From a virus: a stretch of DNA of 64,000 nt. Location: positions 186,001-250,000 of the IMG/VR virus record IMGVR_UViG_3300022935_000005; one strand, 5' to 3'. Every line of letters begins with the position of its first letter. Positions within the stretch are counted from its first letter, which is position 1. The notes beneath the pieces are model-generated. The model did no database searches. It saw nothing but the letters and a program-made list of their open reading frames with translations, and had not been told where the DNA came from. The translations under genes and the position numbers were made by a program. Below, piece after piece: positions 1 to 64,000 of the stretch.

Positions 1-11
1 TAGAACGATTT

Positions 12-233
12 ATGGACGAATTAGAGTTAATGTTGATAGCTGCTCCTCCCAACGTGGAGAAGGCTCTTTTCTGGATTAGGGAAACTCCGTGGGATGCTTT
101 TAATGGCACGAAAATGCCACACGAGATTTACGGCATTCTTGATCGGGAGATTAGAAATCAACAGAAGGTCTTTACACAGATGACTGAACTCTCTAGAATG
201 ACTAGACTACCTCCAGACGAAGAGTGGAATTGA
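12..233 (+). CDS. hypothetical protein
   Basis: A 73-residue acidic protein that I do not recognise. It starts at an ATG close to the window edge, so an upstream in-frame start outside the window cannot be excluded. It is followed after one base by the next gene, so the two are probably co-transcribed. No membrane segment or motif is visible. Confidence 0.6.
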   Translation: MDELELMLIAAPPNVEKALFWIRETPWDAFNGTKMPHEIYGILDREIRNQQKVFTQMTELSRMTRLPPDEEWN

Positions 234-234
234 T

Positions 235-606
235 ATGAGAAATCTCAAGGCGTATCTAAACCGCCGCCGCATAAAAGACTTAAAGAGTTGGGCTTTACAA
301 AACAACATATTCAATGAAGAAGATCTAAACAGCTTCTGTGCAAGTAAAGAGTTGATGGTTGGAAATGCTATCTCTGAGTTCACGTTCTTTAAAGAGTTGT
401 CTAAAGAAGAGAAGCCCAGCAAAGTTAGTCCAACAAACGAAACCACAGAGAACGCTTCTGATGCTAAGAGAACGTCGGAAAGCTGGCATACCCCTGCCGC
501 TCTTCGTCCTTTAAGAAAAGCAACTCCTGAAGTTACTTCTAGCTCTGCTAGAAAGAAGACAAGAAAGCCGAGATCACGTAAGGGAACTGTTAAGGCAGAA
601 GAATGA
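235..606 (+). CDS. hypothetical protein with basic tail
   Basis: A 123-residue protein. The first ~60 residues look helical and mixed charge; the last ~30 residues are rich in Lys, Arg, Ser and Thr (ARKKTRKPRSRKG), which suggests nucleic-acid contact or a disordered tail. Its stop overlaps the start of the next small membrane protein (ATGA). Function unknown. Confidence 0.65.
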   Translation: MRNLKAYLNRRRIKDLKSWALQNNIFNEEDLNSFCASKELMVGNAISEFTFFKELSKEEKPSKVSPTNETTENASDAKRTSESWHTPAALRPLRKATPEVTSSSARKKTRKPRSRKGTVKAEE

Positions 607-776
607 TACCAAAGTCAGCAAAAGGGTGGTTGTTCCTAGCATTGACTTTTGTGAATGCAACTTTAACGACACATTTTTTGCTAGAGTCTTTGGTGACTCA
701 ATCTGTCATCAGCGCGATATCGTGCTTTTTATGCGCGATTGTTTGGTCGACTGAAACAGAAACAAAGAAGGGATAA
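603..776 (+). CDS. small membrane protein
   Basis: A 57-residue reading frame whose ATG overlaps the stop of the preceding gene. It encodes two hydrophobic stretches (around residues 8-28 and 31-48) and a short charged C-terminus, so a two-pass inner-membrane protein is likely. It is immediately followed by the deformylase gene. The translational coupling is the main support for it being real. Family unknown. Confidence 0.55.
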   Translation: MIPKSAKGWLFLALTFVNATLTTHFLLESLVTQSVISAISCFLCAIVWSTETETKKG

Positions 777-778
777 AA

Positions 779-1444
779 GTGTACAGAAAGCCTTTAACGG
801 TGTTGGAGAATAGACTGACACTAAAAAAGAAGTCGCTACCGTTTCCTCCAACCTCAGAGATGGGTGACCAAGACTGGGCCGAGATCCAAGATCTGCAAGA
901 TACCTTCAACGTCCTAGAAGGGTATGGTCTTGCACTACCACAATTGGGTATTTTAAAGCGCGCCGTTATCGTAAATTTTAACGCATTGGGTTTATCTGAT
1001 ATGCCTGCTGCAGAGGTGATGGTGAATCCTGAGATAGAAGCGTGGGGTGAAGACCAGCGCAACGAGGAAGCATGCTTCTCGGTACCCCATATCTCTGCTT
1101 TTGTTCGCCGACCCATTTCTTGTCGTGTCAAGTATACCAACTTACAGGGAGAGCTTAAAACGATAGAACTAGAGGGTTTTCCCGCTGCTTGTTTACAGCA
1201 TGAGATCGACCACCTTGATGGTACACTATATATCGATAAGTCGGGCCGAGTATACGCTGGGATGTTGTTAAAGAAGTGTCTGAAAGCAGAAAAGAAGCTC
1301 CAGAAAGAAAAAGAAGCTGCGCGTCTGGAGTTCGAGAATGAACATAGGGAGCTTATGGGCTTTACGAAGACTAAAACGACTAGTACTCGAAAGCGCGCCT
1401 CAAAGAAGAGAAAAAAACGTCCAAACCGCTCCAAGAAGAAGTGA
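779..1444 (+). CDS. def: peptide deformylase
   Basis: Removes the N-formyl group from nascent proteins. The three deformylase metal-site motifs are in order: GYGLALPQ at residues 48-55 (motif I), EEACFS at 96-101 with the metal Cys99 (EGCLS in the usual form), and HEIDH at 141-145 (HExDH). Beyond residue ~165 there is a long Lys/Arg-rich tail (KRASKKRKKRPNRSKKK) not found in host enzymes. The start is GTG, two bases after the previous stop. Phage deformylases are known from marine cyanophages, where they favour deformylation of short-lived photosystem proteins; the target here is unknown. Confidence 0.9.
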   Translation: MYRKPLTVLENRLTLKKKSLPFPPTSEMGDQDWAEIQDLQDTFNVLEGYGLALPQLGILKRAVIVNFNALGLSDMPAAEVMVNPEIEAWGEDQRNEEACFSVPHISAFVRRPISCRVKYTNLQGELKTIELEGFPAACLQHEIDHLDGTLYIDKSGRVYAGMLLKKCLKAEKKLQKEKEAARLEFENEHRELMGFTKTKTTSTRKRASKKRKKRPNRSKKK

Positions 1445-1500
1445 GTTCTTTCTGTATAATCTTTACTCGCTCTCTACTATTACTAGACTGGAGCTACAAA

Positions 1501-1739
1501 TGATTAATCGAATTAAGCTAGAGGAAGGATATATCGTAAGAGTGTCAGAGTTGGGTGAGAGAGGCTTCTTTTATCCTTCCTCTCGCAAGATTAGGATAAC
1601 TTCACGCTGCGTCGGTAACCCGGTCCCGGGCTGGCTCACTCAAGAAGACCTGATACCCATCTCAATACCTTCAAGCTGCGTAGAAGATGACAACAGGTAT
1701 GATGAGAAGCCTTACATGGTCGTGTGGTGCTCTAAATAA
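1501..1739 (+). CDS. hypothetical protein
   Basis: A 79-residue protein starting at the ATG preceded by CTGGAGC. The frame is open further upstream into def, but only this ATG has a ribosome-binding site in the intergenic space. The sequence alternates hydrophobic and charged residues, as in a small beta-barrel protein. A possible -10 (TATAAT) lies about 45 bases upstream. Confidence 0.55.
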
Positions 1740-1753
1740 GAAAGGATGTAGAT

Positions 1754-2083
1754 TTGGCAAAGCGAAAAAACGTAAGAGTCAGAAAAGTAAACACAACTAA
1801 CTGGGGTCAGCGTGGTGTCTCGATACCTCTAGCAGCGACGATACTAGTTCCATCAGGTCAATGTCCTTTTGTGATAGATGAATACTCAAGAGAAAATGTG
1901 ATCGATTGGATTATTGACCTGACTGAAGAGAAGCATGAAGTAATCACGTACGATAGGAATGTGTACACTTATTGGTTGCGACATTCATTTAGCCCTTTTT
2001 CACAAGACTATAACGACGCTAAAGAGATTGTGGAAGAGATTGTGCCAGACAGAGTTAAGGGAGTAAAAGACTTAATGCTATGA
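1754..2083 (+). CDS. hypothetical protein
   Basis: A 109-residue protein using a TTG start preceded by AAGGATG. The N-terminus is strongly basic (MAKRKNVRVRKV); the remainder is a mixed alpha/beta sequence. No family recognised. It overlaps the next gene by four bases. Confidence 0.6.
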   Translation: MAKRKNVRVRKVNTTNWGQRGVSIPLAATILVPSGQCPFVIDEYSRENVIDWIIDLTEEKHEVITYDRNVYTYWLRHSFSPFSQDYNDAKEIVEEIVPDRVKGVKDLML

Positions 2084-2292
2084 TTGGGCACTTGTTCAGA
2101 TATAGGCCAAACCAGCAATTAGATCTTTTTCAACACCTCTCTTTACCAGAGCCCTTGCTAGACGAATCAGTTTTGTTTGTTAGTATGCTAGGGCAACATA
2201 CTTGTCTGGTACTTGCTGCTTGCGGTACTTGCGTAGTTCCCGCGGCATACTTAGAGACATGGCAGGTAACCACAAAAAAGGAGATGTTGTAA
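2080..2292 (+). CDS. hypothetical protein
   Basis: A 70-residue frame coupled to the preceding gene by an ATGA overlap. It has a hydrophobic centre (LFVSMLGQHTCLVLAACGTC) containing three cysteines. It overlaps the next gene by 34 bases, which is unusual, so one of the two starts may be wrong. Function unknown. Confidence 0.45.
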   Translation: MIGHLFRYRPNQQLDLFQHLSLPEPLLDESVLFVSMLGQHTCLVLAACGTCVVPAAYLETWQVTTKKEML

Positions 2293-2426
2293 GACTCAGA
2301 ACGGGTGAGAGTTGTCTCATTACTGAAATCCTCATTCTAAAGGGAATCGGTACTTTTTACGAAGTGTTATTACCAGATGGAGATCAACTTCTTATCGATG
2401 AGTCTGATATTGTTGTGAAATTATGA
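2259..2426 (+). CDS. small beta-barrel-like protein
   Basis: A 55-residue protein starting at MAGNHKKGDVVRL. The pattern KKGDVVRLRTG...TFYEVLLPDGDQLLIDESDI resembles the short SH3/KOW-like phage proteins that recur in this window. It overlaps the next gene by four bases. Function unknown. Confidence 0.6.
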   Translation: MAGNHKKGDVVRLRTGESCLITEILILKGIGTFYEVLLPDGDQLLIDESDIVVKL

Positions 2427-2770
2427 GTATTAACGCGAATCTTTTTTATTGTTTTATCTGTTTTGTATTACTACAGGTTGGAGCGTGGTTTAGCACGAAC
2501 TTGCAACTTGCGGGACACTCTCAAGTAAAGACTTTGACACTGGCAGTATTATTATCGATACCAACTACTTTGCTGGCTTATTTCGGGACCAAATTTGGAT
2601 ACCAATCTCTTGGAGCCGCGTGGAGCGTCCGGTTTTTCGTTTTTGCAGTGTCTTACCTTGTTTTTCCAGCATTAACTTGGTGGTTCCTTGGAGAGTCAAT
2701 GTTCACCGTTAAAACGATGTCGTGTATTGTTTTATCGATTATCATCATGCTAATTCAAATATATTTGTAA
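2423..2770 (+). CDS. four-helix membrane protein, DMT/SMR-like
   Basis: A 115-residue very hydrophobic protein with four predicted transmembrane helices. The last part (WWFLGESMFTVKTMSCIVLS) resembles the final helix of small DMT/SMR-type transporters (GE...K..G..L), and the size fits. No charged drug-transport Glu in helix 1 is visible, so substrate and activity are unknown. Confidence 0.6.
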   Translation: MSINANLFYCFICFVLLQVGAWFSTNLQLAGHSQVKTLTLAVLLSIPTTLLAYFGTKFGYQSLGAAWSVRFFVFAVSYLVFPALTWWFLGESMFTVKTMSCIVLSIIIMLIQIYL

Positions 2771-2783
2771 TAAAGGAGGCAAT

Positions 2784-3467
2784 ATGCGCTTTAGAAGAAG
2801 TAACAGGCTAAAATCTTTACCTTTGAAGAGGTACGGGTTGAATGAGCAAGAAGCCGTCGAGCTCGAACAACAGGAGCTATCAGAACAGCAGGCACTTGCT
2901 CTTCTTATGAGCGAAGAAAAGTCTCCAACTACGGGAGTCGATGCAGATGAGAATCATGTATATTTTTACTCTCCCGTGACAGAAAAGTCTTCTCTGGAGC
3001 TGATTAGATTGATTAGACGGCTAGATATAGAGATGAGTTATCTCGCATCCCGGATCGGCTTACCAAAAAACCCGCCGATACACTTATATATTCAAAGTCC
3101 TGGAGGCGACGTCTTTTCCGGTCTTAACATATGCGATGCGATCGATAGATGCAAGACCGATGTATACACCTACATAGAGGGATCTGCCGCCTCAGCGGCC
3201 ACTCTAATTTCCTCTATGGGCAAAAAGAGATTCATGGCCAAGAGGTCATTTATGCTTGTACATCAACCACAGATCTTGTGGCATGGCAAGCATGATGAGT
3301 TTATAGACGAAATTGAGAACCAGAAGCACATCTTTCGAGCAGTCAAAGACATATATCTACAAAAGTGCACTATAGACGAAGAAGAGCTCGAAGAGTTATT
3401 GAAGCATGAACTTTGGCTGCCTGCCGAGAAGTGCTTAGAGCTTGGTTTGGTGGACAAAATCATTTAG
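2784..3467 (+). CDS. clpP: ClpP-family serine protease
   Basis: A 227-residue ClpP-type peptidase. QSPGGDV at 104-110 forms the oxyanion region, GSAASAATL carries the catalytic Ser137, and MLVHQPQ the catalytic His160. The usual acidic residue of the RD(R)F motif aligns with Glu209 (KHELWLPAEKC), so the triad is Ser-His-Glu rather than Ser-His-Asp. An extra ~55 residues precede the peptidase domain, Glu/Gln rich. A good AAGGAGG site lies before the ATG. Phage ClpP-like enzymes can serve in head maturation or replace host ClpP; no ClpA/X partner is seen here. Confidence 0.88.
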   Translation: MRFRRSNRLKSLPLKRYGLNEQEAVELEQQELSEQQALALLMSEEKSPTTGVDADENHVYFYSPVTEKSSLELIRLIRRLDIEMSYLASRIGLPKNPPIHLYIQSPGGDVFSGLNICDAIDRCKTDVYTYIEGSAASAATLISSMGKKRFMAKRSFMLVHQPQILWHGKHDEFIDEIENQKHIFRAVKDIYLQKCTIDEEELEELLKHELWLPAEKCLELGLVDKII

Positions 3468-3485
3468 AATATTCTGCGGTGAGTC

Positions 3486-4040
3486 TTGAATTTATTCGTA
3501 TTAGACACTGATCCTGATGTAGCAGCTTCGTACCATTGTGATAAACACGTGCTAAAGATGATCATCGAAACTGGTCAACTTTTGTGCACTGCTCATTGGG
3601 TTCTTTGGCTTAAGCATCTTGGGAAAAATCGAGATGACTTTCGTCTTTTGCGCGATGTGAATGATTTCCTACTACAGAGTATACCAGTTGACGAACAGCC
3701 ACCCTGGAAAATGACACATGTTAATCACCCTTGTGCGATATGGGTTAGGGAAACTGTGTCGAACTATAGTTGGGCCCTTCGACTAATGAAGGCGCTTCTT
3801 TTACAATACAAAATTCGTTATAAGAAAGCTCATAAATCTCAAGCTGTCTATAGGTGGCTACATCAAAACATTCCACCCGGCATAAAAGACGAGTCTCTTA
3901 CGGACTTCCCGATATGCATGCCTGAAGACTGCAAAGTAAATGAAGATCCAGTTTTGTCATATCAAAAATACTACTTGGAAAAAAAGTCATACATGGCGAA
4001 GTGGAAGACCGGTAAAGTTCCCCCATGGTGGCGGGATTAG
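3486..4040 (+). CDS. pyrimidine-dimer glycosylase-like phage protein
   Basis: A 184-residue protein with the N-terminal pattern FVLDTDPDVAASYHCDKHV followed by KMIIETGQLL, shared with the Pyr_excise-like family common in marine phages and related to T4 DenV. Conserved aromatic and His residues (HPCAIWVRET, SYQKYYLEKK, KWKTGKVPPWW) match that family as I know it. Start is TTG. A DNA-repair or DNA-binding role is inferred from family only. Confidence 0.65.
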   Translation: MNLFVLDTDPDVAASYHCDKHVLKMIIETGQLLCTAHWVLWLKHLGKNRDDFRLLRDVNDFLLQSIPVDEQPPWKMTHVNHPCAIWVRETVSNYSWALRLMKALLLQYKIRYKKAHKSQAVYRWLHQNIPPGIKDESLTDFPICMPEDCKVNEDPVLSYQKYYLEKKSYMAKWKTGKVPPWWRD

Positions 4041-4182
4041 GAATATTTCTGTGCTATTCCATATTTAATAGGGGAAAAGGTTTAATAATTTGGCTTCTAC
4101 TATACTAAGATCTTATCATGGTTTATACGACACAAGAAGCCCAAAAGAGAACAGCTTACAAAACTTAAGTGAGGAAGAACAT

Positions 4183-5265
4183 ATGTCAAGTAACAACAAA
4201 GATGATCAATACATTAACACACCTCAGGCGGATGACGATTTTGATTTCGTCATGGCATACGATGATGATCCTGCGGAGGGAGATGAAAGGCTCTTGCCTG
4301 AAAACTCTGCACGTTCCGCTATAAGCTGTGGTTTCATCGGAGTCGGGGGCGGAGGTGGAAAGCTTGCTAGCGCCTTTCTTGATGTAGGATTCAATAAGAC
4401 TCTACTAGTTAATACAACAGAGAAAGACCAGCCTGGCGGACTTGATGCAAACCACTTCCTATTAGTACCAGGCGCTGATGGTGTAGGTAAAGATGTCGAG
4501 TTGGGTAAGCAGGTTCTCGGTGAGAATTCAGCCATGGTTGAAGACGCTGTACGAACGCGTATTGGTCAGGTGGATTGGCTTTTCGTACTCGCTGGCGGCG
4601 GCGGAGGTACGGGTTCAGCTTGTCACGAGCTTCATTCTTCTCTATCACGTTATCTCGGGTCGGTAGAAGCTTCTGGCAATGTCGTCTATATAATTTCAAA
4701 GCCGACAGCTCAAGAGCTACTAAATCCAGCTATTAAGAAGAATTACTCTACCCTCATGTCGGATGTTGCCGATCACCCGCATATTGTGATCGACAATGAA
4801 AAACAGCTCCAGCTTCTGCGAGGCAAAGTTGGTATGCTTAATATGTTCCCTGCTGCTAATAAGAACTTTGCTAAGCTCTTTAGTCAAGTTCTCAAGCTTG
4901 CTGACGAGCACACCGAGATCCAGACTTTCGATAGTAAAGACCTAGAGCGTTGTCTAAAAGCTCCTGGTCGAATTGTTATTGGCTCTACGATCATCAAGGA
5001 TGTTAATAGAAATGACCTTGGGTCACTCGTCTATCAAGGATGCTTGCGTTCATCACCTTGCCCGACACCATCTGGTACTGCTACAACGGGTACACTACTT
5101 TTGATCGTCGACGGAAACATGGCTGCAGATCCTGATGTTAGTAGACGACTCGAATCAGCGTTCTCATATGTCGGTGGTAGAGCGGACGTCTTATTCTCGG
5201 GAGTTTATATGAAGGAAGGAATCCCTGGTTTAATTGGTCTAACGATGTTAGGTGGTTTGAAGTAA
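4183..5265 (+). CDS. tubulin/FtsZ-like GTPase
   Basis: A 360-residue protein of the tubulin/FtsZ fold. GFIGVGGGGGKLASAF at residues 50-65 matches the T1 nucleotide loop, and AGGGGGTGSA at 137-146 is the tubulin signature (GGGTGSG) that binds GTP phosphates. An acidic, low-complexity N-terminal extension of ~45 residues precedes it. I chose the ATG with GAGGAAG six bases upstream; the frame is also open back to a TTG at 4090. Phage homologues (PhuZ, TubZ) form filaments that centre or segregate DNA. The following gene is convergent and overlaps by 18 bases. Confidence 0.85.
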   Translation: MSSNNKDDQYINTPQADDDFDFVMAYDDDPAEGDERLLPENSARSAISCGFIGVGGGGGKLASAFLDVGFNKTLLVNTTEKDQPGGLDANHFLLVPGADGVGKDVELGKQVLGENSAMVEDAVRTRIGQVDWLFVLAGGGGGTGSACHELHSSLSRYLGSVEASGNVVYIISKPTAQELLNPAIKKNYSTLMSDVADHPHIVIDNEKQLQLLRGKVGMLNMFPAANKNFAKLFSQVLKLADEHTEIQTFDSKDLERCLKAPGRIVIGSTIIKDVNRNDLGSLVYQGCLRSSPCPTPSGTATTGTLLLIVDGNMAADPDVSRRLESAFSYVGGRADVLFSGVYMKEGIPGLIGLTMLGGLK

Positions 5266-5838
5266 TAGAACTTCTCTAACAAGCTTTCGAAGCCCTGATA
5301 TTTCTTTACTTTCTGTAAGAGATGTCAGGGCTTCCCAATGTTTGGGGCTTATACCCTTCGGTATTCCACCGGCCACGTCCGATATTTGGTCTATCGCATT
5401 TGCGTATTTCTGCTTCTGGCGAGGTGTGGGAGTAGAGCTTAGATTGTGTACCATGTCAGCAAGCTTTACTCTTAGAGCAAGCTGGTTGTTCAATAGCCCA
5501 ACCACATACTCGCTGTAAGGCGCGCCCTTCTCGTGCGTTAACGCTTTCACTGCGTCTATCACAACCTGACCAGCTTGTGGGTCTCGGATCGAACCTCTTA
5601 TAAATTGTTCCATCTCTTCGACACTATCAACAGTCAACCCTGGTGCGTCTTCGATACTATCATGCAAGAGTGCGACCATCTGTGCAGCGTGATCTCTAGG
5701 GTAGAATTTTCTTATTATGTTACGAACTTCTGACGGGTGAGTGAAATAATCTTCGCCTGACCTACGTTTTTGTCCTGTATGTGCCATTCGTGCAGTCGCA
5801 TATACATCTCTGAAGTCATCTCTAGTAAATTGCATCAA
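5248..5838 (-). CDS. HD-domain hydrolase, SpoT/MESH1-like
   Basis: A 196-residue HD-superfamily phosphohydrolase. The motifs of the SpoT/MESH1 group are in order: H20...RSGEDYFTHP (His34), LLHDSIEDAPG (HD at 59-60, ED at 63-64) and KLADMVHN near residue 125. Members hydrolyse (p)ppGpp or related nucleotides; there is no synthetase domain. The extreme C-terminus, LRKLVREVLLLQ, resembles the amphipathic tag found at the N-termini of many proteins in this window. Its start overlaps the end of the next upstream minus-strand gene by four bases. Confidence 0.8.
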   Translation of the reverse strand: MMQFTRDDFRDVYATARMAHTGQKRRSGEDYFTHPSEVRNIIRKFYPRDHAAQMVALLHDSIEDAPGLTVDSVEEMEQFIRGSIRDPQAGQVVIDAVKALTHEKGAPYSEYVVGLLNNQLALRVKLADMVHNLSSTPTPRQKQKYANAIDQISDVAGGIPKGISPKHWEALTSLTESKEISGLRKLVREVLLLQTT

Positions 5839-6425
5839 GTTGTCCCTTCGTAGTACCCTTGTACTTGAAACAACTGCTTCTTTATGAAGAGAGCTCCACC
5901 GCTATTACCACTGAAGTCATCGTTCAGCACTATCTCAAGACGTTCGTTATTCGCACCAACAAGTCGTAGTGGGTACCCAGAACGAGAGAACGTCCACCTA
6001 ACCCTAAGGTAGCTATCAACGTTACCATTGCTTGACGGATAAACTTCTGCATCGAAGCACAAGCCGCCCCAGTCTGCATTAGTTTTAATTGGTATACCGT
6101 CGGTGAGTTCTAAGAGCGTTCCAGAATCGTTTTGTATTCTGACTGTTATACCGTTAGTCAGACCGCCGGCGATCCCACCATAAGAGTCTGTATAGAATTC
6201 GTTCTTCCTACCACCTACGAGAACTAACATACGTTCTAGTCTAATAATCTCGCTGGGGCCTGGTTGTATATAGAAGATTTCTGGAGTTACAGAGTAATTG
6301 CCGTTCGCGTTTGATGTCCCTGTACCATCGCCGTCCGTATCTAAATAGCGATATAAGGCAGTTGGGACAGGCCCATACCCGCCTGAGCTCGGTCCGCCAC
6401 CACCGTTAAGATCTGTAAATCCCAT
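5835..6425 (-). CDS. probable virion structural protein
   Basis: A 196-residue Gly/Ser/Asn-rich, beta-strand-like protein with a glycine-rich N-terminus (NGGGGPSSGGYGPVP). It resembles the small decoration or tail-associated proteins that are often paired with the neighbouring gene type in marine phages. No catalytic motif. Translated from the same minus-strand unit as 6427-6837. Confidence 0.55.
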   Translation of the reverse strand: MGFTDLNGGGGPSSGGYGPVPTALYRYLDTDGDGTGTSNANGNYSVTPEIFYIQPGPSEIIRLERMLVLVGGRKNEFYTDSYGGIAGGLTNGITVRIQNDSGTLLELTDGIPIKTNADWGGLCFDAEVYPSSNGNVDSYLRVRWTFSRSGYPLRLVGANNERLEIVLNDDFSGNSGGALFIKKQLFQVQGYYEGTT

Positions 6426-6426
6426 C

Positions 6427-6837
6427 TTAGCCGACTCCTGCTGATCCTGAGTAGTTATTTATTAGCATATTCGATTCGATTCCAGTAAGTCCGGCCACAA
6501 CTGAAGCAGTAACTCCAGTCGTCGAATCGCTGAGCAAGAAAACACTGGAGACCCTAAGTTCTCCCTCAAAGCTTTCTTGATTATTCAAGATGAAGTAGTT
6601 GTTGTTCACGACACCTTTGACACCGTTAGCGGAGAACCCTACTCTTAGCGGTACATTTCCGCTCGAGCCGGCGAGGTTATTCGTTACCATTATGAATCTT
6701 GTGATGTTCGGGAATTCTACTTCTATAGGTTCTTCGCTAGAGGCAGGCACGGCCAGAGATGAAGTAACATACGGCACCGCACTAATGGCGTACGAAGACA
6801 CATCACCAAGTCCTCTTTTCGGCCACGAACTGCTCAA
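6427..6837 (-). CDS. probable virion structural protein
   Basis: A 136-residue protein, low in charge and rich in Ser, Val, Asn and Gly, with a predicted all-beta character. It begins with TTG behind a strong AGAGGAGG site. The protein is followed one base later by 5835-6425. Probably a decoration, head or tail protein; family not recognised. Confidence 0.55.
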   Translation of the reverse strand: MSSSWPKRGLGDVSSYAISAVPYVTSSLAVPASSEEPIEVEFPNITRFIMVTNNLAGSSGNVPLRVGFSANGVKGVVNNNYFILNNQESFEGELRVSSVFLLSDSTTGVTASVVAGLTGIESNMLINNYSGSAGVG

Positions 6838-6878
6838 CAGGTACCTCCTCTTACAACACTTTTATTAAATATTCTTTG

Positions 6879-7136
6879 CTACCCATTAATAACAATCAAT
6901 TTTGAGCATTTTGCTGGACCGAAATGACAGCACAAGCCACAAGAGACACAGTACTCACTAATCTCTTCCTCTGTGTTCAAGACTAGTTGCTCTTCCATAG
7001 TACGTAACTTCTTGTTCTCCACATCGATAAAGATACATTTTTCGAAGTGAGAATTAGCGAAGTTCCAAGGGTATTCTATACACGAGATAGGTCTATCTTT
7101 ATAGACGCTACAAACATATTTCAATTTCTTTTCCAT
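6879..7136 (-). CDS. YkgJ-like cysteine-cluster protein
   Basis: An 85-residue protein with KYVCSVYKDRPISCIEYPW at the N-terminus and CVSCGLCCHFGPAKC near the C-terminus, the CxxCGxCC metal- or iron-sulfur-binding signature of YkgJ/UPF0153-like proteins. The frame is open 93 bases further upstream, but that part overlaps the 3' end of the tmRNA, so I place the start at the internal ATG. The gene lies just downstream of the tmRNA on the same strand and may share its transcript. Confidence 0.6.
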   Translation of the reverse strand: MEKKLKYVCSVYKDRPISCIEYPWNFANSHFEKCIFIDVENKKLRTMEEQLVLNTEEEISEYCVSCGLCCHFGPAKCSKLIVING

Positions 7137-7169
7137 ACTGCATTCTATATACAGCGGAAAGAAGATAAA

Positions 7170-7509
7170 TGGTGGACCCGTCCGGTACTGCCCCGGAGTC
7201 CAAAACAACATTAGATTAAAGTCATTCACAAGCTTGTCTGGTCATTTCTCCGGCCAGAAGGATATTCACCATAGCTTTTCGCCTCCGTTGTGAAGTGGGA
7301 GGACTGGCGGCTTTTTATTTCTTGGCAGAACCACCTGCTAAAGTCTAAATTGGATAGATGGTTTTAGACAACCACCCGACTAAGCTGCTAGAGCAACGTT
7401 GTCGTAGTGATAATTGTTATTGGCAATTATAATTGTTGAACTTTTAAGGATGTATCTTTCCTGCTTGCACTCAAACCCTCCGTCGCCCTGTCGAAACTAG
7501 TTCGGGCCC
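7170..7509 (-). ncRNA. ssrA: tmRNA (transfer-messenger RNA)
   Basis: Read on the minus strand, the RNA begins GGGCCCG and continues with AGTTTCGACAGGG, the hallmark 5' end of tmRNA. The 3' end CGGGTCC-ACCA pairs with the 5' end over seven base pairs (one G-U). An internal frame at 7424-7380 encodes ANNNYHYDNVALAA followed by TAG, a typical proteolysis tag ending in ALAA. Length 340 is normal. The 3' TPsiC-like stem TCCGG/CCGGA is present, but its loop reads GGCAGTA instead of the canonical TTCRANT. It rescues stalled ribosomes; the closest known precedent is tmRNA in Bxz1-type mycobacteriophages. Confidence 0.88.
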
Positions 7510-7594
7510 ATGTTCATTTTAAGTATATTATGTAGAATAAAGTCGTAATACATGAGATATTTAAGATAGCGTGGTATAACAATAGGAGCCGCTT

Positions 7595-8470
7595 TTGAAG
7601 AATTTGCAAGACAAGCTTTTTGAAGCAGTACTTAAACGTCTGGTGTCTTCTCGTCTTGAAGAGTGTATCATCGTCGCCGGCGAGACGCAGGGTAAAAATA
7701 TCTTAGCTAAGTCTCGAGACAGAAACTATCATGCGCGTGTCGAGATAATCAGAGACCTATTAGATGACGGGACAGAAGTCGTTTACTTTGAGGATCTTGA
7801 TACTGGGTACGCTGAAGGTATGAACTCCCACGGCTTGGGAGTGGTGAATGCTGCCCTATCCATCAGCGATGACGAGAATGCAGTGAAAGGTAAAGTGAGA
7901 TCAGACGATGGTCCCAGAATGATTCAAGCCTTAAAGCATTCCAGCATAGACGATGCTGTCAAGTCTCTTGTCGGTTATAAGGGCGGCATTAAAGGTCATA
8001 CTTTCGTAGGGACTCCAGACGCAGTTTACAGTATAGAAATGTCATCCGAACACACGCCTGTCATTAATAAGCTTGACCCAACAACAGGTTTCGACGTTCG
8101 AACCAACCACGGTAAAGATCACCATGGTGCTGGGTACACTCCTGACAGACGCCCAAAAGATTACATGTCTTCTAAGATTAGAAAGGCTCAAGCAGAAGTG
8201 GAGCTAGCTGGAGTCAATGATTTTGATGAAGTCGCTCCTGCTTTAGCGAAGCAACACTTTGATCACGACTCAAATGATAACATGCTTCGTAGAGTACCAG
8301 ACAAAGCCGGGATGGTAACGACGAGTCAAGTGGCGATGCATCTTCCAAAAAGAGAGTTCGTATTCTACTACTTCCCAAACGAATGCGATTTTGAGGGCAT
8401 CGTCGATAAAACACCTGATGATTATGAACCCAAGATCAACGTTCGTGTCGTTCGCCGCGACGAGAAGTAG
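7595..8470 (+). CDS. Ntn-hydrolase, C45/acyltransferase-like, with N-terminal tag
   Basis: A 291-residue protein. From residue 24 it matches the C45/choloylglycine-hydrolase style Ntn fold: Cys24, then KSRDRNY near 39-45 (GRNxD region) and GMNSHGLGVVNAALS near 79. In this family the catalytic Cys must be exposed as the new N-terminus by cleavage. Here Cys24 directly follows RLEE at the end of an amphipathic leader (MKNLQDKLFEAVLKRLV), so removal of the leader after an L-x-E motif would activate it. Start is TTG after AATAGGAG. Substrate (an amide or peptide bond) unknown. Confidence 0.7.
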   Translation: MKNLQDKLFEAVLKRLVSSRLEECIIVAGETQGKNILAKSRDRNYHARVEIIRDLLDDGTEVVYFEDLDTGYAEGMNSHGLGVVNAALSISDDENAVKGKVRSDDGPRMIQALKHSSIDDAVKSLVGYKGGIKGHTFVGTPDAVYSIEMSSEHTPVINKLDPTTGFDVRTNHGKDHHGAGYTPDRRPKDYMSSKIRKAQAEVELAGVNDFDEVAPALAKQHFDHDSNDNMLRRVPDKAGMVTTSQVAMHLPKREFVFYYFPNECDFEGIVDKTPDDYEPKINVRVVRRDEK

Positions 8471-8514
8471 AAGCGTAAAGTACATCTGGATGATTCTTCT
8501 TATAATACTAAAGG

Positions 8515-9258
8515 ATGGAAAAGAAGATTAAGAAAGTGGTGGCGTTTGATTTTGACGACACCTTGGCCGTTACGAACTCACACGTAGGGATAAGGTCTAA
8601 TTTACTCGAGAATGCTTTCACCATTGCATCTCGTCTCGGATTAGATATCGCCTCCCGAGACGAAGACTGGATCTGGGTTAACTCGACCAACTACGAGACT
8701 TTTCTGTCTTTTTCTAGTGTGTCGATATCTGATTTTGAATATGATTATTCAGAAACAATGGCAGTAGATTTAGATTCAGTGTCCCCAATCCCTTCAATGA
8801 TTATACAGTTGAAGGAATATCTCGCAGATCCCGATTGTTTGGTAATAATCTTGACGGCAAGGGCAGGCTACACTGACGTCTGGAGTCCTGTGAATAAGTG
8901 TGTAATTCCCTCCACAAACAGAGAGGGTATCGCTTCGTTCCTTAATTCACAAGGAATTATCATTCCTGATCACCACATCCATACCGTAGGTGATGTAGCT
9001 GCTGAAGGTGGTCTTACATCAGTGGCTAAGGCGAATGTTTTATCTCATTATGCGATCGCCTACCAACCTGAGGAAATCATATTTTATGATGACAGCGAGA
9101 GAAATATCGCTCGCGCGTCCAAGATACACTTGAGAGAAGGTGTAAATTCCAGGATCACGCTAAACTACGTAAAAGACGGTCATGTCGCACGTTCCGTCCA
9201 GAGCAATAAAGGGTTAAAACAGTGGTTGTACCGCATATTTAAGACTATGCTGGAGTAA
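8515..9258 (+). CDS. HAD-superfamily phosphatase
   Basis: A 247-residue HAD hydrolase. AFDFDDTLAVT at residues 10-20 supplies the catalytic Asp pair, LTARAGY motif II, and FYDDSERN motif IV. The enzyme is related to the tagged HAD protein at 14525-15073 (FDFDDTLAVT in both), but here no amphipathic tag precedes the catalytic domain. Possible roles are nucleotide 5'/3' phosphatase. A stop-start overlap of one base joins it to the next gene. Confidence 0.8.
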   Translation: MEKKIKKVVAFDFDDTLAVTNSHVGIRSNLLENAFTIASRLGLDIASRDEDWIWVNSTNYETFLSFSSVSISDFEYDYSETMAVDLDSVSPIPSMIIQLKEYLADPDCLVIILTARAGYTDVWSPVNKCVIPSTNREGIASFLNSQGIIIPDHHIHTVGDVAAEGGLTSVAKANVLSHYAIAYQPEEIIFYDDSERNIARASKIHLREGVNSRITLNYVKDGHVARSVQSNKGLKQWLYRIFKTMLE

Positions 9259-10067
9259 TGCCTGTGAAAGACCTGAGAAAACTAGTTTCCCTGCTTTTAG
9301 AAGAAGGGTACCAAAGCCATACTTTCGAGCCCGTAGTTGGTGATATTGTTGCCAATGATAACCCAAACTGTAAGCATCGAGGATCGATTGGCAGAGTCCT
9401 AACCATCCAAGCTCTGGATAATGACCAGGGAAAGACGGCGTCTTACGAATGCTTAAACTCTGGAGATGAGTGGGAAGAAGGTGATGTTTTAACAAAGACG
9501 CTCGATCAGTTGGTACCTGCTGTCTCAAAAGACTTCGCGTATCATATGACGAATGGTCTAGGCATGACTGAATCGATATATCGCCCCGGTTCCAGAGCTT
9601 TTTTTGACCTCGTAAGAGAGTTTCGAGTTTTGTCTCACAGAGGAGCCTACTCACCCTCCTACTTCGAGTCGTACTATCTTTTTGAGACTGACTTGGGCGA
9701 ATATGGTATGTATGATGGTCACCCGGTACCGCTTGACTGGCCAATGCCAGATGAAGACCTTTTCGAAGCAGAATATAAGGGCCGGGATGTCGACCTGAAT
9801 TCTCCTATGAGATCTTCTGGGCCTAAGAAGTACAAGGTCTACACCAAGAATGATAAGGGTAACGTTATCCAAGTTAACTTTGGAGACGCCAAGGGTGGGT
9901 TATCAGCAAAGATGGACGATGATGATGCCCGAGCGAACTTTGCTTCTCGGCACAATTGTGATAGTAAAGCAAAGGAAGATAAGACCAAGCCAGGCTACTG
10001 GTCCTGTCGGCTGCCCAGGTACTGGAAAGAGCTTGGGTTTAAGAAGAATAGTTATAGATTTTGGTAG
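9258..10067 (+). CDS. tagged protein with conserved phage C-terminal domain
   Basis: A 269-residue protein. The first 16 residues (MPVKDLRKLVSLLLEE) form an amphipathic helix ending in an L-x-E motif, like the tags of its neighbours. The last ~90 residues (KKYKVYTKNDKGNVIQVNFG ... ARHNCDSKAKEDKTKPGYW region) match a domain I know as a C-terminal module of many large marine-phage proteins, with a conserved Cys pair and RxW residues. Middle part unknown. Probably packaged or structural (inference). Confidence 0.6.
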   Translation: MPVKDLRKLVSLLLEEGYQSHTFEPVVGDIVANDNPNCKHRGSIGRVLTIQALDNDQGKTASYECLNSGDEWEEGDVLTKTLDQLVPAVSKDFAYHMTNGLGMTESIYRPGSRAFFDLVREFRVLSHRGAYSPSYFESYYLFETDLGEYGMYDGHPVPLDWPMPDEDLFEAEYKGRDVDLNSPMRSSGPKKYKVYTKNDKGNVIQVNFGDAKGGLSAKMDDDDARANFASRHNCDSKAKEDKTKPGYWSCRLPRYWKELGFKKNSYRFW

Positions 10068-10073
10068 GGGATT

Positions 10074-10856
10074 ATGAGACCATTTAAACAAGTCACGATA
10101 TCAGAGGGCGTTTTTGTTAGGGAGTTTTCTGGCGATGTAGACTCAGAAGAGCTCGTCTGGCACCGTGATCAAGAAGACAGACTTATTACGGTGACCGAGT
10201 CTGCTGGCTGGAAGATTCAGCGTGATAATGAGATGCCCGTGGAGATGAAGTCTGGAGATCAATTCTTTATTCCTGCCCTCGAGTGGCACAGGGTCATCAA
10301 GGGCACCGGAAGTTTGTTGATTGAAGTCGACACCAAGGCCGCGCATCCAAGACAGTACGGGGCATCTCAGGGCTCGAAGCGTGATAAACAGCTTGACCAG
10401 ACCAAGAAGGATCTAGAGAAAGCAAAGCAACTTCGTAAGGACGGAAAATCAAAGCAAGCTGATGAGCTTGAGAAAAGAGCATATGCCCGCCGGGACCGCA
10501 TGGAAAAGCAACAAAGAGAAAAGAAAGGGTTCGAAAACACTCCTCGTTCCGATACCAAGAAAGAGTCAATCGATAACGACGATGCAGTTTTAAGAGCTTT
10601 TGTGGAAGAGCTTCTTCTTTCTGAGAAGAAGACGAAAATGTCTAAGAAGACAGAAAAGGCTTTGGAGAAAAAAGCGAAAGAAAAGGGATACACTCTTGGA
10701 TCTGTCAAACAGGAATACAGGAAGGGTCTCGGCGCTTATTATAGCAGCGGGTCTCGAAAAGGAATGACTGCACATCAGTGGGCCATGGCAAGAGTCAATT
10801 CAGCGACTCCCTCTAAGTCTTGGGCTGTTGTTAAGAAATCGAAGGCAAAGAAATGA
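10074..10856 (+). CDS. cupin-like domain, internal tag, DUF5824-like C-terminus
   Basis: A 260-residue three-part protein. Residues ~20-90 form a cupin-like beta-barrel (VWHRDQEDRLITV ... GDQFFIPALEWHRVIKG) seen in marine myophages. Residues ~100-165 are highly charged and probably coiled coil. Then DDAVLRAFVEELLLSEKK is a tag-like helix with L-S-E, and the C-terminus (KQEYRKGLGAYYSSGSR, AHQWAMARVNS) is a small domain found as a module in phage head or tail proteins. The order suggests a polyprotein cut at the internal tag. Confidence 0.6.
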   Translation: MRPFKQVTISEGVFVREFSGDVDSEELVWHRDQEDRLITVTESAGWKIQRDNEMPVEMKSGDQFFIPALEWHRVIKGTGSLLIEVDTKAAHPRQYGASQGSKRDKQLDQTKKDLEKAKQLRKDGKSKQADELEKRAYARRDRMEKQQREKKGFENTPRSDTKKESIDNDDAVLRAFVEELLLSEKKTKMSKKTEKALEKKAKEKGYTLGSVKQEYRKGLGAYYSSGSRKGMTAHQWAMARVNSATPSKSWAVVKKSKAKK

Positions 10857-11221
10857 AAGTTACAAAAACACATTTGAAGCAGCTGATTGAAACAGCGGTT
10901 TTAAAGGAACAAGTTAGGGGATTGCTCATAGAGCGGATGTCTGTGGCAACAGTTAGTGACATCACAAGATTTAGACCATCGATAGAAGAGTGGGCTGAAG
11001 TTCTTGTGGATGAACTACAGAAAAAAGCTGAGAGGATGAAGGGGCTTGATGATAAAAGGCGGAATAGCATTATTACTATGCTGGTTGATGCAGTCGCCAA
11101 GTCTTTGATCAGCTCGACAGGTTCGATGACGGTCTCTAGTCTTGAGCGACAGAAAAAAGACAAAGAAGAAGAACAATACAAAAAGATGAGAGACTCAAGG
11201 CGTTACGGATATAGCGGATAA
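10853..11221 (+). CDS. small tagged protein
   Basis: A 122-residue helical, charged protein beginning MKVTKTHLKQLIETAVLKEQ, a variant of the MKITKxQLRRIIKEE tag that dominates 52-56 kb. L-K-E at the tag end fits the (L/I)-x-E pattern. The remainder is helical with a Lys/Glu-rich end. It overlaps the previous gene by four bases. Confidence 0.65.
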   Translation: MKVTKTHLKQLIETAVLKEQVRGLLIERMSVATVSDITRFRPSIEEWAEVLVDELQKKAERMKGLDDKRRNSIITMLVDAVAKSLISSTGSMTVSSLERQKKDKEEEQYKKMRDSRRYGYSG

Positions 11222-11227
11222 AAGACA

Positions 11228-11497
11228 ATGAGAATCACAAGACGACAACTTAGAGACATTATCCGTGAAGCTCTCGAGCTTGATGAAGACGTCCGCAAGC
11301 GCGGAGACGAGTGGTGTGCTTATGTCGATGACAAGCTGACCAAGGCAGAGAAAGAAAACAACCCCAAGAAATATAAGGGTAAGAAGGTCGGAAGTGTCCA
11401 GCGAACCAAGTCAGGCAAAATCAGGATGAAGGCTCGTGCTTGCTACAAATCAAAGAAAAAGGCCAACAATGCAATGGCCGCAGCAATGATGGGATAA
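11228..11497 (+). CDS. small tagged basic protein
   Basis: An 89-residue protein with the tag MRITRRQLRDIIREALEL. The remainder is basic (PKKYKGKKVGSVQRTKSGK, CYKSKKKANNA) with two Cys residues, consistent with nucleic-acid binding. Function unknown; the operon position between tagged genes suggests a packaged protein. Confidence 0.65.
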   Translation: MRITRRQLRDIIREALELDEDVRKRGDEWCAYVDDKLTKAEKENNPKKYKGKKVGSVQRTKSGKIRMKARACYKSKKKANNAMAAAMMG

Positions 11498-11500
11498 CAA

Positions 11501-11845
11501 ATGTCTACTAGCCCGGAGCTTTACACATATCGAGCGTTCGTTAGGAAAGTGTACGATGGGGATACGGTCACAGTTGACGTCGATCTCGGGTGGTCAGTTG
11601 TGCTCAAAGCTCAAAAGATCCGCCTCGTCCGCATTAATGCTCCAGAAGTTCGTGGAGAACAGCGCACGGAAGGTCTAAAATCTAGAGACGCTTTACGAGA
11701 CAAAATCGGAAACAAGTGGGTAAAGATCAAAACTGAAAAGGATAAGAAGGGTAAATTCGGCCGATGGCTCGGAGAGATCTGGCTTGAAGACGAGTGCGTC
11801 AATGATTGGCTTCTCAAGGAAGGTCATGCTGAGGAGTATAAATGA
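11501..11845 (+). CDS. thermonuclease-like nuclease (SNase fold)
   Basis: A 114-residue staphylococcal-nuclease domain. KVYDGDTVTVDVDLG carries the calcium-binding Asp residues, IRLVRINAPEVRG the first catalytic Arg, RTEGLKSRDAL the catalytic Glu region, and KKGKFGRWLGEIW the second catalytic Arg. Short SNase proteins are common in marine phages. No signal peptide or tag, so it probably acts in the cytoplasm. Overlaps the next gene by four bases. Confidence 0.85.
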   Translation: MSTSPELYTYRAFVRKVYDGDTVTVDVDLGWSVVLKAQKIRLVRINAPEVRGEQRTEGLKSRDALRDKIGNKWVKIKTEKDKKGKFGRWLGEIWLEDECVNDWLLKEGHAEEYK

Positions 11846-13137
11846 GTCTACTGCTAGAATACAGTAAGTACAATCCTGTGATAAGGGATAGAAGCTATAT
11901 CACTGAAGTTTTAGGGATTAAAGTCCCTCTGTACGAGTCGTATGAGTACTATACTCCAGAGCTACAGTCAAGGATTATTCGAGAGCACTTGCTTCTTGAG
12001 GGCTTCTTTGACGGTTTAAAGAGACTGAAGGATGACGCTCTATTATTCGGTAAATCTCTTAAGCAGATAATCACTAAACCTGACCTCATTGGATCGTTTG
12101 TGGCGGCCCTCAATAAGATGGTACTTAACAAGATGATTAGACCGATAGGGTCTTTTCTTAAGATGGTCAAGGAGAAGCTTACTGAGTTGGGGGCGGACAA
12201 GTTTCCGACGTTCATAAAGTTTGCAGACGGCTTGCTTACAAGCCTCAATAAGATCTTAGAAAAAGTGAATGGTCTAGATGGGTGGAAGAAAGCTGTGGGA
12301 GCGATGAGCTTAGCATTATCCATGAAATACATCTGGAACGAGATCGGTGAGCTGATCGAAGAAGGTCAAAAGAAGATTGGAGAAGTGGTACCAGCTTTTG
12401 ACATAATCAAAGCAGCAGCGGAAGGAGCTGCTGAGGCCGCAGGCGATAAACTGGAGAAAGCCAAGGAGGCTGTAAAGGGTCTTTTGAGCTGGCTGAAAGA
12501 GCAGATAGTAGAGAAAGCCGGTGAATTTATAAAAGAGAAGCTTAAGGGTCTAGCTACGTCTGTTTTAGGGTCTGCGATATCAGGTGGTGTTAAAAAAGTC
12601 TGGGACACCCTTACAGCTCTTTACGGAGGAGCGAAATTTGTTATGGATACGTTAAATCCAGCGTTCAAGCGTTTTACACACAAAGTGACTGCCGAAAGTA
12701 CACTTCGTGAATACGTAAGAGAGCTTTTATCTGAGCAAGCCAGTTACGGGTCAGCAGACGGCCAGTCTCGGATTGTCAAAGTCAATAACATGAAGATTCG
12801 TATAGACTTAGAAGATCTAGACTACAGAGCCACTCAGCACTCTAGAGAGCGTCAGCACCGACATAAGGATTCTTCCGGCCGCGGATTCAAGATATCGGGT
12901 GATTCCATCCAGAGAGCTATTGACGCTGCAATTGGTAACATCATAAACGACTATGCCAATGGCGAACTCAGGAACAACGAGCGGTTCTTGATCGCCGCGA
13001 AAACAGGGAAAGGTGACCCGCTGAATATTGTTGGCGCTCTGAATATGCAGAAGGGTCCTGACGATTTTGCAGTTATTACAGTAATGAGAAAGCAGAATTT
13101 TATGTCTGATCTGCCGACGTACGAGGTGAGTCTATGA
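11842..13137 (+). CDS. multidomain helical protein with internal tag and nuclease-like C-terminus
   Basis: A 431-residue protein. Residues ~50-285 are long amphipathic and Ala-rich helices (possibly membrane-interacting or scaffold-like). Near residue 291 lies STLREYVRELLSEQ, an internal copy of the LLREYIRELLxE tag. After it, a ~130-residue domain has HSRERQHRH, a Ser/Thr-rich turn and AVITVMRKQN, which resembles the BECR (barnase/EndoU/colicin/RelE-like) ribonuclease pattern. A two-part protein matured at the internal tag is my inference; nuclease identity is tentative. Confidence 0.5.
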   Translation: MSLLLEYSKYNPVIRDRSYITEVLGIKVPLYESYEYYTPELQSRIIREHLLLEGFFDGLKRLKDDALLFGKSLKQIITKPDLIGSFVAALNKMVLNKMIRPIGSFLKMVKEKLTELGADKFPTFIKFADGLLTSLNKILEKVNGLDGWKKAVGAMSLALSMKYIWNEIGELIEEGQKKIGEVVPAFDIIKAAAEGAAEAAGDKLEKAKEAVKGLLSWLKEQIVEKAGEFIKEKLKGLATSVLGSAISGGVKKVWDTLTALYGGAKFVMDTLNPAFKRFTHKVTAESTLREYVRELLSEQASYGSADGQSRIVKVNNMKIRIDLEDLDYRATQHSRERQHRHKDSSGRGFKISGDSIQRAIDAAIGNIINDYANGELRNNERFLIAAKTGKGDPLNIVGALNMQKGPDDFAVITVMRKQNFMSDLPTYEVSL

Positions 13138-13442
13138 AGCTGTTATCATGGCTCAAACATCGATTAAGCCACAAACTAGAACATTTCTCCCTAGAAAATC
13201 TTAAACGTTTCCTGAAAGAAAACGGTCTCGCGTTTGTTGTTATATTTCTAGCGTGGGAGATTATCGAGGATGTACTTTTCCCGATCCTCTTTACCGTTTT
13301 AGGAACATACGTCCACCCTGTGTTTTACGCAGGTGTTCCAGCAGCTTGGCTCCTTTGTTTACACTGGCTAGCAGTACCACTGATGTGGGGTGCATGGGTA
13401 AAGATTAGAGGAAAAAGGAAAGACAATGAGCCTTCTTCGTGA
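13134..13442 (+). CDS. membrane protein
   Basis: A 102-residue protein with a charged amphipathic first ~30 residues followed by two strong transmembrane helices (around 32-57 and 64-90) and a basic C-terminus. It is coupled by four-base overlap to the previous gene and overlaps the next by 17 bases. Its place in the tagged-enzyme operon is notable; function unknown. Confidence 0.6.
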   Translation: MKLLSWLKHRLSHKLEHFSLENLKRFLKENGLAFVVIFLAWEIIEDVLFPILFTVLGTYVHPVFYAGVPAAWLLCLHWLAVPLMWGAWVKIRGKRKDNEPSS

Positions 13443-13950
13443 ATACATCAAAGAGATCCTAAATGAGGGTGTTGAGTTCCATGAGCTTGATTCGCCCTTA
13501 ACCTATAATAGATCACGTAACGTGAAGCGCTTGGCATATTGTGATACATCAGTCACCGAACCGCCAGAAGGTCATGACACATATTTCACGGAATATCAGA
13601 GGATGGAAAGATATGGAAAAACCGGCCGGCGTCTGAAGAAGCCACGAAAAGGTGAGCTAATCCCAGGAGTTTCGAATGTTTGTGTTATCGGCTTTCTTGA
13701 CTATCACCACTACGGTAAAACTGCAGAAGGAAAGGACATGTGGTACATTGACTACATGAAGACCCGGGGTGATTCAACAGGTCAAGGCGTTGCCAGTAAA
13801 CTCATAGATGAATTCTTTGAGAGGTACGTCGATCCAGACGGTGGGTACGTTCACTTCGGCAAGATGATGAGAAAAGAGATCGGGCATCTTAAAGACAAGA
13901 TGGCCGAGAAGTACCCTAATGCAGAAGTAATCGGGGCTGTGAATTATTGA
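13426..13950 (+). CDS. tagged GNAT-like acetyltransferase
   Basis: A 174-residue protein beginning with the tag MSLLREYIKEILNE. The segment WYIDYMKTRGDSTGQGVASK fits GNAT motif A (strand, then R/Q-x-x-G-x-G/A loop binding the acetyl-CoA pyrophosphate) followed by helix LIDEFFERY. Substrate is unknown. It starts a run of eight genes that all open with nearly the same peptide and each overlap the next by about four bases. Confidence 0.6.
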   Translation: MSLLREYIKEILNEGVEFHELDSPLTYNRSRNVKRLAYCDTSVTEPPEGHDTYFTEYQRMERYGKTGRRLKKPRKGELIPGVSNVCVIGFLDYHHYGKTAEGKDMWYIDYMKTRGDSTGQGVASKLIDEFFERYVDPDGGYVHFGKMMRKEIGHLKDKMAEKYPNAEVIGAVNY

Positions 13951-14528
13951 TGAGACTACTTCGCGAATACATAAGAGAGCTGCTGAAAGAATCTGTTGAT
14001 CCCAAGATCATGTCAATGATCGATCGTGCAGAAAAGGCTGGCTTCAAGGTCGTTGTTAGGAGTGGTTATACGGCTGTGTACGACCCTAATATCGATGTTT
14101 CAGACTGGTATGAGGGCTATATTGGTCCAGCAAACAGGGTAGCAGGTATATCTTGGAACCCAAGTCCGGGAGCACATGGGCAACCTTGTTCTGGCGCCAA
14201 GGAAGTATCAGTTTCCGGCGCCAAAGAATTCGGGATGGGTCCATTAGCTTATGACGTTGCGATCGAAGCTTCGGGTGGTCTAATGTCTGACAGGCTGGAG
14301 GTTTCGAAAGACGCAAGAAATGTGTGGAAACATTACATGAAGAAGCGACCTGACGTGATAATCCAACAACTTGACAACCTGAAAAACGAGCTCACCCCAG
14401 AAAGAGAAGACAACTGTGATCATCCAGATGGATTTTCGGTTAGCTCACCACTTACAAAAATGTACTCTAAGATTGGAACGCCAGTCATGGATGAGCTGCG
14501 ACGACGAGGGATGTTGGAAGAACAATGA
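13950..14528 (+). CDS. tagged protein, YDVAIE family, paralogue 1
   Basis: A 192-residue protein starting MRLLREYIRELLKE. It is one of three paralogues in this operon (also 15070 and 17508) that share SVDPKIMSM(I/V)DR, GPLAYDVAIEASGGL, a DVIIQQLD segment and a final GTPVMDELRRRGML. The family occurs widely in marine phages as I recall, without a firm function; an acyltransferase-like fold is possible. The first ~55 nucleotides are almost identical among the three, pointing to recent duplication. Confidence 0.65.
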   Translation: MRLLREYIRELLKESVDPKIMSMIDRAEKAGFKVVVRSGYTAVYDPNIDVSDWYEGYIGPANRVAGISWNPSPGAHGQPCSGAKEVSVSGAKEFGMGPLAYDVAIEASGGLMSDRLEVSKDARNVWKHYMKKRPDVIIQQLDNLKNELTPEREDNCDHPDGFSVSSPLTKMYSKIGTPVMDELRRRGMLEEQ

Positions 14529-15073
14529 GACTACTTCGTGAGTATATAAGGGAAATCTTGAGTGAGAACAAGCTGCGTGTCTTCGATTTTGATGACACAC
14601 TTGCTGTCACTGATTCCATGATTATACTTACTAAAGCGACGGGTGAGCAGATAAAGCAGACTCCTGGAGAGTGGGCCATATACATACCTGAACCCGGCGA
14701 TGAGTTCGATTACAGCGAGTTCGGCGGCGAGTTAATGAACCCTCGAGAAATCAAAGACTACATGAATATCCTCCGCCGCGTTTTGGGAGCAGGTACAGAC
14801 GGTCGCAAAGCTGTGATCTTAACTGCTCGTGCTGAAGTTGCTCGACAGGGCATCATTAACTTTTTACAAGACATTGGTCTCAACGTAAACGACATTGAGA
14901 TTGTAACGCTTGGTGAATCCGACCCACAATTTAAGGCGCGATGGATTGAAGACAAGATAAATAGCGGTTATGACGATGTGTATTTTGTCGATGACTCTGA
15001 TAAAAATATAGCGGCTGTGCAAGCGCTAGCTGTGAAATATCCCAATATAAAGTTGAGGACACAACTGGTATGA
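14525..15073 (+). CDS. tagged HAD-superfamily phosphatase
   Basis: A 182-residue HAD hydrolase fused directly to the tag MRLLREYIREILSE. The catalytic motif RVFDFDDTLAVTDS follows after only three residues, LTARAEV is motif II and FVDDSDKNI motif IV. The catalytic domain is a homologue of the tag-less protein at 8515-9258, so the tag is an addition to an otherwise complete enzyme. Likely a nucleotide or polynucleotide phosphatase. Confidence 0.78.
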   Translation: MRLLREYIREILSENKLRVFDFDDTLAVTDSMIILTKATGEQIKQTPGEWAIYIPEPGDEFDYSEFGGELMNPREIKDYMNILRRVLGAGTDGRKAVILTARAEVARQGIINFLQDIGLNVNDIEIVTLGESDPQFKARWIEDKINSGYDDVYFVDDSDKNIAAVQALAVKYPNIKLRTQLV

Positions 15074-15687
15074 AACTATTGCGCGAATACATAAGAGAGC
15101 TACTGAAAGAATCTGTTGACCCCAAGATCATGTCAATGATTGACAGAGCTGAAGCTGCAGGTTACAAAGTCAGACTGTTTGTGGTCCCAAAGCAGGGAGG
15201 ATCTGTCAGGTTGGTTGAACCCGGTGACAAACCTCTACGACTGGACGGCAAAAACGCAATAGGTTCGGTTGAATGGAGAAAACCAAAGTTCAGCGATCAT
15301 GGCAATTGCTCAGGCGGACAAAGCGTAGGTTGGTCTGAAGCTGATGGTGGATTCGGGCCGCTGTTATATGATGTTGCGATCGAAGCATCAGGCGGTTTAA
15401 TGCCCGATAGATTCGAAGTATCCGGTGAGGCAGAGGCAGTGTGGGATAGATACATGAACTCTCGTTCTGATGTTATTGTTCGCCAGCTGGATATCTTACC
15501 TGACTACGAAGAACCACAGATCACCCCCGACAATCCCAACGATGATTGCAGCCAAGTTCCAGCGCACGACATGCTGAAGGACAAGTGGCATACATCTTCC
15601 CTCAGCAAGATATACAGCAAGTCAGGTACTCCCGTTATTGATGAACTGATCAAGCGCGGCATGTTGATAGATAATAGGACAGTGTGA
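15070..15687 (+). CDS. tagged protein, YDVAIE family, paralogue 2
   Basis: A 205-residue relative of 13950-14528, with the same tag (MKLLREYIRELLKE), the shared VDPKIMSMIDRAEAAGYK, GPLLYDVAIEASGGL and C-terminal GTPVIDELIKRGML. The middle is more divergent, with acidic insert DNPNDDCSQ. Conservation of two Cys residues (GNCSGG and DDCSQ) across the three copies may mean a structural or metal site. Function unknown. Confidence 0.65.
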   Translation: MKLLREYIRELLKESVDPKIMSMIDRAEAAGYKVRLFVVPKQGGSVRLVEPGDKPLRLDGKNAIGSVEWRKPKFSDHGNCSGGQSVGWSEADGGFGPLLYDVAIEASGGLMPDRFEVSGEAEAVWDRYMNSRSDVIVRQLDILPDYEEPQITPDNPNDDCSQVPAHDMLKDKWHTSSLSKIYSKSGTPVIDELIKRGMLIDNRTV

Positions 15688-16049
15688 TGAATCTACTGCG
15701 CGAGTACGTAAGGGCTTTGCTTACTGAAAAGACTATCGCCATTGGCCAATGTTATCCCCATGCGATCAAGATGGCTCAACAGTCATCTGATGAAGAGTGG
15801 GATGATCTAGACAAGTTCAAGGTGGTCCACGGAAAAGTGACGAACAAATGGAATGATGAGTCATATGAGCATGCTTGGGTTGAAAAGGGTGACATGATAT
15901 TCGACTGGCAAACACACGTAACAAAGCCAGAAGGGATTCCAAAAGCTGTGTACTACGATAACTTCCAACCTGAAGCTTATGAAGAATACACTGCTGAAGA
16001 AGCTATAATCAATTGTACTAAGTCAGGGCAAGCGGGGCCTTGGAGATGA
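15687..16049 (+). CDS. tagged papain-like cysteine hydrolase candidate
   Basis: A 120-residue protein with tag MNLLREYVRALLTE. After it the pattern C22YPHA...VVHGKV...HAWVEKGDMIFDWQ suggests a Cys-His-Asp catalytic set as in small papain-like/transglutaminase folds (C, then HAWxE, then D). The domain begins only seven residues after the tag. Peptidase or deamidase activity is inferred from the motif spacing only. Confidence 0.5.
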   Translation: MNLLREYVRALLTEKTIAIGQCYPHAIKMAQQSSDEEWDDLDKFKVVHGKVTNKWNDESYEHAWVEKGDMIFDWQTHVTKPEGIPKAVYYDNFQPEAYEEYTAEEAIINCTKSGQAGPWR

Positions 16050-16552
16050 ACCTGCTTCGCGAATACATAAGAGAGTTACTGACCGAGGAATCTACTACTG
16101 TTTCTCTACACAGAGGGTCAACTGAAGATTACTTCAGAGTGAATTTCAGCGTGGACGGTAGAATGGTTGGTTATGCAGAGGTCAACTCAACTCGTAGGTA
16201 CTCGAACTGCCAAGAAAATGTTATGGAACTTGAACAATCTCCAGAGTACATTGAAGCCAAAGAACGGCACGAGGCGACAAGCAAGTGGAGCTGGTCACCA
16301 AAGATGTACGTTACGAATAACGTCTGGATCCCCAACGAAGCTGACAGAGGGAAAGGTTACGGTAAGTTGATATATCAGGCAGCCATTGACCAGGCAATTC
16401 AATACGCAAGGTCTAGCGGTGGTGTGTTTATCGGTTCGGACGCATGCGATTCTGCCGGTTCCACCTCAGCTGATGCGGGCCGTGTATGGAGTTCACTGGG
16501 ACAACAGTTCGGTGCTAGCTCAGGCCAACTGATATTCGTGAGGACAAACTAA
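16046..16552 (+). CDS. tagged GNAT acetyltransferase
   Basis: A 168-residue protein with tag MNLLREYIRELLTE. The segment VWIPNEADRGKGYGKLIYQA is a clear GNAT motif A (R-G-K-G-Y-G). A Cys/Ser-rich C-terminal part is unlike standard GNATs. A TTG six bases upstream is possible, but the ATG matches the tag consensus of the neighbours. Target unknown. Confidence 0.7.
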   Translation: MNLLREYIRELLTEESTTVSLHRGSTEDYFRVNFSVDGRMVGYAEVNSTRRYSNCQENVMELEQSPEYIEAKERHEATSKWSWSPKMYVTNNVWIPNEADRGKGYGKLIYQAAIDQAIQYARSSGGVFIGSDACDSAGSTSADAGRVWSSLGQQFGASSGQLIFVRTN

Positions 16553-17511
16553 TGAACCTACTCCGCGAGTACATAAGAGAGCTGCTGTTAAAAGAAGTCA
16601 AGTCCTCTGAACTTCCATGGGCAGAACTGTCTGATATTTTACGTAAAAAATTTCCTGGGTTTGGCGAAGAAGTAGAGATGCCGGCAGGAGGGAAACGTAA
16701 GCCTTTCGAGATAGAGCAGAGGACGGTGGCAGATAGGGGTCCCCAGAGATTGGCTAGCTTTACCATCGGATATGGTGACTTCTCCTACGATAAGCCTGCC
16801 ACTAAATTCTCTGACGCTGATTTAGACGCTGTCGTTGATGAGATCGATAAGTGGGCTGCTAATTTTGGATTACATGTGGCAAGAGACCAACTCGCCATGA
16901 ATAGCAATATCGCAATGCTCAAAGTCGGGCTGATGGATCTGGAGACAGACGAAGTCGAGAAACCAGCGAAACTATATCATGTAACAGATCCTGTGACAGC
17001 TGAGACGATTCTCTCGCAAGGTTTAGAACCTCAGTCAGCTAGACGGCGAGGCAAGGCTGGAAAAGCAGGTGATATGATGGGTGCAGCAGGGAGAAGTTAC
17101 CCTGGCAGAATATTCATGTTCACAGATGCACAGACTGCCCTCGCTAGAGCTTCGAAGACTGCAAAGATTATGCATAGGCTTTCCTTTGTTAGGGATGTCT
17201 TAGAAGACGAAGCAGAGTACGAGAAGGGCGCCTCTCAAACAATCGGTAAGTCAGAAACCCCAGTTGTTTTAGAGATTGACGGATCTGCTGTCGGTAAAGT
17301 AATGGCAGATCCAGATTTTGAGATGGGTAAGGGTGCCGTATTCTCAACAGATGCAGTTCCACCATCTGCGATATCGAAGTATAAAGATGTAGACAGGGGC
17401 AGCTTCGAATACGATTGGCGAGATAACTATAAAGTAAGAGAGATGCTCAGAAGTGATTATGGCGGCACAATGTCAAAAATCAAAGCATGGGAGCAGAGCC
17501 AAGGATTATGA
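16552..17511 (+). CDS. tagged ADP-ribosyltransferase-fold candidate
   Basis: A 319-residue protein with tag MNLLREYIRELLLKE. In the C-terminal half, KLYHVTDPVTAETILSQGL, then YPGRIFMFTDAQTALARA and PVVLEID resemble the H-Y strand, loop and third motif of ART-type or RNA 2'-phosphotransferase-like folds (Y/LYHVT... IL..GL.P). T4 Alt, an ADP-ribosyltransferase, is packaged and cleaved in the head, which makes this call attractive, but I cannot identify the catalytic Glu. The N-terminal ~140 residues are unknown. Confidence 0.5.
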   Translation: MNLLREYIRELLLKEVKSSELPWAELSDILRKKFPGFGEEVEMPAGGKRKPFEIEQRTVADRGPQRLASFTIGYGDFSYDKPATKFSDADLDAVVDEIDKWAANFGLHVARDQLAMNSNIAMLKVGLMDLETDEVEKPAKLYHVTDPVTAETILSQGLEPQSARRRGKAGKAGDMMGAAGRSYPGRIFMFTDAQTALARASKTAKIMHRLSFVRDVLEDEAEYEKGASQTIGKSETPVVLEIDGSAVGKVMADPDFEMGKGAVFSTDAVPPSAISKYKDVDRGSFEYDWRDNYKVREMLRSDYGGTMSKIKAWEQSQGL

Positions 17512-18059
17512 AACTACTACGCGAATACATAAGAGAGCTACTGAAAGAATCTGTTGATCCCAAGATCATGTCAATGGTTGATAGACTCGAAGCGGACGGG
17601 GGATATGTTAGAATTAGCAAGAACGCTGCAAGAGTTATTATTGATGGACACAATGTCGCGTTTGTCCAATTCGAAACACCGGGAGTTTGGTCCAAAGGTG
17701 AGTGTTCGGGCGCGAAAATAGTATCTTACTCTGAAGCGGAAAGAAGTTACGGTCCTTTAGCATATGATATCGCCATTGAAGCAACAGGCGGACTTGCACC
17801 AGATCGCGAAGAAGTTTCAGGAGATGCAAAAAACGTTTGGTCTTACTACGAAAAGAATAGACCTGATGTAACAATCGCCCAGCTAGATGATGAAAACAAT
17901 ATGTTGACCCCTGACGGTGGAGACAATTGCAATCAGAAGTCTGCCATGCTGGATGCAGAAAGTTACCACTTTGATAGATCACCGCTCAGTAAGGTATACA
18001 GGAAGTCAGGTACGCCCGTTATAGATGAGTTGCGGAAACGAGGGATGTTGAAGGAATGA
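17508..18059 (+). CDS. tagged protein, YDVAIE family, paralogue 3
   Basis: A 183-residue relative of 13950-14528 and 15070-15687: tag MKLLREYIRELLKE, then SVDPKIMSMVDRLEADGG, GPLAYDIAIEATGGL and GTPVIDELRKRGML. I place the start at the ATG overlapping the previous stop rather than at an upstream ATG, because the tag then begins exactly as in its paralogues. Function unknown. Confidence 0.65.
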   Translation: MKLLREYIRELLKESVDPKIMSMVDRLEADGGYVRISKNAARVIIDGHNVAFVQFETPGVWSKGECSGAKIVSYSEAERSYGPLAYDIAIEATGGLAPDREEVSGDAKNVWSYYEKNRPDVTIAQLDDENNMLTPDGGDNCNQKSAMLDAESYHFDRSPLSKVYRKSGTPVIDELRKRGMLKE

Positions 18060-18904
18060 ATCTACTTCGTGAATACATAAAAGAGGTATTAAGCGAGGTA
18101 ACAGCTCTTCCTCAGGAATACTTCACTGCAATCGATGCCGCTGTGTCTTCTTCAAATTTTTGGGAAGAGCCGAATTCTCAAGATGATATAGACTACTATG
18201 AGTCTAAGGCAGGAGGGGTCATGGCTACTCCTGCCGCAGAGGCTCTTTCTGAGGCTCTAGAAGGGGCTATGGAAGAGGTTGGTCTAGACATGGACATATT
18301 GGTTAGGTCACACGATACAGATGATCTGATGGGAATGTCTCTACATCCCGAGCATCCTGCTTGGCCTAATAGATGGCTCATCGACGCGAAGTGGTACGTC
18401 TCAAAAGAACGCCCGGGAAGAAGCACTATTGACATAGAGATGATGACATCAGAGGATGAAGACAACATTTCTCAAGCTCTGAACACCAGTGAGCTAGTCC
18501 GTCATATTACAGCAACAGTGAGACACGAGCTAGTACATTATCGACAGATGAAAAAACAGGCTGCCCATAAGGGGCTGGATGACACCGCCGCTTTTGAGGA
18601 AATGCTGAAAGATCCCCGCCAGATTCCGCCGGGCTCCGCGGATGATCCGGAGTGGCAGAAGAAGTACTTGAGTTCTCATATAGAGATCGATGCTCACGCT
18701 CACGATGCCGCCGAAGACTTGATCGCTGTATACTCCGCTAAAGAGATTGACGCAATACTCAGTAAAAAGGTTGATCTGTCTGATGATAGACTGCCCAACG
18801 CTGTTAAGCACTATATCGAGGTTCTTGGGCCCGACGATAAATCAACTCGTAAGTTCATGAGTAAGCTTTATACACAAGTCGAAAAGATGAAAAGTAGAAG
18901 ATAA
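18056..18904 (+). CDS. tagged zinc metallopeptidase
   Basis: A 282-residue protein with tag MNLLREYIKEVLSE. VRHELVHYRQMKK in the middle is an HExxH zinc site, and the downstream SHIEIDAHAHDAAEDL may give the third ligand. An acidic ~110-residue N-terminal part precedes the site. Likely a gluzincin-like peptidase; substrate unknown. It ends the tight run of tag-coupled genes. Confidence 0.65.
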   Translation: MNLLREYIKEVLSEVTALPQEYFTAIDAAVSSSNFWEEPNSQDDIDYYESKAGGVMATPAAEALSEALEGAMEEVGLDMDILVRSHDTDDLMGMSLHPEHPAWPNRWLIDAKWYVSKERPGRSTIDIEMMTSEDEDNISQALNTSELVRHITATVRHELVHYRQMKKQAAHKGLDDTAAFEEMLKDPRQIPPGSADDPEWQKKYLSSHIEIDAHAHDAAEDLIAVYSAKEIDAILSKKVDLSDDRLPNAVKHYIEVLGPDDKSTRKFMSKLYTQVEKMKSRR

Positions 18905-18933
18905 CAGGAATACTTAACACTAAAGGTAGTACA

Positions 18934-19572
18934 ATGGACGTTCTAAGACAGTTTATAAGACAAATAATTCTTGAGCAAATAGAGCAACCCGCTCCTGAAG
19001 CCTCTTTACCAAAGGGTGAATGGGTTTCTGTTGAGGCAGGAGACCCTATGAGATCTGTTATCGTTGACGACCTTTATGATATGCTGCAGTCGACATACGC
19101 TCCAATTGGTGGTCACTTTAAAGTCAAGAAGCCGTCCGACCTTGAAAGGTACAGGTTCTGGGTAGTTGCAGACATCGACGAAGATCCTGAACCTGACGTC
19201 GCTTTATTTGCGAAGCCTGATATCGGTGGTACGAAGATGGGCGCCGCCGCGAATGATGGTACAGCTGCAGCAGCTAACGCTTACAAAGACAAATCTTCTG
19301 AGTTGAGAGCTGGCGGCTCTATTGGCTCTGGCTCGAACTGGTGGGGTGAAGTTAGCGGCAAGCCCGCTTATGCGATGCTTAAGCGTGGTGCGCCAGCAGT
19401 CGAGGATGAAGCTGTAGTAATGCAGTTACTTGCTGGGGATGATATTATCTTTCACGGAGCTCATCCTGACCCGAATGCTCCAGCCCTTTTTAAGAGCGTG
19501 AACGGGTGGTATACCAAGAAGTTCGGAGCAAAGTCATCTACCAAGATTATTCTTGGGTCTCCGAGTTTGTAG
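18934..19572 (+). CDS. tagged protein, marine-phage GNAT-like family
   Basis: A 212-residue protein with divergent tag MDVLRQFIRQIILEQ. The rest (DDLYDMLQSTYAPIGGHFKV, DIDEDPEPDVALF, NGWYTKKFGA) follows a family I recognise from marine myophages, where it is annotated as hypothetical or N-acetyltransferase-like. Conserved Gly-rich and Asp-rich turns are present. A short intergenic gap and its own AAGGTAG site precede it. Confidence 0.6.
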   Translation: MDVLRQFIRQIILEQIEQPAPEASLPKGEWVSVEAGDPMRSVIVDDLYDMLQSTYAPIGGHFKVKKPSDLERYRFWVVADIDEDPEPDVALFAKPDIGGTKMGAAANDGTAAAANAYKDKSSELRAGGSIGSGSNWWGEVSGKPAYAMLKRGAPAVEDEAVVMQLLAGDDIIFHGAHPDPNAPALFKSVNGWYTKKFGAKSSTKIILGSPSL

Positions 19573-19684
19573 AAACGCGTTCCAGGTGACTAAAAATTAA
19601 ATTTTAGATTGTAACCGAAAACCAGTACTATTTCATGATCTAATTTACGGTTCTCCCTACTATATGTTTGTAAGGAGGTTAAGC

Positions 19685-20080
19685 ATGAAAAAAGCAGTTG
19701 TAACTATAGTCTGTGGGTTGCTCTTAGGCGGGTGTGAATTCGGAGCAGCTCCCGTTGTATACTACCCGGCTCATCATCACGAGCCCCCTGTTGTTGTGGT
19801 AGAAGAATCGACCGACGTACCACAGGTAATTGAAGAGCAAGTTACCGTAGTAGAGACGTATACATACACGAGCTGTGATCCGTATTTTGAAACCCTAGAG
19901 GCACCTTTCTATCATCAGCCTGTTACATGTACTGACTATGGGTACGAAGTTGGCTATTGTTGCACTTGGGAATACCTCAATGGTGACTATGCTGGATGCT
20001 CTCATGAATCTTGCTTTTGGGAAGATATTTGCGAATGGGAGTTCGTAATTGAAGAATGTGTTTATGACGATTACTACTAG
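19685..20080 (+). CDS. Tyr/Cys-rich lipoprotein
   Basis: A 131-residue protein with a type II signal peptide (MKKAVVTIVCGLLLGGC; lipobox LGGC). The mature part is rich in Val, Glu, Tyr, His and Cys, including HHHEPPVVVVEES and many Cys in the last 60 residues. A strong AAGGAGG site precedes the ATG. Probably anchored in the host outer membrane or periplasm; a role in exclusion or envelope alteration is inference. Confidence 0.65.
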   Translation: MKKAVVTIVCGLLLGGCEFGAAPVVYYPAHHHEPPVVVVEESTDVPQVIEEQVTVVETYTYTSCDPYFETLEAPFYHQPVTCTDYGYEVGYCCTWEYLNGDYAGCSHESCFWEDICEWEFVIEECVYDDYY

Positions 20081-20100
20081 AGAAAGGAGGTAAGTAAAGT

Positions 20101-20412
20101 ATGAAATACATCGCGTTTTTGTCTGTTTTATTTTTTTCGACTGTAGGCTGCGCCGCCACGTTTCACTCACCATACTATGTTTATGATGACTGTGAGTACG
20201 AGTACGTGTATGTGCCCGCAAAAAAGATTGTGACTGTGTACGGTCCTGGCTATCACCATGGTTACAGTCACCACCACAAAAGCAGCTATAGAGTTGTGAA
20301 ACATGGACCTTCCTATCACAAGCATAAGAAGCACAAGGGTTACAAGAAATATAAGACCCATCCACACAAAAAAGTATACAAGAAGAAAGTATACAGTCAC
20401 AAGCATCACTGA
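20101..20412 (+). CDS. His/Lys/Tyr-rich lipoprotein
   Basis: A 103-residue protein with a signal peptide ending STVGC (lipobox) and a mature region made almost entirely of His, Lys and Tyr (YHHGYSHHHKSS, HKKHKGYKKYKTHPHKK). The composition suggests metal binding or contact with anionic surfaces. AAAGGAGG lies before the ATG. It pairs with the preceding lipoprotein gene. No homologue recognised. Confidence 0.65.
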   Translation: MKYIAFLSVLFFSTVGCAATFHSPYYVYDDCEYEYVYVPAKKIVTVYGPGYHHGYSHHHKSSYRVVKHGPSYHKHKKHKGYKKYKTHPHKKVYKKKVYSHKHH

Positions 20413-20483
20413 TACAGTTTAACCTGTAATCCTCCACCTGGTCCGCATATTTATTATTGTTGTTTGATCTTAAGGATTGTCTT

Positions 20484-21305
20484 GTGAACGAATCTACAAT
20501 AAGAACCTACGTACGTGAGTGTCTTCTAGAGTCCAAAGAGAAAGTACGCGGTTATGTGAAACCAGACTCTAGTTTCTTTACTCTTGACGAGTGGCAGCTG
20601 GCTGTTGAGATGCTCCTAGAACTCCAGAAAGAAGGTGTCGATACCAGAGGTGGACAGTATACAGACCCAAGACTCATAGCGATCGTAGAGAGATATTTCG
20701 GATACCAACTAAACGATGAGGTCGAGAGATGGGACCTTCTAACAAAGAAGAACGTCCTTGATTTTGTGGAGGACTTTGTCAATCACCGCTTTTGGGGGTT
20801 GAGGAAAGAGTTTGGTCACTACTTTAAGGACATAAATCGCTTGCGATTTGCGTATTTCTACTCTCGAGGAGATCTAGAGCCATATGTCCTGATGGATGAT
20901 GAGTTCACTACTCAATTGTACGGTTCCACCAACAACCCAAAAGAACTTCTCCACTACACAACAATCAGAGGTGTTGAGAGGATTCAAAAAGCCATTGATT
21001 CTGGTTCTGCGTTTGATATATCAACGTTTACAGTCGCAGAGAGACCGTTTTTTCGTCCCGATTCGAATATCATCATAAAGCTTTTGGGAAATGTTCGGGC
21101 TGGCTTCAGAAGCGACATAAAATCTATGGCTGTTGATACCGGCCGCCGTGCTTGTAATCTTTATCGTCTAGAGTACCCTGGCGAAGACTTCAATAACATC
21201 TGTTACGAGTTAGAAACCTGTGACGGTGAGCTAAGGACGTCTTTGTGGAATGAATATATTGCTACTCCAATCGAGATATTGGAAGTTTTGAAGGTGAAAG
21301 TATGA
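20484..21305 (+). CDS. tagged protein, possible ADP-ribosyltransferase fold
   Basis: A 273-residue protein. I place the start at GTG (with AAGGA upstream), giving an N-terminus MNESTIRTYVRECLLES like the tags of the preceding operon. In the C-terminal half ELLHYTTIRGVERI, FDISTFTVAERPFF and SLWNEYIATPIEI mirror an H-Y / S-T-F / E arrangement typical of ADP-ribosyltransferase folds in phages. NGRRACNLYRLEYPG-like conservation suggests a defined marine-phage family. Activity not proven. Confidence 0.5.
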   Translation: MNESTIRTYVRECLLESKEKVRGYVKPDSSFFTLDEWQLAVEMLLELQKEGVDTRGGQYTDPRLIAIVERYFGYQLNDEVERWDLLTKKNVLDFVEDFVNHRFWGLRKEFGHYFKDINRLRFAYFYSRGDLEPYVLMDDEFTTQLYGSTNNPKELLHYTTIRGVERIQKAIDSGSAFDISTFTVAERPFFRPDSNIIIKLLGNVRAGFRSDIKSMAVDTGRRACNLYRLEYPGEDFNNICYELETCDGELRTSLWNEYIATPIEILEVLKVKV

Positions 21306-22168
21306 ACGAATGTATGGTGCTATGCGGAAACACGCCCTTGGTTAAAATAGCTGATCATTTGTACGCAAAGCTAGAGACATACAACCCTTCTGGATCTGTC
21401 AAGGACAGGATGATAACCTACGTTGTGGGTTCTGCCTTGAAAAGAGGCGAGATTAATGACAAGACTGTGCTTTGCGATGCGACTAGTGGAAACACAGGCA
21501 TAGCTTTAAGCATGGTAGCTGCTTCTTTAGGCCTCCGCTGCGTGATATTTATGCCTCGTAACATGTCTGAAGAAAGAAAGCAGATGATGCGTGTTTACGG
21601 AGCTGAAATAATTGACGCTCCAGATGATGACTTCACTGGAGCGATAGAGATGCGCGATGAGTTTATAGCTCGTAATGATAATGTGTGGTCGCCGAAGCAA
21701 TTTAGTAATAAAGAGAACGTTCAATGTCATTTTACTACAACAGGACCAGAGATCTACAACGACGTATCATCTCGGGGCCTAAAGCTATCCGCCTTCATCC
21801 ACGGTTCAGGTACAGGCGGTACTATAGAGGGTGTCCGTAGGTTTCTAAAGGACTCCTCTGTAGATGCCAAGGTAATCATGGTCCAGCCTGAAGAGTCGCC
21901 TCATGGGATTCAAGGGATTGCTGATGGGAAAGAATTTCTAGCATTAGACAATGATATGGACGAGATCATAAAGGTTCGTACTGCTGATGCAATAGAGAGA
22001 GCGGAAAGATTAGCGAAAGAATCAGGACTTTTGGTCGGTATCAGTGCTGGTGCTAATATTGTTGCTAGCGAAGCCTGGATAGAAAAAAACAACCCAGAAG
22101 GTGTTGTTGTTACTATGCTCTGTGACCGAGGCGAACGCTATATGTCGATTTATGGAGAGCACGAGTGA
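21302..22168 (+). CDS. cysK: cysteine synthase (O-acetylserine sulfhydrylase)
   Basis: A 288-residue PLP enzyme. NPSGSVKDR carries the Lys that binds PLP, ATSGNTGIAL the Asn loop, HGSGTGGTIEGV the phosphate-binding loop and LLVGISAGANIVA the C-terminal Ser that contacts the PLP nitrogen. It makes cysteine from O-acetylserine (CysK) or a related acceptor (CysM). Slightly shorter than the usual ~310 residues, all core motifs kept. An auxiliary metabolic gene, coupled to its neighbours by four-base overlaps. Confidence 0.88.
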   Translation: MNECMVLCGNTPLVKIADHLYAKLETYNPSGSVKDRMITYVVGSALKRGEINDKTVLCDATSGNTGIALSMVAASLGLRCVIFMPRNMSEERKQMMRVYGAEIIDAPDDDFTGAIEMRDEFIARNDNVWSPKQFSNKENVQCHFTTTGPEIYNDVSSRGLKLSAFIHGSGTGGTIEGVRRFLKDSSVDAKVIMVQPEESPHGIQGIADGKEFLALDNDMDEIIKVRTADAIERAERLAKESGLLVGISAGANIVASEAWIEKNNPEGVVVTMLCDRGERYMSIYGEHE

Positions 22169-23235
22169 ACGTTTCGATAAAAGGCGTCCCGCTTGTAGTC
22201 CATGCAGCGGATGATGACGCTTCTAGAGCAAAAGGCCTTATGTACGCCGCAGATCTAGAAGAAAATTCTGGAATGCTGTTCAGGTGGCCCACATCTGAGC
22301 CTCGATCATTCTGGATGAAAGATACAGGGATCCCGCTTGATATTGCATTCATATCTGACACCGGCGAAATTATGAGCATACAAGAAATGGAACCCTTTAG
22401 TTTAAAGTCTGTCGTTTCGCCAGGTCCTGCTTCCTGTGCTCTAGAAGTTAACCGAGGATGGTTCAAAAAAAATGGGCTTCAAGCCGGCGATTTTGTAAAT
22501 GGAGTATTCAACGACATGCCTAAGCTTAGTGAAGCAGTTGACTTACAAGAGCAGTCAGAATATAGACTTTCAGACGCCGACTTCTATTATAACGATGTCA
22601 TAGATGATGTGATTAACGATGTCATGAGCCTCTTACCTGATGAAATGGGTGACGAGGAGATTGAAGTAGATGAAGTCTTCGACTATAGTTGGCCGTACCC
22701 TATAGATTCTGATGCATGGGCTGAGAATTACGATGATGATTCTACACCTTTTTTCGAAGTAAACGTAGAGATCGTGCCAGTAGACTTTGAAGAGTCGCAT
22801 CCGGGTTGGAACGTCGACGCTCATGCTGGCTGGGGTGGGGAAAGTGGTAGTGTGGAGATTACGATCAGTTTAAGACCCGGGTTCCAGGTTACAACTAAAG
22901 AGATAATGACCCTTGAGCGTGAGCTAGCCAATGTTGTCGCACATGAGGTACACCACCTGACCCAAGAAGGCGGCCCCTTTGAGAGACCGAGTTGTGCTAG
23001 GCTCCCGCCAGCCGAAGGCGATTCTTACTACGATTATTTCACTAGCGCTTGCGAGGTACCAGCGTTCCTAATCGGTTTCCGAGCTGAGGCTTCCAGAACT
23101 GGTCGCAGCGTTGATGATTTAATCAGAGGTTATTTAGAAAATCAAGTTGGCGCGAAGCTTATTGATTTATCACAAGCGGATGATATAGCCAGCAGGTGGC
23201 TAAGTCACAGTAAGTGGAATAGAGAGGAAGAGTAA
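22165..23235 (+). CDS. DUF192 domain fused to zinc metallopeptidase
   Basis: A 356-residue fusion with a GTG start. Residues ~1-112 form a DUF192 barrel (SRAKGLMYAADLEENSGMLF, SFWMKDTGIPLDIAFI). A linker with MPKLSEAVDLQEQ contains an L-S-E/A site. The C-terminal half carries NVVAHEVHHLTQEGG (HExxH) and the downstream EVPAFLIGFRAEA. Similar metallopeptidase motifs occur at 18056 and 50954. Possibly matured into two proteins at the linker. Confidence 0.68.
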   Translation: MNVSIKGVPLVVHAADDDASRAKGLMYAADLEENSGMLFRWPTSEPRSFWMKDTGIPLDIAFISDTGEIMSIQEMEPFSLKSVVSPGPASCALEVNRGWFKKNGLQAGDFVNGVFNDMPKLSEAVDLQEQSEYRLSDADFYYNDVIDDVINDVMSLLPDEMGDEEIEVDEVFDYSWPYPIDSDAWAENYDDDSTPFFEVNVEIVPVDFEESHPGWNVDAHAGWGGESGSVEITISLRPGFQVTTKEIMTLERELANVVAHEVHHLTQEGGPFERPSCARLPPAEGDSYYDYFTSACEVPAFLIGFRAEASRTGRSVDDLIRGYLENQVGAKLIDLSQADDIASRWLSHSKWNREEE

Positions 23236-23237
23236 GT

Positions 23238-23603
23238 ATGTTTCCAATTTTTATAGAGAATTCCAGACTCCCAGTGTGGTTGTCCAAGATCGCACCCATC
23301 GATGTCTATGCATTTTCTTTTGCATTCCTTGTTGTCTGTCGTGGTGTGATGAGCGAGAAGACAAAGAATCATGAGACGATACATTACCGCCAACAGCTAG
23401 AGATGCTTTTTGTGTTTCAATGGCTGATGTACGGGCTGTTTCATATCATAGGGTTGTTTAGATACAGGGACGGTAAGACCGCGTATTACGAGAACCCGTT
23501 TGAACGTGAAGCATATGACAATGATCAAAATCTCGATTACCTAAAGACGCGTAAACACTACGCCTGGGTGCCTTATATTTGGAAAAGAGCCGAACAGGAG
23601 TAG
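23238..23603 (+). CDS. membrane protein with HExxH motif
   Basis: A 121-residue protein. NHETIHYRQQLEML is an HExxH zinc site, followed by a hydrophobic segment (FVFQWLMYGLFHIIGLF) and ENPFEREAYDNDQNLDYL. This pattern is a small conserved family in marine phages and bacteria. Likely an inner-membrane-associated metal protein. It follows the metallopeptidase fusion after two bases. Confidence 0.6.
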   Translation: MFPIFIENSRLPVWLSKIAPIDVYAFSFAFLVVCRGVMSEKTKNHETIHYRQQLEMLFVFQWLMYGLFHIIGLFRYRDGKTAYYENPFEREAYDNDQNLDYLKTRKHYAWVPYIWKRAEQE

Positions 23604-23605
23604 AT

Positions 23606-23818
23606 ATGAACAAGTTTAGAGTTGGGATGCCAGTGTACCACTTTATGCAGATGAATAGAGTAGGGACGATCGTTGCTATTGAAGATGTGCCGCTTCAACA
23701 CATGCACTATTCGACAGAGGGTACACCTTCCGTAGCTCGAAAAGCCAGAGTCAGATACCCTGACGGCACAGAAGTGCTTCATAGTTTTTCTGACTTGATG
23801 AGAGCAGACCTAGATTAA
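23606..23818 (+). CDS. hypothetical small protein
   Basis: A 70-residue protein (MNKFRVGMPVYHFMQ) with the KVG-MPVYH / V-R-Y-P-D-G-T pattern of short SH3-like phage proteins. CAGGAG precedes the ATG; the upstream-open frame overlaps the previous gene and is ignored. Function unknown. Confidence 0.6.
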   Translation: MNKFRVGMPVYHFMQMNRVGTIVAIEDVPLQHMHYSTEGTPSVARKARVRYPDGTEVLHSFSDLMRADLD

Positions 23819-23820
23819 AT

Positions 23821-23849
23821 TTGTAAACTGATATCCCCAAACATAAAAT
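23821..23849 (+). promoter_or_regulatory. promoter, TTGTAAAC class
   Basis: TTGTAA at 23821-23826, a 17-base spacer and TAAAAT at 23844-23849. The -35 matches the TTGTAAAC form seen before the tRNA units and several other operons in this window. Confidence 0.55.
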
Positions 23850-23854
23850 AGCAT

Positions 23855-23977
23855 ATGAGCATTAGACAAGCAGCTTACCGCAAGATGTCTAAAGTAGCCA
23901 TTAAGCTGCTGGTTTTATATTGCGGTGTCTGTGTTGTCATAGGTGACGCTTTATCAAGGGAGTCAGATGCTAATTAA
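23855..23977 (+). CDS. small membrane protein
   Basis: A 40-residue frame with a basic N-terminus and one hydrophobic stretch (KLLVLYCGVCVVIG). It begins right after a promoter-like element and overlaps the next start by 11 bases. No ribosome-binding site is obvious, so it may be an upstream regulatory reading frame rather than a protein gene. Confidence 0.35.
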   Translation: MSIRQAAYRKMSKVAIKLLVLYCGVCVVIGDALSRESDAN

Positions 23978-24257
23978 AGAGTGTCAGCCCGGAGACTTTG
24001 TTGAAGCTCTTGGGTGGGATGTTGCAGTCAGTCGTAAGACAAAATCAGATATCCCTGTAGGCTGGCTGATTCCCCATGAGATGAATCACAAGAAAGCTCG
24101 AGAGCGTGGGTTCAAATCTACGTTGTTTTATGTCGGTCCAGTTTCGATCCACATTGACGACGTCAAGAGAAAGATGCATCACTTCTTAACATCGGATGGA
24201 GAGTCTGTTTGTTTAGAGGGTAATGAATTTAGACTACTTTCTCTCTGTACAAATTAG
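23967..24257 (+). CDS. hypothetical protein
   Basis: A 96-residue protein starting MLIKECQPGDFVEAL, preceded by AAGGGAG. Contains HEMNHKKARERGFKS and a C-terminal beta-rich part. No known family. It is the last protein gene before the first tRNA. Confidence 0.6.
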   Translation: MLIKECQPGDFVEALGWDVAVSRKTKSDIPVGWLIPHEMNHKKARERGFKSTLFYVGPVSIHIDDVKRKMHHFLTSDGESVCLEGNEFRLLSLCTN

Positions 24258-24283
24258 CTCGCTTTTATACTATATCATCATGA

Positions 24284-24361
24284 GGGGCTATAGCTCAATC
24301 AGGTCAGAGCAACCGGCTCATAACCGGCAGGTTGTAGGTTCAAATCCTACTAGCCCTACCA
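24284..24361 (+). tRNA. tRNA(CAU), Ile2 or Met
   Basis: Cloverleaf GGGGCTA/TAGCCCT, D-arm, anticodon loop CTCATAA, T-arm GTAGG-TTCAAAT-CCTAC and encoded ACCA. The anticodon is CAU. Directly downstream lies tilS, whose product converts C34 of tRNA-Ile(CAU) to lysidine to read AUA, so this tRNA is probably Ile2 rather than Met. The first pair is G1-U72. The copy at 27390 is nearly identical, differing only at the base of the anticodon stem. Confidence 0.85.
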
Positions 24362-24386
24362 AATGTTTAATCGGAGAAATGAATCA

Positions 24387-25040
24387 ATGATCCGACTTTC
24401 TTTTAAGCTTCCTTCTGAGATTGCAGTTGCCGTTTCTGGAGGGGCTGATTCTATGGCAGCCCTTGACTTTTTGCGACAGAATAGAAGGGTCAAGGTCCTC
24501 CACTTTAATCACGGCACCCACGGCGCCTCCGCCGCCGAGAGGGTAGTAACGAAGTATTGTGATCTACACAATCTAGAATTGGTGGTAGGCCATCTTGATG
24601 AATCCCCTGATTCGGGACAGTCACTTGAAGATTTCTGGCGTCAAGCTCGTTATTCTTTTTTTAGTGACAGTTGCGGTGGTCTTCCTGTAGTCACATGTCA
24701 TCACCTTGACGATGTGGCTGAGACATGGCTGTTCACCTCTTTGAATGGAAACCCTAAGCTTATTCCTTCTAAGAGAGACAATTACTTGAGACCCTTTCTG
24801 CAAACCCGGAAAGCCGTCTTTGAAGATTGGTGTGACAGGAAAGACGTGGTGTATCACTACGATGAGAGTAACAACGACACGAGGTTTAATAGAAACTTCA
24901 TCCGACATGAGATCATGCCTCGCGCGCTAAGGGTGAATCCGGGACTACATAAAGTTCTCCGTAAGAAGATCCAGCAAGATGTTGACGCTCATAGTTCTAT
25001 CCACCAAGAAATGCGGATGATGTGGGCAAGCCTCACATAG
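24387..25040 (+). CDS. tilS: tRNA(Ile)-lysidine synthase
   Basis: A 217-residue N-type ATP pyrophosphatase. AVSGGADSMAA is the PP-loop; VLHFNHGTHGASA, VTCHHLDDVAETW, YLRPFLQTRKAVFEDWC and DESNNDTRFNRNFIRHEIMP are the successive TilS motifs. It is shorter than bacterial TilS (~430 residues) and lacks the C-terminal tRNA-binding domains, as in minimal TilS forms. I place the start at the ATG with GGAG upstream. It modifies C34 of tRNA-Ile(CAU); the tRNA gene lies 25 bases upstream. Confidence 0.88.
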   Translation: MIRLSFKLPSEIAVAVSGGADSMAALDFLRQNRRVKVLHFNHGTHGASAAERVVTKYCDLHNLELVVGHLDESPDSGQSLEDFWRQARYSFFSDSCGGLPVVTCHHLDDVAETWLFTSLNGNPKLIPSKRDNYLRPFLQTRKAVFEDWCDRKDVVYHYDESNNDTRFNRNFIRHEIMPRALRVNPGLHKVLRKKIQQDVDAHSSIHQEMRMMWASLT

Positions 25041-25055
25041 TAACAGAGTTTAAGA

Positions 25056-25316
25056 ATGCTTAGTATTAAGACGGGTGATATTGTCAAGTTTAAACCAAAG
25101 TACTATGGCCCTAACCAACCTGACCAGTGGGTAGGTGTCACAGGTATAGTACTTGAGGTGATTGATGCCGACGGCTCGAACACTGGATTAGAAGTGCTAG
25201 TTCAGCATCCTGATGAGCCAGCACCGATACCTGTTTTTGCTTTTGTTTCTGACGTAGAAAAGGTCAACTGTGAAGTCTGTGATTGTTATCCTTGTGATTG
25301 CCACCCTTGGGACTAA
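25056..25316 (+). CDS. protein with C-terminal cysteine cluster
   Basis: An 86-residue protein: a beta-barrel-like N-terminal part (MLSIKTGDIVKFKPKYYG) and a C-terminus CEVCDCYPCDCHPWD, six Cys within fifteen residues, which is likely a metal or zinc knuckle. Function unknown. Overlaps no gene; lies between tilS and the methyltransferase. Confidence 0.6.
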   Translation: MLSIKTGDIVKFKPKYYGPNQPDQWVGVTGIVLEVIDADGSNTGLEVLVQHPDEPAPIPVFAFVSDVEKVNCEVCDCYPCDCHPWD

Positions 25317-25318
25317 AG

Positions 25319-25867
25319 ATGATTACGTATGATTTCCCTCCTTCTACTCGTTCAATGACACGTAGAGAGAGGTATGCTGAAAAGCAGAAGACAGCAGAGT
25401 ATCTACCAGTCATTATCGGCTGTGTTAATTTCGAGCATGATGGAAACCTTGCTTTCGTGATGCGTGCCGCTGCATGTTTTGGCGTGAAAGAGGTCCATGT
25501 TGTCGGATCTGTGCCCCACCGCGCAGAGCTAAAGAAGCTTTCTGGATCAATGTGCGATCTCGTAGAGATTGTTCAGCATAAGAGTCCTCGTTCATTTATC
25601 GAGTGGTGTACAGATAACCACGTGAAGATCGTAGCTGCTGAGCTTTGCGAAAAGTCTGAAAAGCTTCGTGATTATAATTTCATGTTTGAGGGTCTTACAT
25701 GCATCTTTACCGGACATGAAACATCTGGAGTCCCTGGAGAGATTATTCATGTTGCCGACTGCGTAGAGATCGATATGAGAGGCCCAGGCTTTTGCTTGAA
25801 CACCGCTCAGACGGCGAATATCATGTTGTATGAAGCATCAAAGCAGTACATCGGAGGTGCAGCTTGA
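25319..25867 (+). CDS. SpoU/TrmH-family RNA 2'-O-methyltransferase
   Basis: A 182-residue SPOUT protein. NFEHDGNLAFVMRAAACFG is motif 1, TGHETSGVPGEI motif 2 and FCLNTAQTANIMLYEASKQ motif 3 (SLNVxxxxxIxxYE). SpoU enzymes methylate the ribose of tRNA or rRNA using SAM, commonly Gm18 of tRNA. Placed next to tilS and the tRNA cluster, a tRNA target is likely. The start ATG follows an overlapping stop. Confidence 0.85.
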   Translation: MITYDFPPSTRSMTRRERYAEKQKTAEYLPVIIGCVNFEHDGNLAFVMRAAACFGVKEVHVVGSVPHRAELKKLSGSMCDLVEIVQHKSPRSFIEWCTDNHVKIVAAELCEKSEKLRDYNFMFEGLTCIFTGHETSGVPGEIIHVADCVEIDMRGPGFCLNTAQTANIMLYEASKQYIGGAA

Positions 25868-26037
25868 AAGTAAAAGATCTTATCAAAATGTTAGAGCTCC
25901 AAGACCCTGAAGAGCGAGTCGTGATGAAGAACCTGCAGGCAGACCCTCGTGAGCGACCTCATGTATATGAACAGTTCAGAGTATATGAGCGTGACGGAGA
26001 CGTCGTGGTCGACGCTTACAGGAAGGTCTATAAGTGA
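25864..26037 (+). CDS. hypothetical small protein
   Basis: A 57-residue frame with TTG start overlapping the previous stop and GTGA overlap with the next gene. Begins MKVKDLIKMLELQDPEERV, a pattern common to small phage proteins of the 'KDLIxxLxxxDPxxxV' type, whose function is unknown. Confidence 0.6.
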   Translation: MKVKDLIKMLELQDPEERVVMKNLQADPRERPHVYEQFRVYERDGDVVVDAYRKVYK

Positions 26038-26285
26038 TTCGTAGCTGCGAATTCATAGAAGCGCACAATGTCGATGCGCTCGGAAATAAGATCAAGTCAA
26101 TATGGGTCCCTCGCCCGACAAGCTGGCTGGGAGGCTGGGCTCGACATCAGTGGCTTAAGAAACACTTCGGTCAAGAGTGCTCGATTGCGAGCCCTGAGTG
26201 GTGGAAAGTTTTGACAGACCGACACGGTCCACCAAAGGTACTTATCGAAGAAGACGGAGTTTACAGAGTGGAGAGCAAAGAATGA
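26034..26285 (+). CDS. hypothetical protein
   Basis: An 83-residue protein, GTG start, rich in Trp (six residues, including SWLGGWARHQWLKKHFG). No known family. Overlaps the next gene by four bases. Confidence 0.55.
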   Translation: MIRSCEFIEAHNVDALGNKIKSIWVPRPTSWLGGWARHQWLKKHFGQECSIASPEWWKVLTDRHGPPKVLIEEDGVYRVESKE

Positions 26286-26431
26286 AGTGGGAAGTTAGAC
26301 CCCTCGAGCCCGACGGCTGGGGAATTTTTTTGATGCAGAAATTTTGCAAGACCGATGAACCTGTCTGTTATGCGAGGTCAGCCTCGAAAGAAGCAGCCGA
26401 GCGTATGGTCAAGCGGATGAACGAAGGATGA
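26282..26431 (+). CDS. hypothetical small protein
   Basis: A 49-residue protein starting MKWEVRPLEPDGWGIF, with a C-terminal helix (KEAAERMVKRMNEG). I choose the ATG at the four-base overlap with the previous stop; the frame is open further upstream inside the previous gene. Function unknown. Confidence 0.55.
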   Translation: MKWEVRPLEPDGWGIFLMQKFCKTDEPVCYARSASKEAAERMVKRMNEG

Positions 26432-26727
26432 GGTGCCACAAGTGTGACGAGGGTGTCCTGCAGATAACAGCACTAACCCCGCCAGACGAAGGGTGGGCTA
26501 TTGGCTGTAATCGGTGTGATTATTCCAGTTGGATCCCAACAGCAGACCAAATGGTAACAGCACAGCCTATGATTGCGCCAACAAAGATCAAGTGGAAAAT
26601 CAAATGGATTCCTCAAAGGGAAAGCTCTTATCAAGGGCTATCTGAGCATCCACTAGATTGCCCTTGGCATAAAGATTGGCACGCTTGTAATTGTGGTTTA
26701 TATAATACAAAGGAAGACGAAGAATGA
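26428..26727 (+). CDS. zinc-ribbon-like protein
   Basis: A 99-residue protein with MRCHKCDEG...IGCNRCDYS, two CxxC knuckles of a zinc ribbon, and a second Cys/His cluster near the C-terminus (CPWHKDWHACNCG). Possibly nucleic-acid binding. Last protein gene before the intron-containing tRNA cluster. Confidence 0.6.
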   Translation: MRCHKCDEGVLQITALTPPDEGWAIGCNRCDYSSWIPTADQMVTAQPMIAPTKIKWKIKWIPQRESSYQGLSEHPLDCPWHKDWHACNCGLYNTKEDEE

Positions 26728-26776
26728 AAGTCGTCACCTAAGTCTAAACAAGAAGTCATAAATAATCTTCTAAAGC

Positions 26777-26805
26777 GTGTAAACGAACGGCCACTGTGAT
26801 ATAAT
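26777..26805 (+). promoter_or_regulatory. promoter of the tRNA-Arg unit
   Basis: GTGTAA at 26777-26782, 17-base spacer, TATAAT at 26800-26805. Eight bases downstream comes TTGGTGG, paired with CCACC at 26833-26837 as a leader hairpin, the same start as other transcripts here. Confidence 0.65.
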
Positions 26806-26884
26806 CTAAATGTTGGTGGGGATGGAAACTAACCACCGCGACCTTTGAAAACTTAATAGCGAAAAGCATTTAGTTATTGTGAAT

Positions 26885-27166
26885 GCGCTCATAGCTCAGC
26901 TGGATAGAGCAACGGCCTTTAAGCAATAGGAGCCTCATATTGGAAACAGTATGTTGCGTACACTCTCAAATTCGGGGAAACCTTTAAAATGGCAATCCCG
27001 AGCCAAGCCTCGAAAGAGGAAGGTGTAGAGACTAAACGGGAGTGGCCTAAGTCCCAATGGGATATGGTTGAGAGATAGTCCAGACCACAAACACTTCGGT
27101 GGTAGCGAAAGCTATAGTGGTAAGCTAAGCCGTGGGTCCCAGGTTCGAGTCCTGGTGAGCGCGCCA
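26885..27166 (+). tRNA. tRNA-Arg(UCU) split by a group I intron
   Basis: Exons join as GCGCTCA...ACGGC-CTTCTAA-GCCGT...CCAGG-TTCGAGT-CCTGG-TGAGCGC-GCCA, a close match to bacterial tRNA-Arg(UCU). The intron (26920-27124) interrupts the anticodon loop between U34 and C35, ends in G as group I introns do, and carries the core elements described in the intron entry. CCA is encoded. Confidence 0.88.
26920..27124 (+). other. group I intron in tRNA-Arg
   Basis: A 205-base intron. AATTCGGGGAAACC, AATCCCGAGCCAAGC, GGTGTAGAGACTA and ATAGTCCAGACCACAAAC correspond to conserved group I core stretches (P, Q, R, S), with a P9-like hairpin at the end (TTCGGTGG...). The same stretches recur in the two other introns, so they are recent relatives. 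No endonuclease gene inside. Confidence 0.85.
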
Positions 27167-27177
27167 TTTATGTGGGG

Positions 27178-27258
27178 GACACAGACCAGAGAGAAACAGG
27201 TGATGCTGGCTCGTGGTTGCGTAAGCGTGGTCGAAGTACTGACCTTACAGGCTGTGTC
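27178..27258 (+). ncRNA. candidate small structured RNA
   Basis: GACACAG at 27178-27184 pairs perfectly with CTGTGTC at 27252-27258, enclosing about 67 bases, and a terminator follows at once. It lies between the tRNA-Arg gene and the next promoter, and contains no plausible protein gene. It may be processed from the tRNA-Arg transcript. Structure beyond the closing helix is not resolved. Confidence 0.4.
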
Positions 27259-27260
27259 TA

Positions 27261-27291
27261 GATGAGGAAGCTGGGAACCTCATCACTTTTT
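27261..27291 (+). terminator. rho-independent terminator
   Basis: GATGAGG at 27261-27267 pairs with CCTCATC at 27278-27284, followed by A-C and a run of five T at 27287-27291. It ends the tRNA-Arg transcript. Confidence 0.75.
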
Positions 27292-27316
27292 CTTCAAAAA
27301 ATATATCGCTGAAGTC

Positions 27317-27345
27317 TTGTAAACACAGGTCCTTGGAGATATAAT
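27317..27345 (+). promoter_or_regulatory. promoter of the second tRNA unit
   Basis: TTGTAA at 27317-27322, 17-base spacer, TATAAT at 27340-27345. Downstream leader hairpin GTTGGTGG (27358-27365) with CCAC-A-CAAC (27371-27379). Drives tRNA(CAU) copy 2 and the following genes. Confidence 0.68.
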
Positions 27346-27389
27346 CTAAAAGTAAAAGTTGGTGGAAATACCACACAACTTCAAAATAC

Positions 27390-27467
27390 GGGGCTATAGC
27401 TCAATCAGGTCAGAGCGTCCGGCTCATAACCGGCAGGTTGTAGGTTCAAATCCTACTAGCCCTACCA
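27390..27467 (+). tRNA. tRNA(CAU), second copy
   Basis: Nearly identical to 24284-24361 (same acceptor, anticodon loop CTCATAA and T-arm), differing in two bases just before the anticodon stem. Anticodon CAU; could serve as Met or, after lysidine formation, Ile2. G1-U72 first pair as in the other copy. Encoded ACCA. Confidence 0.85.
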
Positions 27468-27472
27468 ATTTT

Positions 27473-27796
27473 GGCTGAATGGTGGAATCGGTATACACAG
27501 GAGACTTCGCGGGATCAAGGTAAAAACTTGATCAAATATTGAGCACCTTGGGAGAAATCCCATGAGTGAATCTGGTCAAATTCGGGGAAACCTTAACAGA
27601 TAAAGCTGATGGCAATCCCGAGCCAAGCCCGAAAGGGAAGGTGTAGAGACTTGACGGCCAGCCCTTAACAGGTAATGCTGAAGGTGAAGAGAAAGTCCAG
27701 ACCACAAACAACTTCGGTTGGCAGTGAAAACTGTAGAGGGTAAGAAAATCTCCCGGTCACATGACCTTGCGGGTTCGAGTCCCGCTTCAGCTACCA
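27473..27796 (+). tRNA. tRNA-Leu(UAA) split by a group I intron
   Basis: Class II tRNA: GGCTGAA/TTCAGCT acceptor with G1-U72, D-arm GTGGAATCGGTATACAC, joined anticodon stem-loop GGAGA-CTTAAAA-TCTCC, a long variable arm (CGGTCACATGACC) and T-arm GCGGG-TTCGAGT-CCCGC, ending ACCA. The intron interrupts between U34 and A35, as in the tRNA-Leu(UAA) introns of cyanobacteria and chloroplasts. Confidence 0.88.
27508..27744 (+). other. group I intron in tRNA-Leu
   Basis: A 237-base intron ending in G, with the core strings AATTCGGGGAAACC, AATCCCGAGCCAAGC and GGTGTAGAGACT and the AAGTCCAGACCACAAAC segment. Longer than the Arg intron mainly through inserts in the first part and in the region before AAGTCCAGACC. 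No open reading frame. Confidence 0.85.
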
Positions 27797-27952
27797 ATCA
27801 TCGATATATTTATCAACAACAAAATCGTCATTGGGTGTTTCGGTGACGTTGCAACGCCGCTGGCGCCATAGTACATTATACCTAGTACATGTGAACCCAG
27901 GAGAAACACCCTCCTGGTAGTAACATCATTCCGACATATTCATAACACATAT
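27797..27952 (+). other. tRNA spacer with hairpin
   Basis: No gene seen. Contains a promoter-like TTGCAA with a TTATAC box about 20 bases later, and an inverted repeat CCAGGAG...CTCCTGG (27899-27919 region) that could be a leader hairpin or a processing site before tRNA-Asn. Confidence 0.35.
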
Positions 27953-28027
27953 TGGGGAGTAACTCAGTGGTAGAGTGCGCGGCTGTTAACCGCTCGGTCG
28001 TGGGTTCGAATCCCACCTTCCCAGCCA
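27953..28027 (+). tRNA. tRNA-Asn(GUU)
   Basis: TGGGGAG/CTTCCCA acceptor, anticodon stem-loop CGCGG-CTGTTAA-CCGCT with anticodon GUU, T-arm GTGGG-TTCGAAT-CCCAC, encoded GCCA. Confidence 0.9.
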
Positions 28028-28033
28028 TCTTTC

Positions 28034-28108
28034 GCTCCCATAGTTTAACGGTAAGAATTCGGCGTTTTCACCGCTGCGGTAGGGGTTCGATTCCCCTTGG
28101 GAGTACCA
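28034..28108 (+). tRNA. tRNA-Glu(UUC)
   Basis: GCTCCCA/TGGGAGT acceptor (G1-U72), anticodon stem-loop CGGCG-TTTTCAC-CGCTG with anticodon UUC, T-arm AGGGG-TTCGATT-CCCCT, encoded ACCA. Seven bases after tRNA-Asn. Confidence 0.88.
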
Positions 28109-28143
28109 AAACTTTTCGCTATTTCAAATATTGATATAATTTA

Positions 28144-28417
28144 GGGCCTATAGCTCAACAGGTAGAGCATCGGACTTTCAATGGGAGCTTCATCAGGTAA
28201 CTGATGTCGAATAACTGCTCAAATTCGGGGAACTCTTAACAGGTAATGCTGATGACAATCCCGAGCCAAGCTTCGAAAGAAGAAGGTGTAGAGACTAGAC
28301 GGGCAGCACCCCACGTGGGTGAAGGGATAGTCCAGACCACAAACACTTCGGTGGTAGCGAAAGCTATAGTGGTACGTAATCCGCAGGTTCAGGGTTCGAG
28401 TCCCTGTGGGCCCACCA
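28144..28417 (+). tRNA. tRNA-Lys(UUU) split by a group I intron
   Basis: GGGCCTA/TGGGCCC acceptor, joined anticodon stem-loop CGGA-CTTTTAA-TCCG with anticodon UUU, T-arm CAGGG-TTCGAGT-CCCTG, encoded ACCA. The intron ends in G and interrupts, by my reading, between U35 and U36, one base further than in the Arg and Leu genes. Confidence 0.85.
28179..28376 (+). other. group I intron in tRNA-Lys
   Basis: A 198-base intron with the same core strings as the other two (AATTCGGGGAAC, CAATCCCGAGCCAAGC, GGTGTAGAGACTAGACGG, ATAGTCCAGACCACAAAC) and an almost identical 3' segment (ACTTCGGTGGTAGCGAAAGC). The similarity to the Arg intron is high enough to suggest recent spread between tRNA genes of the same phage. 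Confidence 0.85.
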
Positions 28418-28439
28418 TTCTACTTCAAGGAACACCACT

Positions 28440-28631
28440 ATGTTAGTTACAAGACTGTCAGCGCCTTCGCCGGGTATGCCAGATTACTTTGAACTGTACT
28501 CTAAGTGGTGGGCTGTAGCTGTTCGCACTGGAGAAAATCATGCGCTACAGGAAGCTCATCGCTTTGCGAGACTAGCTGAAGAGTTCGGTCAAGCGATTAT
28601 TCATGATGACGAAACACAAGAAGATTTTTAG
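28440..28631 (+). CDS. small protein within the tRNA cluster
   Basis: A 63-residue acidic helical protein (KWWAVAVRTGENHALQEAHR). Its stop codon shares its last base with the first base of tRNA-Leu(CAA). No RBS of good quality beyond CAAGGAACA. Unknown function; the tight fit between tRNAs supports it as real. Confidence 0.5.
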   Translation: MLVTRLSAPSPGMPDYFELYSKWWAVAVRTGENHALQEAHRFARLAEEFGQAIIHDDETQEDF

Positions 28632-28716
28632 CCTGAGTGATGGAATGGTAGACATGAAGCACTCAAAATGCTTTGCTCTTAAGAGCGTGTGAGTTCGAAT
28701 CTCACCTCAGGCACCA
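28631..28716 (+). tRNA. tRNA-Leu(CAA)
   Basis: Class II: GCCTGAG/CTCAGGC acceptor, anticodon stem-loop AAGCA-CTCAAAA-TGCTT with anticodon CAA, long variable arm (GCTCTTAAGAGC), T-arm GTGAG-TTCGAAT-CTCAC, encoded ACCA. No intron. Confidence 0.9.
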
Positions 28717-28734
28717 GTTTATTTTTTATTTTGT

Positions 28735-28810
28735 TGGGGTATGGCGCAATAGGTAGCGCAGCGGCCTTTGACTCCGCAGGTTCTAGGTTCGAGTCCTAGT
28801 GCCCCAGCCA
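28735..28810 (+). tRNA. tRNA-Gln(UUG)
   Basis: TGGGGTA/TGCCCCA acceptor, typical of bacterial tRNA-Gln, anticodon loop CTTTGAC with anticodon UUG, T-arm CTAGG-TTCGAGT-CCTAG, encoded GCCA. Confidence 0.88.
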
Positions 28811-28831
28811 GTTTCTATAAGAGAGTGTGAT

Positions 28832-28966
28832 ATGGATACAGCAACTTTCATTCTAGGTCTTGGTGTAATTATTATAGGAGTTTTGTCCCTGATCGTGGTC
28901 AAGCTGCCTAAGTTCCCAGGACCGCCCACCGACGTAGAAGATGAAGATCCAGGACGTGAAGTATGA
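28832..28966 (+). CDS. small membrane protein
   Basis: A 44-residue protein with one N-terminal membrane helix (FILGLGVIIIGVLSLIVV) and an acidic C-terminal tail. Its stop overlaps the next start (ATGA). Inserted between tRNA genes. Function unknown. Confidence 0.5.
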   Translation: MDTATFILGLGVIIIGVLSLIVVKLPKFPGPPTDVEDEDPGREV

Positions 28967-29052
28967 AGTTTCGACCTGAACTTCCTGACGTTTTTGGCTT
29001 TTTTGTTATCATTCTTTACGCTGTTTTTATTGTGAAGCTTTTTTGTGGTTAG
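28963..29052 (+). CDS. very small membrane protein
   Basis: A 29-residue frame coupled by ATGA to the previous small gene. Mostly one hydrophobic helix (VFGFFVIILYAVFIVKLF). Supported only by coupling and hydrophobicity; function unknown. Confidence 0.4.
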   Translation: MKFRPELPDVFGFFVIILYAVFIVKLFCG

Positions 29053-29056
29053 CGCG

Positions 29057-29085
29057 GTGTAAATGATCTTGGGGTTTCCTATAAT
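29057..29085 (+). promoter_or_regulatory. promoter of the structured RNA / tRNA-Thr unit
   Basis: GTGTAA at 29057-29062, 17-base spacer, TATAAT at 29080-29085, the same class as the other tRNA-unit promoters. Confidence 0.6.
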
Positions 29086-29147
29086 CCTATAGATAGATTA
29101 AAGGATAGAAAAAACTGATGAACAAAAGTGTTTAATACCTTCTTATC

Positions 29148-29313
29148 GGGGGTAGGCTTCAGAAGCTTAGGGTCCTGCGGTTTCTGGTGACATTCGGGAA
29201 GCTTTTTGCTGTGTATGTGAAACATGTCAAGGCCCCTTGGCATGAAGTAACTTTGGAAAAGTTGTTCTTTTGCGTTTAAATGAAGAAGGTTATGCCTTCC
29301 CGATTCTACCCCC
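29148..29313 (+). ncRNA. candidate structured RNA of unknown class
   Basis: A 166-base region without a coding frame. GGGGGTAG at 29148-29155 pairs with CTACCCCC at 29306-29313; nested inside, TCGGGAAG at 29194-29201 pairs with CTTCCCGA at 29296-29303; two local hairpins follow: CATGTCAAG/CTTGGCATG (29223-29244) and AACTTT/AAAGTT (29249-29263). Two 8-bp perfect nested helices 100 or more bases apart are unlikely by chance. It lies between a promoter and tRNA-Thr, so it is transcribed. I do not recognise it as RNase P, 6S or tmRNA. Confidence 0.6.
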
Positions 29314-29320
29314 ACTTTTT

Positions 29321-29396
29321 GCCGCCGTAGCTCAGTTGGTAGAGCCATCGATTTGTAATCGATCTGTCGGAGGTTCGAGTCCTCTCGGCGGCTCCA
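29321..29396 (+). tRNA. tRNA-Thr(UGU)
   Basis: GCCGCCG/CGGCGGC acceptor, anticodon stem-loop ATCGA-TTTGTAA-TCGAT with anticodon UGU, T-arm GGAGG-TTCGAGT-CCTCT, discriminator T and encoded CCA. Lies eight bases after the structured RNA. Confidence 0.88.
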
Positions 29397-29431
29397 TTTT
29401 GTTAGCAAGAGCAGGAGCTATATAAGAATTG

Positions 29432-30097
29432 ATGCCCGAAGTACTAGATCAAGCGATATACCTTTTAGCAGCCGCCTCTCTCGGTTCTATGATCGGACTA
29501 GAGAGAGAAGTGCATGGCCAACCTGCTGGTCTTAGGACACACATGATCCTCTCCACTGGGGCTGCGCTAGCTGCAATACTATCCATATCATATTCTCAAT
29601 TTCTGTCAAATCCAGACTTGCCGTCTGACCCTGGTCGCATTGTAGCTCAAGTAGTCAGCGGAGTGGGTTTTCTCGGCGCCGGCGCGATTATGAAGATGGG
29701 CGTTACTGTTAAGGGGCTAACAACGGCTAGCTCACTTTGGACGACTGCTATCGTAGGTATTGCGTGCGGTAGCGGCTATTTAGAGCTTGGGGCTATAACG
29801 ACGGTCCTCGTGTTTGTGATCTTGACAATTATTAATAAGGTTGAGAAAGCCTTGTTGACGACGTACAAAACTCACACTCTTAAAATTACTCTAGATGATA
29901 GACCTGGGATCGTGAAAGACGTCAAGACTTGCCTCGAGGAAAATAACGTCAAGCTTGTGTCTTTAAGCGCTGGTATGCCTGATAGAGAGAGTCTAAATCT
30001 TTCCATGGTGATCAGGAAACCTGAAGATCTTGGCATGGACAGTCTAATAAATACTTTGAACGGGTTCGCCGAGACTCGGTCGATGGATTTAAAATGA
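29432..30097 (+). CDS. mgtC: MgtC/SapB-family membrane protein
   Basis: A 221-residue protein. GLEREVHGQPAGLRTHMIL and GVGFLGAGAIMKMG...GLTTASSLW are the two signatures of MgtC, within four to five membrane helices; the C-terminal ~80 residues form an ACT-like soluble domain (TLKITLDDRPGIVKDV). MgtC of pathogens inhibits the F1Fo ATP synthase and adapts cells to low magnesium. A phage copy is unexpected. Start ATG follows GCAGGAG; a TTG three bases earlier is possible. Confidence 0.85.
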   Translation: MPEVLDQAIYLLAAASLGSMIGLEREVHGQPAGLRTHMILSTGAALAAILSISYSQFLSNPDLPSDPGRIVAQVVSGVGFLGAGAIMKMGVTVKGLTTASSLWTTAIVGIACGSGYLELGAITTVLVFVILTIINKVEKALLTTYKTHTLKITLDDRPGIVKDVKTCLEENNVKLVSLSAGMPDRESLNLSMVIRKPEDLGMDSLINTLNGFAETRSMDLK

Positions 30098-30100
30098 ACC

Positions 30101-30129
30101 ATGTAAATCTTCACCGACATTTCTATTAT
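30101..30129 (+). promoter_or_regulatory. promoter, TGTAA class
   Basis: ATGTAA at 30101-30106, 17-base spacer, TATTAT at 30124-30129, upstream of the deaminase gene. Confidence 0.45.
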
Positions 30130-30160
30130 CTAATATAAAACCAGGAGGTAACTGTGCCAA

Positions 30161-30526
30161 GTGTACTATCAAGCTAAGCAGCTAGCAATGAACAATGGTC
30201 GTCCTTACCATCTAGCAGCTATTCTGAGAAGGAATGGTCGAGTCGTTAAGGTCGGCGAAAATACTAATAAGACACACCCACGGTTCAAGCGCCAATATAA
30301 AGACGGTACGTGGGGATCCCATATGCATGCTGAAATGAACGTTCTACGTTTCGCTCAGCCTGGCGATGAGATTGAGGTGATGCGCTTTACCAAGTGTAGT
30401 GATCATCCGACGATGGCAAAGCCTTGTTCCATTTGTGAGTCAGAGATTCGTAAGTCTGGAATCAAGCGTGTCAAGTACACAAACTGGGATGGTGACTGGG
30501 AAGTGCTTGAAGTATCGAATACTTAA
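30161..30526 (+). CDS. CMP/dCMP-type deaminase-like protein
   Basis: A 121-residue deaminase-fold protein: HAEMNVLRFA has the HAE zinc/catalytic motif and AKPCSICESEIRK the PCxxC zinc motif. Length is shorter than T4 dCMP deaminase (193). GTG start twelve bases after AGGAGGT. Probably acts on a cytidine nucleotide or guanine-type substrate; the exact substrate is not determined. Confidence 0.7.
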   Translation: MYYQAKQLAMNNGRPYHLAAILRRNGRVVKVGENTNKTHPRFKRQYKDGTWGSHMHAEMNVLRFAQPGDEIEVMRFTKCSDHPTMAKPCSICESEIRKSGIKRVKYTNWDGDWEVLEVSNT

Positions 30527-30550
30527 TCTCGAAAAAGAGGTAACATCTTA

Positions 30551-32023
30551 ATGATGCATTATAACACAGACTCAAAAATTCTCGCTGAGATATCAGTGAA
30601 TAAGGGGGAGAGCGTAAAGCTAAAGACAGGTGCTATCTGTACTGAGACTGGCACCTACAAGGGTCGAGCTCCTTCTGCTAAATCTTACGCTATAGATGAG
30701 ATTACGAGGGACAAAATTGACTGGTCTGCCAATAGAGGGATATCAGAAGATGAATTCGCGGAAGAGCTTTCTGCGTTCCAAGATTATAAGGGTACAATAG
30801 TTCCCTTATTTTGTCAAGAGCTGCAAGCGGTTAGAGATACAGGTCATAGAACTGACATTGTCGTTTTTACGGAAATGGCTCACCACGCATTGTTCGCCAG
30901 GAACATGTTCATTACGGATGTCGTGGGATTCGGGAAAACACAGCAGCCATGGCGGATTTATCACTTCCCAAAAAAAGAGGAAGAAGCTAAAGTACTAATA
31001 TCTTTCAAGAAGAAAGCGATTCTGATCACTGGGACATTTTATTCGGGAGAGATCAAGAAGAGTATTTTTTCGGTACTAAATTTCGAGTTTCCTCAATCTG
31101 GCCACTTGCCGATGCATTGCTCAGTGAATGTAGACAAAGAGCGAAGGAACCCTGCTGTTTTCTTCGGTCTGTCAGGAACAGGAAAGACAACTCTTTCTTC
31201 TGACGAAAATCGCATTTTGATCGGTGACGACGAGCATGGGTGGACCGATAGCGGCTTGACTAATTTCGAAGGCGGTTGCTATGCGAAGACGATTCGACTA
31301 TCTAAAGAAGCTGAACCCCAGATCTGGGATGCGTGCAATAAGCCTGGAACAATATTGGAGAATGTTGCCTTTAATGAAGACCTGATGCCGGATTTTGATG
31401 ACGGCACTCTTACCGAGAACAGCAGAGCTTCATACGCATGTTCTAGTGTTCCCGGCGCTGATCATAAAGGGTATGTCAATGAACACCCTGAGAACGTTAT
31501 CATGCTTACCTGTGACGCATTTGGTGTGCTACCTCCAGTGATGAAACTGTCACCTGACGAGGCTGTTACACAATTTTTGCTTGGTTATACCGCGAAAGTA
31601 GCCGGTACTGAAGCTGGTGTCGTAGAACCGCAAGCAACATTCTCTGCATGCTTTGGCGCTCCCTTCATGCCTCTGCACCCTCGAGAGTATGCTGCTATCT
31701 TAAGGGAAAAGTTGGTAAAACACGGCACCTCGTGTTGGCTGGTGAATACTGGCTGGACGGGAGGCTCTTACGGAGTGGGAAGAAGAATGCCGATATCTAC
31801 TACGAGAGAGATTATCCAGAAGATTCATACCGGTGAGTTACGAGACTGCGCTACATTCGTTCATGAACCAACAGGCTTTACAGTACCGGACTGCGATAGT
31901 ATTGAAGAAACAATTCTTTACCCAGAAAAGGGCTGGAGCTCTAGAGAAGATTATGATTCCAAGTCTGCTGAGCTAATGTCTTTGTTCCGGGAACAGATGA
32001 AAAACATTGGGATCTCTAGTTAA
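30551..32023 (+). CDS. pckA: phosphoenolpyruvate carboxykinase (ATP)
   Basis: A 490-residue enzyme that interconverts oxaloacetate + ATP and PEP + CO2 + ADP. GEIKKSIFSVLNF near 166 matches the substrate loop, FFGLSGTGKTTLSSD at ~204-218 the kinase-1a P-loop, and LIGDDEHGW at 223-231 kinase-2. NFEGGCYAK follows. It is 40-50 residues shorter than typical bacterial PckA, apparently from the N-terminus, with all catalytic motifs kept. I do not know it as a usual phage gene. Sits downstream of mgtC and the deaminase. Confidence 0.92.
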   Translation: MMHYNTDSKILAEISVNKGESVKLKTGAICTETGTYKGRAPSAKSYAIDEITRDKIDWSANRGISEDEFAEELSAFQDYKGTIVPLFCQELQAVRDTGHRTDIVVFTEMAHHALFARNMFITDVVGFGKTQQPWRIYHFPKKEEEAKVLISFKKKAILITGTFYSGEIKKSIFSVLNFEFPQSGHLPMHCSVNVDKERRNPAVFFGLSGTGKTTLSSDENRILIGDDEHGWTDSGLTNFEGGCYAKTIRLSKEAEPQIWDACNKPGTILENVAFNEDLMPDFDDGTLTENSRASYACSSVPGADHKGYVNEHPENVIMLTCDAFGVLPPVMKLSPDEAVTQFLLGYTAKVAGTEAGVVEPQATFSACFGAPFMPLHPREYAAILREKLVKHGTSCWLVNTGWTGGSYGVGRRMPISTTREIIQKIHTGELRDCATFVHEPTGFTVPDCDSIEETILYPEKGWSSREDYDSKSAELMSLFREQMKNIGISS

Positions 32024-32121
32024 CTGGCTGTTTTTCACTATTATATTTTCACATAATGAGACAAGTTCAGAGGTGAAAAGAGTTCGCTTCTAGTAACCGT
32101 TAATTAGTCTGAAAAGACATG

Positions 32122-32145
32122 AGAGGGAACCACGGTTCCCTCTTA
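32122..32145 (+). repeat. perfect inverted repeat before the motor-like operon
   Basis: AGAGGGAACC at 32123-32132 and GGTTCCCTCT at 32135-32144 form a 10-bp perfect inverted repeat (loop effectively a few bases). No U-run follows, so it is more likely a leader hairpin or operator than a terminator. A TATATT box lies about 80 bases upstream. Confidence 0.5.
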
Positions 32146-32168
32146 CCATCTACAAAAAGGGTCTAGAC

Positions 32169-32873
32169 TTGAGTAACAGAAATTTGCAAATTCCTTGGGC
32201 AAATATCTCTGATATGATGTCTGCCTTGATGATGGTGTTTTTGCTGATCAGCGTTACATACAGCTCTCAAGTGAAAAACAAGTCTGAGCAGCTAGAAGAG
32301 AAAAATAAGAAGATCCACAAGATTACGGCGGATTTCTCAGACAGCAGGTATGAGATATACGCTAGTTTGAATGAAGCTTTTTCTCATAAGTTTGAAGAGT
32401 GGCACGCTACGCTAGACAGAGAAACTCTGACTTTACGCTTTAACAATCCTGCTATCTTATTCGAGCCGGGTAGCGACAGGTTGACGCCAGCTTTTGAAAA
32501 GATACTTGCTGACTTGTGGACAAATTACATAGAAGTGCTTCGTAGATACCCAGAAGATGTGGCTGAGGTCAAAATACAAGGTCATACTTCTTCTGAATGG
32601 TCTGATTCCACCATCGAAGAGTCTTATTTCAACAACATGAAACTGTCTCAAGAAAGGACTCGCTCTACGCTTATCTTCTGCTATAACTTGACCCCTATGG
32701 ACAAAAGGGATTGGGTGATAGAGAATGTTACTGCTAACGGTATGTCTTTTGCTAGAACAATTAAGGCACCTGACGGCTCTGAAGACGTGGTGAGGTCAAG
32801 AAGAGTAGAGTTTACAGTCGTTGTCAATTCACATATCGCTCTAGAAAAGATAGGAGAAGCTTTAGATGATTGA
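32169..32873 (+). CDS. ZorB/MotB-like protein
   Basis: A 234-residue protein with one N-terminal helix, NISDMMSALMMVFLLI, containing the Asp15 expected to be the proton-carrying residue of MotB/ZorB stators, then a coiled-coil segment and an OmpA-like peptidoglycan-binding domain (KIQGHTSSEW, ARTRSTLIFCY region). PW..ISDMM.ALMM resembles ZorB of the Zorya defence system. It is coupled to the channel-like partner by an eight-base overlap. No other Zorya gene is adjacent. Confidence 0.75.
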   Translation: MSNRNLQIPWANISDMMSALMMVFLLISVTYSSQVKNKSEQLEEKNKKIHKITADFSDSRYEIYASLNEAFSHKFEEWHATLDRETLTLRFNNPAILFEPGSDRLTPAFEKILADLWTNYIEVLRRYPEDVAEVKIQGHTSSEWSDSTIEESYFNNMKLSQERTRSTLIFCYNLTPMDKRDWVIENVTANGMSFARTIKAPDGSEDVVRSRRVEFTVVVNSHIALEKIGEALDD

Positions 32874-33597
32874 GCACATCACATGGACCACTTTTCTTCC
32901 ATTGATATTCTTGGTTCCGCTCATACCACCCTTAAATCGCGTATTTTCTTTCATTGACCCCTCGAAGATGTCATATGGAGCCGCGACTTCTGGGGTTCTT
33001 CTGACTTTTTTTGGCGTTTGGCAGGGTCTAATAGGCTTTGACATTACTAACACTTCTGAGAGTCTTCCTTTTTTGATCGAGGGCTTGAAGATTGCGTTTG
33101 GTTCGTCGGTGGTTGGCCTCGGCACGAGCATGGTCATTAATCTCATTTTCGTTACTAATGATTTATCTGAGGCTGACAGCACCGCTAAAATTGTGGAGCA
33201 TCTGGAAGAGGTAAGGGTGAGCTTAGAGAAGTTCTCTGAAACTTCCACACAGTTGCAGACCACAGCGCTTGTATCTGCTATCGAAACTCTTATAACAGAT
33301 CTAGAGATGGGAATTAATACGGAGACAAGGGAAGTGATGTCACGTTTTCGAACATCTGTTGAGTTTTTGAGAGAATGGCAAGAAAAATACGTCGATGAAA
33401 TCAAAAATGTTACTGAAGCTATGGATAAAAACGCGATTGTTACGCAGGCGACATCAGCACAGCTAGATAGGACTAATGAAGTGCTAGCAGAGCTAGCGCC
33501 CGTTACAGAAACCATAGCGGATAGCATTGGTTGGGTCCGGACAGCGCTTCCAGCGATGAGAAAGAGAAACAACACTGGAGATAAAAGTGAAGAATGA
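32866..33597 (+). CDS. ZorA/MotA-like membrane protein
   Basis: A 243-residue protein. LLTFFGVWQGLIGFDI and LPFLIEGLKIAFGSSVVGLG fit the MotA/ExbB/ZorA channel helices (GTFLGL...GM..AF..S). A long coiled-coil tail (~130 residues) follows. Together with the preceding gene it forms a complete proton-driven stator pair. A truncated cytoplasmic tail compared with ZorA is noted. Confidence 0.75.
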   Translation: MIEHITWTTFLPLIFLVPLIPPLNRVFSFIDPSKMSYGAATSGVLLTFFGVWQGLIGFDITNTSESLPFLIEGLKIAFGSSVVGLGTSMVINLIFVTNDLSEADSTAKIVEHLEEVRVSLEKFSETSTQLQTTALVSAIETLITDLEMGINTETREVMSRFRTSVEFLREWQEKYVDEIKNVTEAMDKNAIVTQATSAQLDRTNEVLAELAPVTETIADSIGWVRTALPAMRKRNNTGDKSEE

Positions 33598-34147
33598 GTT
33601 CGTGATTTTTGTTGGTCCGATGTTCGGTGGCAAAACAACAAAGCTGTTAAGCGCGATTGACCGATACAAATACCAGGGCAGAGATATCCATGTCTTTAAG
33701 CCTATTGTTGACGAAAGATATTCTGCTTCTGAAGTGGTTACCCATTGGGGTGCAAAAATACCTGCGACCCGGATTAACTCCGAGTCGATGTACGATACAT
33801 TACAACCCTTTTTCTATCAGGCGTCTGACAAAGACAGGGCTGTTATCGCTGTTGATGAAGCTTTTATGATAGGTGGCATCGGTGATGCTTTGGTTCAGCT
33901 ATTTAAGAATGGTCACACAATATTGGCGTCGTCTTTACAGCTGTCCTCTGACTTCACACCATATAAGGAGCTTGCAGCCATGCTGCCTTACGCCACGAAG
34001 GTAGAAGTCTGTCCAGCTGTCTGTTCTATATGCGGGGCGGATGCATACTACACGGAAAAGATCGGAGGCAGATCTGACCACGGTATCGAGGTCGGCGGTG
34101 CAGATATGTATCAGCCGAGATGTTTTAATCATTTTTTGAAGGAGTAA
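33587..34147 (+). CDS. tdk: thymidine kinase
   Basis: A 186-residue type II thymidine kinase. FVGPMFGGKTTK at 8-19 is the Walker A loop, AVDEAFMIG corresponds to the DEAQF motif, and VCPAVCSICGADAYYTEK plus YQPRCF are the zinc-binding lasso. It phosphorylates thymidine to TMP for phage DNA synthesis. GTG start overlapping the previous gene by 11 bases. Confidence 0.9.
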   Translation: MKNEFVIFVGPMFGGKTTKLLSAIDRYKYQGRDIHVFKPIVDERYSASEVVTHWGAKIPATRINSESMYDTLQPFFYQASDKDRAVIAVDEAFMIGGIGDALVQLFKNGHTILASSLQLSSDFTPYKELAAMLPYATKVEVCPAVCSICGADAYYTEKIGGRSDHGIEVGGADMYQPRCFNHFLKE

Positions 34148-34151
34148 ATAC

Positions 34152-34577
34152 ATGAGGAAAGGGATAATTGCCGGTAATTTTGACGTGATCCATCCGGGGT
34201 ACGTTCGCTTTTTCAAAGATGCGAAAGAGAACGCATGCGATTGGCTCATAGTCGCTCTTCACGTTGATCCGACAATCGAACGTCCACTTAAGGCAAAGCC
34301 GATACTTTCGGCGGATGAGCGAACAGAGATCTTACTTTCCCTAAAGTACGTAGATGAAGTCTTATATTACAACACTGAGAAAGAGCTTACACAGGTCTTG
34401 TCGAGCGTACCAGACCATGTAAGAGTGATAGGATCAGATTACCTCGGGAAAGAATTCACTGGTAAGTCTCTCGCAGGTGATATTTATTACCATAAGCGCG
34501 ACCACAATTGGTCAACCACGAGGTTCAAGACTGAAATAGCACAGCAATGTATGAGACAGGGTTACATAGACAGATAG
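34152..34577 (+). CDS. cytidylyltransferase-like protein
   Basis: A 141-residue protein of the nucleotidylyltransferase alpha/beta superfamily. AGNFDVIHPGYVRFFKDAK holds the HxGH-like motif (HPGY), and HKRDHNWSTTRFK resembles the C-terminal S/TTR motif of TagD/RfaE-type cytidylyltransferases. Likely transfers CMP or AMP to a sugar or polyol phosphate. Confidence 0.75.
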   Translation: MRKGIIAGNFDVIHPGYVRFFKDAKENACDWLIVALHVDPTIERPLKAKPILSADERTEILLSLKYVDEVLYYNTEKELTQVLSSVPDHVRVIGSDYLGKEFTGKSLAGDIYYHKRDHNWSTTRFKTEIAQQCMRQGYIDR

Positions 34578-34864
34578 GCCACCAAGTCTTTTTTGTTATT
34601 TTAAATCTTCTCGATTATCTAACAACTCATACCTTGATCTCGACTGACGGGCAAGAGTTGATGCCTGTCGGTAACGCTGTTATAGAAAATTATGGTCTTA
34701 TCGGGCTCTTGGTATTTAAGCTGTCATTGACATTTTTAGTCATTCTACTGGGTAAGGTATTCAGGTTCAAAGATTCACTGTGGGAACTATTGAACGGCTT
34801 CCTGACAGCGGTCGTTGTTTGGAACAGCACAGGGATATTTCTGTCAATGTTCTTCCCCGTCTAG
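34547..34864 (+). CDS. membrane protein
   Basis: A 105-residue protein with three hydrophobic segments (VFFVILNLLDYLTTH, LIGLLVFKLSLTFLVILLG and a C-terminal one). LDYLTTH is a feature of DUF5658-like membrane proteins. It overlaps the cytidylyltransferase gene by 31 bases and the convergent fibre gene by four. Function unknown. Confidence 0.55.
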   Translation: MYETGLHRQIGHQVFFVILNLLDYLTTHTLISTDGQELMPVGNAVIENYGLIGLLVFKLSLTFLVILLGKVFRFKDSLWELLNGFLTAVVVWNSTGIFLSMFFPV

Positions 34865-36759
34865 GCGGTGGGATCTTCGTACCATTCTTCCATGAATGAT
34901 TCACCGGTGATTTCTTCTAGTCTTCTGATCATTTTTTCCATATTGATTTTTACAACTTTACCAGTTTTGACATTTCTAGAAAAATACTGCCACTCACCTT
35001 CTTCGTTGTGAGGGGATATTTGCGTAACATTGCCTGCTTCGTCTCTTACAAAAACTTCAGCAGAAGAAGCAACGTCTTTGGAGTAAATGTGAGCGTAATT
35101 GGTTACAGTGCTAGGATCACTTGTTGCTTGCATCGCAATTCTGCCATCAATCTCTAAATCTCCTAAAAACCTAGAATTACCTTTTACATCTAGTTCAGCA
35201 CTTGGGTTGCTAGTTCCAATTCCCACACTTCCGGAAGTGTTAAAATGAATAGTACTCGACACATCACTTCCTAGTGTTGCTTCAGACACAATCGATGCAT
35301 CACCACCTAAAGTGCCATGATATCCTCCGACATAATCTTTTATTCCATCTTGACCTGTGGTGTCAATGTGGTCTCCCATTTTCCACCAGTGGACTAAATC
35401 ACTGTATGCAGAGTACTCTTCCATGTTCTTTACATTTCCGTCGTTGTAAAGTTCTTGAACTTCTGTGGGAGTAAGTACGCGATTAAACCTACACACATCT
35501 GCTAATTTACCAGCGAGCGCATTACTTGTTGAGTCGTTAACATCGATGCCGCCTAAAGTTGTTGGTATTGAGGTTTGAGGCATCCCGGAATAGTTCGTTG
35601 AGGTTTGTGTTGTGAAATATATTAGGTTGGGTACGTTCAAATCATTATTGATTGATGATCCACCGCCTCCCTCATAAATACTTCCATTCCCAACTGGATG
35701 TGAGTTCTTATAAACTCTTATTCCGGACGTCGCTTTGCTTCCATCGTAAGTAACACAAAGATGAAACCAAGTATTTTCTGCGTGGAAAAATTTACTATTT
35801 GCAGAGGTTTGGGCTACCGCTATCCTGTTTGATGTACTAAAGGTTCCAACACCGTTTTGATCTGGGTCTGCATATAAAATAATTTGTAGCAGACCGCTTC
35901 CAACCCCAATATAAATTTCGCCATCATTAGGTGAAGTAGACCTTTTTGTATATAACCCACCTGCATGCTTCCCGTTTGTTCCATCGTAGTCTATCTCTTC
36001 TAGATTGACCCACATAGAAATAGTGAATGCTTTGTCAGTGCCCTGGCCAGAACTAAATGAAGTGTCTGTTGTAGCATCAGAAATAGTTACTTCATCAAAC
36101 GGAGAGAGTCCGTCGAGCTGAATTGCCTTCTGGTTTACTAATGAGTCTGATTTTATTTGCACAGACCCAGTGACGCTAAAACTTCCTGTCACAAATGTAT
36201 TACCTTGAAGTTTTGAAGTACCTTCTACATGAAGCACGTCAGTTGGCGTTGACGTTCCAATTCCGACTTTATCGTTCGCACCATCAACATAAAGCATATG
36301 TGTGTTGTTGTCTGACTCAACTCGAAAGTTAACTAGCGAGTCTGATGTTTGGTTAACGACAACCTCTGGAACAGCACCATCCAATCGCAATCCTTCACGG
36401 GAAGTTCCTGCGTCACTTGCTTTAAAAACGATATGTTTGTTTGAGTATAGGTTTTCAATTAGGATATTATTTGATGAATTGATCCCAATCAGAGCTCGAT
36501 CACTATCATCTTCGGTAAATCTAATGAACGTTTCGTCACTCTGTCCTTCAACTCCGTTTATAGTGAGTTTCTCTGACGGAGTCTCGGTACCGATGCCTAC
36601 ATTCCCATGATCGTCGATGATAGCTCTTTCCGAACCGTTCGTTGAGAATCTAATTTTATTTTCATTAGGGTTCTGTTCAACTTCTACCTTCGTGTCTCCA
36701 TCTTTATCTTCTAGGGTGTCCTCAGTGATGGCACCGGCTCTAATTTTGGTAATTGGCAT
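34861..36759 (-). CDS. LamG-containing virion/tail fibre protein
   Basis: A 632-residue structural protein. The N-terminus (MPITKIRAGAITEDTLEDK) is typical of marine phage fibre proteins. It has repeated GNVGIGTETPSEKL-like units (also KVGIGTSTPTDVLHVEG and SVGIGTSNPSAELDVKG), and a central concanavalin/LamG domain starting TISMWVNLEEIDYDG with WFHLCVTYDG and ELYNDGNV. The C-terminus (EWQYFSRNVKTGKVVKINME) is a conserved phage module. Likely recognises a glycan on the host. Oriented opposite to its neighbours. Confidence 0.8.
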   Translation of the reverse strand: MPITKIRAGAITEDTLEDKDGDTKVEVEQNPNENKIRFSTNGSERAIIDDHGNVGIGTETPSEKLTINGVEGQSDETFIRFTEDDSDRALIGINSSNNILIENLYSNKHIVFKASDAGTSREGLRLDGAVPEVVVNQTSDSLVNFRVESDNNTHMLYVDGANDKVGIGTSTPTDVLHVEGTSKLQGNTFVTGSFSVTGSVQIKSDSLVNQKAIQLDGLSPFDEVTISDATTDTSFSSGQGTDKAFTISMWVNLEEIDYDGTNGKHAGGLYTKRSTSPNDGEIYIGVGSGLLQIILYADPDQNGVGTFSTSNRIAVAQTSANSKFFHAENTWFHLCVTYDGSKATSGIRVYKNSHPVGNGSIYEGGGGSSINNDLNVPNLIYFTTQTSTNYSGMPQTSIPTTLGGIDVNDSTSNALAGKLADVCRFNRVLTPTEVQELYNDGNVKNMEEYSAYSDLVHWWKMGDHIDTTGQDGIKDYVGGYHGTLGGDASIVSEATLGSDVSSTIHFNTSGSVGIGTSNPSAELDVKGNSRFLGDLEIDGRIAMQATSDPSTVTNYAHIYSKDVASSAEVFVRDEAGNVTQISPHNEEGEWQYFSRNVKTGKVVKINMEKMIRRLEEITGESFMEEWYEDPTA

Positions 36760-36803
36760 CTTAAAATCCTCCTGGCTTTAGTGTTTAAATATCTTCAACA
36801 ATC

Positions 36804-36832
36804 GTGCAAAACTAAACCACGCTTGATATAAT
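36804..36832 (+). promoter_or_regulatory. promoter, AATCGTGCAA class
   Basis: GTGCAA at 36804-36809 within AATCGTGCAA, 17-base spacer, TATAAT at 36827-36832. The decanucleotide recurs in four other promoters of the window. Confidence 0.7.
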
Positions 36833-36865
36833 ACTTACATCATAGGATTAGAAACAGGAGAAAAA

Positions 36866-38803
36866 ATGGGAGCACTTGGCGGCCACATGGCTCATCTTCA
36901 TGAGTCATTAGAACTTACGTTTGATGAACTTTCGACTATTCTTGATAGTGTAGCAAACGCTGACATATCGGCGACTGAAAAGGTTGATGGTCAAAACCTG
37001 TTTTTGACAGTGAAGAGTGACGGGTCTATCAACACTGCCCGTAATGGCGGGGACCTAAAGAAGGGTGGAATGACTCCTAATGAGTTTGCTGCTAAGTGGA
37101 AGGGTCACCCCGCGGAGAGCGCTTTCACTAAGGGGTTCGAGGCAATCTCTCAAGCTATTAAATCCCTTGACCAGTCGACTTTAAATGACTTGTTTGCCAA
37201 TGGGACGAGATACGTTAATATGGAAGTCATGTACCCAGGCAATCCGAACATGATCGTGTATGATGCCGGCAACGTGGTACTTCATAACTTCCAAACGTTC
37301 GATTCTTCTGGCGCTCCCGTCGATGATCCAGACGCCCGCACCGCATTTCAACAGCTTGTTTCTGCTGTCGATGAAGCTGAGTCTGATGTCGATGGTGAAG
37401 CTTGGCTAGTGAAGGGTCCTGTAATCGCCCAGCTGCAGAGGCTAGCAGATGGGACAGCGCTCAAGGAAGTTCAAGCAGCGATCCAGAGGATTGCTTCGCC
37501 AGTGGGGATGTCTGCGACACTTGGGGATCTCGCAGAGTTGCGCTTGAGAGCCACGGCAATTCAGGCCGGTATACCAGAAAATAAGGTCGACCAGATGATG
37601 GACGCTGCGTTCGAGCGTGAGGGCGCTGCGTCTGTTAGGGACATCAAGAAAGGTTTGACGAAAGAACAGCAGGGCGTTGTTTCGAAGTTGGCAACTAAAG
37701 CCAACGCCAGGAAAGCGGTTGGTGCAGCCATGAAGCCGCTTGAATTAGCGATTACTGACTTTGCGATTGAAGTCCTCAGAGGGATGGAGAGCTACTTTGT
37801 TTCTGATACTGATAAGGAATTGGCCCGACAACGGAATGAGCTTTCTAGGGCCATTGACTACCTCGAGGGACTAGCTACATCAGGTGACGAGGAGGTCGGT
37901 AAGATGGTCGACCGCCAGCTTGAGAAGTTGACTGACATCGAGAATCAGATTAATAGTACGATGGAGGGTATCGTCTTTGAATATCCACCTGGATCGGGAG
38001 AACTTAAGAAGCTTACCGGATCATTTGCGATGATGAATCAATTGGTTGGGAGAGCAAAGCGAGCAGGTATGCCTTCTGGTAGTGCGGTCGAGGAATCGTA
38101 TGGTCGAGCTGCGTTCTCTTCTAGTGAATCAGCTTCGATTTACGACTTGATCTTGAATGAGCAAGCCTTCGTCGATAAGGGAAAGAGGGTCGGGTTGATT
38201 CCTGTCTCTGGAAAGCCGTATCACGCAGGACATCATTATCTTGTAGAGCAGGCAGCTGCCGATAATGACGAAGTTGTGCTTTTCGTTTCTACCTCTGATA
38301 GGAAAAGGAAAGGTGAAATGTCTATCTTGGGTGTAGACATGCTTCAAGTCTGGAAGCAAGAGCTAGAGAAGATTATGCCTACAAATGTCCGGGTAGAGTA
38401 CGGAGGATCTCCTGTTCGTAAAGTCTATGACACCATTGGGAAAGCGTGTGAAGCGGGTGACGCTGAGGAAACCTACGTCATCTATTCAGATCCCACAGAC
38501 ACGATGCAGAACTACCCGCAAGTGAATAGAGACAAATACATGCAGCCTATGTGTCGAATGGGACAAGTGGTTTTTGCGGCAGAAGAAGACCCGACAAGGT
38601 TTGAGAGAGGGGAGGGTTCACCAGATGTAAGCGGTACGAAAATGCGCGCCGCCATGGCAGCTGGAGATTTTGAAACCTTTGCAGCTGGTATGCCCGCAGG
38701 GGTTAACTCAAGAAATGTCTGGAGCATCTTGACTCACGATGAACCTTCTCCCACGTCGGAATCCAAGAAGTACTCTCTGGTATCAGCCCTTTACGGAAGT
38801 TAG
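36866..38803 (+). CDS. RNA-ligase-like / nucleotidylyltransferase fusion
   Basis: A 645-residue protein. MGALGGHMAHLHESLELT and ATEKVDGQNLFLTV (Lys39 in KVDGxN) form a nucleotidyltransferase domain of the ligase superfamily, with RNGGDLKKGGM and NMEVMYPGNPN as later motifs, a family common in large marine phages. The C-terminal third has VSGKPYHAGHHYLVEQ (HxGH, near residue 452) and SGTKMRAAM of a cytidylyltransferase. Between them lies a coiled coil and SIYDLILNEQAF, an L-N-E site similar to the packaging tags. Confidence 0.75.
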   Translation: MGALGGHMAHLHESLELTFDELSTILDSVANADISATEKVDGQNLFLTVKSDGSINTARNGGDLKKGGMTPNEFAAKWKGHPAESAFTKGFEAISQAIKSLDQSTLNDLFANGTRYVNMEVMYPGNPNMIVYDAGNVVLHNFQTFDSSGAPVDDPDARTAFQQLVSAVDEAESDVDGEAWLVKGPVIAQLQRLADGTALKEVQAAIQRIASPVGMSATLGDLAELRLRATAIQAGIPENKVDQMMDAAFEREGAASVRDIKKGLTKEQQGVVSKLATKANARKAVGAAMKPLELAITDFAIEVLRGMESYFVSDTDKELARQRNELSRAIDYLEGLATSGDEEVGKMVDRQLEKLTDIENQINSTMEGIVFEYPPGSGELKKLTGSFAMMNQLVGRAKRAGMPSGSAVEESYGRAAFSSSESASIYDLILNEQAFVDKGKRVGLIPVSGKPYHAGHHYLVEQAAADNDEVVLFVSTSDRKRKGEMSILGVDMLQVWKQELEKIMPTNVRVEYGGSPVRKVYDTIGKACEAGDAEETYVIYSDPTDTMQNYPQVNRDKYMQPMCRMGQVVFAAEEDPTRFERGEGSPDVSGTKMRAAMAAGDFETFAAGMPAGVNSRNVWSILTHDEPSPTSESKKYSLVSALYGS

Positions 38804-38867
38804 TGAACAAGCACGGTTATTTTCTTATACTTGTTATGGCTTAAGCCGCAAGCAAAAGGAGAAAAAC

Positions 38868-39875
38868 TTGTTCCGTAAAGCCCTATCTTTTGACGACGTC
38901 TTACTCGTACCGAAGTATTCTGGCGTTCACTCACGTTCTGATATCGATCTCACTCTTGAGATTATGACAGACGAATCCATGAAGCTGCCGGTATTTGCAG
39001 CTCCAATGGATACCATCATGAATGCAGAGATGGCTAGAGTTTTATTCGAAGCTGGAGCTCGCGGTGTTATGCATAGATACTGCAGTATCGAAGAGCAGGT
39101 CGCAGTTGTCAAGGAGGTAACTGATCAGGCTGAAATATTCGCTGCAGTAGGTATAACAGGAGATTATTATGATAGAGCAGGAGCCCTTATCGATGCAGGA
39201 GCTGTTGGGATTTGTGTGGACGTGGCTCATGGACATCACCGATCTGCAATTGATGCTATTCGAAACCTTAGTCGCACTTACAGAAATACTCATATAATGG
39301 CAGGCAACGTTGCCACCCTACGGGCTTTTGATGATTTAGCGGAAGCTGGAGCCAACTCTATCCGTGTTGGTGTCGGAGGTGGTTCCATCTGTAGTACCAG
39401 GATTATGACCGGTCACGGTGTACCGACATTACAGAGTGTTCTGGACTGCGCGTTGTCAGAGTCGGATGCTTTGCTTATCGCTGATGGTGGTATTAAGAAC
39501 ACTGGAGATATGGTGAAAGCGTTGGCTGCAGGTGCTGATGCAGTAATGGTTGGTAGAATGCTGGCTGGAACCACCGAGACCCCTGGACAGGTTATTGTTA
39601 ACCCTGGAGAGAGGCCCACGAAAGTGTACAGGGGTATGGCAAGCCCGGAGGCTCAAGTTGCTTGGAGAGGTCGATATTCATCAAATGAAGGTGTAAGTAG
39701 GACTGTACCACTAAGAGGTTCTGCAAGAGCTGTGCTGTTTGAGATTGATAAGGGAATTCGTAGTGGTATATCTTATTCTGGAGCATTTTCTGTGAGAGAG
39801 CTACAGGCAAGGGCTGAGTTTATTGAGCAGTCTGCTGCTGGAGCTCGCGAGAGTTCGACGCATATTGACAACTAG
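38868..39875 (+). CDS. guaB: IMP dehydrogenase-like enzyme without CBS domains
   Basis: A 335-residue barrel enzyme of the IMPDH/GMP-reductase family. LSFDDVLLVPKYS and PVFAAPMDTI are N-terminal signatures, GGGSICSTRIMTG contains the catalytic Cys175, and VYRGMASPEAQ is the IMPDH-type YRGM motif, which favours dehydrogenase over reductase. No CBS pair is inserted. Start TTG after AAAGGAG. Would raise GMP supply; CBS-less copies are unusual. Confidence 0.8.
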   Translation: MFRKALSFDDVLLVPKYSGVHSRSDIDLTLEIMTDESMKLPVFAAPMDTIMNAEMARVLFEAGARGVMHRYCSIEEQVAVVKEVTDQAEIFAAVGITGDYYDRAGALIDAGAVGICVDVAHGHHRSAIDAIRNLSRTYRNTHIMAGNVATLRAFDDLAEAGANSIRVGVGGGSICSTRIMTGHGVPTLQSVLDCALSESDALLIADGGIKNTGDMVKALAAGADAVMVGRMLAGTTETPGQVIVNPGERPTKVYRGMASPEAQVAWRGRYSSNEGVSRTVPLRGSARAVLFEIDKGIRSGISYSGAFSVRELQARAEFIEQSAAGARESSTHIDN

Positions 39876-39938
39876 GGGATAATAAACCTCGTTAACTCAA
39901 TATTTAGATTTGAACACCAACGTGGAGAAGATTGAGAT

Positions 39939-40391
39939 ATGGCGAGCACAATCAGTACAGCTACTCTACAAGTCCAGATACTTGAAGACATTGAGCTTAA
40001 TGGAGTCAAGAGGGGGTCTAGGGCGTACCACACATTTGCTAATATTAAGCAAATCGATGAGAGAATTCTAACGGTACCTACATATGAGGTAGATATTCTG
40101 CTTCTTAGCTCTTCAGCTGCTGCTGGTACTTATGCTACCAATAGCTTTAAGTACGCGAGGCTTACCAATCTAGATGATACTAATTATGTTTCGATCACCC
40201 TGCTGTCTGGTTCGCAGGGCTCGAAGTCAGTCCAGAAATTGCTTCCTAAGACGAGTATGATGATAACAGACCTTGCTCTATCAGGGTCATCAGCGGGTGT
40301 TTCTTTCGGGTCATTCAACGATATCACAGCTGTAAAGGCTAGCGCTAATTCTGCTAATGTTGATTTGTCGCTTTTTGTGGCTACAACTTAG
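39939..40391 (+). CDS. probable virion structural protein
   Basis: A 150-residue protein rich in Ser, Ala, Thr and Leu with beta-strand character (TATLQVQILEDIELNGV, VSITLLSGSQGSK). It resembles the small decoration/tail proteins at 5835 and 6427. No enzymatic motif. GGAGA site precedes the ATG. Confidence 0.5.
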   Translation: MASTISTATLQVQILEDIELNGVKRGSRAYHTFANIKQIDERILTVPTYEVDILLLSSSAAAGTYATNSFKYARLTNLDDTNYVSITLLSGSQGSKSVQKLLPKTSMMITDLALSGSSAGVSFGSFNDITAVKASANSANVDLSLFVATT

Positions 40392-40424
40392 TGTCTAACG
40401 AATATAATCCAAGGTGAGATTCAT

Positions 40425-40466
40425 ATGAACAGTAACCAAAGAACTGACAGAGGCAAGAATGGTTGA
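40425..40466 (+). CDS. 13-residue leader-like frame
   Basis: MNSNQRTDRGKNG with an AAGGTGA site and a possible TATAAT box upstream; its stop overlaps the start of the next gene. Very short; it could be a coupling or leader peptide. Evidence limited to RBS and overlap. Confidence 0.3.
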   Translation: MNSNQRTDRGKNG

Positions 40467-40746
40467 TCTTGAATTGAGCTTAAAGGCACTACAAGCGGGT
40501 ATTTTACCTGCCTTCTCCGGTGATGAGGTTGCCAAGCTGCTTGAGACATGTGATCCAGAAGAGGCTCATCGTCTTAAGCGGAGGTTTCGTAAGCTGTGGC
40601 GGAAAGAAATGAAAGCTCAACTTCGTGATTGTTCTTCTGATATTGAGATTAAGCGCACTGCCGCTACATTTTCGACGCCTGCTTCGAAAAGAGCAACTGT
40701 TAAGTTCAAGCTATTAAGCGAGATTTTAGGAAAAAAAGAAGAGTAA
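40459..40746 (+). CDS. basic helical protein
   Basis: A 95-residue protein, acidic N-terminus (GDEVAKLLETCDPEEAHRL) and a strongly basic centre (KRRFRKLWRKEMKAQ), then a Thr/Ser-rich part. Possibly DNA- or RNA-binding. No family recognised. Confidence 0.55.
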   Translation: MVDLELSLKALQAGILPAFSGDEVAKLLETCDPEEAHRLKRRFRKLWRKEMKAQLRDCSSDIEIKRTAATFSTPASKRATVKFKLLSEILGKKEE

Positions 40747-40753
40747 GAAAGCT

Positions 40754-42301
40754 ATGCCTTATAATAAAAGAAAGCAAAAGTGCACACAGTCAGACGGTGA
40801 CAAAGGAAACTATGTCCTTTCTTATACTGACAAGAAAGGGAAAAAGCACCGTGCCTGTCATACCAGTAAGAAGAACATGCAAGGTCAGATCGCTGCGATA
40901 GAAGCTGAAGCTGACACGTCTGAATCTGACATGCTCGAAGAAATTAGAGCTTTAGTAAGAGAAGAGGTGATGAGGCTTGGGGGATCTTCAGCAGAGGTTG
41001 GTCCAATCAAGCAAGATATGGATCTTATGTCTGTAGCTAAGGATATGTTGGAAGCAGGCGACTCTGAAGGACTTGAGGATCTAGTTGACCTTAACAACGC
41101 TATCTATACTTCTATCGATAAGCGGGACGCTTGGGAGTCTATTGGCGAACAGCTATTAACCGCTTGGGGCTTTGACGCTCCAGCTCAAGGTAAGAAGGCT
41201 GCTGCTGCTTCCGAGGGTGGTAGCGACGGCTCTGTCGCGACTTTTTGGGACGTGAGAAAAGAAGGTGTGCTATATTCTGTGAAGACGAGTTTTAAGACTC
41301 CAACGAAGCCGACTAACTACAAGCAAGCAACTCAAAGCTCCAATATAAAGTTGTCAGCACTTTTTTCTGCAATAAAAGAAAATCCGCCAGGAACAAAGCT
41401 GGGAAATATTGGCTGTATTTACTCTGAGGAAGAAAACTCTCGTGTTATTGGGTGGGGAAACGTGACAGCACCAATATCGTCTGACGATCTTAGTCAAAAA
41501 ATAAGGAGCATCATCCAGAAAAATGTTGCCCCTGAAAATGTTGAAATCATTTTAAGCTCGTACGATTCTTTAGTGGGAACTGCTACTGGCAAAAAAATGT
41601 CTAAAGACGAGACAGTTACAACAAAGCTTATCATTCGTGCACTCTCTTCAGCCGGACTATCGACCTCAGATGGAAGGCTTACAGGTAAGGCTGAACAATT
41701 TTTAGGCAGCTACTCTGAAGGAACACCGATAGCATCTCTCGCTGTTTATGAACCGTCATATTTCTTTAAGGAGACGATGGGTAAATTAGGTGACGTTGAT
41801 GATAACCAATTGTCTCTCTTTGATTTGCCAAAGGCAGATAAAGAATTTGCTTCTGACGGAGAAAGAAATGACGTTGTTAAGAGGCTTGGGACGCTAGCAA
41901 GAGGAATGTCTACGACACAGCTTGACAAGCTATTGTCAGCAGCCAGAGAAATTATGAATGAGTCATTAATACGTGAGTACATTAGTGAGGCCACACTAAT
42001 CAATGAAGAGTTAACGGGCTCTGATAAGTCTGAAATCAAGCGGATGATAAAGAAAGAGATCGAAGGTGCCACCAACCGTAAAGAGATCGATAAGGCTTTT
42101 AAGAAAGCTTTCGATTCAGAGCTCAAGAAATCCCTTAGCTCAAAGTCTGTTGTAGACGAGATCCAGAAAGAAGTTGAGAAGAGCATGGGCTCATCTGCGA
42201 ACCGAGAAGTGGTGGTCCGGATTTGCAAAGACGTTTTAGTCAAGCTGTACAGAGAGCTTAGTTTCTCGTATAAGCCAGTTATTGACAGAATGAAAGTGTA
42301 A
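40754..42301 (+). CDS. multidomain protein with two tag-like segments
   Basis: A 515-residue protein. An N-terminal basic Cys/His region (CTQSDGDKGNYV, KGKKHRACHTSKK) is followed by SDMLEEIRALVREEVMRL, a tag-like helix; then an alpha/beta domain with WDVRKEGVLYSVKTS that could be a PD-(D/E)xK-like nuclease; then ESLIREYISEATLINEEL, the second tag, with I-S-E/A and I-N-E; and a basic helical C-terminus. Candidate polyprotein cut at the two tags. Nuclease call is tentative. Confidence 0.55.
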   Translation: MPYNKRKQKCTQSDGDKGNYVLSYTDKKGKKHRACHTSKKNMQGQIAAIEAEADTSESDMLEEIRALVREEVMRLGGSSAEVGPIKQDMDLMSVAKDMLEAGDSEGLEDLVDLNNAIYTSIDKRDAWESIGEQLLTAWGFDAPAQGKKAAAASEGGSDGSVATFWDVRKEGVLYSVKTSFKTPTKPTNYKQATQSSNIKLSALFSAIKENPPGTKLGNIGCIYSEEENSRVIGWGNVTAPISSDDLSQKIRSIIQKNVAPENVEIILSSYDSLVGTATGKKMSKDETVTTKLIIRALSSAGLSTSDGRLTGKAEQFLGSYSEGTPIASLAVYEPSYFFKETMGKLGDVDDNQLSLFDLPKADKEFASDGERNDVVKRLGTLARGMSTTQLDKLLSAAREIMNESLIREYISEATLINEELTGSDKSEIKRMIKKEIEGATNRKEIDKAFKKAFDSELKKSLSSKSVVDEIQKEVEKSMGSSANREVVVRICKDVLVKLYRELSFSYKPVIDRMKV

Positions 42302-42360
42302 ACTATTTCTTCGTCTGCTATAATCTCTGTATGTATGGCAGAATCCCAAATGAAGAGAAG

Positions 42361-42549
42361 ATGTTTGAGCCAGGTGATACTTTCTTGTATCAGGGTTCTC
42401 AAGTGACAGTAGATCGTCTTATACCCCACACGGTATACTACGAACATCGCCCCATCGCTAGCTACCAAGCTTATTATTACGTCGTGACGTTACCTGATGG
42501 TTCTTCAAGGTCGCTGAGCTTGCAAGACATCAAGCCGGAGGAGCAGTGA
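42361..42549 (+). CDS. small beta-barrel-like protein
   Basis: A 62-residue protein (MFEPGDTFLYQGSQVTV... VVTLPDGSSRSLSLQDIK) of the short SH3/KOW type. I use the ATG after GAAGAGAAG because a TATAAT at 42319-42324 would start the transcript near 42332, downstream of an earlier ATG. Function unknown. Confidence 0.55.
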   Translation: MFEPGDTFLYQGSQVTVDRLIPHTVYYEHRPIASYQAYYYVVTLPDGSSRSLSLQDIKPEEQ

Positions 42550-42776
42550 GTGAATCCTACAAAATTGGCGAAGTTGTGTATGTGACTCAATACTACGACG
42601 ACATGATAGTCAAGGAAAGGTCTATCGGCTTGATAACTGACATAGATAGATATTCTTGGCTGAATGTCCACGGGGGTAAGACGGAGTTTGAGATTTACAA
42701 AATACTAGACTCTAGAACTAACACAACCGTGACAGCTGAGAAATTTGCAATTAGCAAGCTCGAGGAGTATGTGTAA
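42546..42776 (+). CDS. small beta-barrel-like protein
   Basis: A 76-residue GTG-start protein (MSESYKIGEVVYVTQYYDD... GGKTEFEIYKIL), similar in pattern to the previous gene. Coupled to both neighbours by overlaps. Function unknown. Confidence 0.55.
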   Translation: MSESYKIGEVVYVTQYYDDMIVKERSIGLITDIDRYSWLNVHGGKTEFEIYKILDSRTNTTVTAEKFAISKLEEYV

Positions 42777-43012
42777 TGAGAGATTTCCTAATAAGCGCAG
42801 TTTCTTTTGCAATTATCGCAACAATTCTCTGGGGCTCTTTTTTACTGCTTTGTGTGGTGATCGACTTTTTATCTGGAATGGGCATATCTGCTGGCTTTTT
42901 GTGGTTTACGTCTGGTCTAGCTGTGGCTTACTGTAAGCCTGCCGCGGCCCTGCTAAAGTTGTGTGAGTCAGTTTATATTAAGGTTCACGATATATTCTGG
43001 AGACTTGATTGA
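42776..43012 (+). CDS. membrane protein
   Basis: A 78-residue protein with two membrane helices (AVSFAIIATILWGSFLLLCV and GISAGFLWFTSGLAVAY). Starts at the last base of the preceding stop. Function unknown. Confidence 0.55.
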   Translation: MRDFLISAVSFAIIATILWGSFLLLCVVIDFLSGMGISAGFLWFTSGLAVAYCKPAAALLKLCESVYIKVHDIFWRLD

Positions 43013-43272
43013 AGGTCACACCATCACCAAGCCTGATGAGACACCATCAGAGAGAGTACTATGACCCATCTCGTCTGATTCAGATCATCGACGAGCTGAT
43101 AATAACATCACCTGATATTCCAAATTCTTACAGATTTATGACCTCGACAGGACTAATCATACATGAGAAGTGTAGGTCTTTAGAGGAGTTTCTTAAAAAT
43201 AAGACTGATGCGAGGAGCTTGCGAGTCAAGAATCTTCTGTCCAGACTTCTAAGGCTTAATCAGGAGGTCTGA
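43009..43272 (+). CDS. hypothetical protein
   Basis: An 87-residue TTG-start protein, basic and helical at the C-terminus ([19 protein letters not shown]). Placed between the membrane protein and DnaJ. No family recognised. Confidence 0.5.
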
Positions 43273-43276
43273 TAAG

Positions 43277-44032
43277 ATGGACCCGTACGCTGTCTTAGGA
43301 GTGCAAAAGTCTGCATCACAAGATGAGATAAAGAAGTCATATCGAAAGTTAGCCCTTAAGTACCATCCTGACAGAAATACAGCCCCCGAAGCATCAGAAC
43401 AATTTAAGAAAGTCTCTGAAGCTTATTCCATGATAGGTGATCCGCAAGCTAGGAAAGACTACGAGTTGAAGTCTGGAAACCCGCGAAGCCGAGACTTTGA
43501 AGAGTTCTTCCGCGGAAGCCAGTGGGGATCATGGGATGAGATGTTCGGGACAAGATATCAAAAGACGCGACCTTACATTATAAAGGTGAAAATAGACTTC
43601 TCTCTGGAAGAGCTGAACAGCAGGCCCATGAAAAGCTTCCACTTGGATGGTCAGAGGATCGACTTTCGAGTCCCTCGTGGCGTTCGTCCAGGAGAAATCT
43701 TCAACGTCGAGTTAGGTGGTGGTCAGGAATTACATATAACTGCGGGAGTACTAAAGAATAAGCTGTTTGAGCTTAAGGGTGATGACCTGCATACACAAGT
43801 GAGTGTCCCTATTGACATTGCGCTGAAGGGTGGCGAGTTAAAGGTCCCGACGTTGTCAGGAACAATTAGTCTAAAGATTCCCGCGAGAACAAGTTCACAC
43901 ACAAAGCTAAGAGTGAAGTCATCTGGCCTACCTTTGAAAATTGCAGGTTTCGGATCTATAATCTATGAAGTGAGGTTGGATCTGAAGAAAATAAGTCCTG
44001 AATTATTATCATGGTCTTCTTCTTTCAATTAA
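43277..44032 (+). CDS. DnaJ-class co-chaperone
   Basis: A 251-residue J-domain protein of the CbpA/type II group. [19 protein letters not shown], then KYHPDRN with HPD at 30-32; no zinc-finger repeats. Two beta-rich C-terminal domains follow ([31 protein letters not shown]). It would recruit host DnaK. A phage DnaJ may help head assembly or protein folding. Confidence 0.85.
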
Positions 44033-44033
44033 T

Positions 44034-44061
44034 TTGTACTTTACATTTTTGTTCGTATAAT
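44034..44061 (+). promoter_or_regulatory. promoter, TTGTAC class
   Basis: TTGTAC at 44034-44039, 16-base spacer, TATAAT at 44056-44061, overlapping the end of the DnaJ gene and serving the next operon. Confidence 0.5.
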
Positions 44062-44091
44062 ATCAATAGTGGAGTTAAAGGAGTTTTAGCC

Positions 44092-44355
44092 ATGGGAGAA
44101 GTTGTGGACCTTCTTGAGTACAAACGGCTCAAGAAGACAGAGGAGGAAGAAGAGATAGAAAAGCTGAAGGCTGAACTACGTTCTCTCATTGGCGAGATAG
44201 GCGGGATTCATGTTGTACCTCTGGCGATGTCACGAGATATGACTGATCTTACGCACTTAGGTTTCGGATATTCTTTCGACCCGGGTGTGTACATGAGCTC
44301 TTCCTGTCCGTTCTACACGGTGAGTACATCAGGGGACAAAAGAGAAGATGAATAG
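44092..44355 (+). CDS. hypothetical protein
   Basis: An 87-residue protein: a charged coiled-coil N-terminus (YKRLKKTEEEEEIEKLKAE) and a Gly/Tyr-rich C-terminus. AAAGGAG precedes the ATG. Reading frames open upstream belong to noncoding sequence before the promoter. Function unknown. Confidence 0.55.
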   Translation: MGEVVDLLEYKRLKKTEEEEEIEKLKAELRSLIGEIGGIHVVPLAMSRDMTDLTHLGFGYSFDPGVYMSSSCPFYTVSTSGDKREDE

Positions 44356-44563
44356 CGAACATTCTCTAAATACTGGAGATATTCTAGAAGATAGATATGG
44401 CAACAAAATGGTGATCGTAGATGTTTTGGCGCCTGAGAATACAGGTGCTGATTGTTTAGAATGCTTTGTTTTAGTTAACGGAAGAATCAAGAGGGTGAAC
44501 GCCAATAGTCCCTCTATTATCAAGTCTTATAAAAAAGAGAAAAGGAGCTTAAAAAATGGCTAA
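44348..44563 (+). CDS. small protein
   Basis: A 71-residue protein (LNTGDILEDRYGNKMVIVDV) with the beta-barrel start seen in several neighbours and a basic tail (KKEKRSLKNG). Overlaps both neighbours by eight bases. Function unknown. Confidence 0.55.
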   Translation: MNSEHSLNTGDILEDRYGNKMVIVDVLAPENTGADCLECFVLVNGRIKRVNANSPSIIKSYKKEKRSLKNG

Positions 44564-44789
44564 TCAGGAAATTGTTACAGAGTTCGTAGAGAAAGTACTT
44601 GCTTTCGAGTCTGAAAAGCGTGAGCTAGCAGAGGCAGAGAAGGAGCTGTACGCAGATTACAAGGACAAGCTTGACGTAAAGGCTTTCAAGATTGCCCTCC
44701 GGATTGCAAAGATGCGTGCAAAACTAGACTCCTCAGAAGATGCCGAAGTAGATCAAATTCTTGGTGTCGTTTCCACCCGCGTGCCATAA
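44556..44789 (+). CDS. DUF2312/GapR-like DNA-binding protein
   Basis: A 77-residue helical protein. VEKVLAFESEKRELAEAEK, then KDKLDVKAFKIALRIAKMR match the DUF2312 pattern (ER.E.LEEE.K.IA.D...DVK..R..IR.RK). GapR of alphaproteobacteria binds overtwisted AT-rich DNA. Suggests an alphaproteobacterial link, not proof. AGGAGC site precedes it. Confidence 0.65.
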   Translation: MANQEIVTEFVEKVLAFESEKRELAEAEKELYADYKDKLDVKAFKIALRIAKMRAKLDSSEDAEVDQILGVVSTRVP

Positions 44790-44832
44790 TTAACTGCGAC
44801 TTATTTATCACACTTTTTGGAGTTAATGTCCC

Positions 44833-45174
44833 ATGTTAGATATTAGAAATGATATGTATAAGGTCGGGCTGATTGGTGGAATAGTACTTTTATACGCCGC
44901 CTCAGCCTATAGTTATCTAAGCTCAACCGGTGATCGACAAACGTCTGGTGAATACTTGGCTACGCCTTCGACAGACAAAACGATGATCAGGGTTTTGGAA
45001 ACAGCGCGAGCTCATGGCGATCACAAGATACCTCACAAAAGCCTCCAGTCTGCGAATGTCATTGTACCGGGATCTACTTGCGTTATAACTAGTGAAAATC
45101 TAGACTTCAGTGGCGACTTTGTCGAGGTATCTGCCGACTGTTTTGCCGTGGGAAGCTCACAGGAAGCAGAGTGA
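44833..45174 (+). CDS. membrane-anchored protein
   Basis: A 113-residue protein with one N-terminal membrane helix (VGLIGGIVLLYAASAYSYL) and a periplasmic, Cys-containing part. Coupled by four bases to the OmpA-VWA gene that follows, so the products may act together in the envelope. Confidence 0.55.
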   Translation: MLDIRNDMYKVGLIGGIVLLYAASAYSYLSSTGDRQTSGEYLATPSTDKTMIRVLETARAHGDHKIPHKSLQSANVIVPGSTCVITSENLDFSGDFVEVSADCFAVGSSQEAE

Positions 45175-46067
45175 AATTTGCTGCCGGCCTGCTTACGCTA
45201 TTTCTACTATCCAGTAGCACCGCTGCTGATGAAAAGGCGTCTGAGTATATACTCTACAAGCATGAGCTACCAGACTGGGATGAAAGGTTTCAGTTAGCAG
45301 CTGGTACAGCGAAGGATAGATGCCAGCTCCATGAATGCTTGTGCTCTGTTTCTCGCCCGGTATCCTCTTCGCAATCGACCTTTGGCACAGGCACAGACCG
45401 CAGACATTCTCTCTATTTTTCAGAGGCAGGTTATGTCCCGAAAGAGAGTCAGAAAAGAAGTCTGGAGAACTGGATCAAGAAGCATTCTTTTAGTACGTCT
45501 ATCACACTCATCGGATACACAGATAGTTGCGGTACCCACGATTATAATGAGAAGCTGGTAAGAAACAGAGTCTCTGAAGTACGGCAAACGCTAACGGGCA
45601 TGGGATACCCGAAGGCTAGTTCTATCATTTTTAGGGCGGAAGCTAGTTACGGTCATGATCCTTCTTCCCGAAGGGTCGATGTGATAGTTCACCGAACAAG
45701 CCGGTTAACAACCATGATTGAAAAGGTACAAGCAGATGTCTACTTAATAGATGCCTCTGGTTCGATGTGGGGTAGCTGGAGAAAATGGTCTGATATAGTC
45801 GCTGTTTCTTTTAAACCCGGTTCGAGGATATACCTTTCGAAGTCTGAAGACTGCTATTCTGGACAATCACTTGACAAGGTGTCTCCGTCAGGCGCAACAG
45901 AAATATGGTACTCTTACTGGAAGGTATTGGATAAGATGAAGGCAGGAGAGACTCTAGTGGTGATATCAGACTTTCGATCAACTGTTCCACTTACTCGTAG
46001 AGAGGCGGAAATGATTGAAGAGAAAGTCAGGTCGAAGGGCATAAAGGTTATAGCTCTGAAGCCTTAA
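45171..46067 (+). CDS. secreted OmpA-like / VWA-like protein
   Basis: A 298-residue protein with signal peptide (FAAGLLTLFLLSSSTAA). ITLIGYTDSCGTHDYNEKL...RVSEVRQTL is an OmpA-like peptidoglycan-binding domain; then VYLIDASGSMWGSW is a VWA-type MIDAS. This joining of domains is uncommon for a phage protein. Four Cys residues occur in the mature N-terminal part. GTG start in the previous gene's end. Confidence 0.7.
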   Translation: MKFAAGLLTLFLLSSSTAADEKASEYILYKHELPDWDERFQLAAGTAKDRCQLHECLCSVSRPVSSSQSTFGTGTDRRHSLYFSEAGYVPKESQKRSLENWIKKHSFSTSITLIGYTDSCGTHDYNEKLVRNRVSEVRQTLTGMGYPKASSIIFRAEASYGHDPSSRRVDVIVHRTSRLTTMIEKVQADVYLIDASGSMWGSWRKWSDIVAVSFKPGSRIYLSKSEDCYSGQSLDKVSPSGATEIWYSYWKVLDKMKAGETLVVISDFRSTVPLTRREAEMIEEKVRSKGIKVIALKP

Positions 46068-46129
46068 CGTTACGCTTTTCCTTAATATGATATGAGGGTA
46101 AGGGATACAACATCAGGAGGGATCCTCAA

Positions 46130-46336
46130 ATGGCAAGAATGCAATCAGAAGACGTACAAGCTCTTCTAAACTTAAGGGCAAATTTAATCAACGATCACAT
46201 CCGGATGCTCGACGGCGCGACTAGCCCTCACACCGCGATGGTGAAGCAGGCCGATGTAGCTCGTTGCTTGTCAACAGCCATTCGAAATTTAGAGGAAATT
46301 CTAGCCACCGCCGGCGGCGTAGAATTTAATAAGTAG
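46130..46336 (+). CDS. hypothetical helical protein
   Basis: A 68-residue all-helical protein (DVQALLNLRANLINDHIRM). CAGGAGG precedes the ATG. Function unknown. Confidence 0.55.
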   Translation: MARMQSEDVQALLNLRANLINDHIRMLDGATSPHTAMVKQADVARCLSTAIRNLEEILATAGGVEFNK

Positions 46337-46338
46337 CT

Positions 46339-46367
46339 TTGTAAACTCCTCTTTCTAGAGTTATTAT
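46339..46367 (+). promoter_or_regulatory. promoter, TTGTAAAC class
   Basis: TTGTAA at 46339-46344, 17-base spacer, TATTAT at 46362-46367, upstream of 46401. Confidence 0.6.
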
Positions 46368-46400
46368 AGAAATAGTTCTAGCAATCAAATAGGAGAACTT

Positions 46401-46808
46401 ATGAAGCAGTATCGTAACAACTATAAGAATATGCACCCACAGTCAGCAAGGCACATCGGCCGAGAGATTGTGCTAGCCACTCTTTCTGACTCTAATGCTG
46501 AGAATGTTAATCGACGTCTAAAGTCTGCCGGAGTTACCAATCCTGACGGTACAGACGTTGTGTTTTCAGAGCCACACTTGGATCAGATGAAGACAGGACT
46601 AGCTTCTATTATTGAGATGGTTCAGGATAGGGCTCCACATCGATTCGAGGAAGCTCTTGACCTTGTAATCAATATGCACACAGGTGGATCTTACGGCCCA
46701 TGGTATCGTAAGTGGTACATCCCATACGCTTTAGAGACCGGAGCTCCTCTTTGGGTATCTTCATCTGAAGCTCATGAAGTTGTAGACCGACTACGCAGCG
46801 CAGCGTAA
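46401..46808 (+). CDS. hypothetical protein
   Basis: A 135-residue protein with its own TTGTAAAC promoter and a terminator after it, so it is a one-gene unit. Contains YGPWYRKWYIPYAL. No family recognised. AGGAG site precedes the ATG. Confidence 0.6.
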   Translation: MKQYRNNYKNMHPQSARHIGREIVLATLSDSNAENVNRRLKSAGVTNPDGTDVVFSEPHLDQMKTGLASIIEMVQDRAPHRFEEALDLVINMHTGGSYGPWYRKWYIPYALETGAPLWVSSSEAHEVVDRLRSAA

Positions 46809-46831
46809 CAACATTTCTTATATGAGTATAT

Positions 46832-46854
46832 GGGGGGGCTTTGCTCCCCTTTTT
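46832..46854 (+). terminator. rho-independent terminator
   Basis: GGGGGGC pairs with GCTCCCC (one G-T pair) around a TTT loop at 46832-46849, followed directly by five T. Confidence 0.8.
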
Positions 46855-46907
46855 ACTTTTTCGCTCTATTTATCTATAGATAACTTTGTTGTAAAGGGTA
46901 CAACGCC

Positions 46908-47372
46908 GTGAGCGGAAAAAACAATAAGGAAGAAGAGACTTTATTTGTAAAGGGTAACTATGTTGCCGTAATGAATGGTAAGGTCGACGCTAGCGGTCTT
47001 GTATCAACCTCTGTGACAGTATGTACCATTTTGCACGTAGGCTGTGATGACGTGTTTGTGCAGTCTACATCCAGCCAGTTTTCTAATCCAGTAAGGTATA
47101 TCGTTTCTAAACAAGCGTGCGTTCCTCTCTCCATAGATCCCGGGAATGTCGTTGGTTGTGTGCCTGCCCAGCCCTCAATCGGAGATATGGTTTTGTTTCA
47201 TGATAAGCTGACGTGGTCGAGTAAAGAGCTTGAACTTATAGTTGGTACTGTATATGAAATATCTTTTATGAAGGGACGTCCGTCAACCGCGACTGTAATG
47301 AGAGGCACTGACATGATCGAGCTACCGTACGCCAGTTTGCTGGTTTTACAGAAGGCACATTCGGTAGTGTAA
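46908..47372 (+). CDS. hypothetical protein
   Basis: A 154-residue GTG-start protein with two repeats of a beta-barrel pattern (FVKGNYVAVMNG... and PSIGDMVLFHDK). Perhaps two tandem SH3-like domains. Function unknown. Confidence 0.55.
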   Translation: MSGKNNKEEETLFVKGNYVAVMNGKVDASGLVSTSVTVCTILHVGCDDVFVQSTSSQFSNPVRYIVSKQACVPLSIDPGNVVGCVPAQPSIGDMVLFHDKLTWSSKELELIVGTVYEISFMKGRPSTATVMRGTDMIELPYASLLVLQKAHSVV

Positions 47373-47401
47373 TTGTTCGACCAAACGCTTATAGTATAGC
47401 C

Positions 47402-47857
47402 ATGAGCAAAGAAAGCAGCAAACCAACAAGTAAGAAAGCATCGGCACGGGGCGCACGTAAGTCTCTCGTCGCGGAATATAAGGCGAAAGCAAGGGGCAAA
47501 AAAACTTCTAGCGTTTCCTCAAAGAAAAGTGCCGATAAGAGTAAGCCAGTTCGACGAACGCCCACGAAGATTACATACAACCCTATCACGGAAATGGAAG
47601 TGGCCGGAGAAGTTTATCGCACCGGTGACATCGCACACTTCGTTTTAGAGGGCCGGATGGAGTCCAAGAAGCCTCACACCGGTGAGATCAAGGAATGTTA
47701 TCCCAACGATCGGATGGAGCCGAGCGTGGCAGTTTGGGACCAGACCGACGGCAAATACAGAACAATCAGAGCCAGATTGGTTGGATGGACAGCCACAGAA
47801 GCAAAGAAGAAATGGCAGGAGTTCCTCGGTGACAACCCGGAAAAAGATTACTACTAA
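47402..47857 (+). CDS. protein with Lys-rich N-terminus
   Basis: A 151-residue protein; residues 1-57 are a basic, Ser/Lys/Ala-rich disordered tail (PTSKKASARGARKS), the rest an alpha/beta domain with KKPHTGEIKECYPND. A TATAGT box lies only a few bases before the ATG, so the transcript may be leaderless. Likely nucleic-acid binding. Confidence 0.55.
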   Translation: MSKESSKPTSKKASARGARKSLVAEYKAKARGKKTSSVSSKKSADKSKPVRRTPTKITYNPITEMEVAGEVYRTGDIAHFVLEGRMESKKPHTGEIKECYPNDRMEPSVAVWDQTDGKYRTIRARLVGWTATEAKKKWQEFLGDNPEKDYY

Positions 47858-47870
47858 TAAAGAGAGTGAT

Positions 47871-48158
47871 GTGATTCAATCGTCACGCCGTAAGCGTGCC
47901 TCTAGAATCGACCCCCTCTCAGAGCACTGGTTCCACCCCAGAACCCCTTTCGCTCCCGGAGACATAGTTGCCATCAAGTGGGCAGATGATGCGCTTTCTC
48001 ACCTCATGAATGAGGGTCCTCGGAGAACAGGAGTTGTCCTGACCGTGCTTGACGATACCACACCTGAGGGTGTTGAAGTCATGTGGGACTCGGGGGATAT
48101 TGATTGGGATTACGCCGATGACCTCCGACACGTTGAGGAGAGTCCACGACATGAGTAA
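47871..48158 (+). CDS. small beta-barrel-like protein
   Basis: A 95-residue GTG-start protein. RTPFAPGDIVAIKW...TGVVLTVLDD...DIDWDYADDLRHVE follows the short SH3-type pattern. I use the GTG after AGAGAGTGAT rather than an upstream ATG inside the previous gene. It begins the GC-rich stretch. Confidence 0.55.
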   Translation: MIQSSRRKRASRIDPLSEHWFHPRTPFAPGDIVAIKWADDALSHLMNEGPRRTGVVLTVLDDTTPEGVEVMWDSGDIDWDYADDLRHVEESPRHE

Positions 48159-48981
48159 AGAGAGAAAACACATACTTCACATTCACGTTCCCAAGACAGG
48201 CGGGACTTGGTTCAACAGAGTCATGCACGAGCACCTGGGTACCGCATTTACTAGTGCCGATCACAACGCTGTCGAGTGGGCCGTCGAGGGCACGATGAAG
48301 GTCCCGTTCTGGATCACAAGCGGAGCTGAGCACGTCGCTATAACGCTGCAAGGCATCGATGCCGAGGGTAACCGCGTCCCAAACCTCCTCCGCCCGGAGA
48401 TTTACACGCGAGTCGGCATCTGCCGGAATCCGTTCGAGCTGCTTGTGAGTCACTGGAGCCACGACCACCCCGCTGACCGCGAGCGTGCCGCTCGCTGGGG
48501 CGCGCTGCCAGCCGGCCCGGTCGGTTGGGACTGCACCAACGCGGTTCACGGCATCTCAAGTTTTGACGGCTTCATCAAACGCCTGACAGATCCTGAGTTT
48601 CCCTGGGCTCACGCAACGTTGCAGCAGTCGCTGCACTACCAGTTACTGACGACAAAACGCCCACCCCGGGTCACTGTTGACTATGTGCTGAGGAACGAGC
48701 GGTTGACGGAGGCAACGCGAGAGCTCTTGGGCTTTCTGGGCATTGAACCCAATGAGACCACGCTCGCGAGCGATCGCGCCAGCAACAGCAGCCGCCACCG
48801 AGACTACCGGAGCTACTATACCGACGAGTTGCGCGAGCTTGTGGAGACCCACTATGCCCGAGACCTGGACACGCTTGGGTACGATTTTGACGGGTCAACG
48901 ATCGACGCGGCGTGGTTTGCCATGGACCCTGCTGAAGAGCTGCCCGAGACCGCCATTGACACATATGTGTTAAAGGTGTAA
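48151..48981 (+). CDS. sulfotransferase family protein
   Basis: A 276-residue protein. LHIHVPKTGGTWFNRV is the 5'-phosphosulfate loop for PAPS and VGICRNPFELLVSHWS the 3'-phosphate motif of sulfotransferases. The encoding DNA is much richer in G+C than the genes before it (46 of 60 bases at 48481-48540). It would transfer sulfate to a glycan or lipid, perhaps changing the host surface; no target seen. Confidence 0.78.
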   Translation: MSKERKHILHIHVPKTGGTWFNRVMHEHLGTAFTSADHNAVEWAVEGTMKVPFWITSGAEHVAITLQGIDAEGNRVPNLLRPEIYTRVGICRNPFELLVSHWSHDHPADRERAARWGALPAGPVGWDCTNAVHGISSFDGFIKRLTDPEFPWAHATLQQSLHYQLLTTKRPPRVTVDYVLRNERLTEATRELLGFLGIEPNETTLASDRASNSSRHRDYRSYYTDELRELVETHYARDLDTLGYDFDGSTIDAAWFAMDPAEELPETAIDTYVLKV

Positions 48982-48994
48982 TTGCTCGACAATC

Positions 48995-49024
48995 GTGCAA
49001 AGGTGCACCCACTTAGTGTATAAT
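48995..49024 (+). promoter_or_regulatory. promoter, AATCGTGCAA class, with leader hairpin
   Basis: GTGCAA at 48995-49000 in AATCGTGCAA, 18-base spacer, TATAAT at 49019-49024. GTTGG at 49031-49035 pairs with CCAAC at 49049-49053 and GGG with CCC inside, a leader hairpin at the presumed 5' end. Confidence 0.72.
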
Positions 49025-49067
49025 ATAGATGTTGGTGGGGCTGATCCCCCAACACTGGAGAGTGCTC

Positions 49068-49262
49068 ATGGACATCATCGTTACCGACAAGATCACCGCC
49101 GTCTGGGGCCGCGATGTTACCGGCGTCAAGTACGTCCTCAACATCATTGAGACCGAAAACCTGACTCTGCCCCGCACCGCCGCCACCGGTCTCACCGGTG
49201 CCGACCTGGGCTGGACTGCCTACCCCACGGCGCGGGTGACCCTCGACCGTCGGGCGCGATGA
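49068..49262 (+). CDS. hypothetical protein
   Basis: A 64-residue protein (MDIIVTDKITAVWGRDVTGV) after the leader hairpin and a TGGAGAG site. GC-rich codons. Function unknown; overlaps the next gene by four bases. Confidence 0.55.
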   Translation: MDIIVTDKITAVWGRDVTGVKYVLNIIETENLTLPRTAATGLTGADLGWTAYPTARVTLDRRAR

Positions 49263-49486
49263 CGCGCTATGATGATACCACCGGGCCTGCGCCGGGCACG
49301 CTTGTCGCTAACTGCAACGAGTTCAGCGCTTGTTACGGGAGTGTTGGCCTTGTCATTGAGGAAAACCGGTCGACGCTCGCCGCTCTCGTTTACTTTTTTG
49401 TTGACCAGAAAATGCGACCTGAACGCTGGGTGTACTGGCGACACTTGTGCGATGTGGAGGATGTAGATGACGCGCAACTCACTTGA
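49259..49486 (+). CDS. hypothetical protein
   Basis: A 75-residue protein (PGTLVANCNEFSACYGSVG) coupled to the preceding gene by four bases and overlapping the next by 20. GC-rich. Function unknown. Confidence 0.5.
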   Translation: MTRYDDTTGPAPGTLVANCNEFSACYGSVGLVIEENRSTLAALVYFFVDQKMRPERWVYWRHLCDVEDVDDAQLT

Positions 49487-49928
49487 CTTTTTCTCTGGTC
49501 GATCACAGGATGGGTTTGACCGCTTTGATCCGGATCCCTATGTGACCCAAACCCGGGACCACTTCCTGGCGCTGGTCGGCGGCGAGTTTGATTACTACGG
49601 TGCTGACGGTGCCGAGCATGAGTTCAAGATTGACGGCATTGTCTTCAGGGTCCTTGAGGATCCCCAAGACGGGTACCGAAGCTGCCTGGGCGTGATCGAG
49701 TACAGCCCCGACCAGAGCCGCGGGATCTTCTTCACTCAACCTCTGGCGCGAGTCCGGCTGGAACAGTACGACTTGTACAAGGGCGATGACGTCTACAACG
49801 AGGCGTGTCAAGGGTACCGGTTGGTCGACGTTGATGACGCTCACGTCTGGCTTGAGTTCGGGACTGACAACTACAATGACTACTACCCGATATTCATCTT
49901 CCGGCACTGGGCAAAACCGCCGGCATAG
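49467..49928 (+). CDS. hypothetical acidic protein
   Basis: A 153-residue protein rich in Asp, Tyr and Phe (DGFDRFDPDPYVTQTRDHF, GTDNYNDYYPIFIF). No family recognised. Ends the first unit of the GC-rich island; the next AATCGTGCAA promoter follows. Confidence 0.55.
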   Translation: MTRNSLDFFSGRSQDGFDRFDPDPYVTQTRDHFLALVGGEFDYYGADGAEHEFKIDGIVFRVLEDPQDGYRSCLGVIEYSPDQSRGIFFTQPLARVRLEQYDLYKGDDVYNEACQGYRLVDVDDAHVWLEFGTDNYNDYYPIFIFRHWAKPPA

Positions 49929-49939
49929 TTTTGAAAATC

Positions 49940-49969
49940 GTGCAAAACGCACTCGCTCTATGGTATTAT
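49940..49969 (+). promoter_or_regulatory. promoter, AATCGTGCAA class, with leader hairpin
   Basis: GTGCAA at 49940-49945, 18-base spacer, TATTAT at 49964-49969. Downstream GTGGGG at 49980-49985 pairs with CCCCAC at 49992-49997 in the same ATGTTGGTGG context as the other leaders. Confidence 0.7.
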
Positions 49970-50017
49970 AATGATGTTGGTGGGGATTGGACCCCACTCA
50001 CGAAACAAGAGGTGACA

Positions 50018-50185
50018 ATGCGTTGCAACTACAATTGGGTTCAGGTTCGCCGGCGTGGCGAGTGGGTTGACAACGATGAGGGGTATAACTACCGTTACTG
50101 CCCGTGCTGCGCTCGGACCACCGAGCATGATCTCGACAAGTGCGTTCCCTGTGACGACCGGCGCGCCCGCGCCCGGCGGCGCTAG
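50018..50185 (+). CDS. zinc-knuckle protein
   Basis: A 55-residue protein (MRCNYNWVQVRRRGE) with YCPCCARTTEHDLDKCVPC, a four-to-five Cys zinc site, and an Arg-rich tail (DDRRARARRR). I use the ATG with AAGAGGTGA upstream; the frame is open further, but would start before the promoter -10. Likely RNA or DNA binding. Confidence 0.6.
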   Translation: MRCNYNWVQVRRRGEWVDNDEGYNYRYCPCCARTTEHDLDKCVPCDDRRARARRR

Positions 50186-50194
50186 GGGGTGGTG

Positions 50195-50449
50195 ATGAAG
50201 ACTGCTGAGGTTCACGTTTCTTTTGACGGCTCTGACTGGCGCAACCGGTTCACGATGCGGAGCCCGACAGGTCGTGTTGTCACTCTGCATTGCAACGGCA
50301 AGTGGAGCAAGATGAGCCGGGAGCTGCGGCGCCTCGTCAATAAGTACCAGTTCGCAGACGCGGCAGACATTCCCTGGGGTAGTACACGGAAAGAAACTGT
50401 TACTTACGACGTGATGGCTGAGATCCTGAGCCTCAGCAAGGTGTACTAA
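50195..50449 (+). CDS. hypothetical protein
   Basis: An 84-residue basic protein with Trp and Arg (SDWRNRFTMRSPTGR, KMSRELRRLVNKYQF). I pick the ATG with AGGGGGTG upstream over two GTG codons. Overlaps the next ATG by one base. Function unknown. Confidence 0.55.
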   Translation: MKTAEVHVSFDGSDWRNRFTMRSPTGRVVTLHCNGKWSKMSRELRRLVNKYQFADAADIPWGSTRKETVTYDVMAEILSLSKVY

Positions 50450-50616
50450 TGGAGCTCAACGTCGGAGACATCGTCACCTGCAACTGCGAGGCGAAGACGT
50501 GGTACCAGGGAATCCCTGGCATCATTGTCGAGATTGACGCGCTCAAGGACGTTCATGTCCTCTATGACAACGGTCGGGTCATTCGCCTTGCCCGTTCTGG
50601 GTTGGTGCTGGCATGA
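50449..50616 (+). CDS. small beta-barrel-like protein
   Basis: A 55-residue protein (MELNVGDIVTCNCEAKTWY... VHVLYDNGRVIRLARS) of the KOW/SH3-like type. Starts at the last base of the previous stop, four-base overlap with the next gene. First of three short related-looking proteins in a row. Confidence 0.55.
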   Translation: MELNVGDIVTCNCEAKTWYQGIPGIIVEIDALKDVHVLYDNGRVIRLARSGLVLA

Positions 50617-50807
50617 AGGTCGGTGATGTTGTTCTCATGATCGGTGTTCGGGGCATGGGGGTCGAAGTCACAGCTGTTGTGGGAGTCATCATGGCACCCT
50701 GGAAGATTGATGACTGGTGGGAGGTCATGACACCGCATCACGGTATCATTCACTGGCCTGAGAGTCAGATGCAGAGAGTGGAGATGGGCGATGATGAAAC
50801 CCGGTGA
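50613..50807 (+). CDS. small beta-barrel-like protein
   Basis: A 64-residue protein (MKVGDVVLMIGVRGMGVEV) with the same VGDVV start as its neighbours; the C-terminal WPESQMQRVE resembles the SH3-like proteins. Function unknown. Confidence 0.55.
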   Translation: MKVGDVVLMIGVRGMGVEVTAVVGVIMAPWKIDDWWEVMTPHHGIIHWPESQMQRVEMGDDETR

Positions 50808-50970
50808 TCTTGTGTACGATCATGACCTGGATATGATGGGCCTTGTGATCAATGAGTGGGCAAAGGGGGAGAAGTCAACACTGTTCCAGGTCATGTTCAG
50901 CACCAGCTTCCTCACCATCTGCTCAAGTTCGGACCCAAGCACGGAGGTGATTAGTGAAAATCAGAACTAG
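50791..50970 (+). CDS. small beta-barrel-like protein
   Basis: A 59-residue protein (MMKPGDLVYDHDLDMMGLVI), again of the KPGDLV type, so three adjacent genes encode a similar small fold. Overlaps both neighbours by 17 bases. Too short for much else; function unknown. Confidence 0.5.
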   Translation: MMKPGDLVYDHDLDMMGLVINEWAKGEKSTLFQVMFSTSFLTICSSSDPSTEVISENQN

Positions 50971-51292
50971 CGCGCTTGACGGCGAGACGCTCGTCATTGA
51001 GATCGAAGAGGGAGACGACAACGAGCTTGTTCGGCTGCTTGACGGACCTCGTCCCAACGGCTTTGCTGTGTTCGGTCCTGAGGTCCCGGCACCTATTGCC
51101 GTCATTGACGGTCGGATCCTCAACACGGGTCTGACACCCGATCATTTGCTTGCCGTCGAGGCTCACGAGCTCGGGCACATCCACGAAAATACGATTGTTG
51201 AGCGCGTTGCAGAACAGTTCGCTGTCGACTTGCTTGAAGAGCTGGGTTTGGTGGAGGCTCGGCAGATCTTGCTCGCGAGGGGTATTGTCTAG
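50954..51292 (+). CDS. HExxH metalloprotein
   Basis: A 112-residue GTG-start protein. VEAHELGHIHENT is a zinc-binding HExxH site, and AEQFAVDLLEELG supplies a downstream Glu that could be the third ligand. Very small for a gluzincin. It is the last gene of the GC-rich island. Confidence 0.6.
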   Translation: MKIRTSALDGETLVIEIEEGDDNELVRLLDGPRPNGFAVFGPEVPAPIAVIDGRILNTGLTPDHLLAVEAHELGHIHENTIVERVAEQFAVDLLEELGLVEARQILLARGIV

Positions 51293-51347
51293 AATGCTCT
51301 CTGTACACACTTACACGATCCGTTAATATTATCCAAGGAGAACAGCA

Positions 51348-51563
51348 ATGCGTATCACAGTACCTTACACAGCCATCTTCCGCAACCCTGATGGGACCTA
51401 TGAGTTCGAATACATCGAGCTCCCACAAGGGATTCGAGCAGCTCGACAGTGGTTGGACACTGACTTGCACTTGAACCTGCAGGGCGATGTTGAAGTCGCG
51501 GCCCTGATCCCTGGAGTTCACACGACAGATCTTCCAAAGAGAATGGAGAAAAACTGCGCGTAA
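51348..51563 (+). CDS. hypothetical protein
   Basis: A 71-residue protein (MRITVPYTAIFRNPDGTYEF) with AAGGAGA upstream and a TATTAT-like box at 51328-51334. No known family. Confidence 0.5.
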   Translation: MRITVPYTAIFRNPDGTYEFEYIELPQGIRAARQWLDTDLHLNLQGDVEVAALIPGVHTTDLPKRMEKNCA

Positions 51564-51636
51564 CCTGTATAAGAGACTGCTGAGAGTGCTATATTAGATA
51601 TAAGGGCGCGCCCTACTCTTCTTAGGACACTCATCA

Positions 51637-52128
51637 ATGATACTCACACTACAGTTACTTCTCTTTGTGGGAGGGCACGCTATTAGCGCCCTCCTTTTTT
51701 ATTTTTTCCACAGGGTGATCTTTCACGGACCCTTGGCACGCTATCCAGTTTTCAAACAGTGGGCTGCCATTCACACTCGGCATCACGCTCGTCCCGGCGA
51801 ACCCGGAGCATTTTTCTTCACATGGTGGGCGAATGCTGCGATCTGGGCACTCACAGCATCAGCACTTTACGCTGCCCCCGCTTTCGGAGCCGGGATGATC
51901 AGCTTCTTCTGTGTGTATGCCTACAATCACATCTCGGCGCATGCTGGCTCTCCATCACGCCAGTCCCATCACCACCTGAGCCACCACTATGTTGCTCCAA
52001 AGGCGAACTTTTCAGTATCATATCCAGCGCTCGATAAGCTCTTTGGATCATACCACCGCGTAAGCCCGGATGCGTTAGCAGCGAAAATAATAAGAGTTCA
52101 GAGAAGTGAAAAGAAAAAATGTGATTGA
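51637..52128 (+). CDS. fatty-acid-hydroxylase-like membrane enzyme
   Basis: A 163-residue membrane protein with the His-box pattern of the fatty acid hydroxylase/carotenoid hydroxylase superfamily: FHRVIFHG, IHTRHH, YNHISAH and HHHLSHHYV. Three to four hydrophobic segments. Such di-iron enzymes hydroxylate lipids or carotenoids. Rare in phages; TTAGGA before the start. Confidence 0.75.
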   Translation: MILTLQLLLFVGGHAISALLFYFFHRVIFHGPLARYPVFKQWAAIHTRHHARPGEPGAFFFTWWANAAIWALTASALYAAPAFGAGMISFFCVYAYNHISAHAGSPSRQSHHHLSHHYVAPKANFSVSYPALDKLFGSYHRVSPDALAAKIIRVQRSEKKKCD

Positions 52129-52298
52129 AGCCGTGGACTTCCGTTAACTTTGCGCGGAGTCCATTATATTTAAAAGCATGGTGGGATTGCATGGTCTGAG
52201 CCCACCGTAAAATAAAATGAGACTGGACATAAGCACTTGCCTACGCATCCTGTTGAGCCCAGTCAGATTTTCGATGATTTAGACTTAGGAGTTCCAGA
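52129..52298 (+). promoter_or_regulatory. promoter and leader region of the tag array
   Basis: A 170-base gap. TATATT near 52166 follows GTTAAC at 52145 (16 bases), and GGTGGG...CCCACC downstream (52181-52206) forms a leader hairpin. A 21-codon frame (MRLDISTCLRILL) at 52217 overlaps nothing; I do not call it as a gene. Confidence 0.45.
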
Positions 52299-52526
52299 AT
52301 GAAAATCACAAAGAACCAACTTAGAAGAATTATCCGGGAAGAGCGCGCTAAGCTTGCACGTGGCAGAGCTGTTAACGAACAGTACTCACCGGGTCCCGAG
52401 GAGCGCCGCGCACGGTCCGCGATCGACCAGATTGTCACAGACTTTCTAGAGAGCGATGAGGGTGATCCGGCGTTAATTGCAGAGATTCTGAGAGAGATTG
52501 CCAACGACGTCGACGAAGAAATGTAG
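52299..52526 (+). CDS. tagged small protein, MKITK class
   Basis: A 75-residue protein with the full tag MKITKNQLRRIIREERAKL. After the tag comes an acidic, helical domain (RRARSAIDQIVTDFLES) ending DVDEEM. I-R-E and E-R within the tag fit the (I/L)-x-E pattern. First of a ten-gene array. Confidence 0.65.
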   Translation: MKITKNQLRRIIREERAKLARGRAVNEQYSPGPEERRARSAIDQIVTDFLESDEGDPALIAEILREIANDVDEEM

Positions 52527-52541
52527 TGGTCTGGGGGCGGC

Positions 52542-53078
52542 ATGAGAATCACAAAGAGACAACTTAGAAGAATTATCCGAGAAGCGATTGATGTTGTTGA
52601 TAGAGACACTGGCGAAGTTATGCGCTTTTCTGATGATAGTAGCGACAGCATGGCAGATCTTCCTGAAAAAGCCTGGCCTGACCTGGTAAAGCGGCTTGGG
52701 TTGAGCCCTAAAGACGTGGGTCTTGATGCTGCCGGTAATCAAGGATTTGAGCTAGACCAGAATGAGTTTATACGCCTTGACAACGAGACTCGTGAAAAAG
52801 CCTACAACCGTAAGATGAAAAAACAGGCAGCTGCCTACAAGGCTGATCGGGAAAGATTGGATATCGACAATCTCCTCGAGAGACTCCGCTATTGGGCACA
52901 AGACGCAGCGTCTGATTACATGGCTGACAATCCAGACACCGACCTGCAGGATATCGCCTATGACCTTGCGGACGCTTGGCAATTCGCGTTCGAAGAAGAT
53001 GAACGAGAAGAACTGTTGTGGCACTTTGACGGTGACCTTAACGACCTTAAGATTTTCGCAGCGGAGAGTATGGGATGA
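52542..53078 (+). CDS. tagged protein, MKITK class
   Basis: A 178-residue protein, tag MRITKRQLRRIIREAIDV (I-R-E/A). Rest acidic, helical, with EEDEREELLWHFDGD. A motif of charged coiled coil is visible around 85-105. Function unknown. Confidence 0.65.
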   Translation: MRITKRQLRRIIREAIDVVDRDTGEVMRFSDDSSDSMADLPEKAWPDLVKRLGLSPKDVGLDAAGNQGFELDQNEFIRLDNETREKAYNRKMKKQAAAYKADRERLDIDNLLERLRYWAQDAASDYMADNPDTDLQDIAYDLADAWQFAFEEDEREELLWHFDGDLNDLKIFAAESMG

Positions 53079-53371
53079 AAATCACAAAACGTCAACTACG
53101 AAGAATCATTAAGGAAGAGAAAGCTCGCATTTTGGCTGAGCAACAACTTGATCCTCAAGTTGCCGCCCAAGCTCTTGCGGAGCTAAAGAACGATGGGTGG
53201 TTTAGTATGATACAAACAGCGGCTACTGACGCAGCTGGTGACCTTGAGCAGCTCAGTGATCAGGTTGATGTCAAGTTAATGGACGCCGGCCTGAACGAGC
53301 TTGCCGTAGATATCAGAAGTGTTGTTGAGCTATTGGACAAGATTAGACAAGCAGCGTACGGTCAGAGGTAA
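53075..53371 (+). CDS. tagged protein, MKITK class
   Basis: A 98-residue protein with tag MKITKRQLRRIIKEEKARILAEQ (L-A-E). Helical thereafter (ALAELKNDGWFSMIQTAAT). Four-base overlap with the previous gene. Confidence 0.65.
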   Translation: MKITKRQLRRIIKEEKARILAEQQLDPQVAAQALAELKNDGWFSMIQTAATDAAGDLEQLSDQVDVKLMDAGLNELAVDIRSVVELLDKIRQAAYGQR

Positions 53372-53372
53372 C

Positions 53373-53480
53373 ATGATGAAAAAAAAGCTAATGGAGCTGC
53401 AAAAGCTCGCTAGAGATATTCGCGTGAATGTCCAACCGACAGCTGAGCAATCAGCAAGCAAACGAGGGAGTTTCGAATGA
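53373..53480 (+). CDS. very small basic protein
   Basis: A 35-residue frame (MMKKKLMELQKLARDIRV) between two tagged genes, overlapping the next start by four bases. It resembles a shortened tag-like helix. Supported by position and coupling only. Confidence 0.4.
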   Translation: MMKKKLMELQKLARDIRVNVQPTAEQSASKRGSFE

Positions 53481-53932
53481 AAATTACAAAGACGCAACTA
53501 AGACAGATTGTTAGAGAAAGCGCAGCGATGGACGATGCTGTTTATGAGGCTGGCTACAAAGACGCGATGCAAGATCGCCCACATGGTGCTAATGCAGATA
53601 TGCGTGATATGGATCCAAGATCATATGACTACGGTTTCGATAAGGGTACCGCTGACCGCATGGACATGCAGCGACCGCTTGGAACCAGAGGGTTTTACGA
53701 AGGTAAGGTGAGAATCAAAAAGAGCGACCTTCAAAGAATCGTCAAGGAAGAGCTTATGTCTGAAGTCCGGACCGACGCGGACCTTGAAATGGACGCTATG
53801 TGGGACGAACTGTTTCAGGCACTAAAGAACAAAAGCTTCGGACTTGACCACGGTCTAGAAAGAGATGAAATTTACATCATGACAGGTGCTGCTGAGGGCA
53901 TCACGGTCAAGATAATGCGAAGAGGTCGATAA
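53477..53932 (+). CDS. tagged protein with a second internal tag
   Basis: A 151-residue protein with N-terminal tag MKITKTQLRQIVRESAAM and, after about 75 residues, a second tag VRIKKSDLQRIVKEELMSE. Between them YKDAMQDRPHG...DPRSYDYGFDKG, after it an acidic helical domain. The two tags in one protein argue for processing at both. Confidence 0.65.
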   Translation: MKITKTQLRQIVRESAAMDDAVYEAGYKDAMQDRPHGANADMRDMDPRSYDYGFDKGTADRMDMQRPLGTRGFYEGKVRIKKSDLQRIVKEELMSEVRTDADLEMDAMWDELFQALKNKSFGLDHGLERDEIYIMTGAAEGITVKIMRRGR

Positions 53933-54159
53933 TGCGTATTGCAAAGTCAGAGCTTAGAAGAATTATTGCAGAAGAGAGAGCAAAGCTTCAAGAACAGCGC
54001 CGCGGCCCAAGCGAAGCGCAAATAGAAGACGCCGTCTCTGGGATCGAGTTTGAGTTAAACAGACTGTATGACCAAGGGATGGATAACGCTGGCTTGCACA
54101 AAGTGCTCGACCAGATTAAGATTGACATTGACCGTGGATTTGTAGGAGAGCCAAGATGA
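53932..54159 (+). CDS. tagged protein, MKITK class
   Basis: A 75-residue protein with tag MRIAKSELRRIIAEERAKL (I-A-E) and a short helical remainder (EAQIEDAVSGIEFELNRLY). Starts at the last base of the preceding stop. Confidence 0.62.
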   Translation: MRIAKSELRRIIAEERAKLQEQRRGPSEAQIEDAVSGIEFELNRLYDQGMDNAGLHKVLDQIKIDIDRGFVGEPR

Positions 54160-54416
54160 AAATCACAAAGAACCAATTACGAAGAATCATCAAAGAAGAG
54201 CGTGCTAAGCTGCTCAAAGAAGGTGGATATCGTCACCCGAAAACCGGTGAGGATCTGCTTCTTATGTTAAATGACGTCGTCGACAAACTCATGGACGCTG
54301 GTATGGATTTCTACGAGCTTGCTGATGAACTTCGAGGTTTGGCTGATGATGTGGAAAACAGCCAGCCTGAAGAGTCTCCGAAATTTATCGACATGACAGA
54401 TCCAAGGGAGTTGTAA
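54156..54416 (+). CDS. tagged protein, MKITK class
   Basis: An 86-residue protein with tag MKITKNQLRRIIKEERAKLLKE (I-K-E and L-K-E). The rest is acidic and helical (LMLNDVVDKLMDAGMDFYE), similar in style to 52299. Four-base overlap with the preceding gene. Confidence 0.65.
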   Translation: MKITKNQLRRIIKEERAKLLKEGGYRHPKTGEDLLLMLNDVVDKLMDAGMDFYELADELRGLADDVENSQPEESPKFIDMTDPREL

Positions 54417-54805
54417 TGAAAATCACGAAGAGCCAACTAAGAAGAATCATTAAGGAAGAGAAGGCGAAGCTGCTCAAAGAGTATGGCGCTATGAACATGG
54501 AAGCCCTGAGCCCGCTGGTTCAGTTTGGACAGGCGTATGTTGGTCTCGGCGATGCAGTTCAGTCACAGCTGATTGATCTTGTCAATGCACACATCGAAGG
54601 ACGCATCGAAGACGCAGTATATGAGATGAATCCAAATGCACTTGACATGGCGTTCCAGAGATTACAGCAACCCTTATCTGCTCTAGCAAGAGCAGGTAGC
54701 GAAGACGCCGAGGAAGTGATGGATGCCATGGAGGCAGCTGCTGAAATATTCGCAGAGGGCGACGCAGAAGTGGACGCCGATGCACGAGCTGCAGGAGATA
54801 TATAA
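54416..54805 (+). CDS. tagged protein, MKITK class
   Basis: A 129-residue protein, tag MKITKSQLRRIIKEEKAKLLKE. A low-complexity acidic end (EDAEEVMDAMEAAAEIF). Function unknown. Confidence 0.65.
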   Translation: MKITKSQLRRIIKEEKAKLLKEYGAMNMEALSPLVQFGQAYVGLGDAVQSQLIDLVNAHIEGRIEDAVYEMNPNALDMAFQRLQQPLSALARAGSEDAEEVMDAMEAAAEIFAEGDAEVDADARAAGDI

Positions 54806-54806
54806 A

Positions 54807-55124
54807 ATGAAAATCACAAAGAACCAACTTAGAAGAATTATCAAAGAAGAGAAGACAAAACTTCTCGTTGAGATGAACGCTGTGGCAGACGCCGAGCGCT
54901 CCCTGGGTTTGTACGCTAACGCATCCACAGTCGACAAGCTGTCTAGCGCCCTACAAAGTCTTTTGATGGAAGTCGAAACAGGTGCGATTGAAGACGGTCT
55001 TGAAGAAGATGAAGCTGAAGACATGGCAGCGAACGCTGGACTCATGGCAGTCGCTAACGCATTCCAGTCAGTGGGTATGATTGCTGAATACGACGCACTA
55101 TACAGATTACTACAGCGGGGTTAA
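54807..55124 (+). CDS. tagged protein, MKITK class
   Basis: A 105-residue protein, tag MKITKNQLRRIIKEEKTKLL. I use the ATG that begins the tag, one base after the previous stop; the longer upstream-open frame has no site. Helical, Ala- and Glu-rich. Confidence 0.65.
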   Translation: MKITKNQLRRIIKEEKTKLLVEMNAVADAERSLGLYANASTVDKLSSALQSLLMEVETGAIEDGLEEDEAEDMAANAGLMAVANAFQSVGMIAEYDALYRLLQRG

Positions 55125-55130
55125 GACAAG

Positions 55131-55424
55131 ATGAAAATCACAAAGAACCAACTGCGAAGAATTATCAAGGAAGAGAAAGCGAAGCTTATGAACGAGCAGT
55201 TCAATTTTGCTGCTGCCGATCAAGAGATGATTAAGTGCGCTACACAGATGGGAGCTCTATTGGCAGGCCGGCCTGACGTTGCCACGGCAGTCCGTGATGC
55301 TCTAGCTGCAGGTCCTTTTAAGAAGGGAGCCGAGGCTCTTTTTAAAGCGTATGAGTCTGCACAAGCTGCTGCCGACACAGAGTACATGAGCTTTGGTGCC
55401 GGATACGATGACGACGATTTTTAG
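55131..55424 (+). CDS. tagged protein, MKITK class
   Basis: A 97-residue protein, tag MKITKNQLRRIIKEEKAKL, followed by MNEQFNFAAADQEMI and an acidic C-terminus (GYDDDDF). Function unknown. Confidence 0.65.
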   Translation: MKITKNQLRRIIKEEKAKLMNEQFNFAAADQEMIKCATQMGALLAGRPDVATAVRDALAAGPFKKGAEALFKAYESAQAAADTEYMSFGAGYDDDDF

Positions 55425-55439
55425 GACTAGGAGAACAAA

Positions 55440-55901
55440 ATGAAAATCACAAAAAGACAATTACTTAGAATAATCAGAGAAGAAAAGGCCCGCATCGCTG
55501 AGCAGACTGTAGGTGTTGAAGACGTTTCTCAGTCAGAGGATGCGTTCGGTGGTGGAGACGTCGAGGAGGAGATCTTTGTCGATGCAGATGCCGATTCTTT
55601 ACTGAACCAGAACGATGATCCCGGTGAGGTTACCGACATCGAGGTCATACCTGAGCGTGTACGTTTGAAGAGACACCTCCGCAAGATTGTGTCAGAAGTT
55701 GCTGGCGGTGGTGGAGCGCTTCCTCCCGTTGATGACCTCGCTACTAAGCTTGCTAGTGTTGGATCTGAAGAAGCTCTTGACTTTATCCAGCGTGTTCTTG
55801 CCGCTATGTCGCGTAAAGCTGGCGCCTCGGCGGCTCCCGCTGAAGATGCAGTGGTAGAACCACCGGCTCCAATGCCCCCGGTTCCTGACGAAGAAGTTTA
55901 A
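55440..55901 (+). CDS. tagged protein with internal tag-like helix
   Basis: A 153-residue protein with tag MKITKRQLLRIIREEKARIAEQ (I-A-E) and an internal RLKRHLRKIVSEVAGGGG (V-S-E) near residue 77. Between them is a very acidic stretch (GGGDVEEEIFVDADAD); a Pro-rich end (EPPAPMPPVP) closes it. Function unknown. Confidence 0.65.
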   Translation: MKITKRQLLRIIREEKARIAEQTVGVEDVSQSEDAFGGGDVEEEIFVDADADSLLNQNDDPGEVTDIEVIPERVRLKRHLRKIVSEVAGGGGALPPVDDLATKLASVGSEEALDFIQRVLAAMSRKAGASAAPAEDAVVEPPAPMPPVPDEEV

Positions 55902-55925
55902 TTAGCTAGAAGAGGAGGATGCCTC

Positions 55926-56690
55926 ATGGAAAGCAAAAGCTTACGTCTTATAAGACAACTTATACGCGAATCTCTCCTCGCTGAAGGTGTCTATGATCCG
56001 GGGGTCCTGAAAGCTGTTTTTATGGCTGGCGGACCAGGAAGTGGAAAAAGCTTCACTGCTAAGAAGATCTTTGGTGTACCGAGAGAAGTTGCAGCATACG
56101 CGACAGGTACTGCTAGCGGCTTGAAGCTTGTCAATTCAGATCCAGCATTTGAACATTTCCTCAAGAAAGCGGGTATCGATCCTGCTAGCCTTGGAAAGAT
56201 GTCAAAAGAGGAGTTCGAAGCTGTAACAGTCGGACCCGATAGTCCACGTGGTAAGGCAAAGACTCTCAGGGGCCAAGCTCAAGAACTATATCAGGGCGGC
56301 CGACTAGGGCTAGTCATCGACGGCACTGGAGACGACTTTGAAAAGATTAGTCGGAAGAAAGGTGAGCTTGAAAAGCTTGGGTACGATACCTACATGATTT
56401 TCGTCAACACCTCAGAAGAAGTGGCACTACAAAGAAACAGAGATCGTGAACGCAAGCTTCCTGACGAACTCGTATCTCAGATCTGGGGTGATGTCCAAAA
56501 GAACCTCGGCGCGTTTCAACAACTCTTCGGTTCTGACCGCATCGCGATTATTGACAATACAGAGTACGGTCCAGTTCCAGAAAAAGTCCAGAAAGCCGTT
56601 GACAAGTTCATCTCTCAACCAGTTAAGAATATCATCGGTAAGAAGTGGATTGAGAACGAGCTTCGTATGAAAGACCGCTCTGACAAATAA
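55926..56690 (+). CDS. tagged zeta-toxin-like kinase
   Basis: A 254-residue P-loop kinase. Before it lies the tag MESKSLRLIRQLIRESLLAE (L-A-E). AVFMAGGPGSGKS at 30-42 is Walker A, KLVNSDPAFE and LVIDGTGDDFE suit the zeta/AAA small-kinase pattern, and FVNTSEEVALQRNRDRERK is the Arg-rich lid. Zeta toxins phosphorylate UDP-GlcNAc; the true substrate here is unknown. AGAGGAGG precedes the start. It ends the tag array. Confidence 0.68.
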   Translation: MESKSLRLIRQLIRESLLAEGVYDPGVLKAVFMAGGPGSGKSFTAKKIFGVPREVAAYATGTASGLKLVNSDPAFEHFLKKAGIDPASLGKMSKEEFEAVTVGPDSPRGKAKTLRGQAQELYQGGRLGLVIDGTGDDFEKISRKKGELEKLGYDTYMIFVNTSEEVALQRNRDRERKLPDELVSQIWGDVQKNLGAFQQLFGSDRIAIIDNTEYGPVPEKVQKAVDKFISQPVKNIIGKKWIENELRMKDRSDK

Positions 56691-56712
56691 ATAACCAATA
56701 ATTTTGAAAATC

Positions 56713-56741
56713 GTGCAATTGACTGCTCCCTGTGGTATAAT
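56713..56741 (+). promoter_or_regulatory. promoter, AATCGTGCAA class, with leader hairpin
   Basis: GTGCAA at 56713-56718 in AATCGTGCAA, 17-base spacer, TATAAT at 56736-56741. GGGGAA at 56759-56764 pairs with TTCCCC at 56769-56774 as a leader hairpin. Confidence 0.75.
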
Positions 56742-56794
56742 AAGAATGTAAGAGGGTAGGGGAAATGGTTCCCCACCTAACCATAGGAGTCAAC

Positions 56795-57610
56795 ATGCCC
56801 CGTAAGTCCCGCACTCTTCGTCTTCAGCAGGCTCAAGCCCTCGAGGCTGCGTGGGCAAAGTCTCCCTTCATCAACGACTACCGCCACCGGTTCATCCGTG
56901 ATATGATCGCTCGGCTCGAGCGTGATCGCGGTACATCCACCAAGCAGCGAAACTGGCTGGACACTCTCATCGAGGAGGGCGTCCCGGTTGTCGAGAACAA
57001 GAACCCCGAGCTCACGGCGCAGATTGATGCTGCCATTGCGGCTTTCGCCGCAGCTGGCACTTCCTACGACTGGGAGCACAACGTCCTCGTCGACATGCGA
57101 CCTCGAGTTCTTCTCGGTAAGTCGATGTCGGAAAAGCAGATGGGCCTTCTTACTCGGCTCTGCTTTGACGGCGAGCAGCTCGCGAAGGGTAACGTCTGGA
57201 CACCAGACGAAGAAACAATCGAACAACTCAAGAACGCCGTACGCCTCTACAAGGGTTACGCCGTGCAGTGGCGGGCAGAGCGCCCAGCGGTTTTCCGAGC
57301 TGTCACCGATGTCGAAAACTTCCTAAACCTGGGTGATCAGCTCAAAGCAGCCGCGGCCGATAAGCTCCTCAATGCTGTTTCTGGCAAGCTCAAGAAGGTC
57401 AATAAGCCTCGCTTCAAGACTGGAGACGTTGGCAAGAAAACCGTGACCAAATGGAACCCGTCCACCCACCGCCACGAAGCTGTTGAAACCCAGCGCCTTG
57501 TCTGCGTGAGTGATGTGTATGTCACTAAAGACGGGTTGATCGTCAATGACTGGCTACTCCCCACTGGTGAGTTCAAGACTATTGCTGCTGAGCAGGTGGC
57601 AAAGCGATGA
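56795..57610 (+). CDS. hypothetical protein, helix-repeat type
   Basis: A 271-residue protein starting MPRKSRTLRLQQAQ after AGGAG. STKQRNWLDTLIEEG and SEKQMGLLTRLC look like two copies of a helical unit, and the C-terminal ~70 residues form a beta-rich domain (FKTGDVGKKTVTKW). Higher G+C than its neighbours. Function unknown. Confidence 0.6.
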   Translation: MPRKSRTLRLQQAQALEAAWAKSPFINDYRHRFIRDMIARLERDRGTSTKQRNWLDTLIEEGVPVVENKNPELTAQIDAAIAAFAAAGTSYDWEHNVLVDMRPRVLLGKSMSEKQMGLLTRLCFDGEQLAKGNVWTPDEETIEQLKNAVRLYKGYAVQWRAERPAVFRAVTDVENFLNLGDQLKAAAADKLLNAVSGKLKKVNKPRFKTGDVGKKTVTKWNPSTHRHEAVETQRLVCVSDVYVTKDGLIVNDWLLPTGEFKTIAAEQVAKR

Positions 57611-57822
57611 ATAAAAGCCAGCTCAATTGGTATGTCGGCAAAGTTGTCTATGATCACGCGTACTTCAAGACTGGTCTTGTGATTCGTACTCCCGCTAGCT
57701 GGACAGATACTGATGGTCAAGACCATGCTTGGGATTTCGATATCTTGTACGAAGATGGTGAACTCGGGCAAGCTGATCTAGATGAGCTAGAGGTGGTAAA
57801 TGCCGAAACTCAAGAAGGGTGA
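57607..57822 (+). CDS. hypothetical small protein
   Basis: A 71-residue protein (MNKSQLNWYVGKVVYDHAYF) of SH3-like pattern with an acidic end. Four-base overlap with the preceding gene, 23-base overlap with the next. Function unknown. Confidence 0.55.
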   Translation: MNKSQLNWYVGKVVYDHAYFKTGLVIRTPASWTDTDGQDHAWDFDILYEDGELGQADLDELEVVNAETQEG

Positions 57823-58000
57823 TCTGGTCCGGCTTAAAGGCGATTGGACACCTGAAGATGAATACTACAAACCAATGCTCGTTGTTGGTACATTCACTCG
57901 AAACAAGAGAGAAGGACAATGGGTTGTGTGCTTACGAGGCGAAGAAACCATATCGTATACTGCGCTGATGCTGGATAAAGTAGGAGATGACAATGACTGA
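57800..58000 (+). CDS. small beta-barrel-like protein
   Basis: A 66-residue protein (MPKLKKGDLVRLKGDWTPE) with a typical KKGDLVRL start of SH3/KOW-like phage proteins. Function unknown. Confidence 0.55.
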   Translation: MPKLKKGDLVRLKGDWTPEDEYYKPMLVVGTFTRNKREGQWVVCLRGEETISYTALMLDKVGDDND

Positions 58001-58202
58001 CAAGTGGCCACAATGCTGGGACTGCGGCGACGAGTTCAATCCGAAGAGAAAAGCTCTTGGATACGAGCACTGCCTTAGCTGTGGAGACGATTACGCTCAG
58101 AAAGAGGCGATCAGAAAAAGTAAGTGCACGGCCCCAGCTTATAATAAAGGTAACTATGTGTACATCAGTTCTAAAGCTGACGCTAGAGATATTGGGAGGT
58201 AG
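57993..58202 (+). CDS. zinc-ribbon protein, PAYNKG family
   Basis: A 69-residue protein with CWDCGDEFN...HCLSCGDDY as zinc ribbon and APAYNKGNYVYIS...ADARDIGR at the C-terminus, a pattern common in T4- and T7-like phage proteins. ATG with TAGGAG six bases upstream is preferred over the earlier one. Confidence 0.65.
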   Translation: MTDKWPQCWDCGDEFNPKRKALGYEHCLSCGDDYAQKEAIRKSKCTAPAYNKGNYVYISSKADARDIGR

Positions 58203-58204
58203 AA

Positions 58205-58414
58205 ATGGGATTTGAAGTCGGTGATACAGTCATGTGGACAGACACAGAGTCACCCTACTCTAAGTGGTTCTATAGCCAGATAGGTGTAATTAAGAACATC
58301 ACCAACGGTCACTGTAGGGTAAACTGGCTCTTTCCAGTGAAGTATTACAACACATACGTAAAGTCTAGCGATTTTGGGTTAGTGCACTTTTCAAAGCCGC
58401 AGATGAAAAGCTAG
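58205..58414 (+). CDS. small beta-barrel-like protein
   Basis: A 69-residue protein (MGFEVGDTVMWTDTESPYS... GVIKNITNGHCRVNW) of KOW-like pattern. GGAGG lies upstream. Function unknown. Confidence 0.55.
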   Translation: MGFEVGDTVMWTDTESPYSKWFYSQIGVIKNITNGHCRVNWLFPVKYYNTYVKSSDFGLVHFSKPQMKS

Positions 58415-58445
58415 TACTTCGAAACTATTATTTTAAGGGGGCGTC

Positions 58446-58595
58446 ATGAAAACAAAGAACCAGAAAAAGTTGTTTAAGACACGGAACTGGCTTGCTGTCA
58501 CCGCGCACTTTAAGACCGGTGCTGGTCATCATGGCGACAAGAACAAGTACAGCCGTAAGAAGAAGCATAAGAAATCACTAGCAGGAGATGAATAA
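58446..58595 (+). CDS. small basic phage protein
   Basis: A 49-residue basic protein (NWLAVTAHFKTGAGHHGDK) and a Lys-rich end (YSRKKKHKK). It resembles the 'LAVHAHLRNGAG' family found in many lytic phages, function unknown. Next ATG overlaps directly after the stop. Confidence 0.6.
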   Translation: MKTKNQKKLFKTRNWLAVTAHFKTGAGHHGDKNKYSRKKKHKKSLAGDE

Positions 58596-58787
58596 ATGTA
58601 CGTTACTGAAATCATACGTATTGAGTCTTGTCGGTCCATTGGACCTATTTTTTTCTCTGGAGAACTTGCGTCATCGCAGTTTAGGGAAGTAAGTGATGCT
58701 CGAAAAGCCGCTAGAGACTGGTGCGAAAAGAATAGTGTTGATATGGATACGATCAAGATCGTCAGTAGCATCGTGGGGTGCTTATGA
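58596..58787 (+). CDS. hypothetical protein
   Basis: A 63-residue protein (MYVTEIIRIESCRSIGPIFF) that begins at the base after the previous stop. Contains a helix with SDARKAARDWCEKN. Function unknown. Confidence 0.5.
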   Translation: MYVTEIIRIESCRSIGPIFFSGELASSQFREVSDARKAARDWCEKNSVDMDTIKIVSSIVGCL

Positions 58788-58936
58788 TCGAACTGATACC
58801 TGTCGTAGCAATCACCGCTCTCGTTTACATCATAGCTCGTACTGTTAGTTACGCTGAAGCAAGTCACAAAGCTGCGCAAAAAGAAAAGCTGGAACAAGAG
58901 CGAAAAAAGCGAATCGCTGAGCTTTACGGAAGATAA
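58784..58936 (+). CDS. small membrane protein
   Basis: A 50-residue protein with an N-terminal helix (LIPVVAITALVYIIA) and a charged helical tail. Four-base overlap with the previous gene; its stop overlaps the start of the next promoter motif. Function unknown. Confidence 0.5.
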   Translation: MIELIPVVAITALVYIIARTVSYAEASHKAAQKEKLEQERKKRIAELYGR

Positions 58937-58938
58937 TC

Positions 58939-58968
58939 GTGCAAGCACAGGTCAAACTGTTGTATAAT
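58939..58968 (+). promoter_or_regulatory. promoter, AATCGTGCAA class
   Basis: GTGCAA at 58939-58944 in AATCGTGCAA, 18-base spacer, TATAAT at 58963-58968. ATGTTGGT follows, as in the other members, then AAGGAGG. Confidence 0.72.
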
Positions 58969-58991
58969 ATAAATGTTGGTAAGGAGGTCAA

Positions 58992-59132
58992 TTGGAAAAC
59001 TTGACGAACATTGAGAACTGGATTATCGTTGGAAAAGCAATGATTCAGATCACTTACAACTTTTGGCCCTGTGTTGCTCTGTTCATGGGGTATTGTGTGT
59101 ACGAAACTTTTTTTATGAAGGAAGAGCGATAA
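58992..59132 (+). CDS. small membrane protein
   Basis: A 46-residue protein with TTG start and AAGGAGG five bases upstream. A hydrophobic helix (NFWPCVALFMGYCVYETFF) is followed by a short charged end. The next gene's start overlaps its stop. Confidence 0.55.
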   Translation: MENLTNIENWIIVGKAMIQITYNFWPCVALFMGYCVYETFFMKEER

Positions 59133-59587
59133 TGAAGTACGAGACTTTGGTAAAGAAACTTAAGAAACGACTTGGTGAAGACATCGATATTCAAGTTGGT
59201 GAATACAAGGATTTCCTTGTCTACGGGGGTAGAGTCCTCTCTTGGCGGAAGGACATCGATGGTCAAGTCCGAGGGTTTCACACAAAAGGCGTCGGCCAGG
59301 AGTCTTGTCCACACACTGATTATTATCCGGGAACGTGGTGGGATAACGCAACACAGATGATCGACAGCGTCTGCCCACCACCTCCGAAGTTTGTTCCAGG
59401 ACAGTACGTCCGATTCAAAGACAACAAGCGAAATCAACGCGCAGGTCTAGTCGGTAAGTCAGACTTGGTGGTTGAAGCTAAAAGTAAGTATTCAGTCACT
59501 TTGATGAATATGTCTACTAGCACCCATCCAGTCTGGGGTCAGCAAACAATCGTTTTCAATGAAAGAGATCTAGAGCTAGTAAGCTAG
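59132..59587 (+). CDS. hypothetical protein
   Basis: A 151-residue protein with two parts: an N-terminal alpha/beta domain (MKYETLVKKLKKRLGEDID, PHTDYYPGTWWDN) and a C-terminal SH3-like part (KFVPGQYVRFKDNK). I use the ATG that overlaps the previous stop. Unknown function. Confidence 0.58.
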   Translation: MKYETLVKKLKKRLGEDIDIQVGEYKDFLVYGGRVLSWRKDIDGQVRGFHTKGVGQESCPHTDYYPGTWWDNATQMIDSVCPPPPKFVPGQYVRFKDNKRNQRAGLVGKSDLVVEAKSKYSVTLMNMSTSTHPVWGQQTIVFNERDLELVS

Positions 59588-59598
59588 AAGGGAAAATA

Positions 59599-59964
59599 AT
59601 GGCCTTCGCGGTTAAGAACAACAAGGGTGATATCGACAAACGGAAGACAAACACTCTTGCGAAACAACTAGAAAAGTCTTGCAAGAATATTAATAAGACA
59701 GTCTTGAAAGAGGTTACTACATTCAAGAAGATGGCCGAAGAGTTCGAGGTTGATGATTCTTTCTGGCGTGCGGCAGCTCACCGAGCGATGCTTACGCTAC
59801 ACAAAGACAATATGGATGTCTGGCTGTCTGCCGAGTTTGGTGATCTCTTTGGTAATGCAGATTTGCATAATCCAACCAACATTAACAGCTGGGTCGACAT
59901 CGAGAGGCTAGAAAGCGCTCGACAGAAATGGGAAGAAAAACAAAAGAAGAAGGAGAACAAATGA
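59599..59964 (+). CDS. hypothetical helical protein
   Basis: A 121-residue protein: an N-terminal basic helix (DKRKTNTLAKQLEKSCKN) and a C-terminal Lys/Glu-rich tail. AAGGGAAAA precedes the ATG. Function unknown. Confidence 0.55.
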   Translation: MAFAVKNNKGDIDKRKTNTLAKQLEKSCKNINKTVLKEVTTFKKMAEEFEVDDSFWRAAAHRAMLTLHKDNMDVWLSAEFGDLFGNADLHNPTNINSWVDIERLESARQKWEEKQKKKENK

Positions 59965-60323
59965 AGAAGTATCACACGTATTTTTTTGATATCGATGGAA
60001 CGATTTTCGTATATCGAAAGTTTGAGACATACGGAGATTCGCCTGCGGTGCTGACCCCAGGAGCCCTTGAGAAGCTTCGAGAGATCAAGGATGCTGGTCA
60101 CACCATCATTCTTACTACAGCCCGGCCAGAAGAGCTCCGCGACCTTACAGTGGTAGAGTTGAGAGGTGCCGGAGTTCCTTACGACCAGCTGGTAATGGGA
60201 CTAGCTCGAGGGCCCCGCCATCTTGTGAATGATATGTCGCCGAATGAACCGGGTGAGAGGGCCACTGGCTGGAACCTAACCAGAGATGAAGGTCTTGAAA
60301 AAATTGAAGTTGTTAGAGTCTAA
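59961..60323 (+). CDS. HAD-superfamily phosphatase
   Basis: A 120-residue short HAD hydrolase: YFFDIDGTIF (catalytic Asp pair), IILTTARPEELR (motif II) and a C-terminal LVNDMSPNE (motif IV-like). No tag. Third HAD enzyme in the window. The next gene is on the other strand and overlaps by four bases. Confidence 0.78.
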   Translation: MKKYHTYFFDIDGTIFVYRKFETYGDSPAVLTPGALEKLREIKDAGHTIILTTARPEELRDLTVVELRGAGVPYDQLVMGLARGPRHLVNDMSPNEPGERATGWNLTRDEGLEKIEVVRV

Positions 60324-61282
60324 CTGCTGACCACGTAGCCGACTTCAACTAGAGCACCGCCACTGGGTATGACTGTGAAAAGCACAGTGTTAGTTGCGAC
60401 GTCGAACGTCCAATCAAGATATTCTGACCCGTCGACAAATACTCTTATTGTCTGTTCTATCGGAGTGTATGACAACGTGATGGATTCATAGGGTTCTATT
60501 TGATCGGTCGCCGCACTGACTCCGGGGGTCCAGTCTTCAGAACATATATCAACGATCGTACCGAACATCAGGTTAGTTGCATCCATGTATCGTACACCAA
60601 CGTCTGAGCTCCCTACGGGAACCTCACACACTGACTGGTCTTCTTCTTGCATAACAATGCTTGCAAGAAAAACGTTCCCGAACCGTCTAGAGGTATACCA
60701 CATCACAAACTCATTAGCTGTAGCGAATGTAGTGCTTTGATCATCTTCATCGCTAACGAAAACAACGAGAAGCGCAGCATCATGTCTCATCCAAGACGCA
60801 GCGTATGGATTATATTGCATATAGTGATATAACGCGTCAAAACCCTCTTCGTCAGCTCCCGTGCCCATCGCCGCGTACATGTCCTCTGCGTCAGTTATTG
60901 TATCACCCGGTACCAGAGGGAACTGCTGTTCCACCTCTGCTTCTTCCGGGTCTGTTGGTATCATTATCAACCGCCAACCAGTTGGGGGTAAAGATAGCAT
61001 CATTTGCTCAATGCCTACCAACAATCGATCTTGGAATTGCTGCATTGATCCGCTAGTATCAATAACCCATATGATATCGACACCATCGACAGCAGAAACC
61101 TGTACAAATGAATCAATCCAAATGTCTGCTTCCTCGATCGGTGTCTCGACTTCGACTGGCACTTCGACGACGACTTCGACTTCGACTGGTACTTCAACAA
61201 CTTTTTCGTATACTAGAGTCTGATCAGAGCCACAGCCGGCGAGCAGTGATATTGATAGGATGATGTGTGGGAAGAGCTTCAT
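60320..61282 (-). CDS. VWA-domain lipoprotein
   Basis: A 320-residue lipoprotein with signal peptide ending LLAGCGSD. The N-terminal mature part has repeated VEVPVEVE units, probably a spacer. VDIIWVIDTSGSMQQF is a VWA MIDAS motif, with FVSDEDDQST as a later part of the site. Sits in the opposite orientation to its neighbours. Envelope-exposed; role unknown. Confidence 0.7.
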   Translation of the reverse strand: MKLFPHIILSISLLAGCGSDQTLVYEKVVEVPVEVEVVVEVPVEVETPIEEADIWIDSFVQVSAVDGVDIIWVIDTSGSMQQFQDRLLVGIEQMMLSLPPTGWRLIMIPTDPEEAEVEQQFPLVPGDTITDAEDMYAAMGTGADEEGFDALYHYMQYNPYAASWMRHDAALLVVFVSDEDDQSTTFATANEFVMWYTSRRFGNVFLASIVMQEEDQSVCEVPVGSSDVGVRYMDATNLMFGTIVDICSEDWTPGVSAATDQIEPYESITLSYTPIEQTIRVFVDGSEYLDWTFDVATNTVLFTVIPSGGALVEVGYVVSS

Positions 61283-61374
61283 TGTGGTCCCTTATTTGTA
61301 ACTATACAGAAGAGAGCTATTTGTGTTTACCTAACACTCAAAGGCGTATATTTATATCTGCAAGGAGTTTGACT

Positions 61375-61764
61375 ATGAAAATAACAGAAAGCAACATCAG
61401 AAAGATAATCAGAGAAGAGCTCTCCTCACTTATGGAGCAGGACGAGGCGAAGCCAAAGAAGCTCGATGATCTTGACTTTAAGTCTGATGACCGAATGGAG
61501 TATGAGAGATGGGCTCGTTCTGCTGGTCACGTTTCTCCTGAAGTCCAATCAACTCTAGTTTCGTATTTCTTAAACCAAAATCTACAGAATGCTCATGACT
61601 TGCACCAGAGGCTCTGTGACGAACTCGGTTTAGACCATGATGCAGTGATGGCGGCTATGGAAAACCGACTAGAAAAAGAAGAAGATCCAGCTGCAGAGGA
61701 ATCTGCTCGAGAGCTCGATCTAGCACGCGTCGCAGAAGCAGTATCTGCAATCTCTAAGCTGTAA
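61375..61764 (+). CDS. tagged protein, MKITK class
   Basis: A 129-residue protein with a divergent tag MKITESNIRKIIREELSSLME (I-R-E, L-M-E). Remaining part acidic and helical (VSPEVQSTLVSYFLNQNLQ). It lies 5 kb from the main array. AAGGAG precedes the ATG; the upstream-open frame is not used. Confidence 0.62.
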   Translation: MKITESNIRKIIREELSSLMEQDEAKPKKLDDLDFKSDDRMEYERWARSAGHVSPEVQSTLVSYFLNQNLQNAHDLHQRLCDELGLDHDAVMAAMENRLEKEEDPAAEESARELDLARVAEAVSAISKL

Positions 61765-61821
61765 CATCTCATCAGGTTCCTGAAGAAAGAATACTTATAG
61801 AGTAAGGAACTGGAGATAGCG

Positions 61822-62118
61822 ATGAAAATTGAAGAGCTTGCGCCCGGAATGCTACTCAAGCCGATCCCGGGTTATGTCTGGGTAGAAATACCGTGGAAGG
61901 GCAGCTCTGGTAAAGTGGTCGGGTCGTACATCAAGGTTTGTACCGATAGGTATAACCCTGCTCCAGAAGAGATGGTTCGTTGCGAAAGAGTCTTGTACCT
62001 CGGAGATTCAAGCTTAACAGGTGTTATGCCCACTCCCGGTAAGCAGGTAGTCCTTGCATGGGGATCAAAAATGACGATCGATCCGACGAGCTGGCGTTTC
62101 ATCTGTCAAGTTACCTAA
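61822..62118 (+). CDS. hypothetical protein
   Basis: A 98-residue beta-rich protein (MKIEELAPGMLLKPIPGYV). Compare the SH3-like proteins. GGAG about 10 bases upstream. Function unknown. Confidence 0.55.
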   Translation: MKIEELAPGMLLKPIPGYVWVEIPWKGSSGKVVGSYIKVCTDRYNPAPEEMVRCERVLYLGDSSLTGVMPTPGKQVVLAWGSKMTIDPTSWRFICQVT

Positions 62119-62200
62119 AATTGTACATTGATTGTACAGAAGCATATTTCCCTATAGAATAAATGGTGTACAGTATTACTCGGTGGGAAATATTACTCAG

Positions 62201-62473
62201 ATGAAGAATATAGACATTAAACTTAGCTCTGGTGAAGGCGCGATAGTGTTTCGCGGTGAAGGAGTGGAGTTCTATTATCCAGATGGCGGGCCCATCGATC
62301 TTCGAGAAACGTTTGAGTTTTTAACTTTCGCGCTTATGAAGCACGAGTGGTTAGCTGAGTGGTACGAGTATCTCGCATCTGCCGAAGCGCTTAGAGACCT
62401 TGCTGGTGAAAATGATAAGCCGCATCTTAGGTTGATAGTTGGAGGAAAATCAGACGATGAAATTGAGTCATAG
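62201..62473 (+). CDS. hypothetical protein
   Basis: A 90-residue protein (MKNIDIKLSSGEGAIVFRG). I use the ATG downstream of a possible promoter (TTGTAC at ~62134, TATAGA box at ~62153); an in-frame TTG at 62132 would be inside it. Start uncertain. Confidence 0.45.
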   Translation: MKNIDIKLSSGEGAIVFRGEGVEFYYPDGGPIDLRETFEFLTFALMKHEWLAEWYEYLASAEALRDLAGENDKPHLRLIVGGKSDDEIES

Positions 62474-62675
62474 CACACAGAGAGCTATCGTTCTTGCTAC
62501 TTTTGTAGCTGGACTTTTAGTTATACTATACCCATTCTTAGAAGGTGTCGTCCTCGCTCCTTCTTCACAAGAGTTTCTTGCAAAACCAACGCAAGCTCCT
62601 GAAGAAAACCCAGCCTTCACCCCATTATATCCTGAGGGCTCTGGAGAGAGGGTTCCAGCAATTGGAAAACAGTAA
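62457..62675 (+). CDS. membrane-anchored small protein
   Basis: A 72-residue protein with GGAGGAAAA upstream. One membrane helix (IVLATFVAGLLVILYPFLEG) and a Pro/Glu-rich extracytoplasmic part (KPTQAPEENPAFTPLYPE). It overlaps the next gene by 14 bases. Confidence 0.55.
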   Translation: MKLSHSTQRAIVLATFVAGLLVILYPFLEGVVLAPSSQEFLAKPTQAPEENPAFTPLYPEGSGERVPAIGKQ

Positions 62676-63174
62676 CATCAAGATTGCTTTTTATAAAGGG
62701 AGCCACGACAGTCGTCTTCATCAGTTCATAAAGTGGTACACGAAAAGCAAATACAGCCACGCTGAGTTGGTACTACCTGATGGGAAAACGTGGGTCAGTA
62801 TTAGTCCTTTCCTTTCATCTACGGTAGAGACCAGGATCGTCGATCATCCAAACCCAGAAAATTGGGACTACCTGACTCTTAAGTTACACTGGCGCGAGCC
62901 TGTGAGGAAATACCAGCTTGAACAATTAGGGAAGTTCATAGGAATGACCGAAGGTTCTGGGTATGACTGGGTTGGAATGATTCTTTCTCAGCTTTGTCCG
63001 TTTGTAATAAAGCACAAAAAGAAGTGGTATTGCTCAGAGTGGATTGCATATGCATTGGTACATTCTAGGATCGTGATGTGGGACGATATAAAGCTATATA
63101 GGACACCTGATCTTCACCCTGGAAAGCTGTATAACATCCTGAGTAGTATTGACGAAAATGCGATGTACAAATAG
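62662..63174 (+). CDS. NlpC/P60-like or permuted papain-fold hydrolase
   Basis: A 170-residue TTG-start protein behind GGAGAGAGGG. IKIAFYKGSHDSR, WYTKSKYSHAELV (His) and KKWYCSEWIAYAL (Cys) fit the permuted papain-like YiiX/NlpC fold. It may act on peptide, lipid or peptidoglycan bonds. No signal peptide. I reject the longer upstream frame. Confidence 0.62.
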   Translation: MENSNIKIAFYKGSHDSRLHQFIKWYTKSKYSHAELVLPDGKTWVSISPFLSSTVETRIVDHPNPENWDYLTLKLHWREPVRKYQLEQLGKFIGMTEGSGYDWVGMILSQLCPFVIKHKKKWYCSEWIAYALVHSRIVMWDDIKLYRTPDLHPGKLYNILSSIDENAMYK

Positions 63175-63250
63175 ACAGCTTTTCTTATATTGACACATCA
63201 AATAATTTAGCGACTCAGGAACACGCTAACGAAGTCAAGGAGATGAAATA

Positions 63251-63688
63251 ATGAGTCAAGTTGTAGAGAATGGTAACACGATTGCCGTAAATTATGTTGG
63301 TACCCTCGAGGACGGTTCAGAGTTTGATAACTCATATGAGCGTGGAGAGCCGATCGGCTTTGAAGTCGGGGGAGCGCAGGTGATCAAAGGTTTCAGCAAT
63401 GCCGTCTTGGGTATGCAGGTCGGTGAGAAGAAATCTGTTACCATTGCACCTGAAGACGCCTACGGTGAACGTCAACTTGAGGCAGTACAAGTATTTCCTC
63501 GTGAAGCTTTTCCTGAAGATATGGAGCTAGCTCCAGGGATGCAAGTTACCGGGGCTGGACCCGAGGGGCAAGAGTTCCCTGCAATTGTTACAGCTATCGC
63601 ATTCAATGGTGTTATTCTTGATATGAACCACCCTCTTGCTGGTAGAACCTTAAACTTCGATATCGAAGTTGTAAGTATTGAGCAGTAA
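63251..63688 (+). CDS. FKBP-type peptidyl-prolyl isomerase, SlyD-like
   Basis: A 145-residue protein. VNYVGTLEDGSEFDNS, VIKGFSNAVLGMQVGEKK and NHPLAGRTLNFDIEVVS are FKBP/SlyD signatures, and IAPEDAYGE leads to the IF domain. There is no His-rich tail. AAGGAG before the ATG. It folds proteins at proline bonds; rare in phages. Confidence 0.87.
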   Translation: MSQVVENGNTIAVNYVGTLEDGSEFDNSYERGEPIGFEVGGAQVIKGFSNAVLGMQVGEKKSVTIAPEDAYGERQLEAVQVFPREAFPEDMELAPGMQVTGAGPEGQEFPAIVTAIAFNGVILDMNHPLAGRTLNFDIEVVSIEQ

Positions 63689-63690
63689 AC

Positions 63691-63719
63691 TTGTACAATC
63701 AGAAGTGCTCTGATAATAT
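63691..63719 (+). promoter_or_regulatory. promoter, TTGTAC class
   Basis: TTGTAC at 63691-63696, 17-base spacer, TAATAT at 63714-63719, upstream of the repetitive lipoprotein. Confidence 0.5.
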
Positions 63720-63777
63720 CTGATGGATTCACAGGTTGTGAACATCTTTATTGTTTAAAAAGAAAGGAGGAAAATCA

Positions 63778-64000
63778 ATGAAGAACATTATTTTGACGCT
63801 GCTCGCCGGAGTTGCTATCTATGGTTTTGGTGGATTCATGGTCGGTTGCGGTGATGGTGAAGATGAGACTGTAGAGACTGGAACTGAAGCAGAGACTGAT
63901 GCTGGAACTGAAGCAGAAGCAGAAGCAGAAGCTGGAACTGAAGCAGAAGCTGGAACTGAAGCAGAAGCTGGAACTGAAGCAGAAGCTGGAACTGAAGCAG
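63778..64000 (+). CDS. repetitive lipoprotein (cut by window end)
   Basis: The start of a lipoprotein: AAAGGAGG site, hydrophobic signal ending MVGCGDG, then an acidic tract dominated by units of G-T-E-A-E-A. The repeats continue to the last base, so full length is unknown. Sequence of this type often marks a disordered spacer at the cell surface. Confidence 0.65.
   Translation, partial: MKNIILTLLAGVAIYGFGGFMVGCGDGEDETVETGTEAETDAGTEAEAEAEAGTEAEAGTEAEAGTEAEAGTEA
63897..64000 (+). repeat. tandem repeat in lipoprotein
   Basis: Near-perfect repeats of GCTGGAACTGAAGCAGAA (18 bases, six codons) with a shorter GCAGAA variant. The run reaches the window edge. Such an array can expand and contract by slippage. 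Confidence 0.75.

Follow-up and report, generated by a model that had tools for sequence, protein, structure and literature searches.

The window, the whole 64-kb stretch of DNA that was analysed, forms part of the 280,913-base record of a T4-like jumbo phage. Between positions 13426 and 18904, it contains nine overlapping genes with the encoded N-terminus M-x-LLREY[IV][RK]xxLxxE, here called the leader or tag; the part that follows is the cargo. These genes and the other leader-bearing features are the following.

10853..11497, + strand: two genes (10853 and 11228) with B-type leaders, MKVTKTHLKQLIETAVLKE and MRITRRQLRDIIREALELDE
12701..12736, + strand: internal in-frame tag copy, LREYVRELLSE, inside gene 11842-13137
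13426..13950, + strand: tagged gene 1, leader MSLLREYIKEILNE and a GNAT-like domain (sub-threshold Pfam Acetyltransf_1)
13950..14528, + strand: tagged gene 2, leader MRLLREYIRELLKE and C0 cargo with a possible GNAT-like fold
14525..15073, + strand: tagged gene 3, leader MRLLREYIREILSE and a HAD/polynucleotide-kinase-phosphatase-like domain (phrog_415, 8.9e-10)
15070..15687, + strand: tagged gene 4, leader MKLLREYIRELLKE and C0 cargo
15687..16049, + strand: tagged gene 5, leader MNLLREYVRALLTE and C1 cargo
16046..16552, + strand: tagged gene 6, leader MNLLREYIRELLTE and a GNAT-like domain, C5 (sub-threshold Pfam Acetyltransf_1)
16552..17511, + strand: tagged gene 7, leader MNLLREYIRELLLKE and a cargo that the scanned contigs show in this phage species only
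17508..18059, + strand: tagged gene 8, leader MKLLREYIRELLKE and C0 cargo (structure model with pLDDT 74.6)
18056..18904, + strand: tagged gene 9, leader MNLLREYIKEVLSE and a putative zinc metallopeptidase (HELVH; sub-threshold Tox-MPTase3)
18934..19572, + strand: tenth gene, with the divergent leader MDVLRQFIRQIILE
20457..21305, + strand: gene with the divergent leader IRTYVRECLLE
52299..55901, + strand: second run, nine small genes sharing a related leader of B type, MKITKxQLRRIIKEE
55926..56690, + strand: Zeta-toxin/AAA-kinase-like protein (Pfam, 2.6e-9) with leader LRLIRQLIRESLLAE

The nine genes are not alone in the window, which also holds the second run at 52299-55901 and further leader-like N-termini, another of which lies at 61267.

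The original prediction described nine genes with near-identical 5' ends of ~42 bases, joined by ATGA couplings. The shared 5' ends were borne out: the identity of the first 42 nt over the 36 gene pairs ranged from 0.595 to 0.952 (60-95%), with a mean of 0.748 (75%). With the three paralogous genes represented by one, leaving seven genes, the leader itself was 0.720 identical, as against 0.285 over the 42 nt before it and 0.282 over the 42 nt after it. This drop to background on either side gives the module sharply defined edges. All genes of the run are stop-start coupled, but the ATGA form (a 4-nt overlap) holds for five of the eight junctions, and the other three are 1-nt overlaps (TGATG, TGATG, and TAATG). 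No promoter or terminator signals exceeding those of shuffled sequences were detected across the run. Throughout the 280,913-base record, 24 of 366 N-termini (at least 60 aa) showed a leader-like motif, as compared with a mean of 0.9 and a maximum of 5 after shuffling, and with one of 230 random internal windows. A full-text literature search with the leader sequence words retrieved no paper.

The shared 5' end might work as nucleic acid, either as a translation start enhancer or as a recombination homology patch, with the peptide being incidental. The window tags share codons more often than expected (0.448 versus 0.308, a level reached in 5 of 5000 simulations), and the stop-start coupling of every gene would also suit such a role. 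However, the tag is found in frame within proteins, far from any start, and the peptide is kept across records while codons for the same residue agree at only 0.408-0.440. Other leader types retain the peptide logic with different DNA. We consider a nucleic-acid role extremely improbable. The original prediction assigned no function to the module; the findings favour a leader that acts as protein and contains a protease site, over a module serving DNA recombination as such.

Among 118 leader instances (a spurious one, L142:1618, was dropped beforehand), L or I occupies index 9 in 111 and E occupies index 11 in 98, and the conservation ceases right after this E. The [LIM]xE motif is present in 113 instances and missing in five, and about 15 have no E at the usual spacing (index 11-12). 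In the run at 13426-18904, L-x-E forms the leader end in all nine genes. The record also encodes a gp21-type S77 prohead protease (1.3e-26), located in a T4-like head module with a gp23-type capsid gene; gp21 is described as cleaving after L/I-X-E (PMC9026906). Related leaders occur on head-module genes as well: a small gene adjoining the protease carries a same-type leader in 4/4 genomes and in 15 of 17 further S77 loci. S77 was detected in 18 of the 32 tag-bearing records, including all nine of at least 170 kb; the 14 in which it was not found are all below 150 kb and may be fragments. A by-eye fit over ten residues aligned the T4 IPII/IPIII leader, MKTYQEFIAE, with MxxLREYIRE at E6, the aromatic residue 7, I8, and E10. 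The A-type leader thus loosely resembles that of T4, as far as a 10-residue peptide alignment, weak evidence by nature, can suggest. Residues 4 and 7 of the T4 leader are described as important for targeting (PMC9026906).

The leader could alternatively direct proteins to, or dock them on, a target other than the prohead core, for example the membrane, the tail or a replication compartment, in which case L-x-E would merely mark a helix end. In favour of this possibility, an amphipathic helix at the N-terminus commonly serves as a signal for a membrane or a partner. We nevertheless judge it unlikely, given the same-type leaders on conserved genes adjoining the prohead protease, the exact end of conservation at E, and the retention of an [LIMVF]xE seam with other leaders or with cargo deep in long proteins. 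This seam was retained on the C0 cargo in 68 of 75 sequences, including those with other leaders or with C0 located deep inside long proteins; the 75 remained from 97 after 21 copies (at least 95% identical) and one truncated sequence were dropped. Among the seven rows scored as having no site, L144_8006, L154_8006, and L142_8006 have LTE and fail the residue rule after the cut.

The cargos were compared by sequence and by structure. The product of 17508 shares 59% identity with that of 13950 and 55% with that of 15070, confirming the predicted paralogy of the three genes. Of the 50 best-listed Foldseek matches of the 17508 (C0) model, nearly all were described as acyl/acetyltransferases, with E values of at least 0.008, and the best Z score obtained for C0 was 7.0, below 8. 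AlphaFold modelled the leader with low confidence, as a segment set apart from the domain. From these matches and the sub-threshold Pfam hits, weak as they are, the products of 13426, the three paralogues, and 16046 look GNAT-like. The claim that each gene encodes a different enzyme therefore stands in part: three belong to one family and five look GNAT-like. The C1 cargo of 15687 (12 instances in 11 records) gave no clear fold match in a structure comparison. The 16552 cargo, judged by eye, is possibly ART-like; the R-S-E residues of the ART-like family C4 are a candidate ART motif, likewise read by eye. PDB sequence searches with the HAD cargo, 16552, and C4 gave nothing useful, and PADLOC found no match for seven window cargos. 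At most one domain was detected in each window protein; the relatives in genomes G004 and G005 are fusion proteins that contain tags internally.

In relatives, the same leader precedes 43 non-spurious cargo families (44 in total, one spurious) in 21 records, and the gene orders differ. These records comprise 19 of 27 loci and three genomes; the other eight loci (L149, L151, L152, L155, L136-138, and L150) were omitted as copies. The cargos include a tRNA nucleotidyltransferase, a HAD "Swiss army knife" RNA repair enzyme, an exonuclease, and Zeta-toxin-like kinases, as well as a weak match to a tRNA-ligase phosphodiesterase. The syntenic G004 locus differs in cargo and fusion state: it keeps the 13426 cargo (65% identity), lacks those of 16552 and 18056 except for the tag, and has some cargo in a different fusion state. 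The 13426 orthologue in G005 (60%) lies behind an internal tag.

The same cargo bears other leaders, or none, elsewhere. Homology between tagged gene 3 and an untagged HAD gene of G004 begins at residue 16, directly after the tag, and that between 20457 and its G004 homologue, which has no such leader, likewise begins directly after the leader. A cargo similar to 20457 is found behind MKLLREYIRELLNE in L144, and one related to 18056 sits behind ALLREYVRGILLE in L158. In G004, the 18934 cargo is preceded by the leader MRLTESALRHLIRRTLLE; in G005, it has an internal tag. DUF192 is untagged in this phage and tagged in G005. Three leader dialects precede the C0 cargo, depending on the phage, and the C0 leader agrees with the dialect of the neighbouring genes in 99 of 109 cases (shuffled maximum, 67), with the dialect classes set after the data were seen and about 15 rows relabelled by hand. 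This count left out eight loci of repeated records and loci lacking a leader of type A, B or W. The C0 cargo tree, needed to date the leader switches, was poorly supported.

The prediction of a shared 5' module with exchanged cargo is upheld by the 43 cargo families and 21 records, but the tags mostly stay with their cargo. The tag DNA identity was 0.716 for the same cargo across records, and 0.679 within one record and 0.662 between records for different cargos. Usually, then, the tag moves together with the cargo, and swaps are occasional. Examination of relatives at the module boundary revealed cargo turnover and leader dialects, but recent edge swapping or homogenisation is weak, because the tags mostly move with the cargo. 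Concerted evolution of the tag DNA within a genome was rejected, as the difference between 0.679 and 0.662 is too weak.

Plain tandem duplication of one tagged ancestor, with the cargos being one over-diverged family and no exchange at the edge, would account for the three clear paralogues, for a GNAT fold possibly common to five of the nine genes, and for the joint movement of tag and cargo. We regard it as very unlikely, since the cargos include unrelated families (HAD, DUF192, tRNA nucleotidyltransferase, RNase_T, and kinase). Furthermore, the tagged HAD aligns with an untagged one from residue 16 onward, DUF192 is untagged here and tagged in G005, and C0 has three leader types that track its neighbours.

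Searches of 50,697 phage records returned no DNA match, and no protein match for 16552 or C0; therefore, no isolate in this collection has the locus. The three nearest contigs belong to the same species (99.995-100% identity over 20 kb) and are thus uninformative on swaps. Leader-like N-termini were observed in Flavobacterium phage immuto, for which the literature search found no proteome report.

We propose, as a likely explanation, that the shared 5' module is a T4-type capsid-targeting leader, by which the cargo would be docked, freed by a cut after L-x-E, packed, and injected. As nine genes start with the same leader and continue into different enzymes, the virus probably has these enzymes within its particle, to be injected along with the DNA. 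Each gene would encode a ~14-residue leader, MxLLREYIRELLxE, and an independent cargo domain. The leader, predicted to be a short amphipathic helix, would dock the protein onto the prohead core, and the gp21-like (S77) protease would cleave after L-x-E, leaving the bare enzyme in the head. The GNAT-like acetyltransferases, HAD phosphatase, putative metallopeptidase, and others would then enter with the DNA and may act on the host immediately, like T4 Alt and IPI-III. The L-x-E seam would allow leader and cargo to be separated. In the course of evolution, cargo domains may have gained or lost a leader or adopted the dialect of another lineage, and some may have merged into polyproteins in which the tag lies between domains.

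A broader reading, to which we give an even chance, is that marine T4-like jumbo phages share a market of injected effectors. Each lineage would have a short leader dialect that its own prohead core recognises, cargo would join the local leader at L-x-E, and stop loss would create polyproteins cut by the protease in the head. In that case, hundreds of injected proteins could be predicted from sequence by their dialect alone. If the proposed targeting role is true, any protein headed by a dialect leader that terminates in L-x-E is an injection candidate, and the injected arsenal of many uncultivated phages becomes legible from sequence. The leader would then be a first functional handle, because many cargos have no family match here. 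The RNA-repair-like enzymes, exonuclease, and Zeta-toxin-like kinases among the relatives' cargo suggest early counter-defence, and the leaders are candidate short packaging tags for phage protein delivery.

Several known systems resemble this arrangement. The P1 protein DarB has an N-terminal signal that directs this anti-host protein into the head (PMC9024508), whereas a short L-x-E leader common to many genes is not reported there for P1. Polyvalent proteins, multidomain and predicted to be packed and injected, include ART and peptidase domains (Iyer et al. 2017, PMC5512222) and resemble the relatives' tag-bearing fusion proteins. In contrast, most of the nine window proteins have a single domain, and the accessible portion of PMC5512222 does not mention a shared cleavable leader between domains. 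In SPN3US/phiKZ-type phages, a Glu-specific prohead protease similarly strips N-terminal propeptides from packed proteins; ejection proteins are cut at A-x-E/S-x-E, and gp53 and gp54 have 15 N-terminal residues in common (PMC5694885). As described there, however, the propeptides mostly exceed 100 residues and the motif is A-x-E.

T4 IPI, IPII, IPIII, and Alt, with their gp21-cut capsid-targeting sequence (CTS), likewise have a short N-terminal leader before unrelated mature parts, an (L/I)xE cut site, a gp21-type S77 protease, and enzymes such as Alt among the cargo. In related phages, the cargo of T4-type internal proteins is also described as diverse and exchangeable (PMC9026906, PMC3012670, PMC12373910). 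Unlike T4, this group of phages, which is uncultivated, has a different leader sequence in several dialects, with leaders also inside long proteins and mainly enzyme-like cargo domains. T4 has three internal proteins at two loci, whereas nine coupled genes and a second run are present here.

The run at 13426-18904 consists of nine genes, each with its stop overlapping the next start. All nine proteins, named here by gene start, open with M-x-LLREY[IV][RK]xxLxxE (16552 with one extra residue ahead of the E), which we call the leader or tag; the rest of each protein is its cargo. The original prediction of near-identical 5' ends held, mean identity over 42 nt being 75% (range 60-95%, 36 gene pairs); that of ATGA couplings held for five junctions, which are 4-nt ATGA overlaps, and the other three are 1-nt overlaps. 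When a single gene stands for the three paralogues, identity is 0.720 within the leader, against 0.285 upstream of it and 0.282 downstream. Across the whole 280,913-base record, in which the window spans bases 186001-250000, tag-like N-termini are far above chance (24/366; shuffled mean 0.9, maximum 5), and 1 of 230 internal control windows was tag-like. The run and other genes in the window are as follows.

4090-5265 (+): Tubulin/FtsZ-like GTPase, Pfam 7.4e-5, below cut-off; 77% identity in the relatives G004 and G005, close to the same locus
5248-5838 (-): HD_4 domain protein (4.1e-7), possibly an alarmone hydrolase
13426-18904 (+): the nine tagged genes 13426, 13950, 14525, 15070, 15687, 16046, 16552, 17508 and 18056
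21302-22168 (+): PALP enzyme, cysteine-synthase-like (1.5e-57)
29429-30097 (+): MgtC family protein (7.7e-39)
30551-32023 (+): complete ATP-type phosphoenolpyruvate carboxykinase (Pfam PEPCK_ATP 2.6e-162), a striking phage metabolic gene
52299-55901 (+): second run, whose nine small genes carry the related leader MKITKxQLRRIIKEE; the record has a similar cluster at about 12.0-14.0 kb

The three full paralogues predicted among the tagged genes (13950, 15070, 17508) do form one family, C0. A different enzyme per gene had also been proposed, which holds only in part: the C0 genes share one family, and 13426 and 16046 both gave sub-threshold GNAT matches. 14525 is a HAD/polynucleotide-kinase-like phosphatase (8.9e-10). 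In 18056 there is an HExxH motif, along with a metallopeptidase match below threshold; searches gave no identity for the 15687 and 16552 cargoes. In the AlphaFold model of 17508 (pLDDT 74.6), residues 1-16, which form the leader, have pLDDT below 50 and lie away from the domain. Among the 50 best-listed Foldseek matches of this model, almost all are acyl/acetyltransferases, though weak matches (E at least 0.008), and structural comparison reached a top Z of 7.0.

According to PMC9026906, the internal proteins of T4 dock in the prohead core by means of a leader 10-19 residues long, which gp21 cuts after L/I-X-E. The T4 proteins IPII and IPIII both begin with MKTYQEFIAE. L-x-E ends the leader in all nine window genes. 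Among 118 tag instances from 21 records, index 9 is L/I in 111 cases and index 11 is E in 98, and the ten positions after the leader lack conservation. We infer a capsid-targeting leader, which would dock the cargo protein in the prohead core as in T4; the gp21-type prohead protease (S77) would cut after L-x-E, and the cargo would be packed in the head and then injected.

The record encodes S77 (1.3e-26) in a T4-like head module comprising terminase, portal, protease, small genes, an acidic scaffold-like gene and a gp23-type capsid protein. Between the protease gene and that for the capsid protein lie two small genes that open with leaders of the tag type (MAKMTRNDLKSLVKECLFE and MAKNLKLTPALLKKLVMEEKAKL); both have equivalents in three relatives (G004, G005, G006), and the first adjoins S77 in 15 of 17 further loci. 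S77 was found in 18 of 32 tag-bearing records, including 9/9 of those at least 170 kb, and was not found in 14, all under 150 kb. The phage has a second protease gene besides that for S77: the gene at 2784-3467 (+) matches families of ClpP-like head maturation proteases (phrog_94, 7.7e-40).

A leader-pattern scan gave 27 loci, from which 8 copies were left out and to which three genomes (G000, G004, G005) were added. The 119 tagged segments in these 19 loci and three genomes fell into 44 cargo families (one spurious), of which 16 recur in at least two records and 28 are single, with gene orders differing between records. The syntenic G004 locus (about 228.5-242.1 kb) retains the 13426 cargo (65% identity), contains one C0 member (38%), and joins the 15684 cargo to a tRNA nucleotidyltransferase (PolyA_pol 9.2e-37); of 16552 and 18056, only the tag found a match in this locus. 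G005 has a fusion protein with an internal tag and the 13426 cargo behind it, and a tagged DUF192 that is untagged in the window (22165). Between the tagged HAD domain and an untagged HAD gene, homology begins directly after the tag. Leader-associated proteins at L110:13496-15130 and L111:4398-6518 (G004) carry tRNA nucleotidyltransferase and HAD RNA-repair domains; such RNA-repair-like domains in G004 hint at injected RNA repair.

Tag DNA identity was 0.716 for the same cargo between records and, for different cargo, 0.679 within a record versus 0.662 between records. Since tag DNA is closest for the same cargo across records, tag and cargo usually move together. The module-edge swaps predicted for related phages are reflected in differing cargo content behind the same leader, but exchange at the edge is occasional, counter to a simple swap model. 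CGN encodes the first Arg of the tag in 111/118, and AGR accounts for 95 of the 104 Arg codons at the second; genome-wide, CGN and AGR are about equal. Codon sharing among window tags was 0.448 versus 0.308 expected, a value reached in 5 of 5000 simulations. This codon bias and excess sharing are signs of one origin of the tag DNA.

Scanning with leader-stripped C0 cargo gave 77 loci; together with the window and leader-locus copies, 76 were non-redundant and 75 usable. The seam [LIMVF]xE|[AGSVLE][AMVI] precedes the cargo in 68/75 (shuffled mean 14.3, maximum 24), and the leader ahead of it varies among dialects A (LLREYIRELLxE), B (LTEAKLKKLINEVLEE, RITEHRLRQLIRETLLVE) and W (LLTEWRKYLLSE, LLENWREYLNE). 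Some records hold the cargo deep within 300-1400-residue proteins, with the seam retained. With dialect classes and patterns defined after data inspection and some rows hand-corrected, neighbour genes shared the C0 leader's dialect in 99 of 109 cases (43 records; shuffled mean 37.0, maximum 67 in 10,000 shuffles); no A locus had a W neighbour, nor any W locus an A neighbour. This agreement indicates that the leader tracks the phage while C0 cargo crosses dialects. The C0 tree, which is weak, requires 24 class changes versus 37 shuffled, but its starred branches by themselves force just one or two changes per class. S77 N-termini (G000:106703, L248, L250, L245 and others) often begin with words such as KLLTEW, LLREF or VLQEF, similar to W and A leaders; the T4 gp21 N-terminus is MNEPQLLIETW.

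The literature searched yielded no report of the leader M-x-LLREY[IV][RK]xxLxxE, of long coupled runs of leader-bearing enzymes, of internal leaders, or of phage-specific leader dialects with a retained seam. The principle of a leader on diverse packed proteins is already known: PMC3012670 and PMC12373910 present the T-even internal proteins as a diverse anti-host set with the leader as sole common part, and PMC5512222 presents Alt as an ADP-ribosyltransferase packed in the particle. We regard the nine-gene system as a variant of the T4-type leader, apparently new in print; as in the T-even internal proteins, a common leader stands on otherwise diverse proteins, here ones predicted to be packed, cut and injected.

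Follow-up and report, generated by a model that had tools for sequence, protein, structure and literature searches.

Small group I introns of approximately 200-250 nt occupy sites in the anticodon loop of bacterial tRNA genes and usually lack an endonuclease gene. The introns of T4 td/nrdB/nrdD, SPO1, Twort, and Bastille-like phages belong to the same self-splicing class, but are located in protein genes and often carry homing endonucleases. A 2014 review knew of no phage tRNA intron and placed all known phage group I introns in protein genes (PMC3984707), and introns were not mentioned in a 2019 survey of virus tRNA genes (PMC6409571) or in the huge-phage paper (PMC7162821). The group I introns of bacterial tmRNA, which are also small, mostly without an endonuclease, and inserted in a tRNA-like RNA, differ in their T-loop location with four subsites (PMC11915505). 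In the open-access literature, we found no later account of phage tRNA genes interrupted by group I introns, which does not establish priority. Such an intron is present in a Leu tRNA of LR756501, a 735-kb record of an uncultured phage, and the annotated tRNA-Arg of Microcoleus phage My-WqHQDG (OR578706) spans 286 nt with a related intron inside (RF00028 match); the latter phage differs from the present one in having one intron only, which is unannotated.

The DNA analyzed in the present study (hereafter, the window) comprises 64,000 nt, corresponding to positions 186001-250000 of the 280,913-b IMG/VR virus record IMGVR_UViG_3300022935_000005, and contains a tRNA cluster at 26.9-29.4 kb with six intact tRNAs detected by ARAGORN. 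A preliminary description had placed three group I introns in the Arg, Leu, and Lys tRNA genes of this cluster, and the Rfam model search bore this out, with clean tRNAs remaining once the introns were removed (Table 1). These were the only group I introns found in the whole record, and all three lie within 1.5 kb. They share the catalytic core with bacterial tRNA introns, and core strings in common were found in the bacterial Leu(UAA) introns of the GTDB scan; what sets them apart is that they are phage-borne and reside in a phage tRNA cluster. The core strings noticed earlier are indeed common to the three, but represent the conserved catalytic core of hundreds of viral and bacterial introns and are not special to this locus. 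The Leu site at 34/35 with the guide GAG is that of the cyanobacterial intron. Insertion at 34/35 in Arg(UCU) and at 35/36 in Lys(UUU) adds two host sites, both of which also occur in bacteria. In kind, the introns are ordinary small tRNA introns, and the phage setting and its frequency seem to be new. We consider it very probable that they are endonuclease-free introns of the tRNA type, drawn from a pool in phages and bacteria and gained or inherited separately, with the P9 domain exchanged or shared.

Table 1. Positions of the intron-bearing tRNA genes and their parts in the window.
Feature	Position	Strand	RF00028 (bits)	Remarks
tRNA-Arg(UCU) gene	26885-27166	+		intron included
5' exon, Arg	26885..26919	+		ends ...GGCCTT (U34)
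Group I intron, Arg	26920..27124	+	62.6	205 nt; final base G; site 34/35
Guide, Arg	26927..26932	+		UAG-GAG; GAG with exon CUU (P1), UAG with 3' exon CUA (P10)
P3 5' strand, Arg	26962..26967	+		ACUCUC; partner GGGAGU, 27038-27043
P7 5' strand, Arg	27030..27034	+		GACUA; partner UAGUC, 27076-27080
3' part of intron, Arg	27077..27124	+		P7 3' strand and P9 domain; 47/48 identical to Lys counterpart
3' exon, Arg	27125..27166	+		with CCA
tRNA-Leu(UAA) gene	27473-27796	+		intron included
5' exon, Leu	27473..27507	+		ends ...GAGACTT (U34)
Group I intron, Leu	27508..27744	+	70.2	237 nt; site 34/35
Extra hairpin, Leu	27513..27533	+		GATCAAG/CTTGATC, between splice site and guide; read from sequence and alignments
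Guide, Leu	27539..27543	+		UU-GAG; P1 with CUU, P10 with AA
3' exon, Leu	27745..27796	+		with CCA
tRNA-Lys(UUU) gene	28144-28417	+		intron included
5' exon, Lys	28144..28178	+		ends ...GGACTTT (U35)
Group I intron, Lys	28179..28376	+	49.2	198 nt; final base G; site 35/36
Guide, Lys	28182..28187	+		UG-GGAG; GGAG with exon CUUU (P1), UG with 3' exon UA (P10)
3' part of intron, Lys	28329..28376	+		P7 3' strand and P9 domain; common to Arg intron
3' exon, Lys	28377..28417	+		with CCA

The covariance-model check that had been proposed beforehand placed the Arg and Leu introns above the curated RF00028 cut-off of 50 bits and the Lys intron just under it. E-values were 1.7e-13 for Arg and 8.9e-16 for Leu in the 64-kb window, and 4.4e-11 (1.65-kb stretch) or 1.8e-12 (single-family genome search) for Lys, and chance is therefore excluded for all three. 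Our splice caller required acceptor, D, anticodon, and T stems, a 7-base loop, a U before the intron, and a G ending it; the resulting exons gave exact 7-nt anticodon loops, the U/G ends being preset by the caller, and in silico splicing yielded three normal tRNA folds with CCA (Arg-TCT, Leu-TAA, and Lys-TTT). The insertion sites suggested previously were confirmed, including that of Lys at 35/36: its 3' exon has only TAA before the stem, such that the anticodon loop would be 6 nt long if the junction were at 34/35, and the guide GGAG pairs with CUUU. The Leu intron is the longest of the three because of its extra hairpin. The sizes and the lack of an endonuclease gene also agreed with the earlier account: no such gene was found in any of the three introns, the longest stop-free stretches of which were 51-70 aa. 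The endonuclease search detected a lone GIY-YIG domain approximately 37 kb downstream of the introns and no HNH domain. None of the three unspliced genes was called by ARAGORN without its intron option, and the intron mode recovered Arg(TCT) and Leu(TAA) with misplaced splice sites and miscalled Lys as SeC. Standard tRNA finders miss or miscall intron-bearing genes, and phage tRNA repertoires are therefore undercounted.

Regarding the guide sequence, GAG was present near the intron start in 108 of the 110 site-34/35 introns among the matches listed, nearly all of which had the exon CTT. At this site, GAG can pair with C32-U33-U34, and the U opposite G is the cut point. The bases immediately upstream of GAG (of GGAG in Lys) pair as P10 with the 3' exon of the same gene, with three pairs in the Arg intron and two each in the Leu and Lys introns of the window. 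The mean P10 run at site 34/35 was 2.22, against a maximum of 1.60 in 1000 shuffles that ignored relatedness, and it was specific to the tRNA: introns of non-Leu genes averaged 2.48 with their own exon vs 0.06 with the Leu exon, and those of Leu genes 2.12 vs 0.08 with the Arg exon. At site 35/36, the guide was mostly GNAG, in which N complements base 34 (GGAG in Lys and GCAG in Asn), except for one Lys intron (L289) without GGAG; rows that the splice caller had assigned to 'Thr(TGT) 33/34' more plausibly represent Asn(GTT) 35/36. Two-step splicing requires an intron to match its tRNA at either junction, and the pairing of the guide with both exons provides this match in all three introns. A testable rule links the guide sequence to the anticodon.

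In order to evaluate the ribozyme fold, we built a structure-blind alignment of 50 diverged homologues, which came from viral contigs as well as from bacterial genomes, and counted on it a structure read from the Arg intron. Pairing was retained in 96.2% of cells, both sides had changed at 29 of the 45 pairs, none of 500 shuffles (which ignored relatedness) matched the observed pairing, and sliding the partners by 1-3 columns reduced it to 23-45%. P3, P4, P6, and P7 were paired in 100% of the 50 sequences. In P3, one limb of the P3-P7 pseudoknot, five of the six pairs covaried with 50/50 sequences paired, while P7 had a single variable pair (A-U, U-A, or G-C) that was always paired, and the Leu intron of the window showed one P7 double change (GACUU/AAGUC). 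The alignment with bacterial tRNA-Leu(UAA) introns extended from end to end of the introns, which appear to be of the bacterial tRNA type, IC3-like, a subgroup assignment based on resemblance, not on a subgroup model.

Comparison shows the fold, the splice sites, and the exon pairings, from which we infer splicing. The intron part of each pre-tRNA would fold into a ribozyme, the guide of which would dock the 5' exon with U34 or U35 opposite G; guanosine would then cleave after that U, and the freed 5' exon would attack after the terminal G of the intron with the help of P10 pairing to the 3' exon, leaving a normal Arg(UCU), Leu(UAA), or Lys(UUU) tRNA. The score of the Lys intron just below the Rfam cut-off might be taken as a sign of degenerate introns, with ribozymes that have lost their activity or splice poorly and three tRNAs that either fail to be produced or depend on a host helper protein. 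We regard such degeneration as very unlikely, considering the intact P3, P4, P6, and P7, the U and G at the intron ends, the P1 and P10 matches to exons that fold as intact tRNAs, and the copies in three further contigs from near-identical phages, in which the introns are 100% identical wherever the stretches compared cover them. Judging from these sequence features, the three introns are most likely functional.

The kinship of the three introns was assessed using careful trees of 52 introns and approximately 220 alignment columns, in which the part before P9 and P9 itself were also analyzed separately. The preliminary description had suggested a recent spread within the genome. In a recent burst, a single intron would have entered the phage and given rise to copies in two more of its tRNA genes. 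The occurrence of three introns in 1.5 kb, a P9 domain that is near-identical between the Arg and Lys introns, and the UUCG loops in all three P9 domains are in favor of such a burst. However, the three were only 63-73% identical before P9, and their union in one group was rejected both for whole introns (AU p 0.00025) and for the part before P9 (AU p 1.6e-5), as was each pair before P9 (AU p 0.002-0.005). The Arg and Lys introns also have nearer kin in other phages: the former forms a clade with an Arg intron (L249) and a Leu intron (L115) with support of 100/97, and the latter is sister to a Lys 35/36 intron (L250; 95/89) and then joins two Asn introns (96/93). The Leu intron had no firm placement. 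A quick 131-row tree, in which a single clade was not rejectable, was discarded because the constrained trees beat the free tree in the AU test, indicating too shallow a search. A burst is thus quite improbable for the whole introns, and these tree results argue that, outside P9, the three are separate lineages that were acquired or inherited separately.

Only in the P9 of the Arg and Lys introns did the suggested spread find support: the P9 tree, based on 53 columns, united them in one clade (98/96). P9 identity of 95% or more was found in nine of the 3165 intron pairs with similar pre-P9 identity among the matches listed; P9 mosaics, although rare, are therefore not confined to the Arg and Lys pair. 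The tRNA type was no more clustered on the P9 tree than in shuffled data (16 changes vs 16.7), whereas it was clustered on the tree of the remainder (11 vs 16.6). P9, on the evidence of this 53-column tree, seems to move between introns independently, and a within-genome exchange of the P9 domain alone probably took place between the neighboring Arg and Lys introns. In our preferred reading of separate lineages, the introns would originate from a pool common to phages and bacteria and would sit where a suitably positioned U is available in the anticodon loop, a new tRNA host requiring a change of just a few guide bases; after their separate gain or inheritance, the Arg and Lys copies would have exchanged P9 or both acquired a common one. 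A clean empty site was not found in a close relative by synteny using the MgtC protein; the sole diverged relative identified in this manner (L408, 71%) is without tRNAs at that place.

Viral contigs were covered by three pattern scans and bacterial genomes (GTDB) by one, and these detected at least 239 viral and at least 118 bacterial cores, of which at least 128 and 94, respectively, passed as tRNA introns, corresponding to at least 64 viral and 86 bacterial introns that were non-redundant at 93% identity. Among the matches listed, the viral host tRNAs were Leu(UAA), Arg(UCU), Lys(UUU, CUU), Asn, Gln, Glu, Ile, and CAU, the rarer types being represented by single rows each. The occurrence of tRNA-type introns in more than 100 phage contigs, a widespread pool that has received little description, contrasts with reviews that place phage group I introns in protein genes only. 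Their distribution is patchy, in that other phages combine intron-free Leu, Arg, or Lys genes with tRNA genes that have an intron: G008 has an intron in Arg and none in its Lys or Leu genes, L250 has one in Lys and none in Leu, and L115 has one in Leu and none in Arg. Anticodon nucleases of the host cut within the anticodon loop. That the introns serve the phage, by hiding its tRNAs from these nucleases until splicing or by timing the tRNA supply, would fit their insertion inside this loop and their repeated occurrence in phages, but is most improbable given that such introns are common in bacterial tRNA genes, that the site is set by chemistry (U at the junction), and that intron-free copies of these tRNAs are frequent in phages.

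The closest relative of the window Arg intron among the matches listed is the Leu-gene intron of L115, with 83% identity in the intron vs 48% in the exons, which indicates an isotype switch between non-homologous genes for which DNA homing is not an easy explanation; reverse splicing could be the route. We raise, as a tentative possibility, the broader view that endonuclease-free introns transpose between non-homologous phage tRNA genes, plausibly by reverse splicing into the anticodon loop, with the guide re-matched to each anticodon and P9 freely exchanged between resident introns, and that bacterial tRNA introns would then have in phages one of their main reservoirs and carriers. Guide-anticodon matching together with isotype switches makes the spread of endonuclease-free introns testable in phages.

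Matches in Pelagiphages, which were initially taken for tRNA introns, proved to be located between two capsid ORFs. In Pelagibacter phage HTVC120P and Deep1-GF2-KM23-C739 (L124 and L128), related group I introns separate two ORFs annotated 'capsid protein', which are probably one gene with an unannotated intron. Five group I introns were also found in a phage capsid-like gene region of IMGVR_UViG_3300037840_000553 (L409, 21000-24746; also L262), four of which are in tandem with only approximately 15-30 nt between model matches; exons this short would be highly atypical of phage genes.

Several other features of the window were noted. A seventh intact tRNA, with the anticodon CAT, was detected by ARAGORN at 24284, directly followed by a TilS-like PP-loop protein (PF01171, 6.8e-34; 24284-25040); this tRNA and the near-identical CAT tRNA at 27390 may be Ile2 rather than Met, with C34 modified by the TilS-like protein. 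A SpoU-family RNA methyltransferase (25298-25867) is encoded immediately upstream of the tRNA cluster. Structured-looking non-coding stretches without an Rfam match occur in the cluster at 27167-27300, 27800-27950, and 29105-29320, the last of which has the ends gggggtag/ctaccccc. An MgtC-family membrane protein gene (29429-30097) adjoins that of an ATP-type phosphoenolpyruvate carboxykinase (PF01293, 541 bits; 30551-32023), which is thus present in a phage genome. The phage also encodes a full-length tmRNA (77.8 bits) with CCA at 7170-7509 (-), which was absent from the ARAGORN scan output and has the tag sequence ANNNYHYDNVALAA; an overlapping permuted-tmRNA match covers the shared 5' part only. 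At 4090-5265, a weak tubulin/FtsZ match (7e-5, below the cut-off) possibly represents a PhuZ-like protein.
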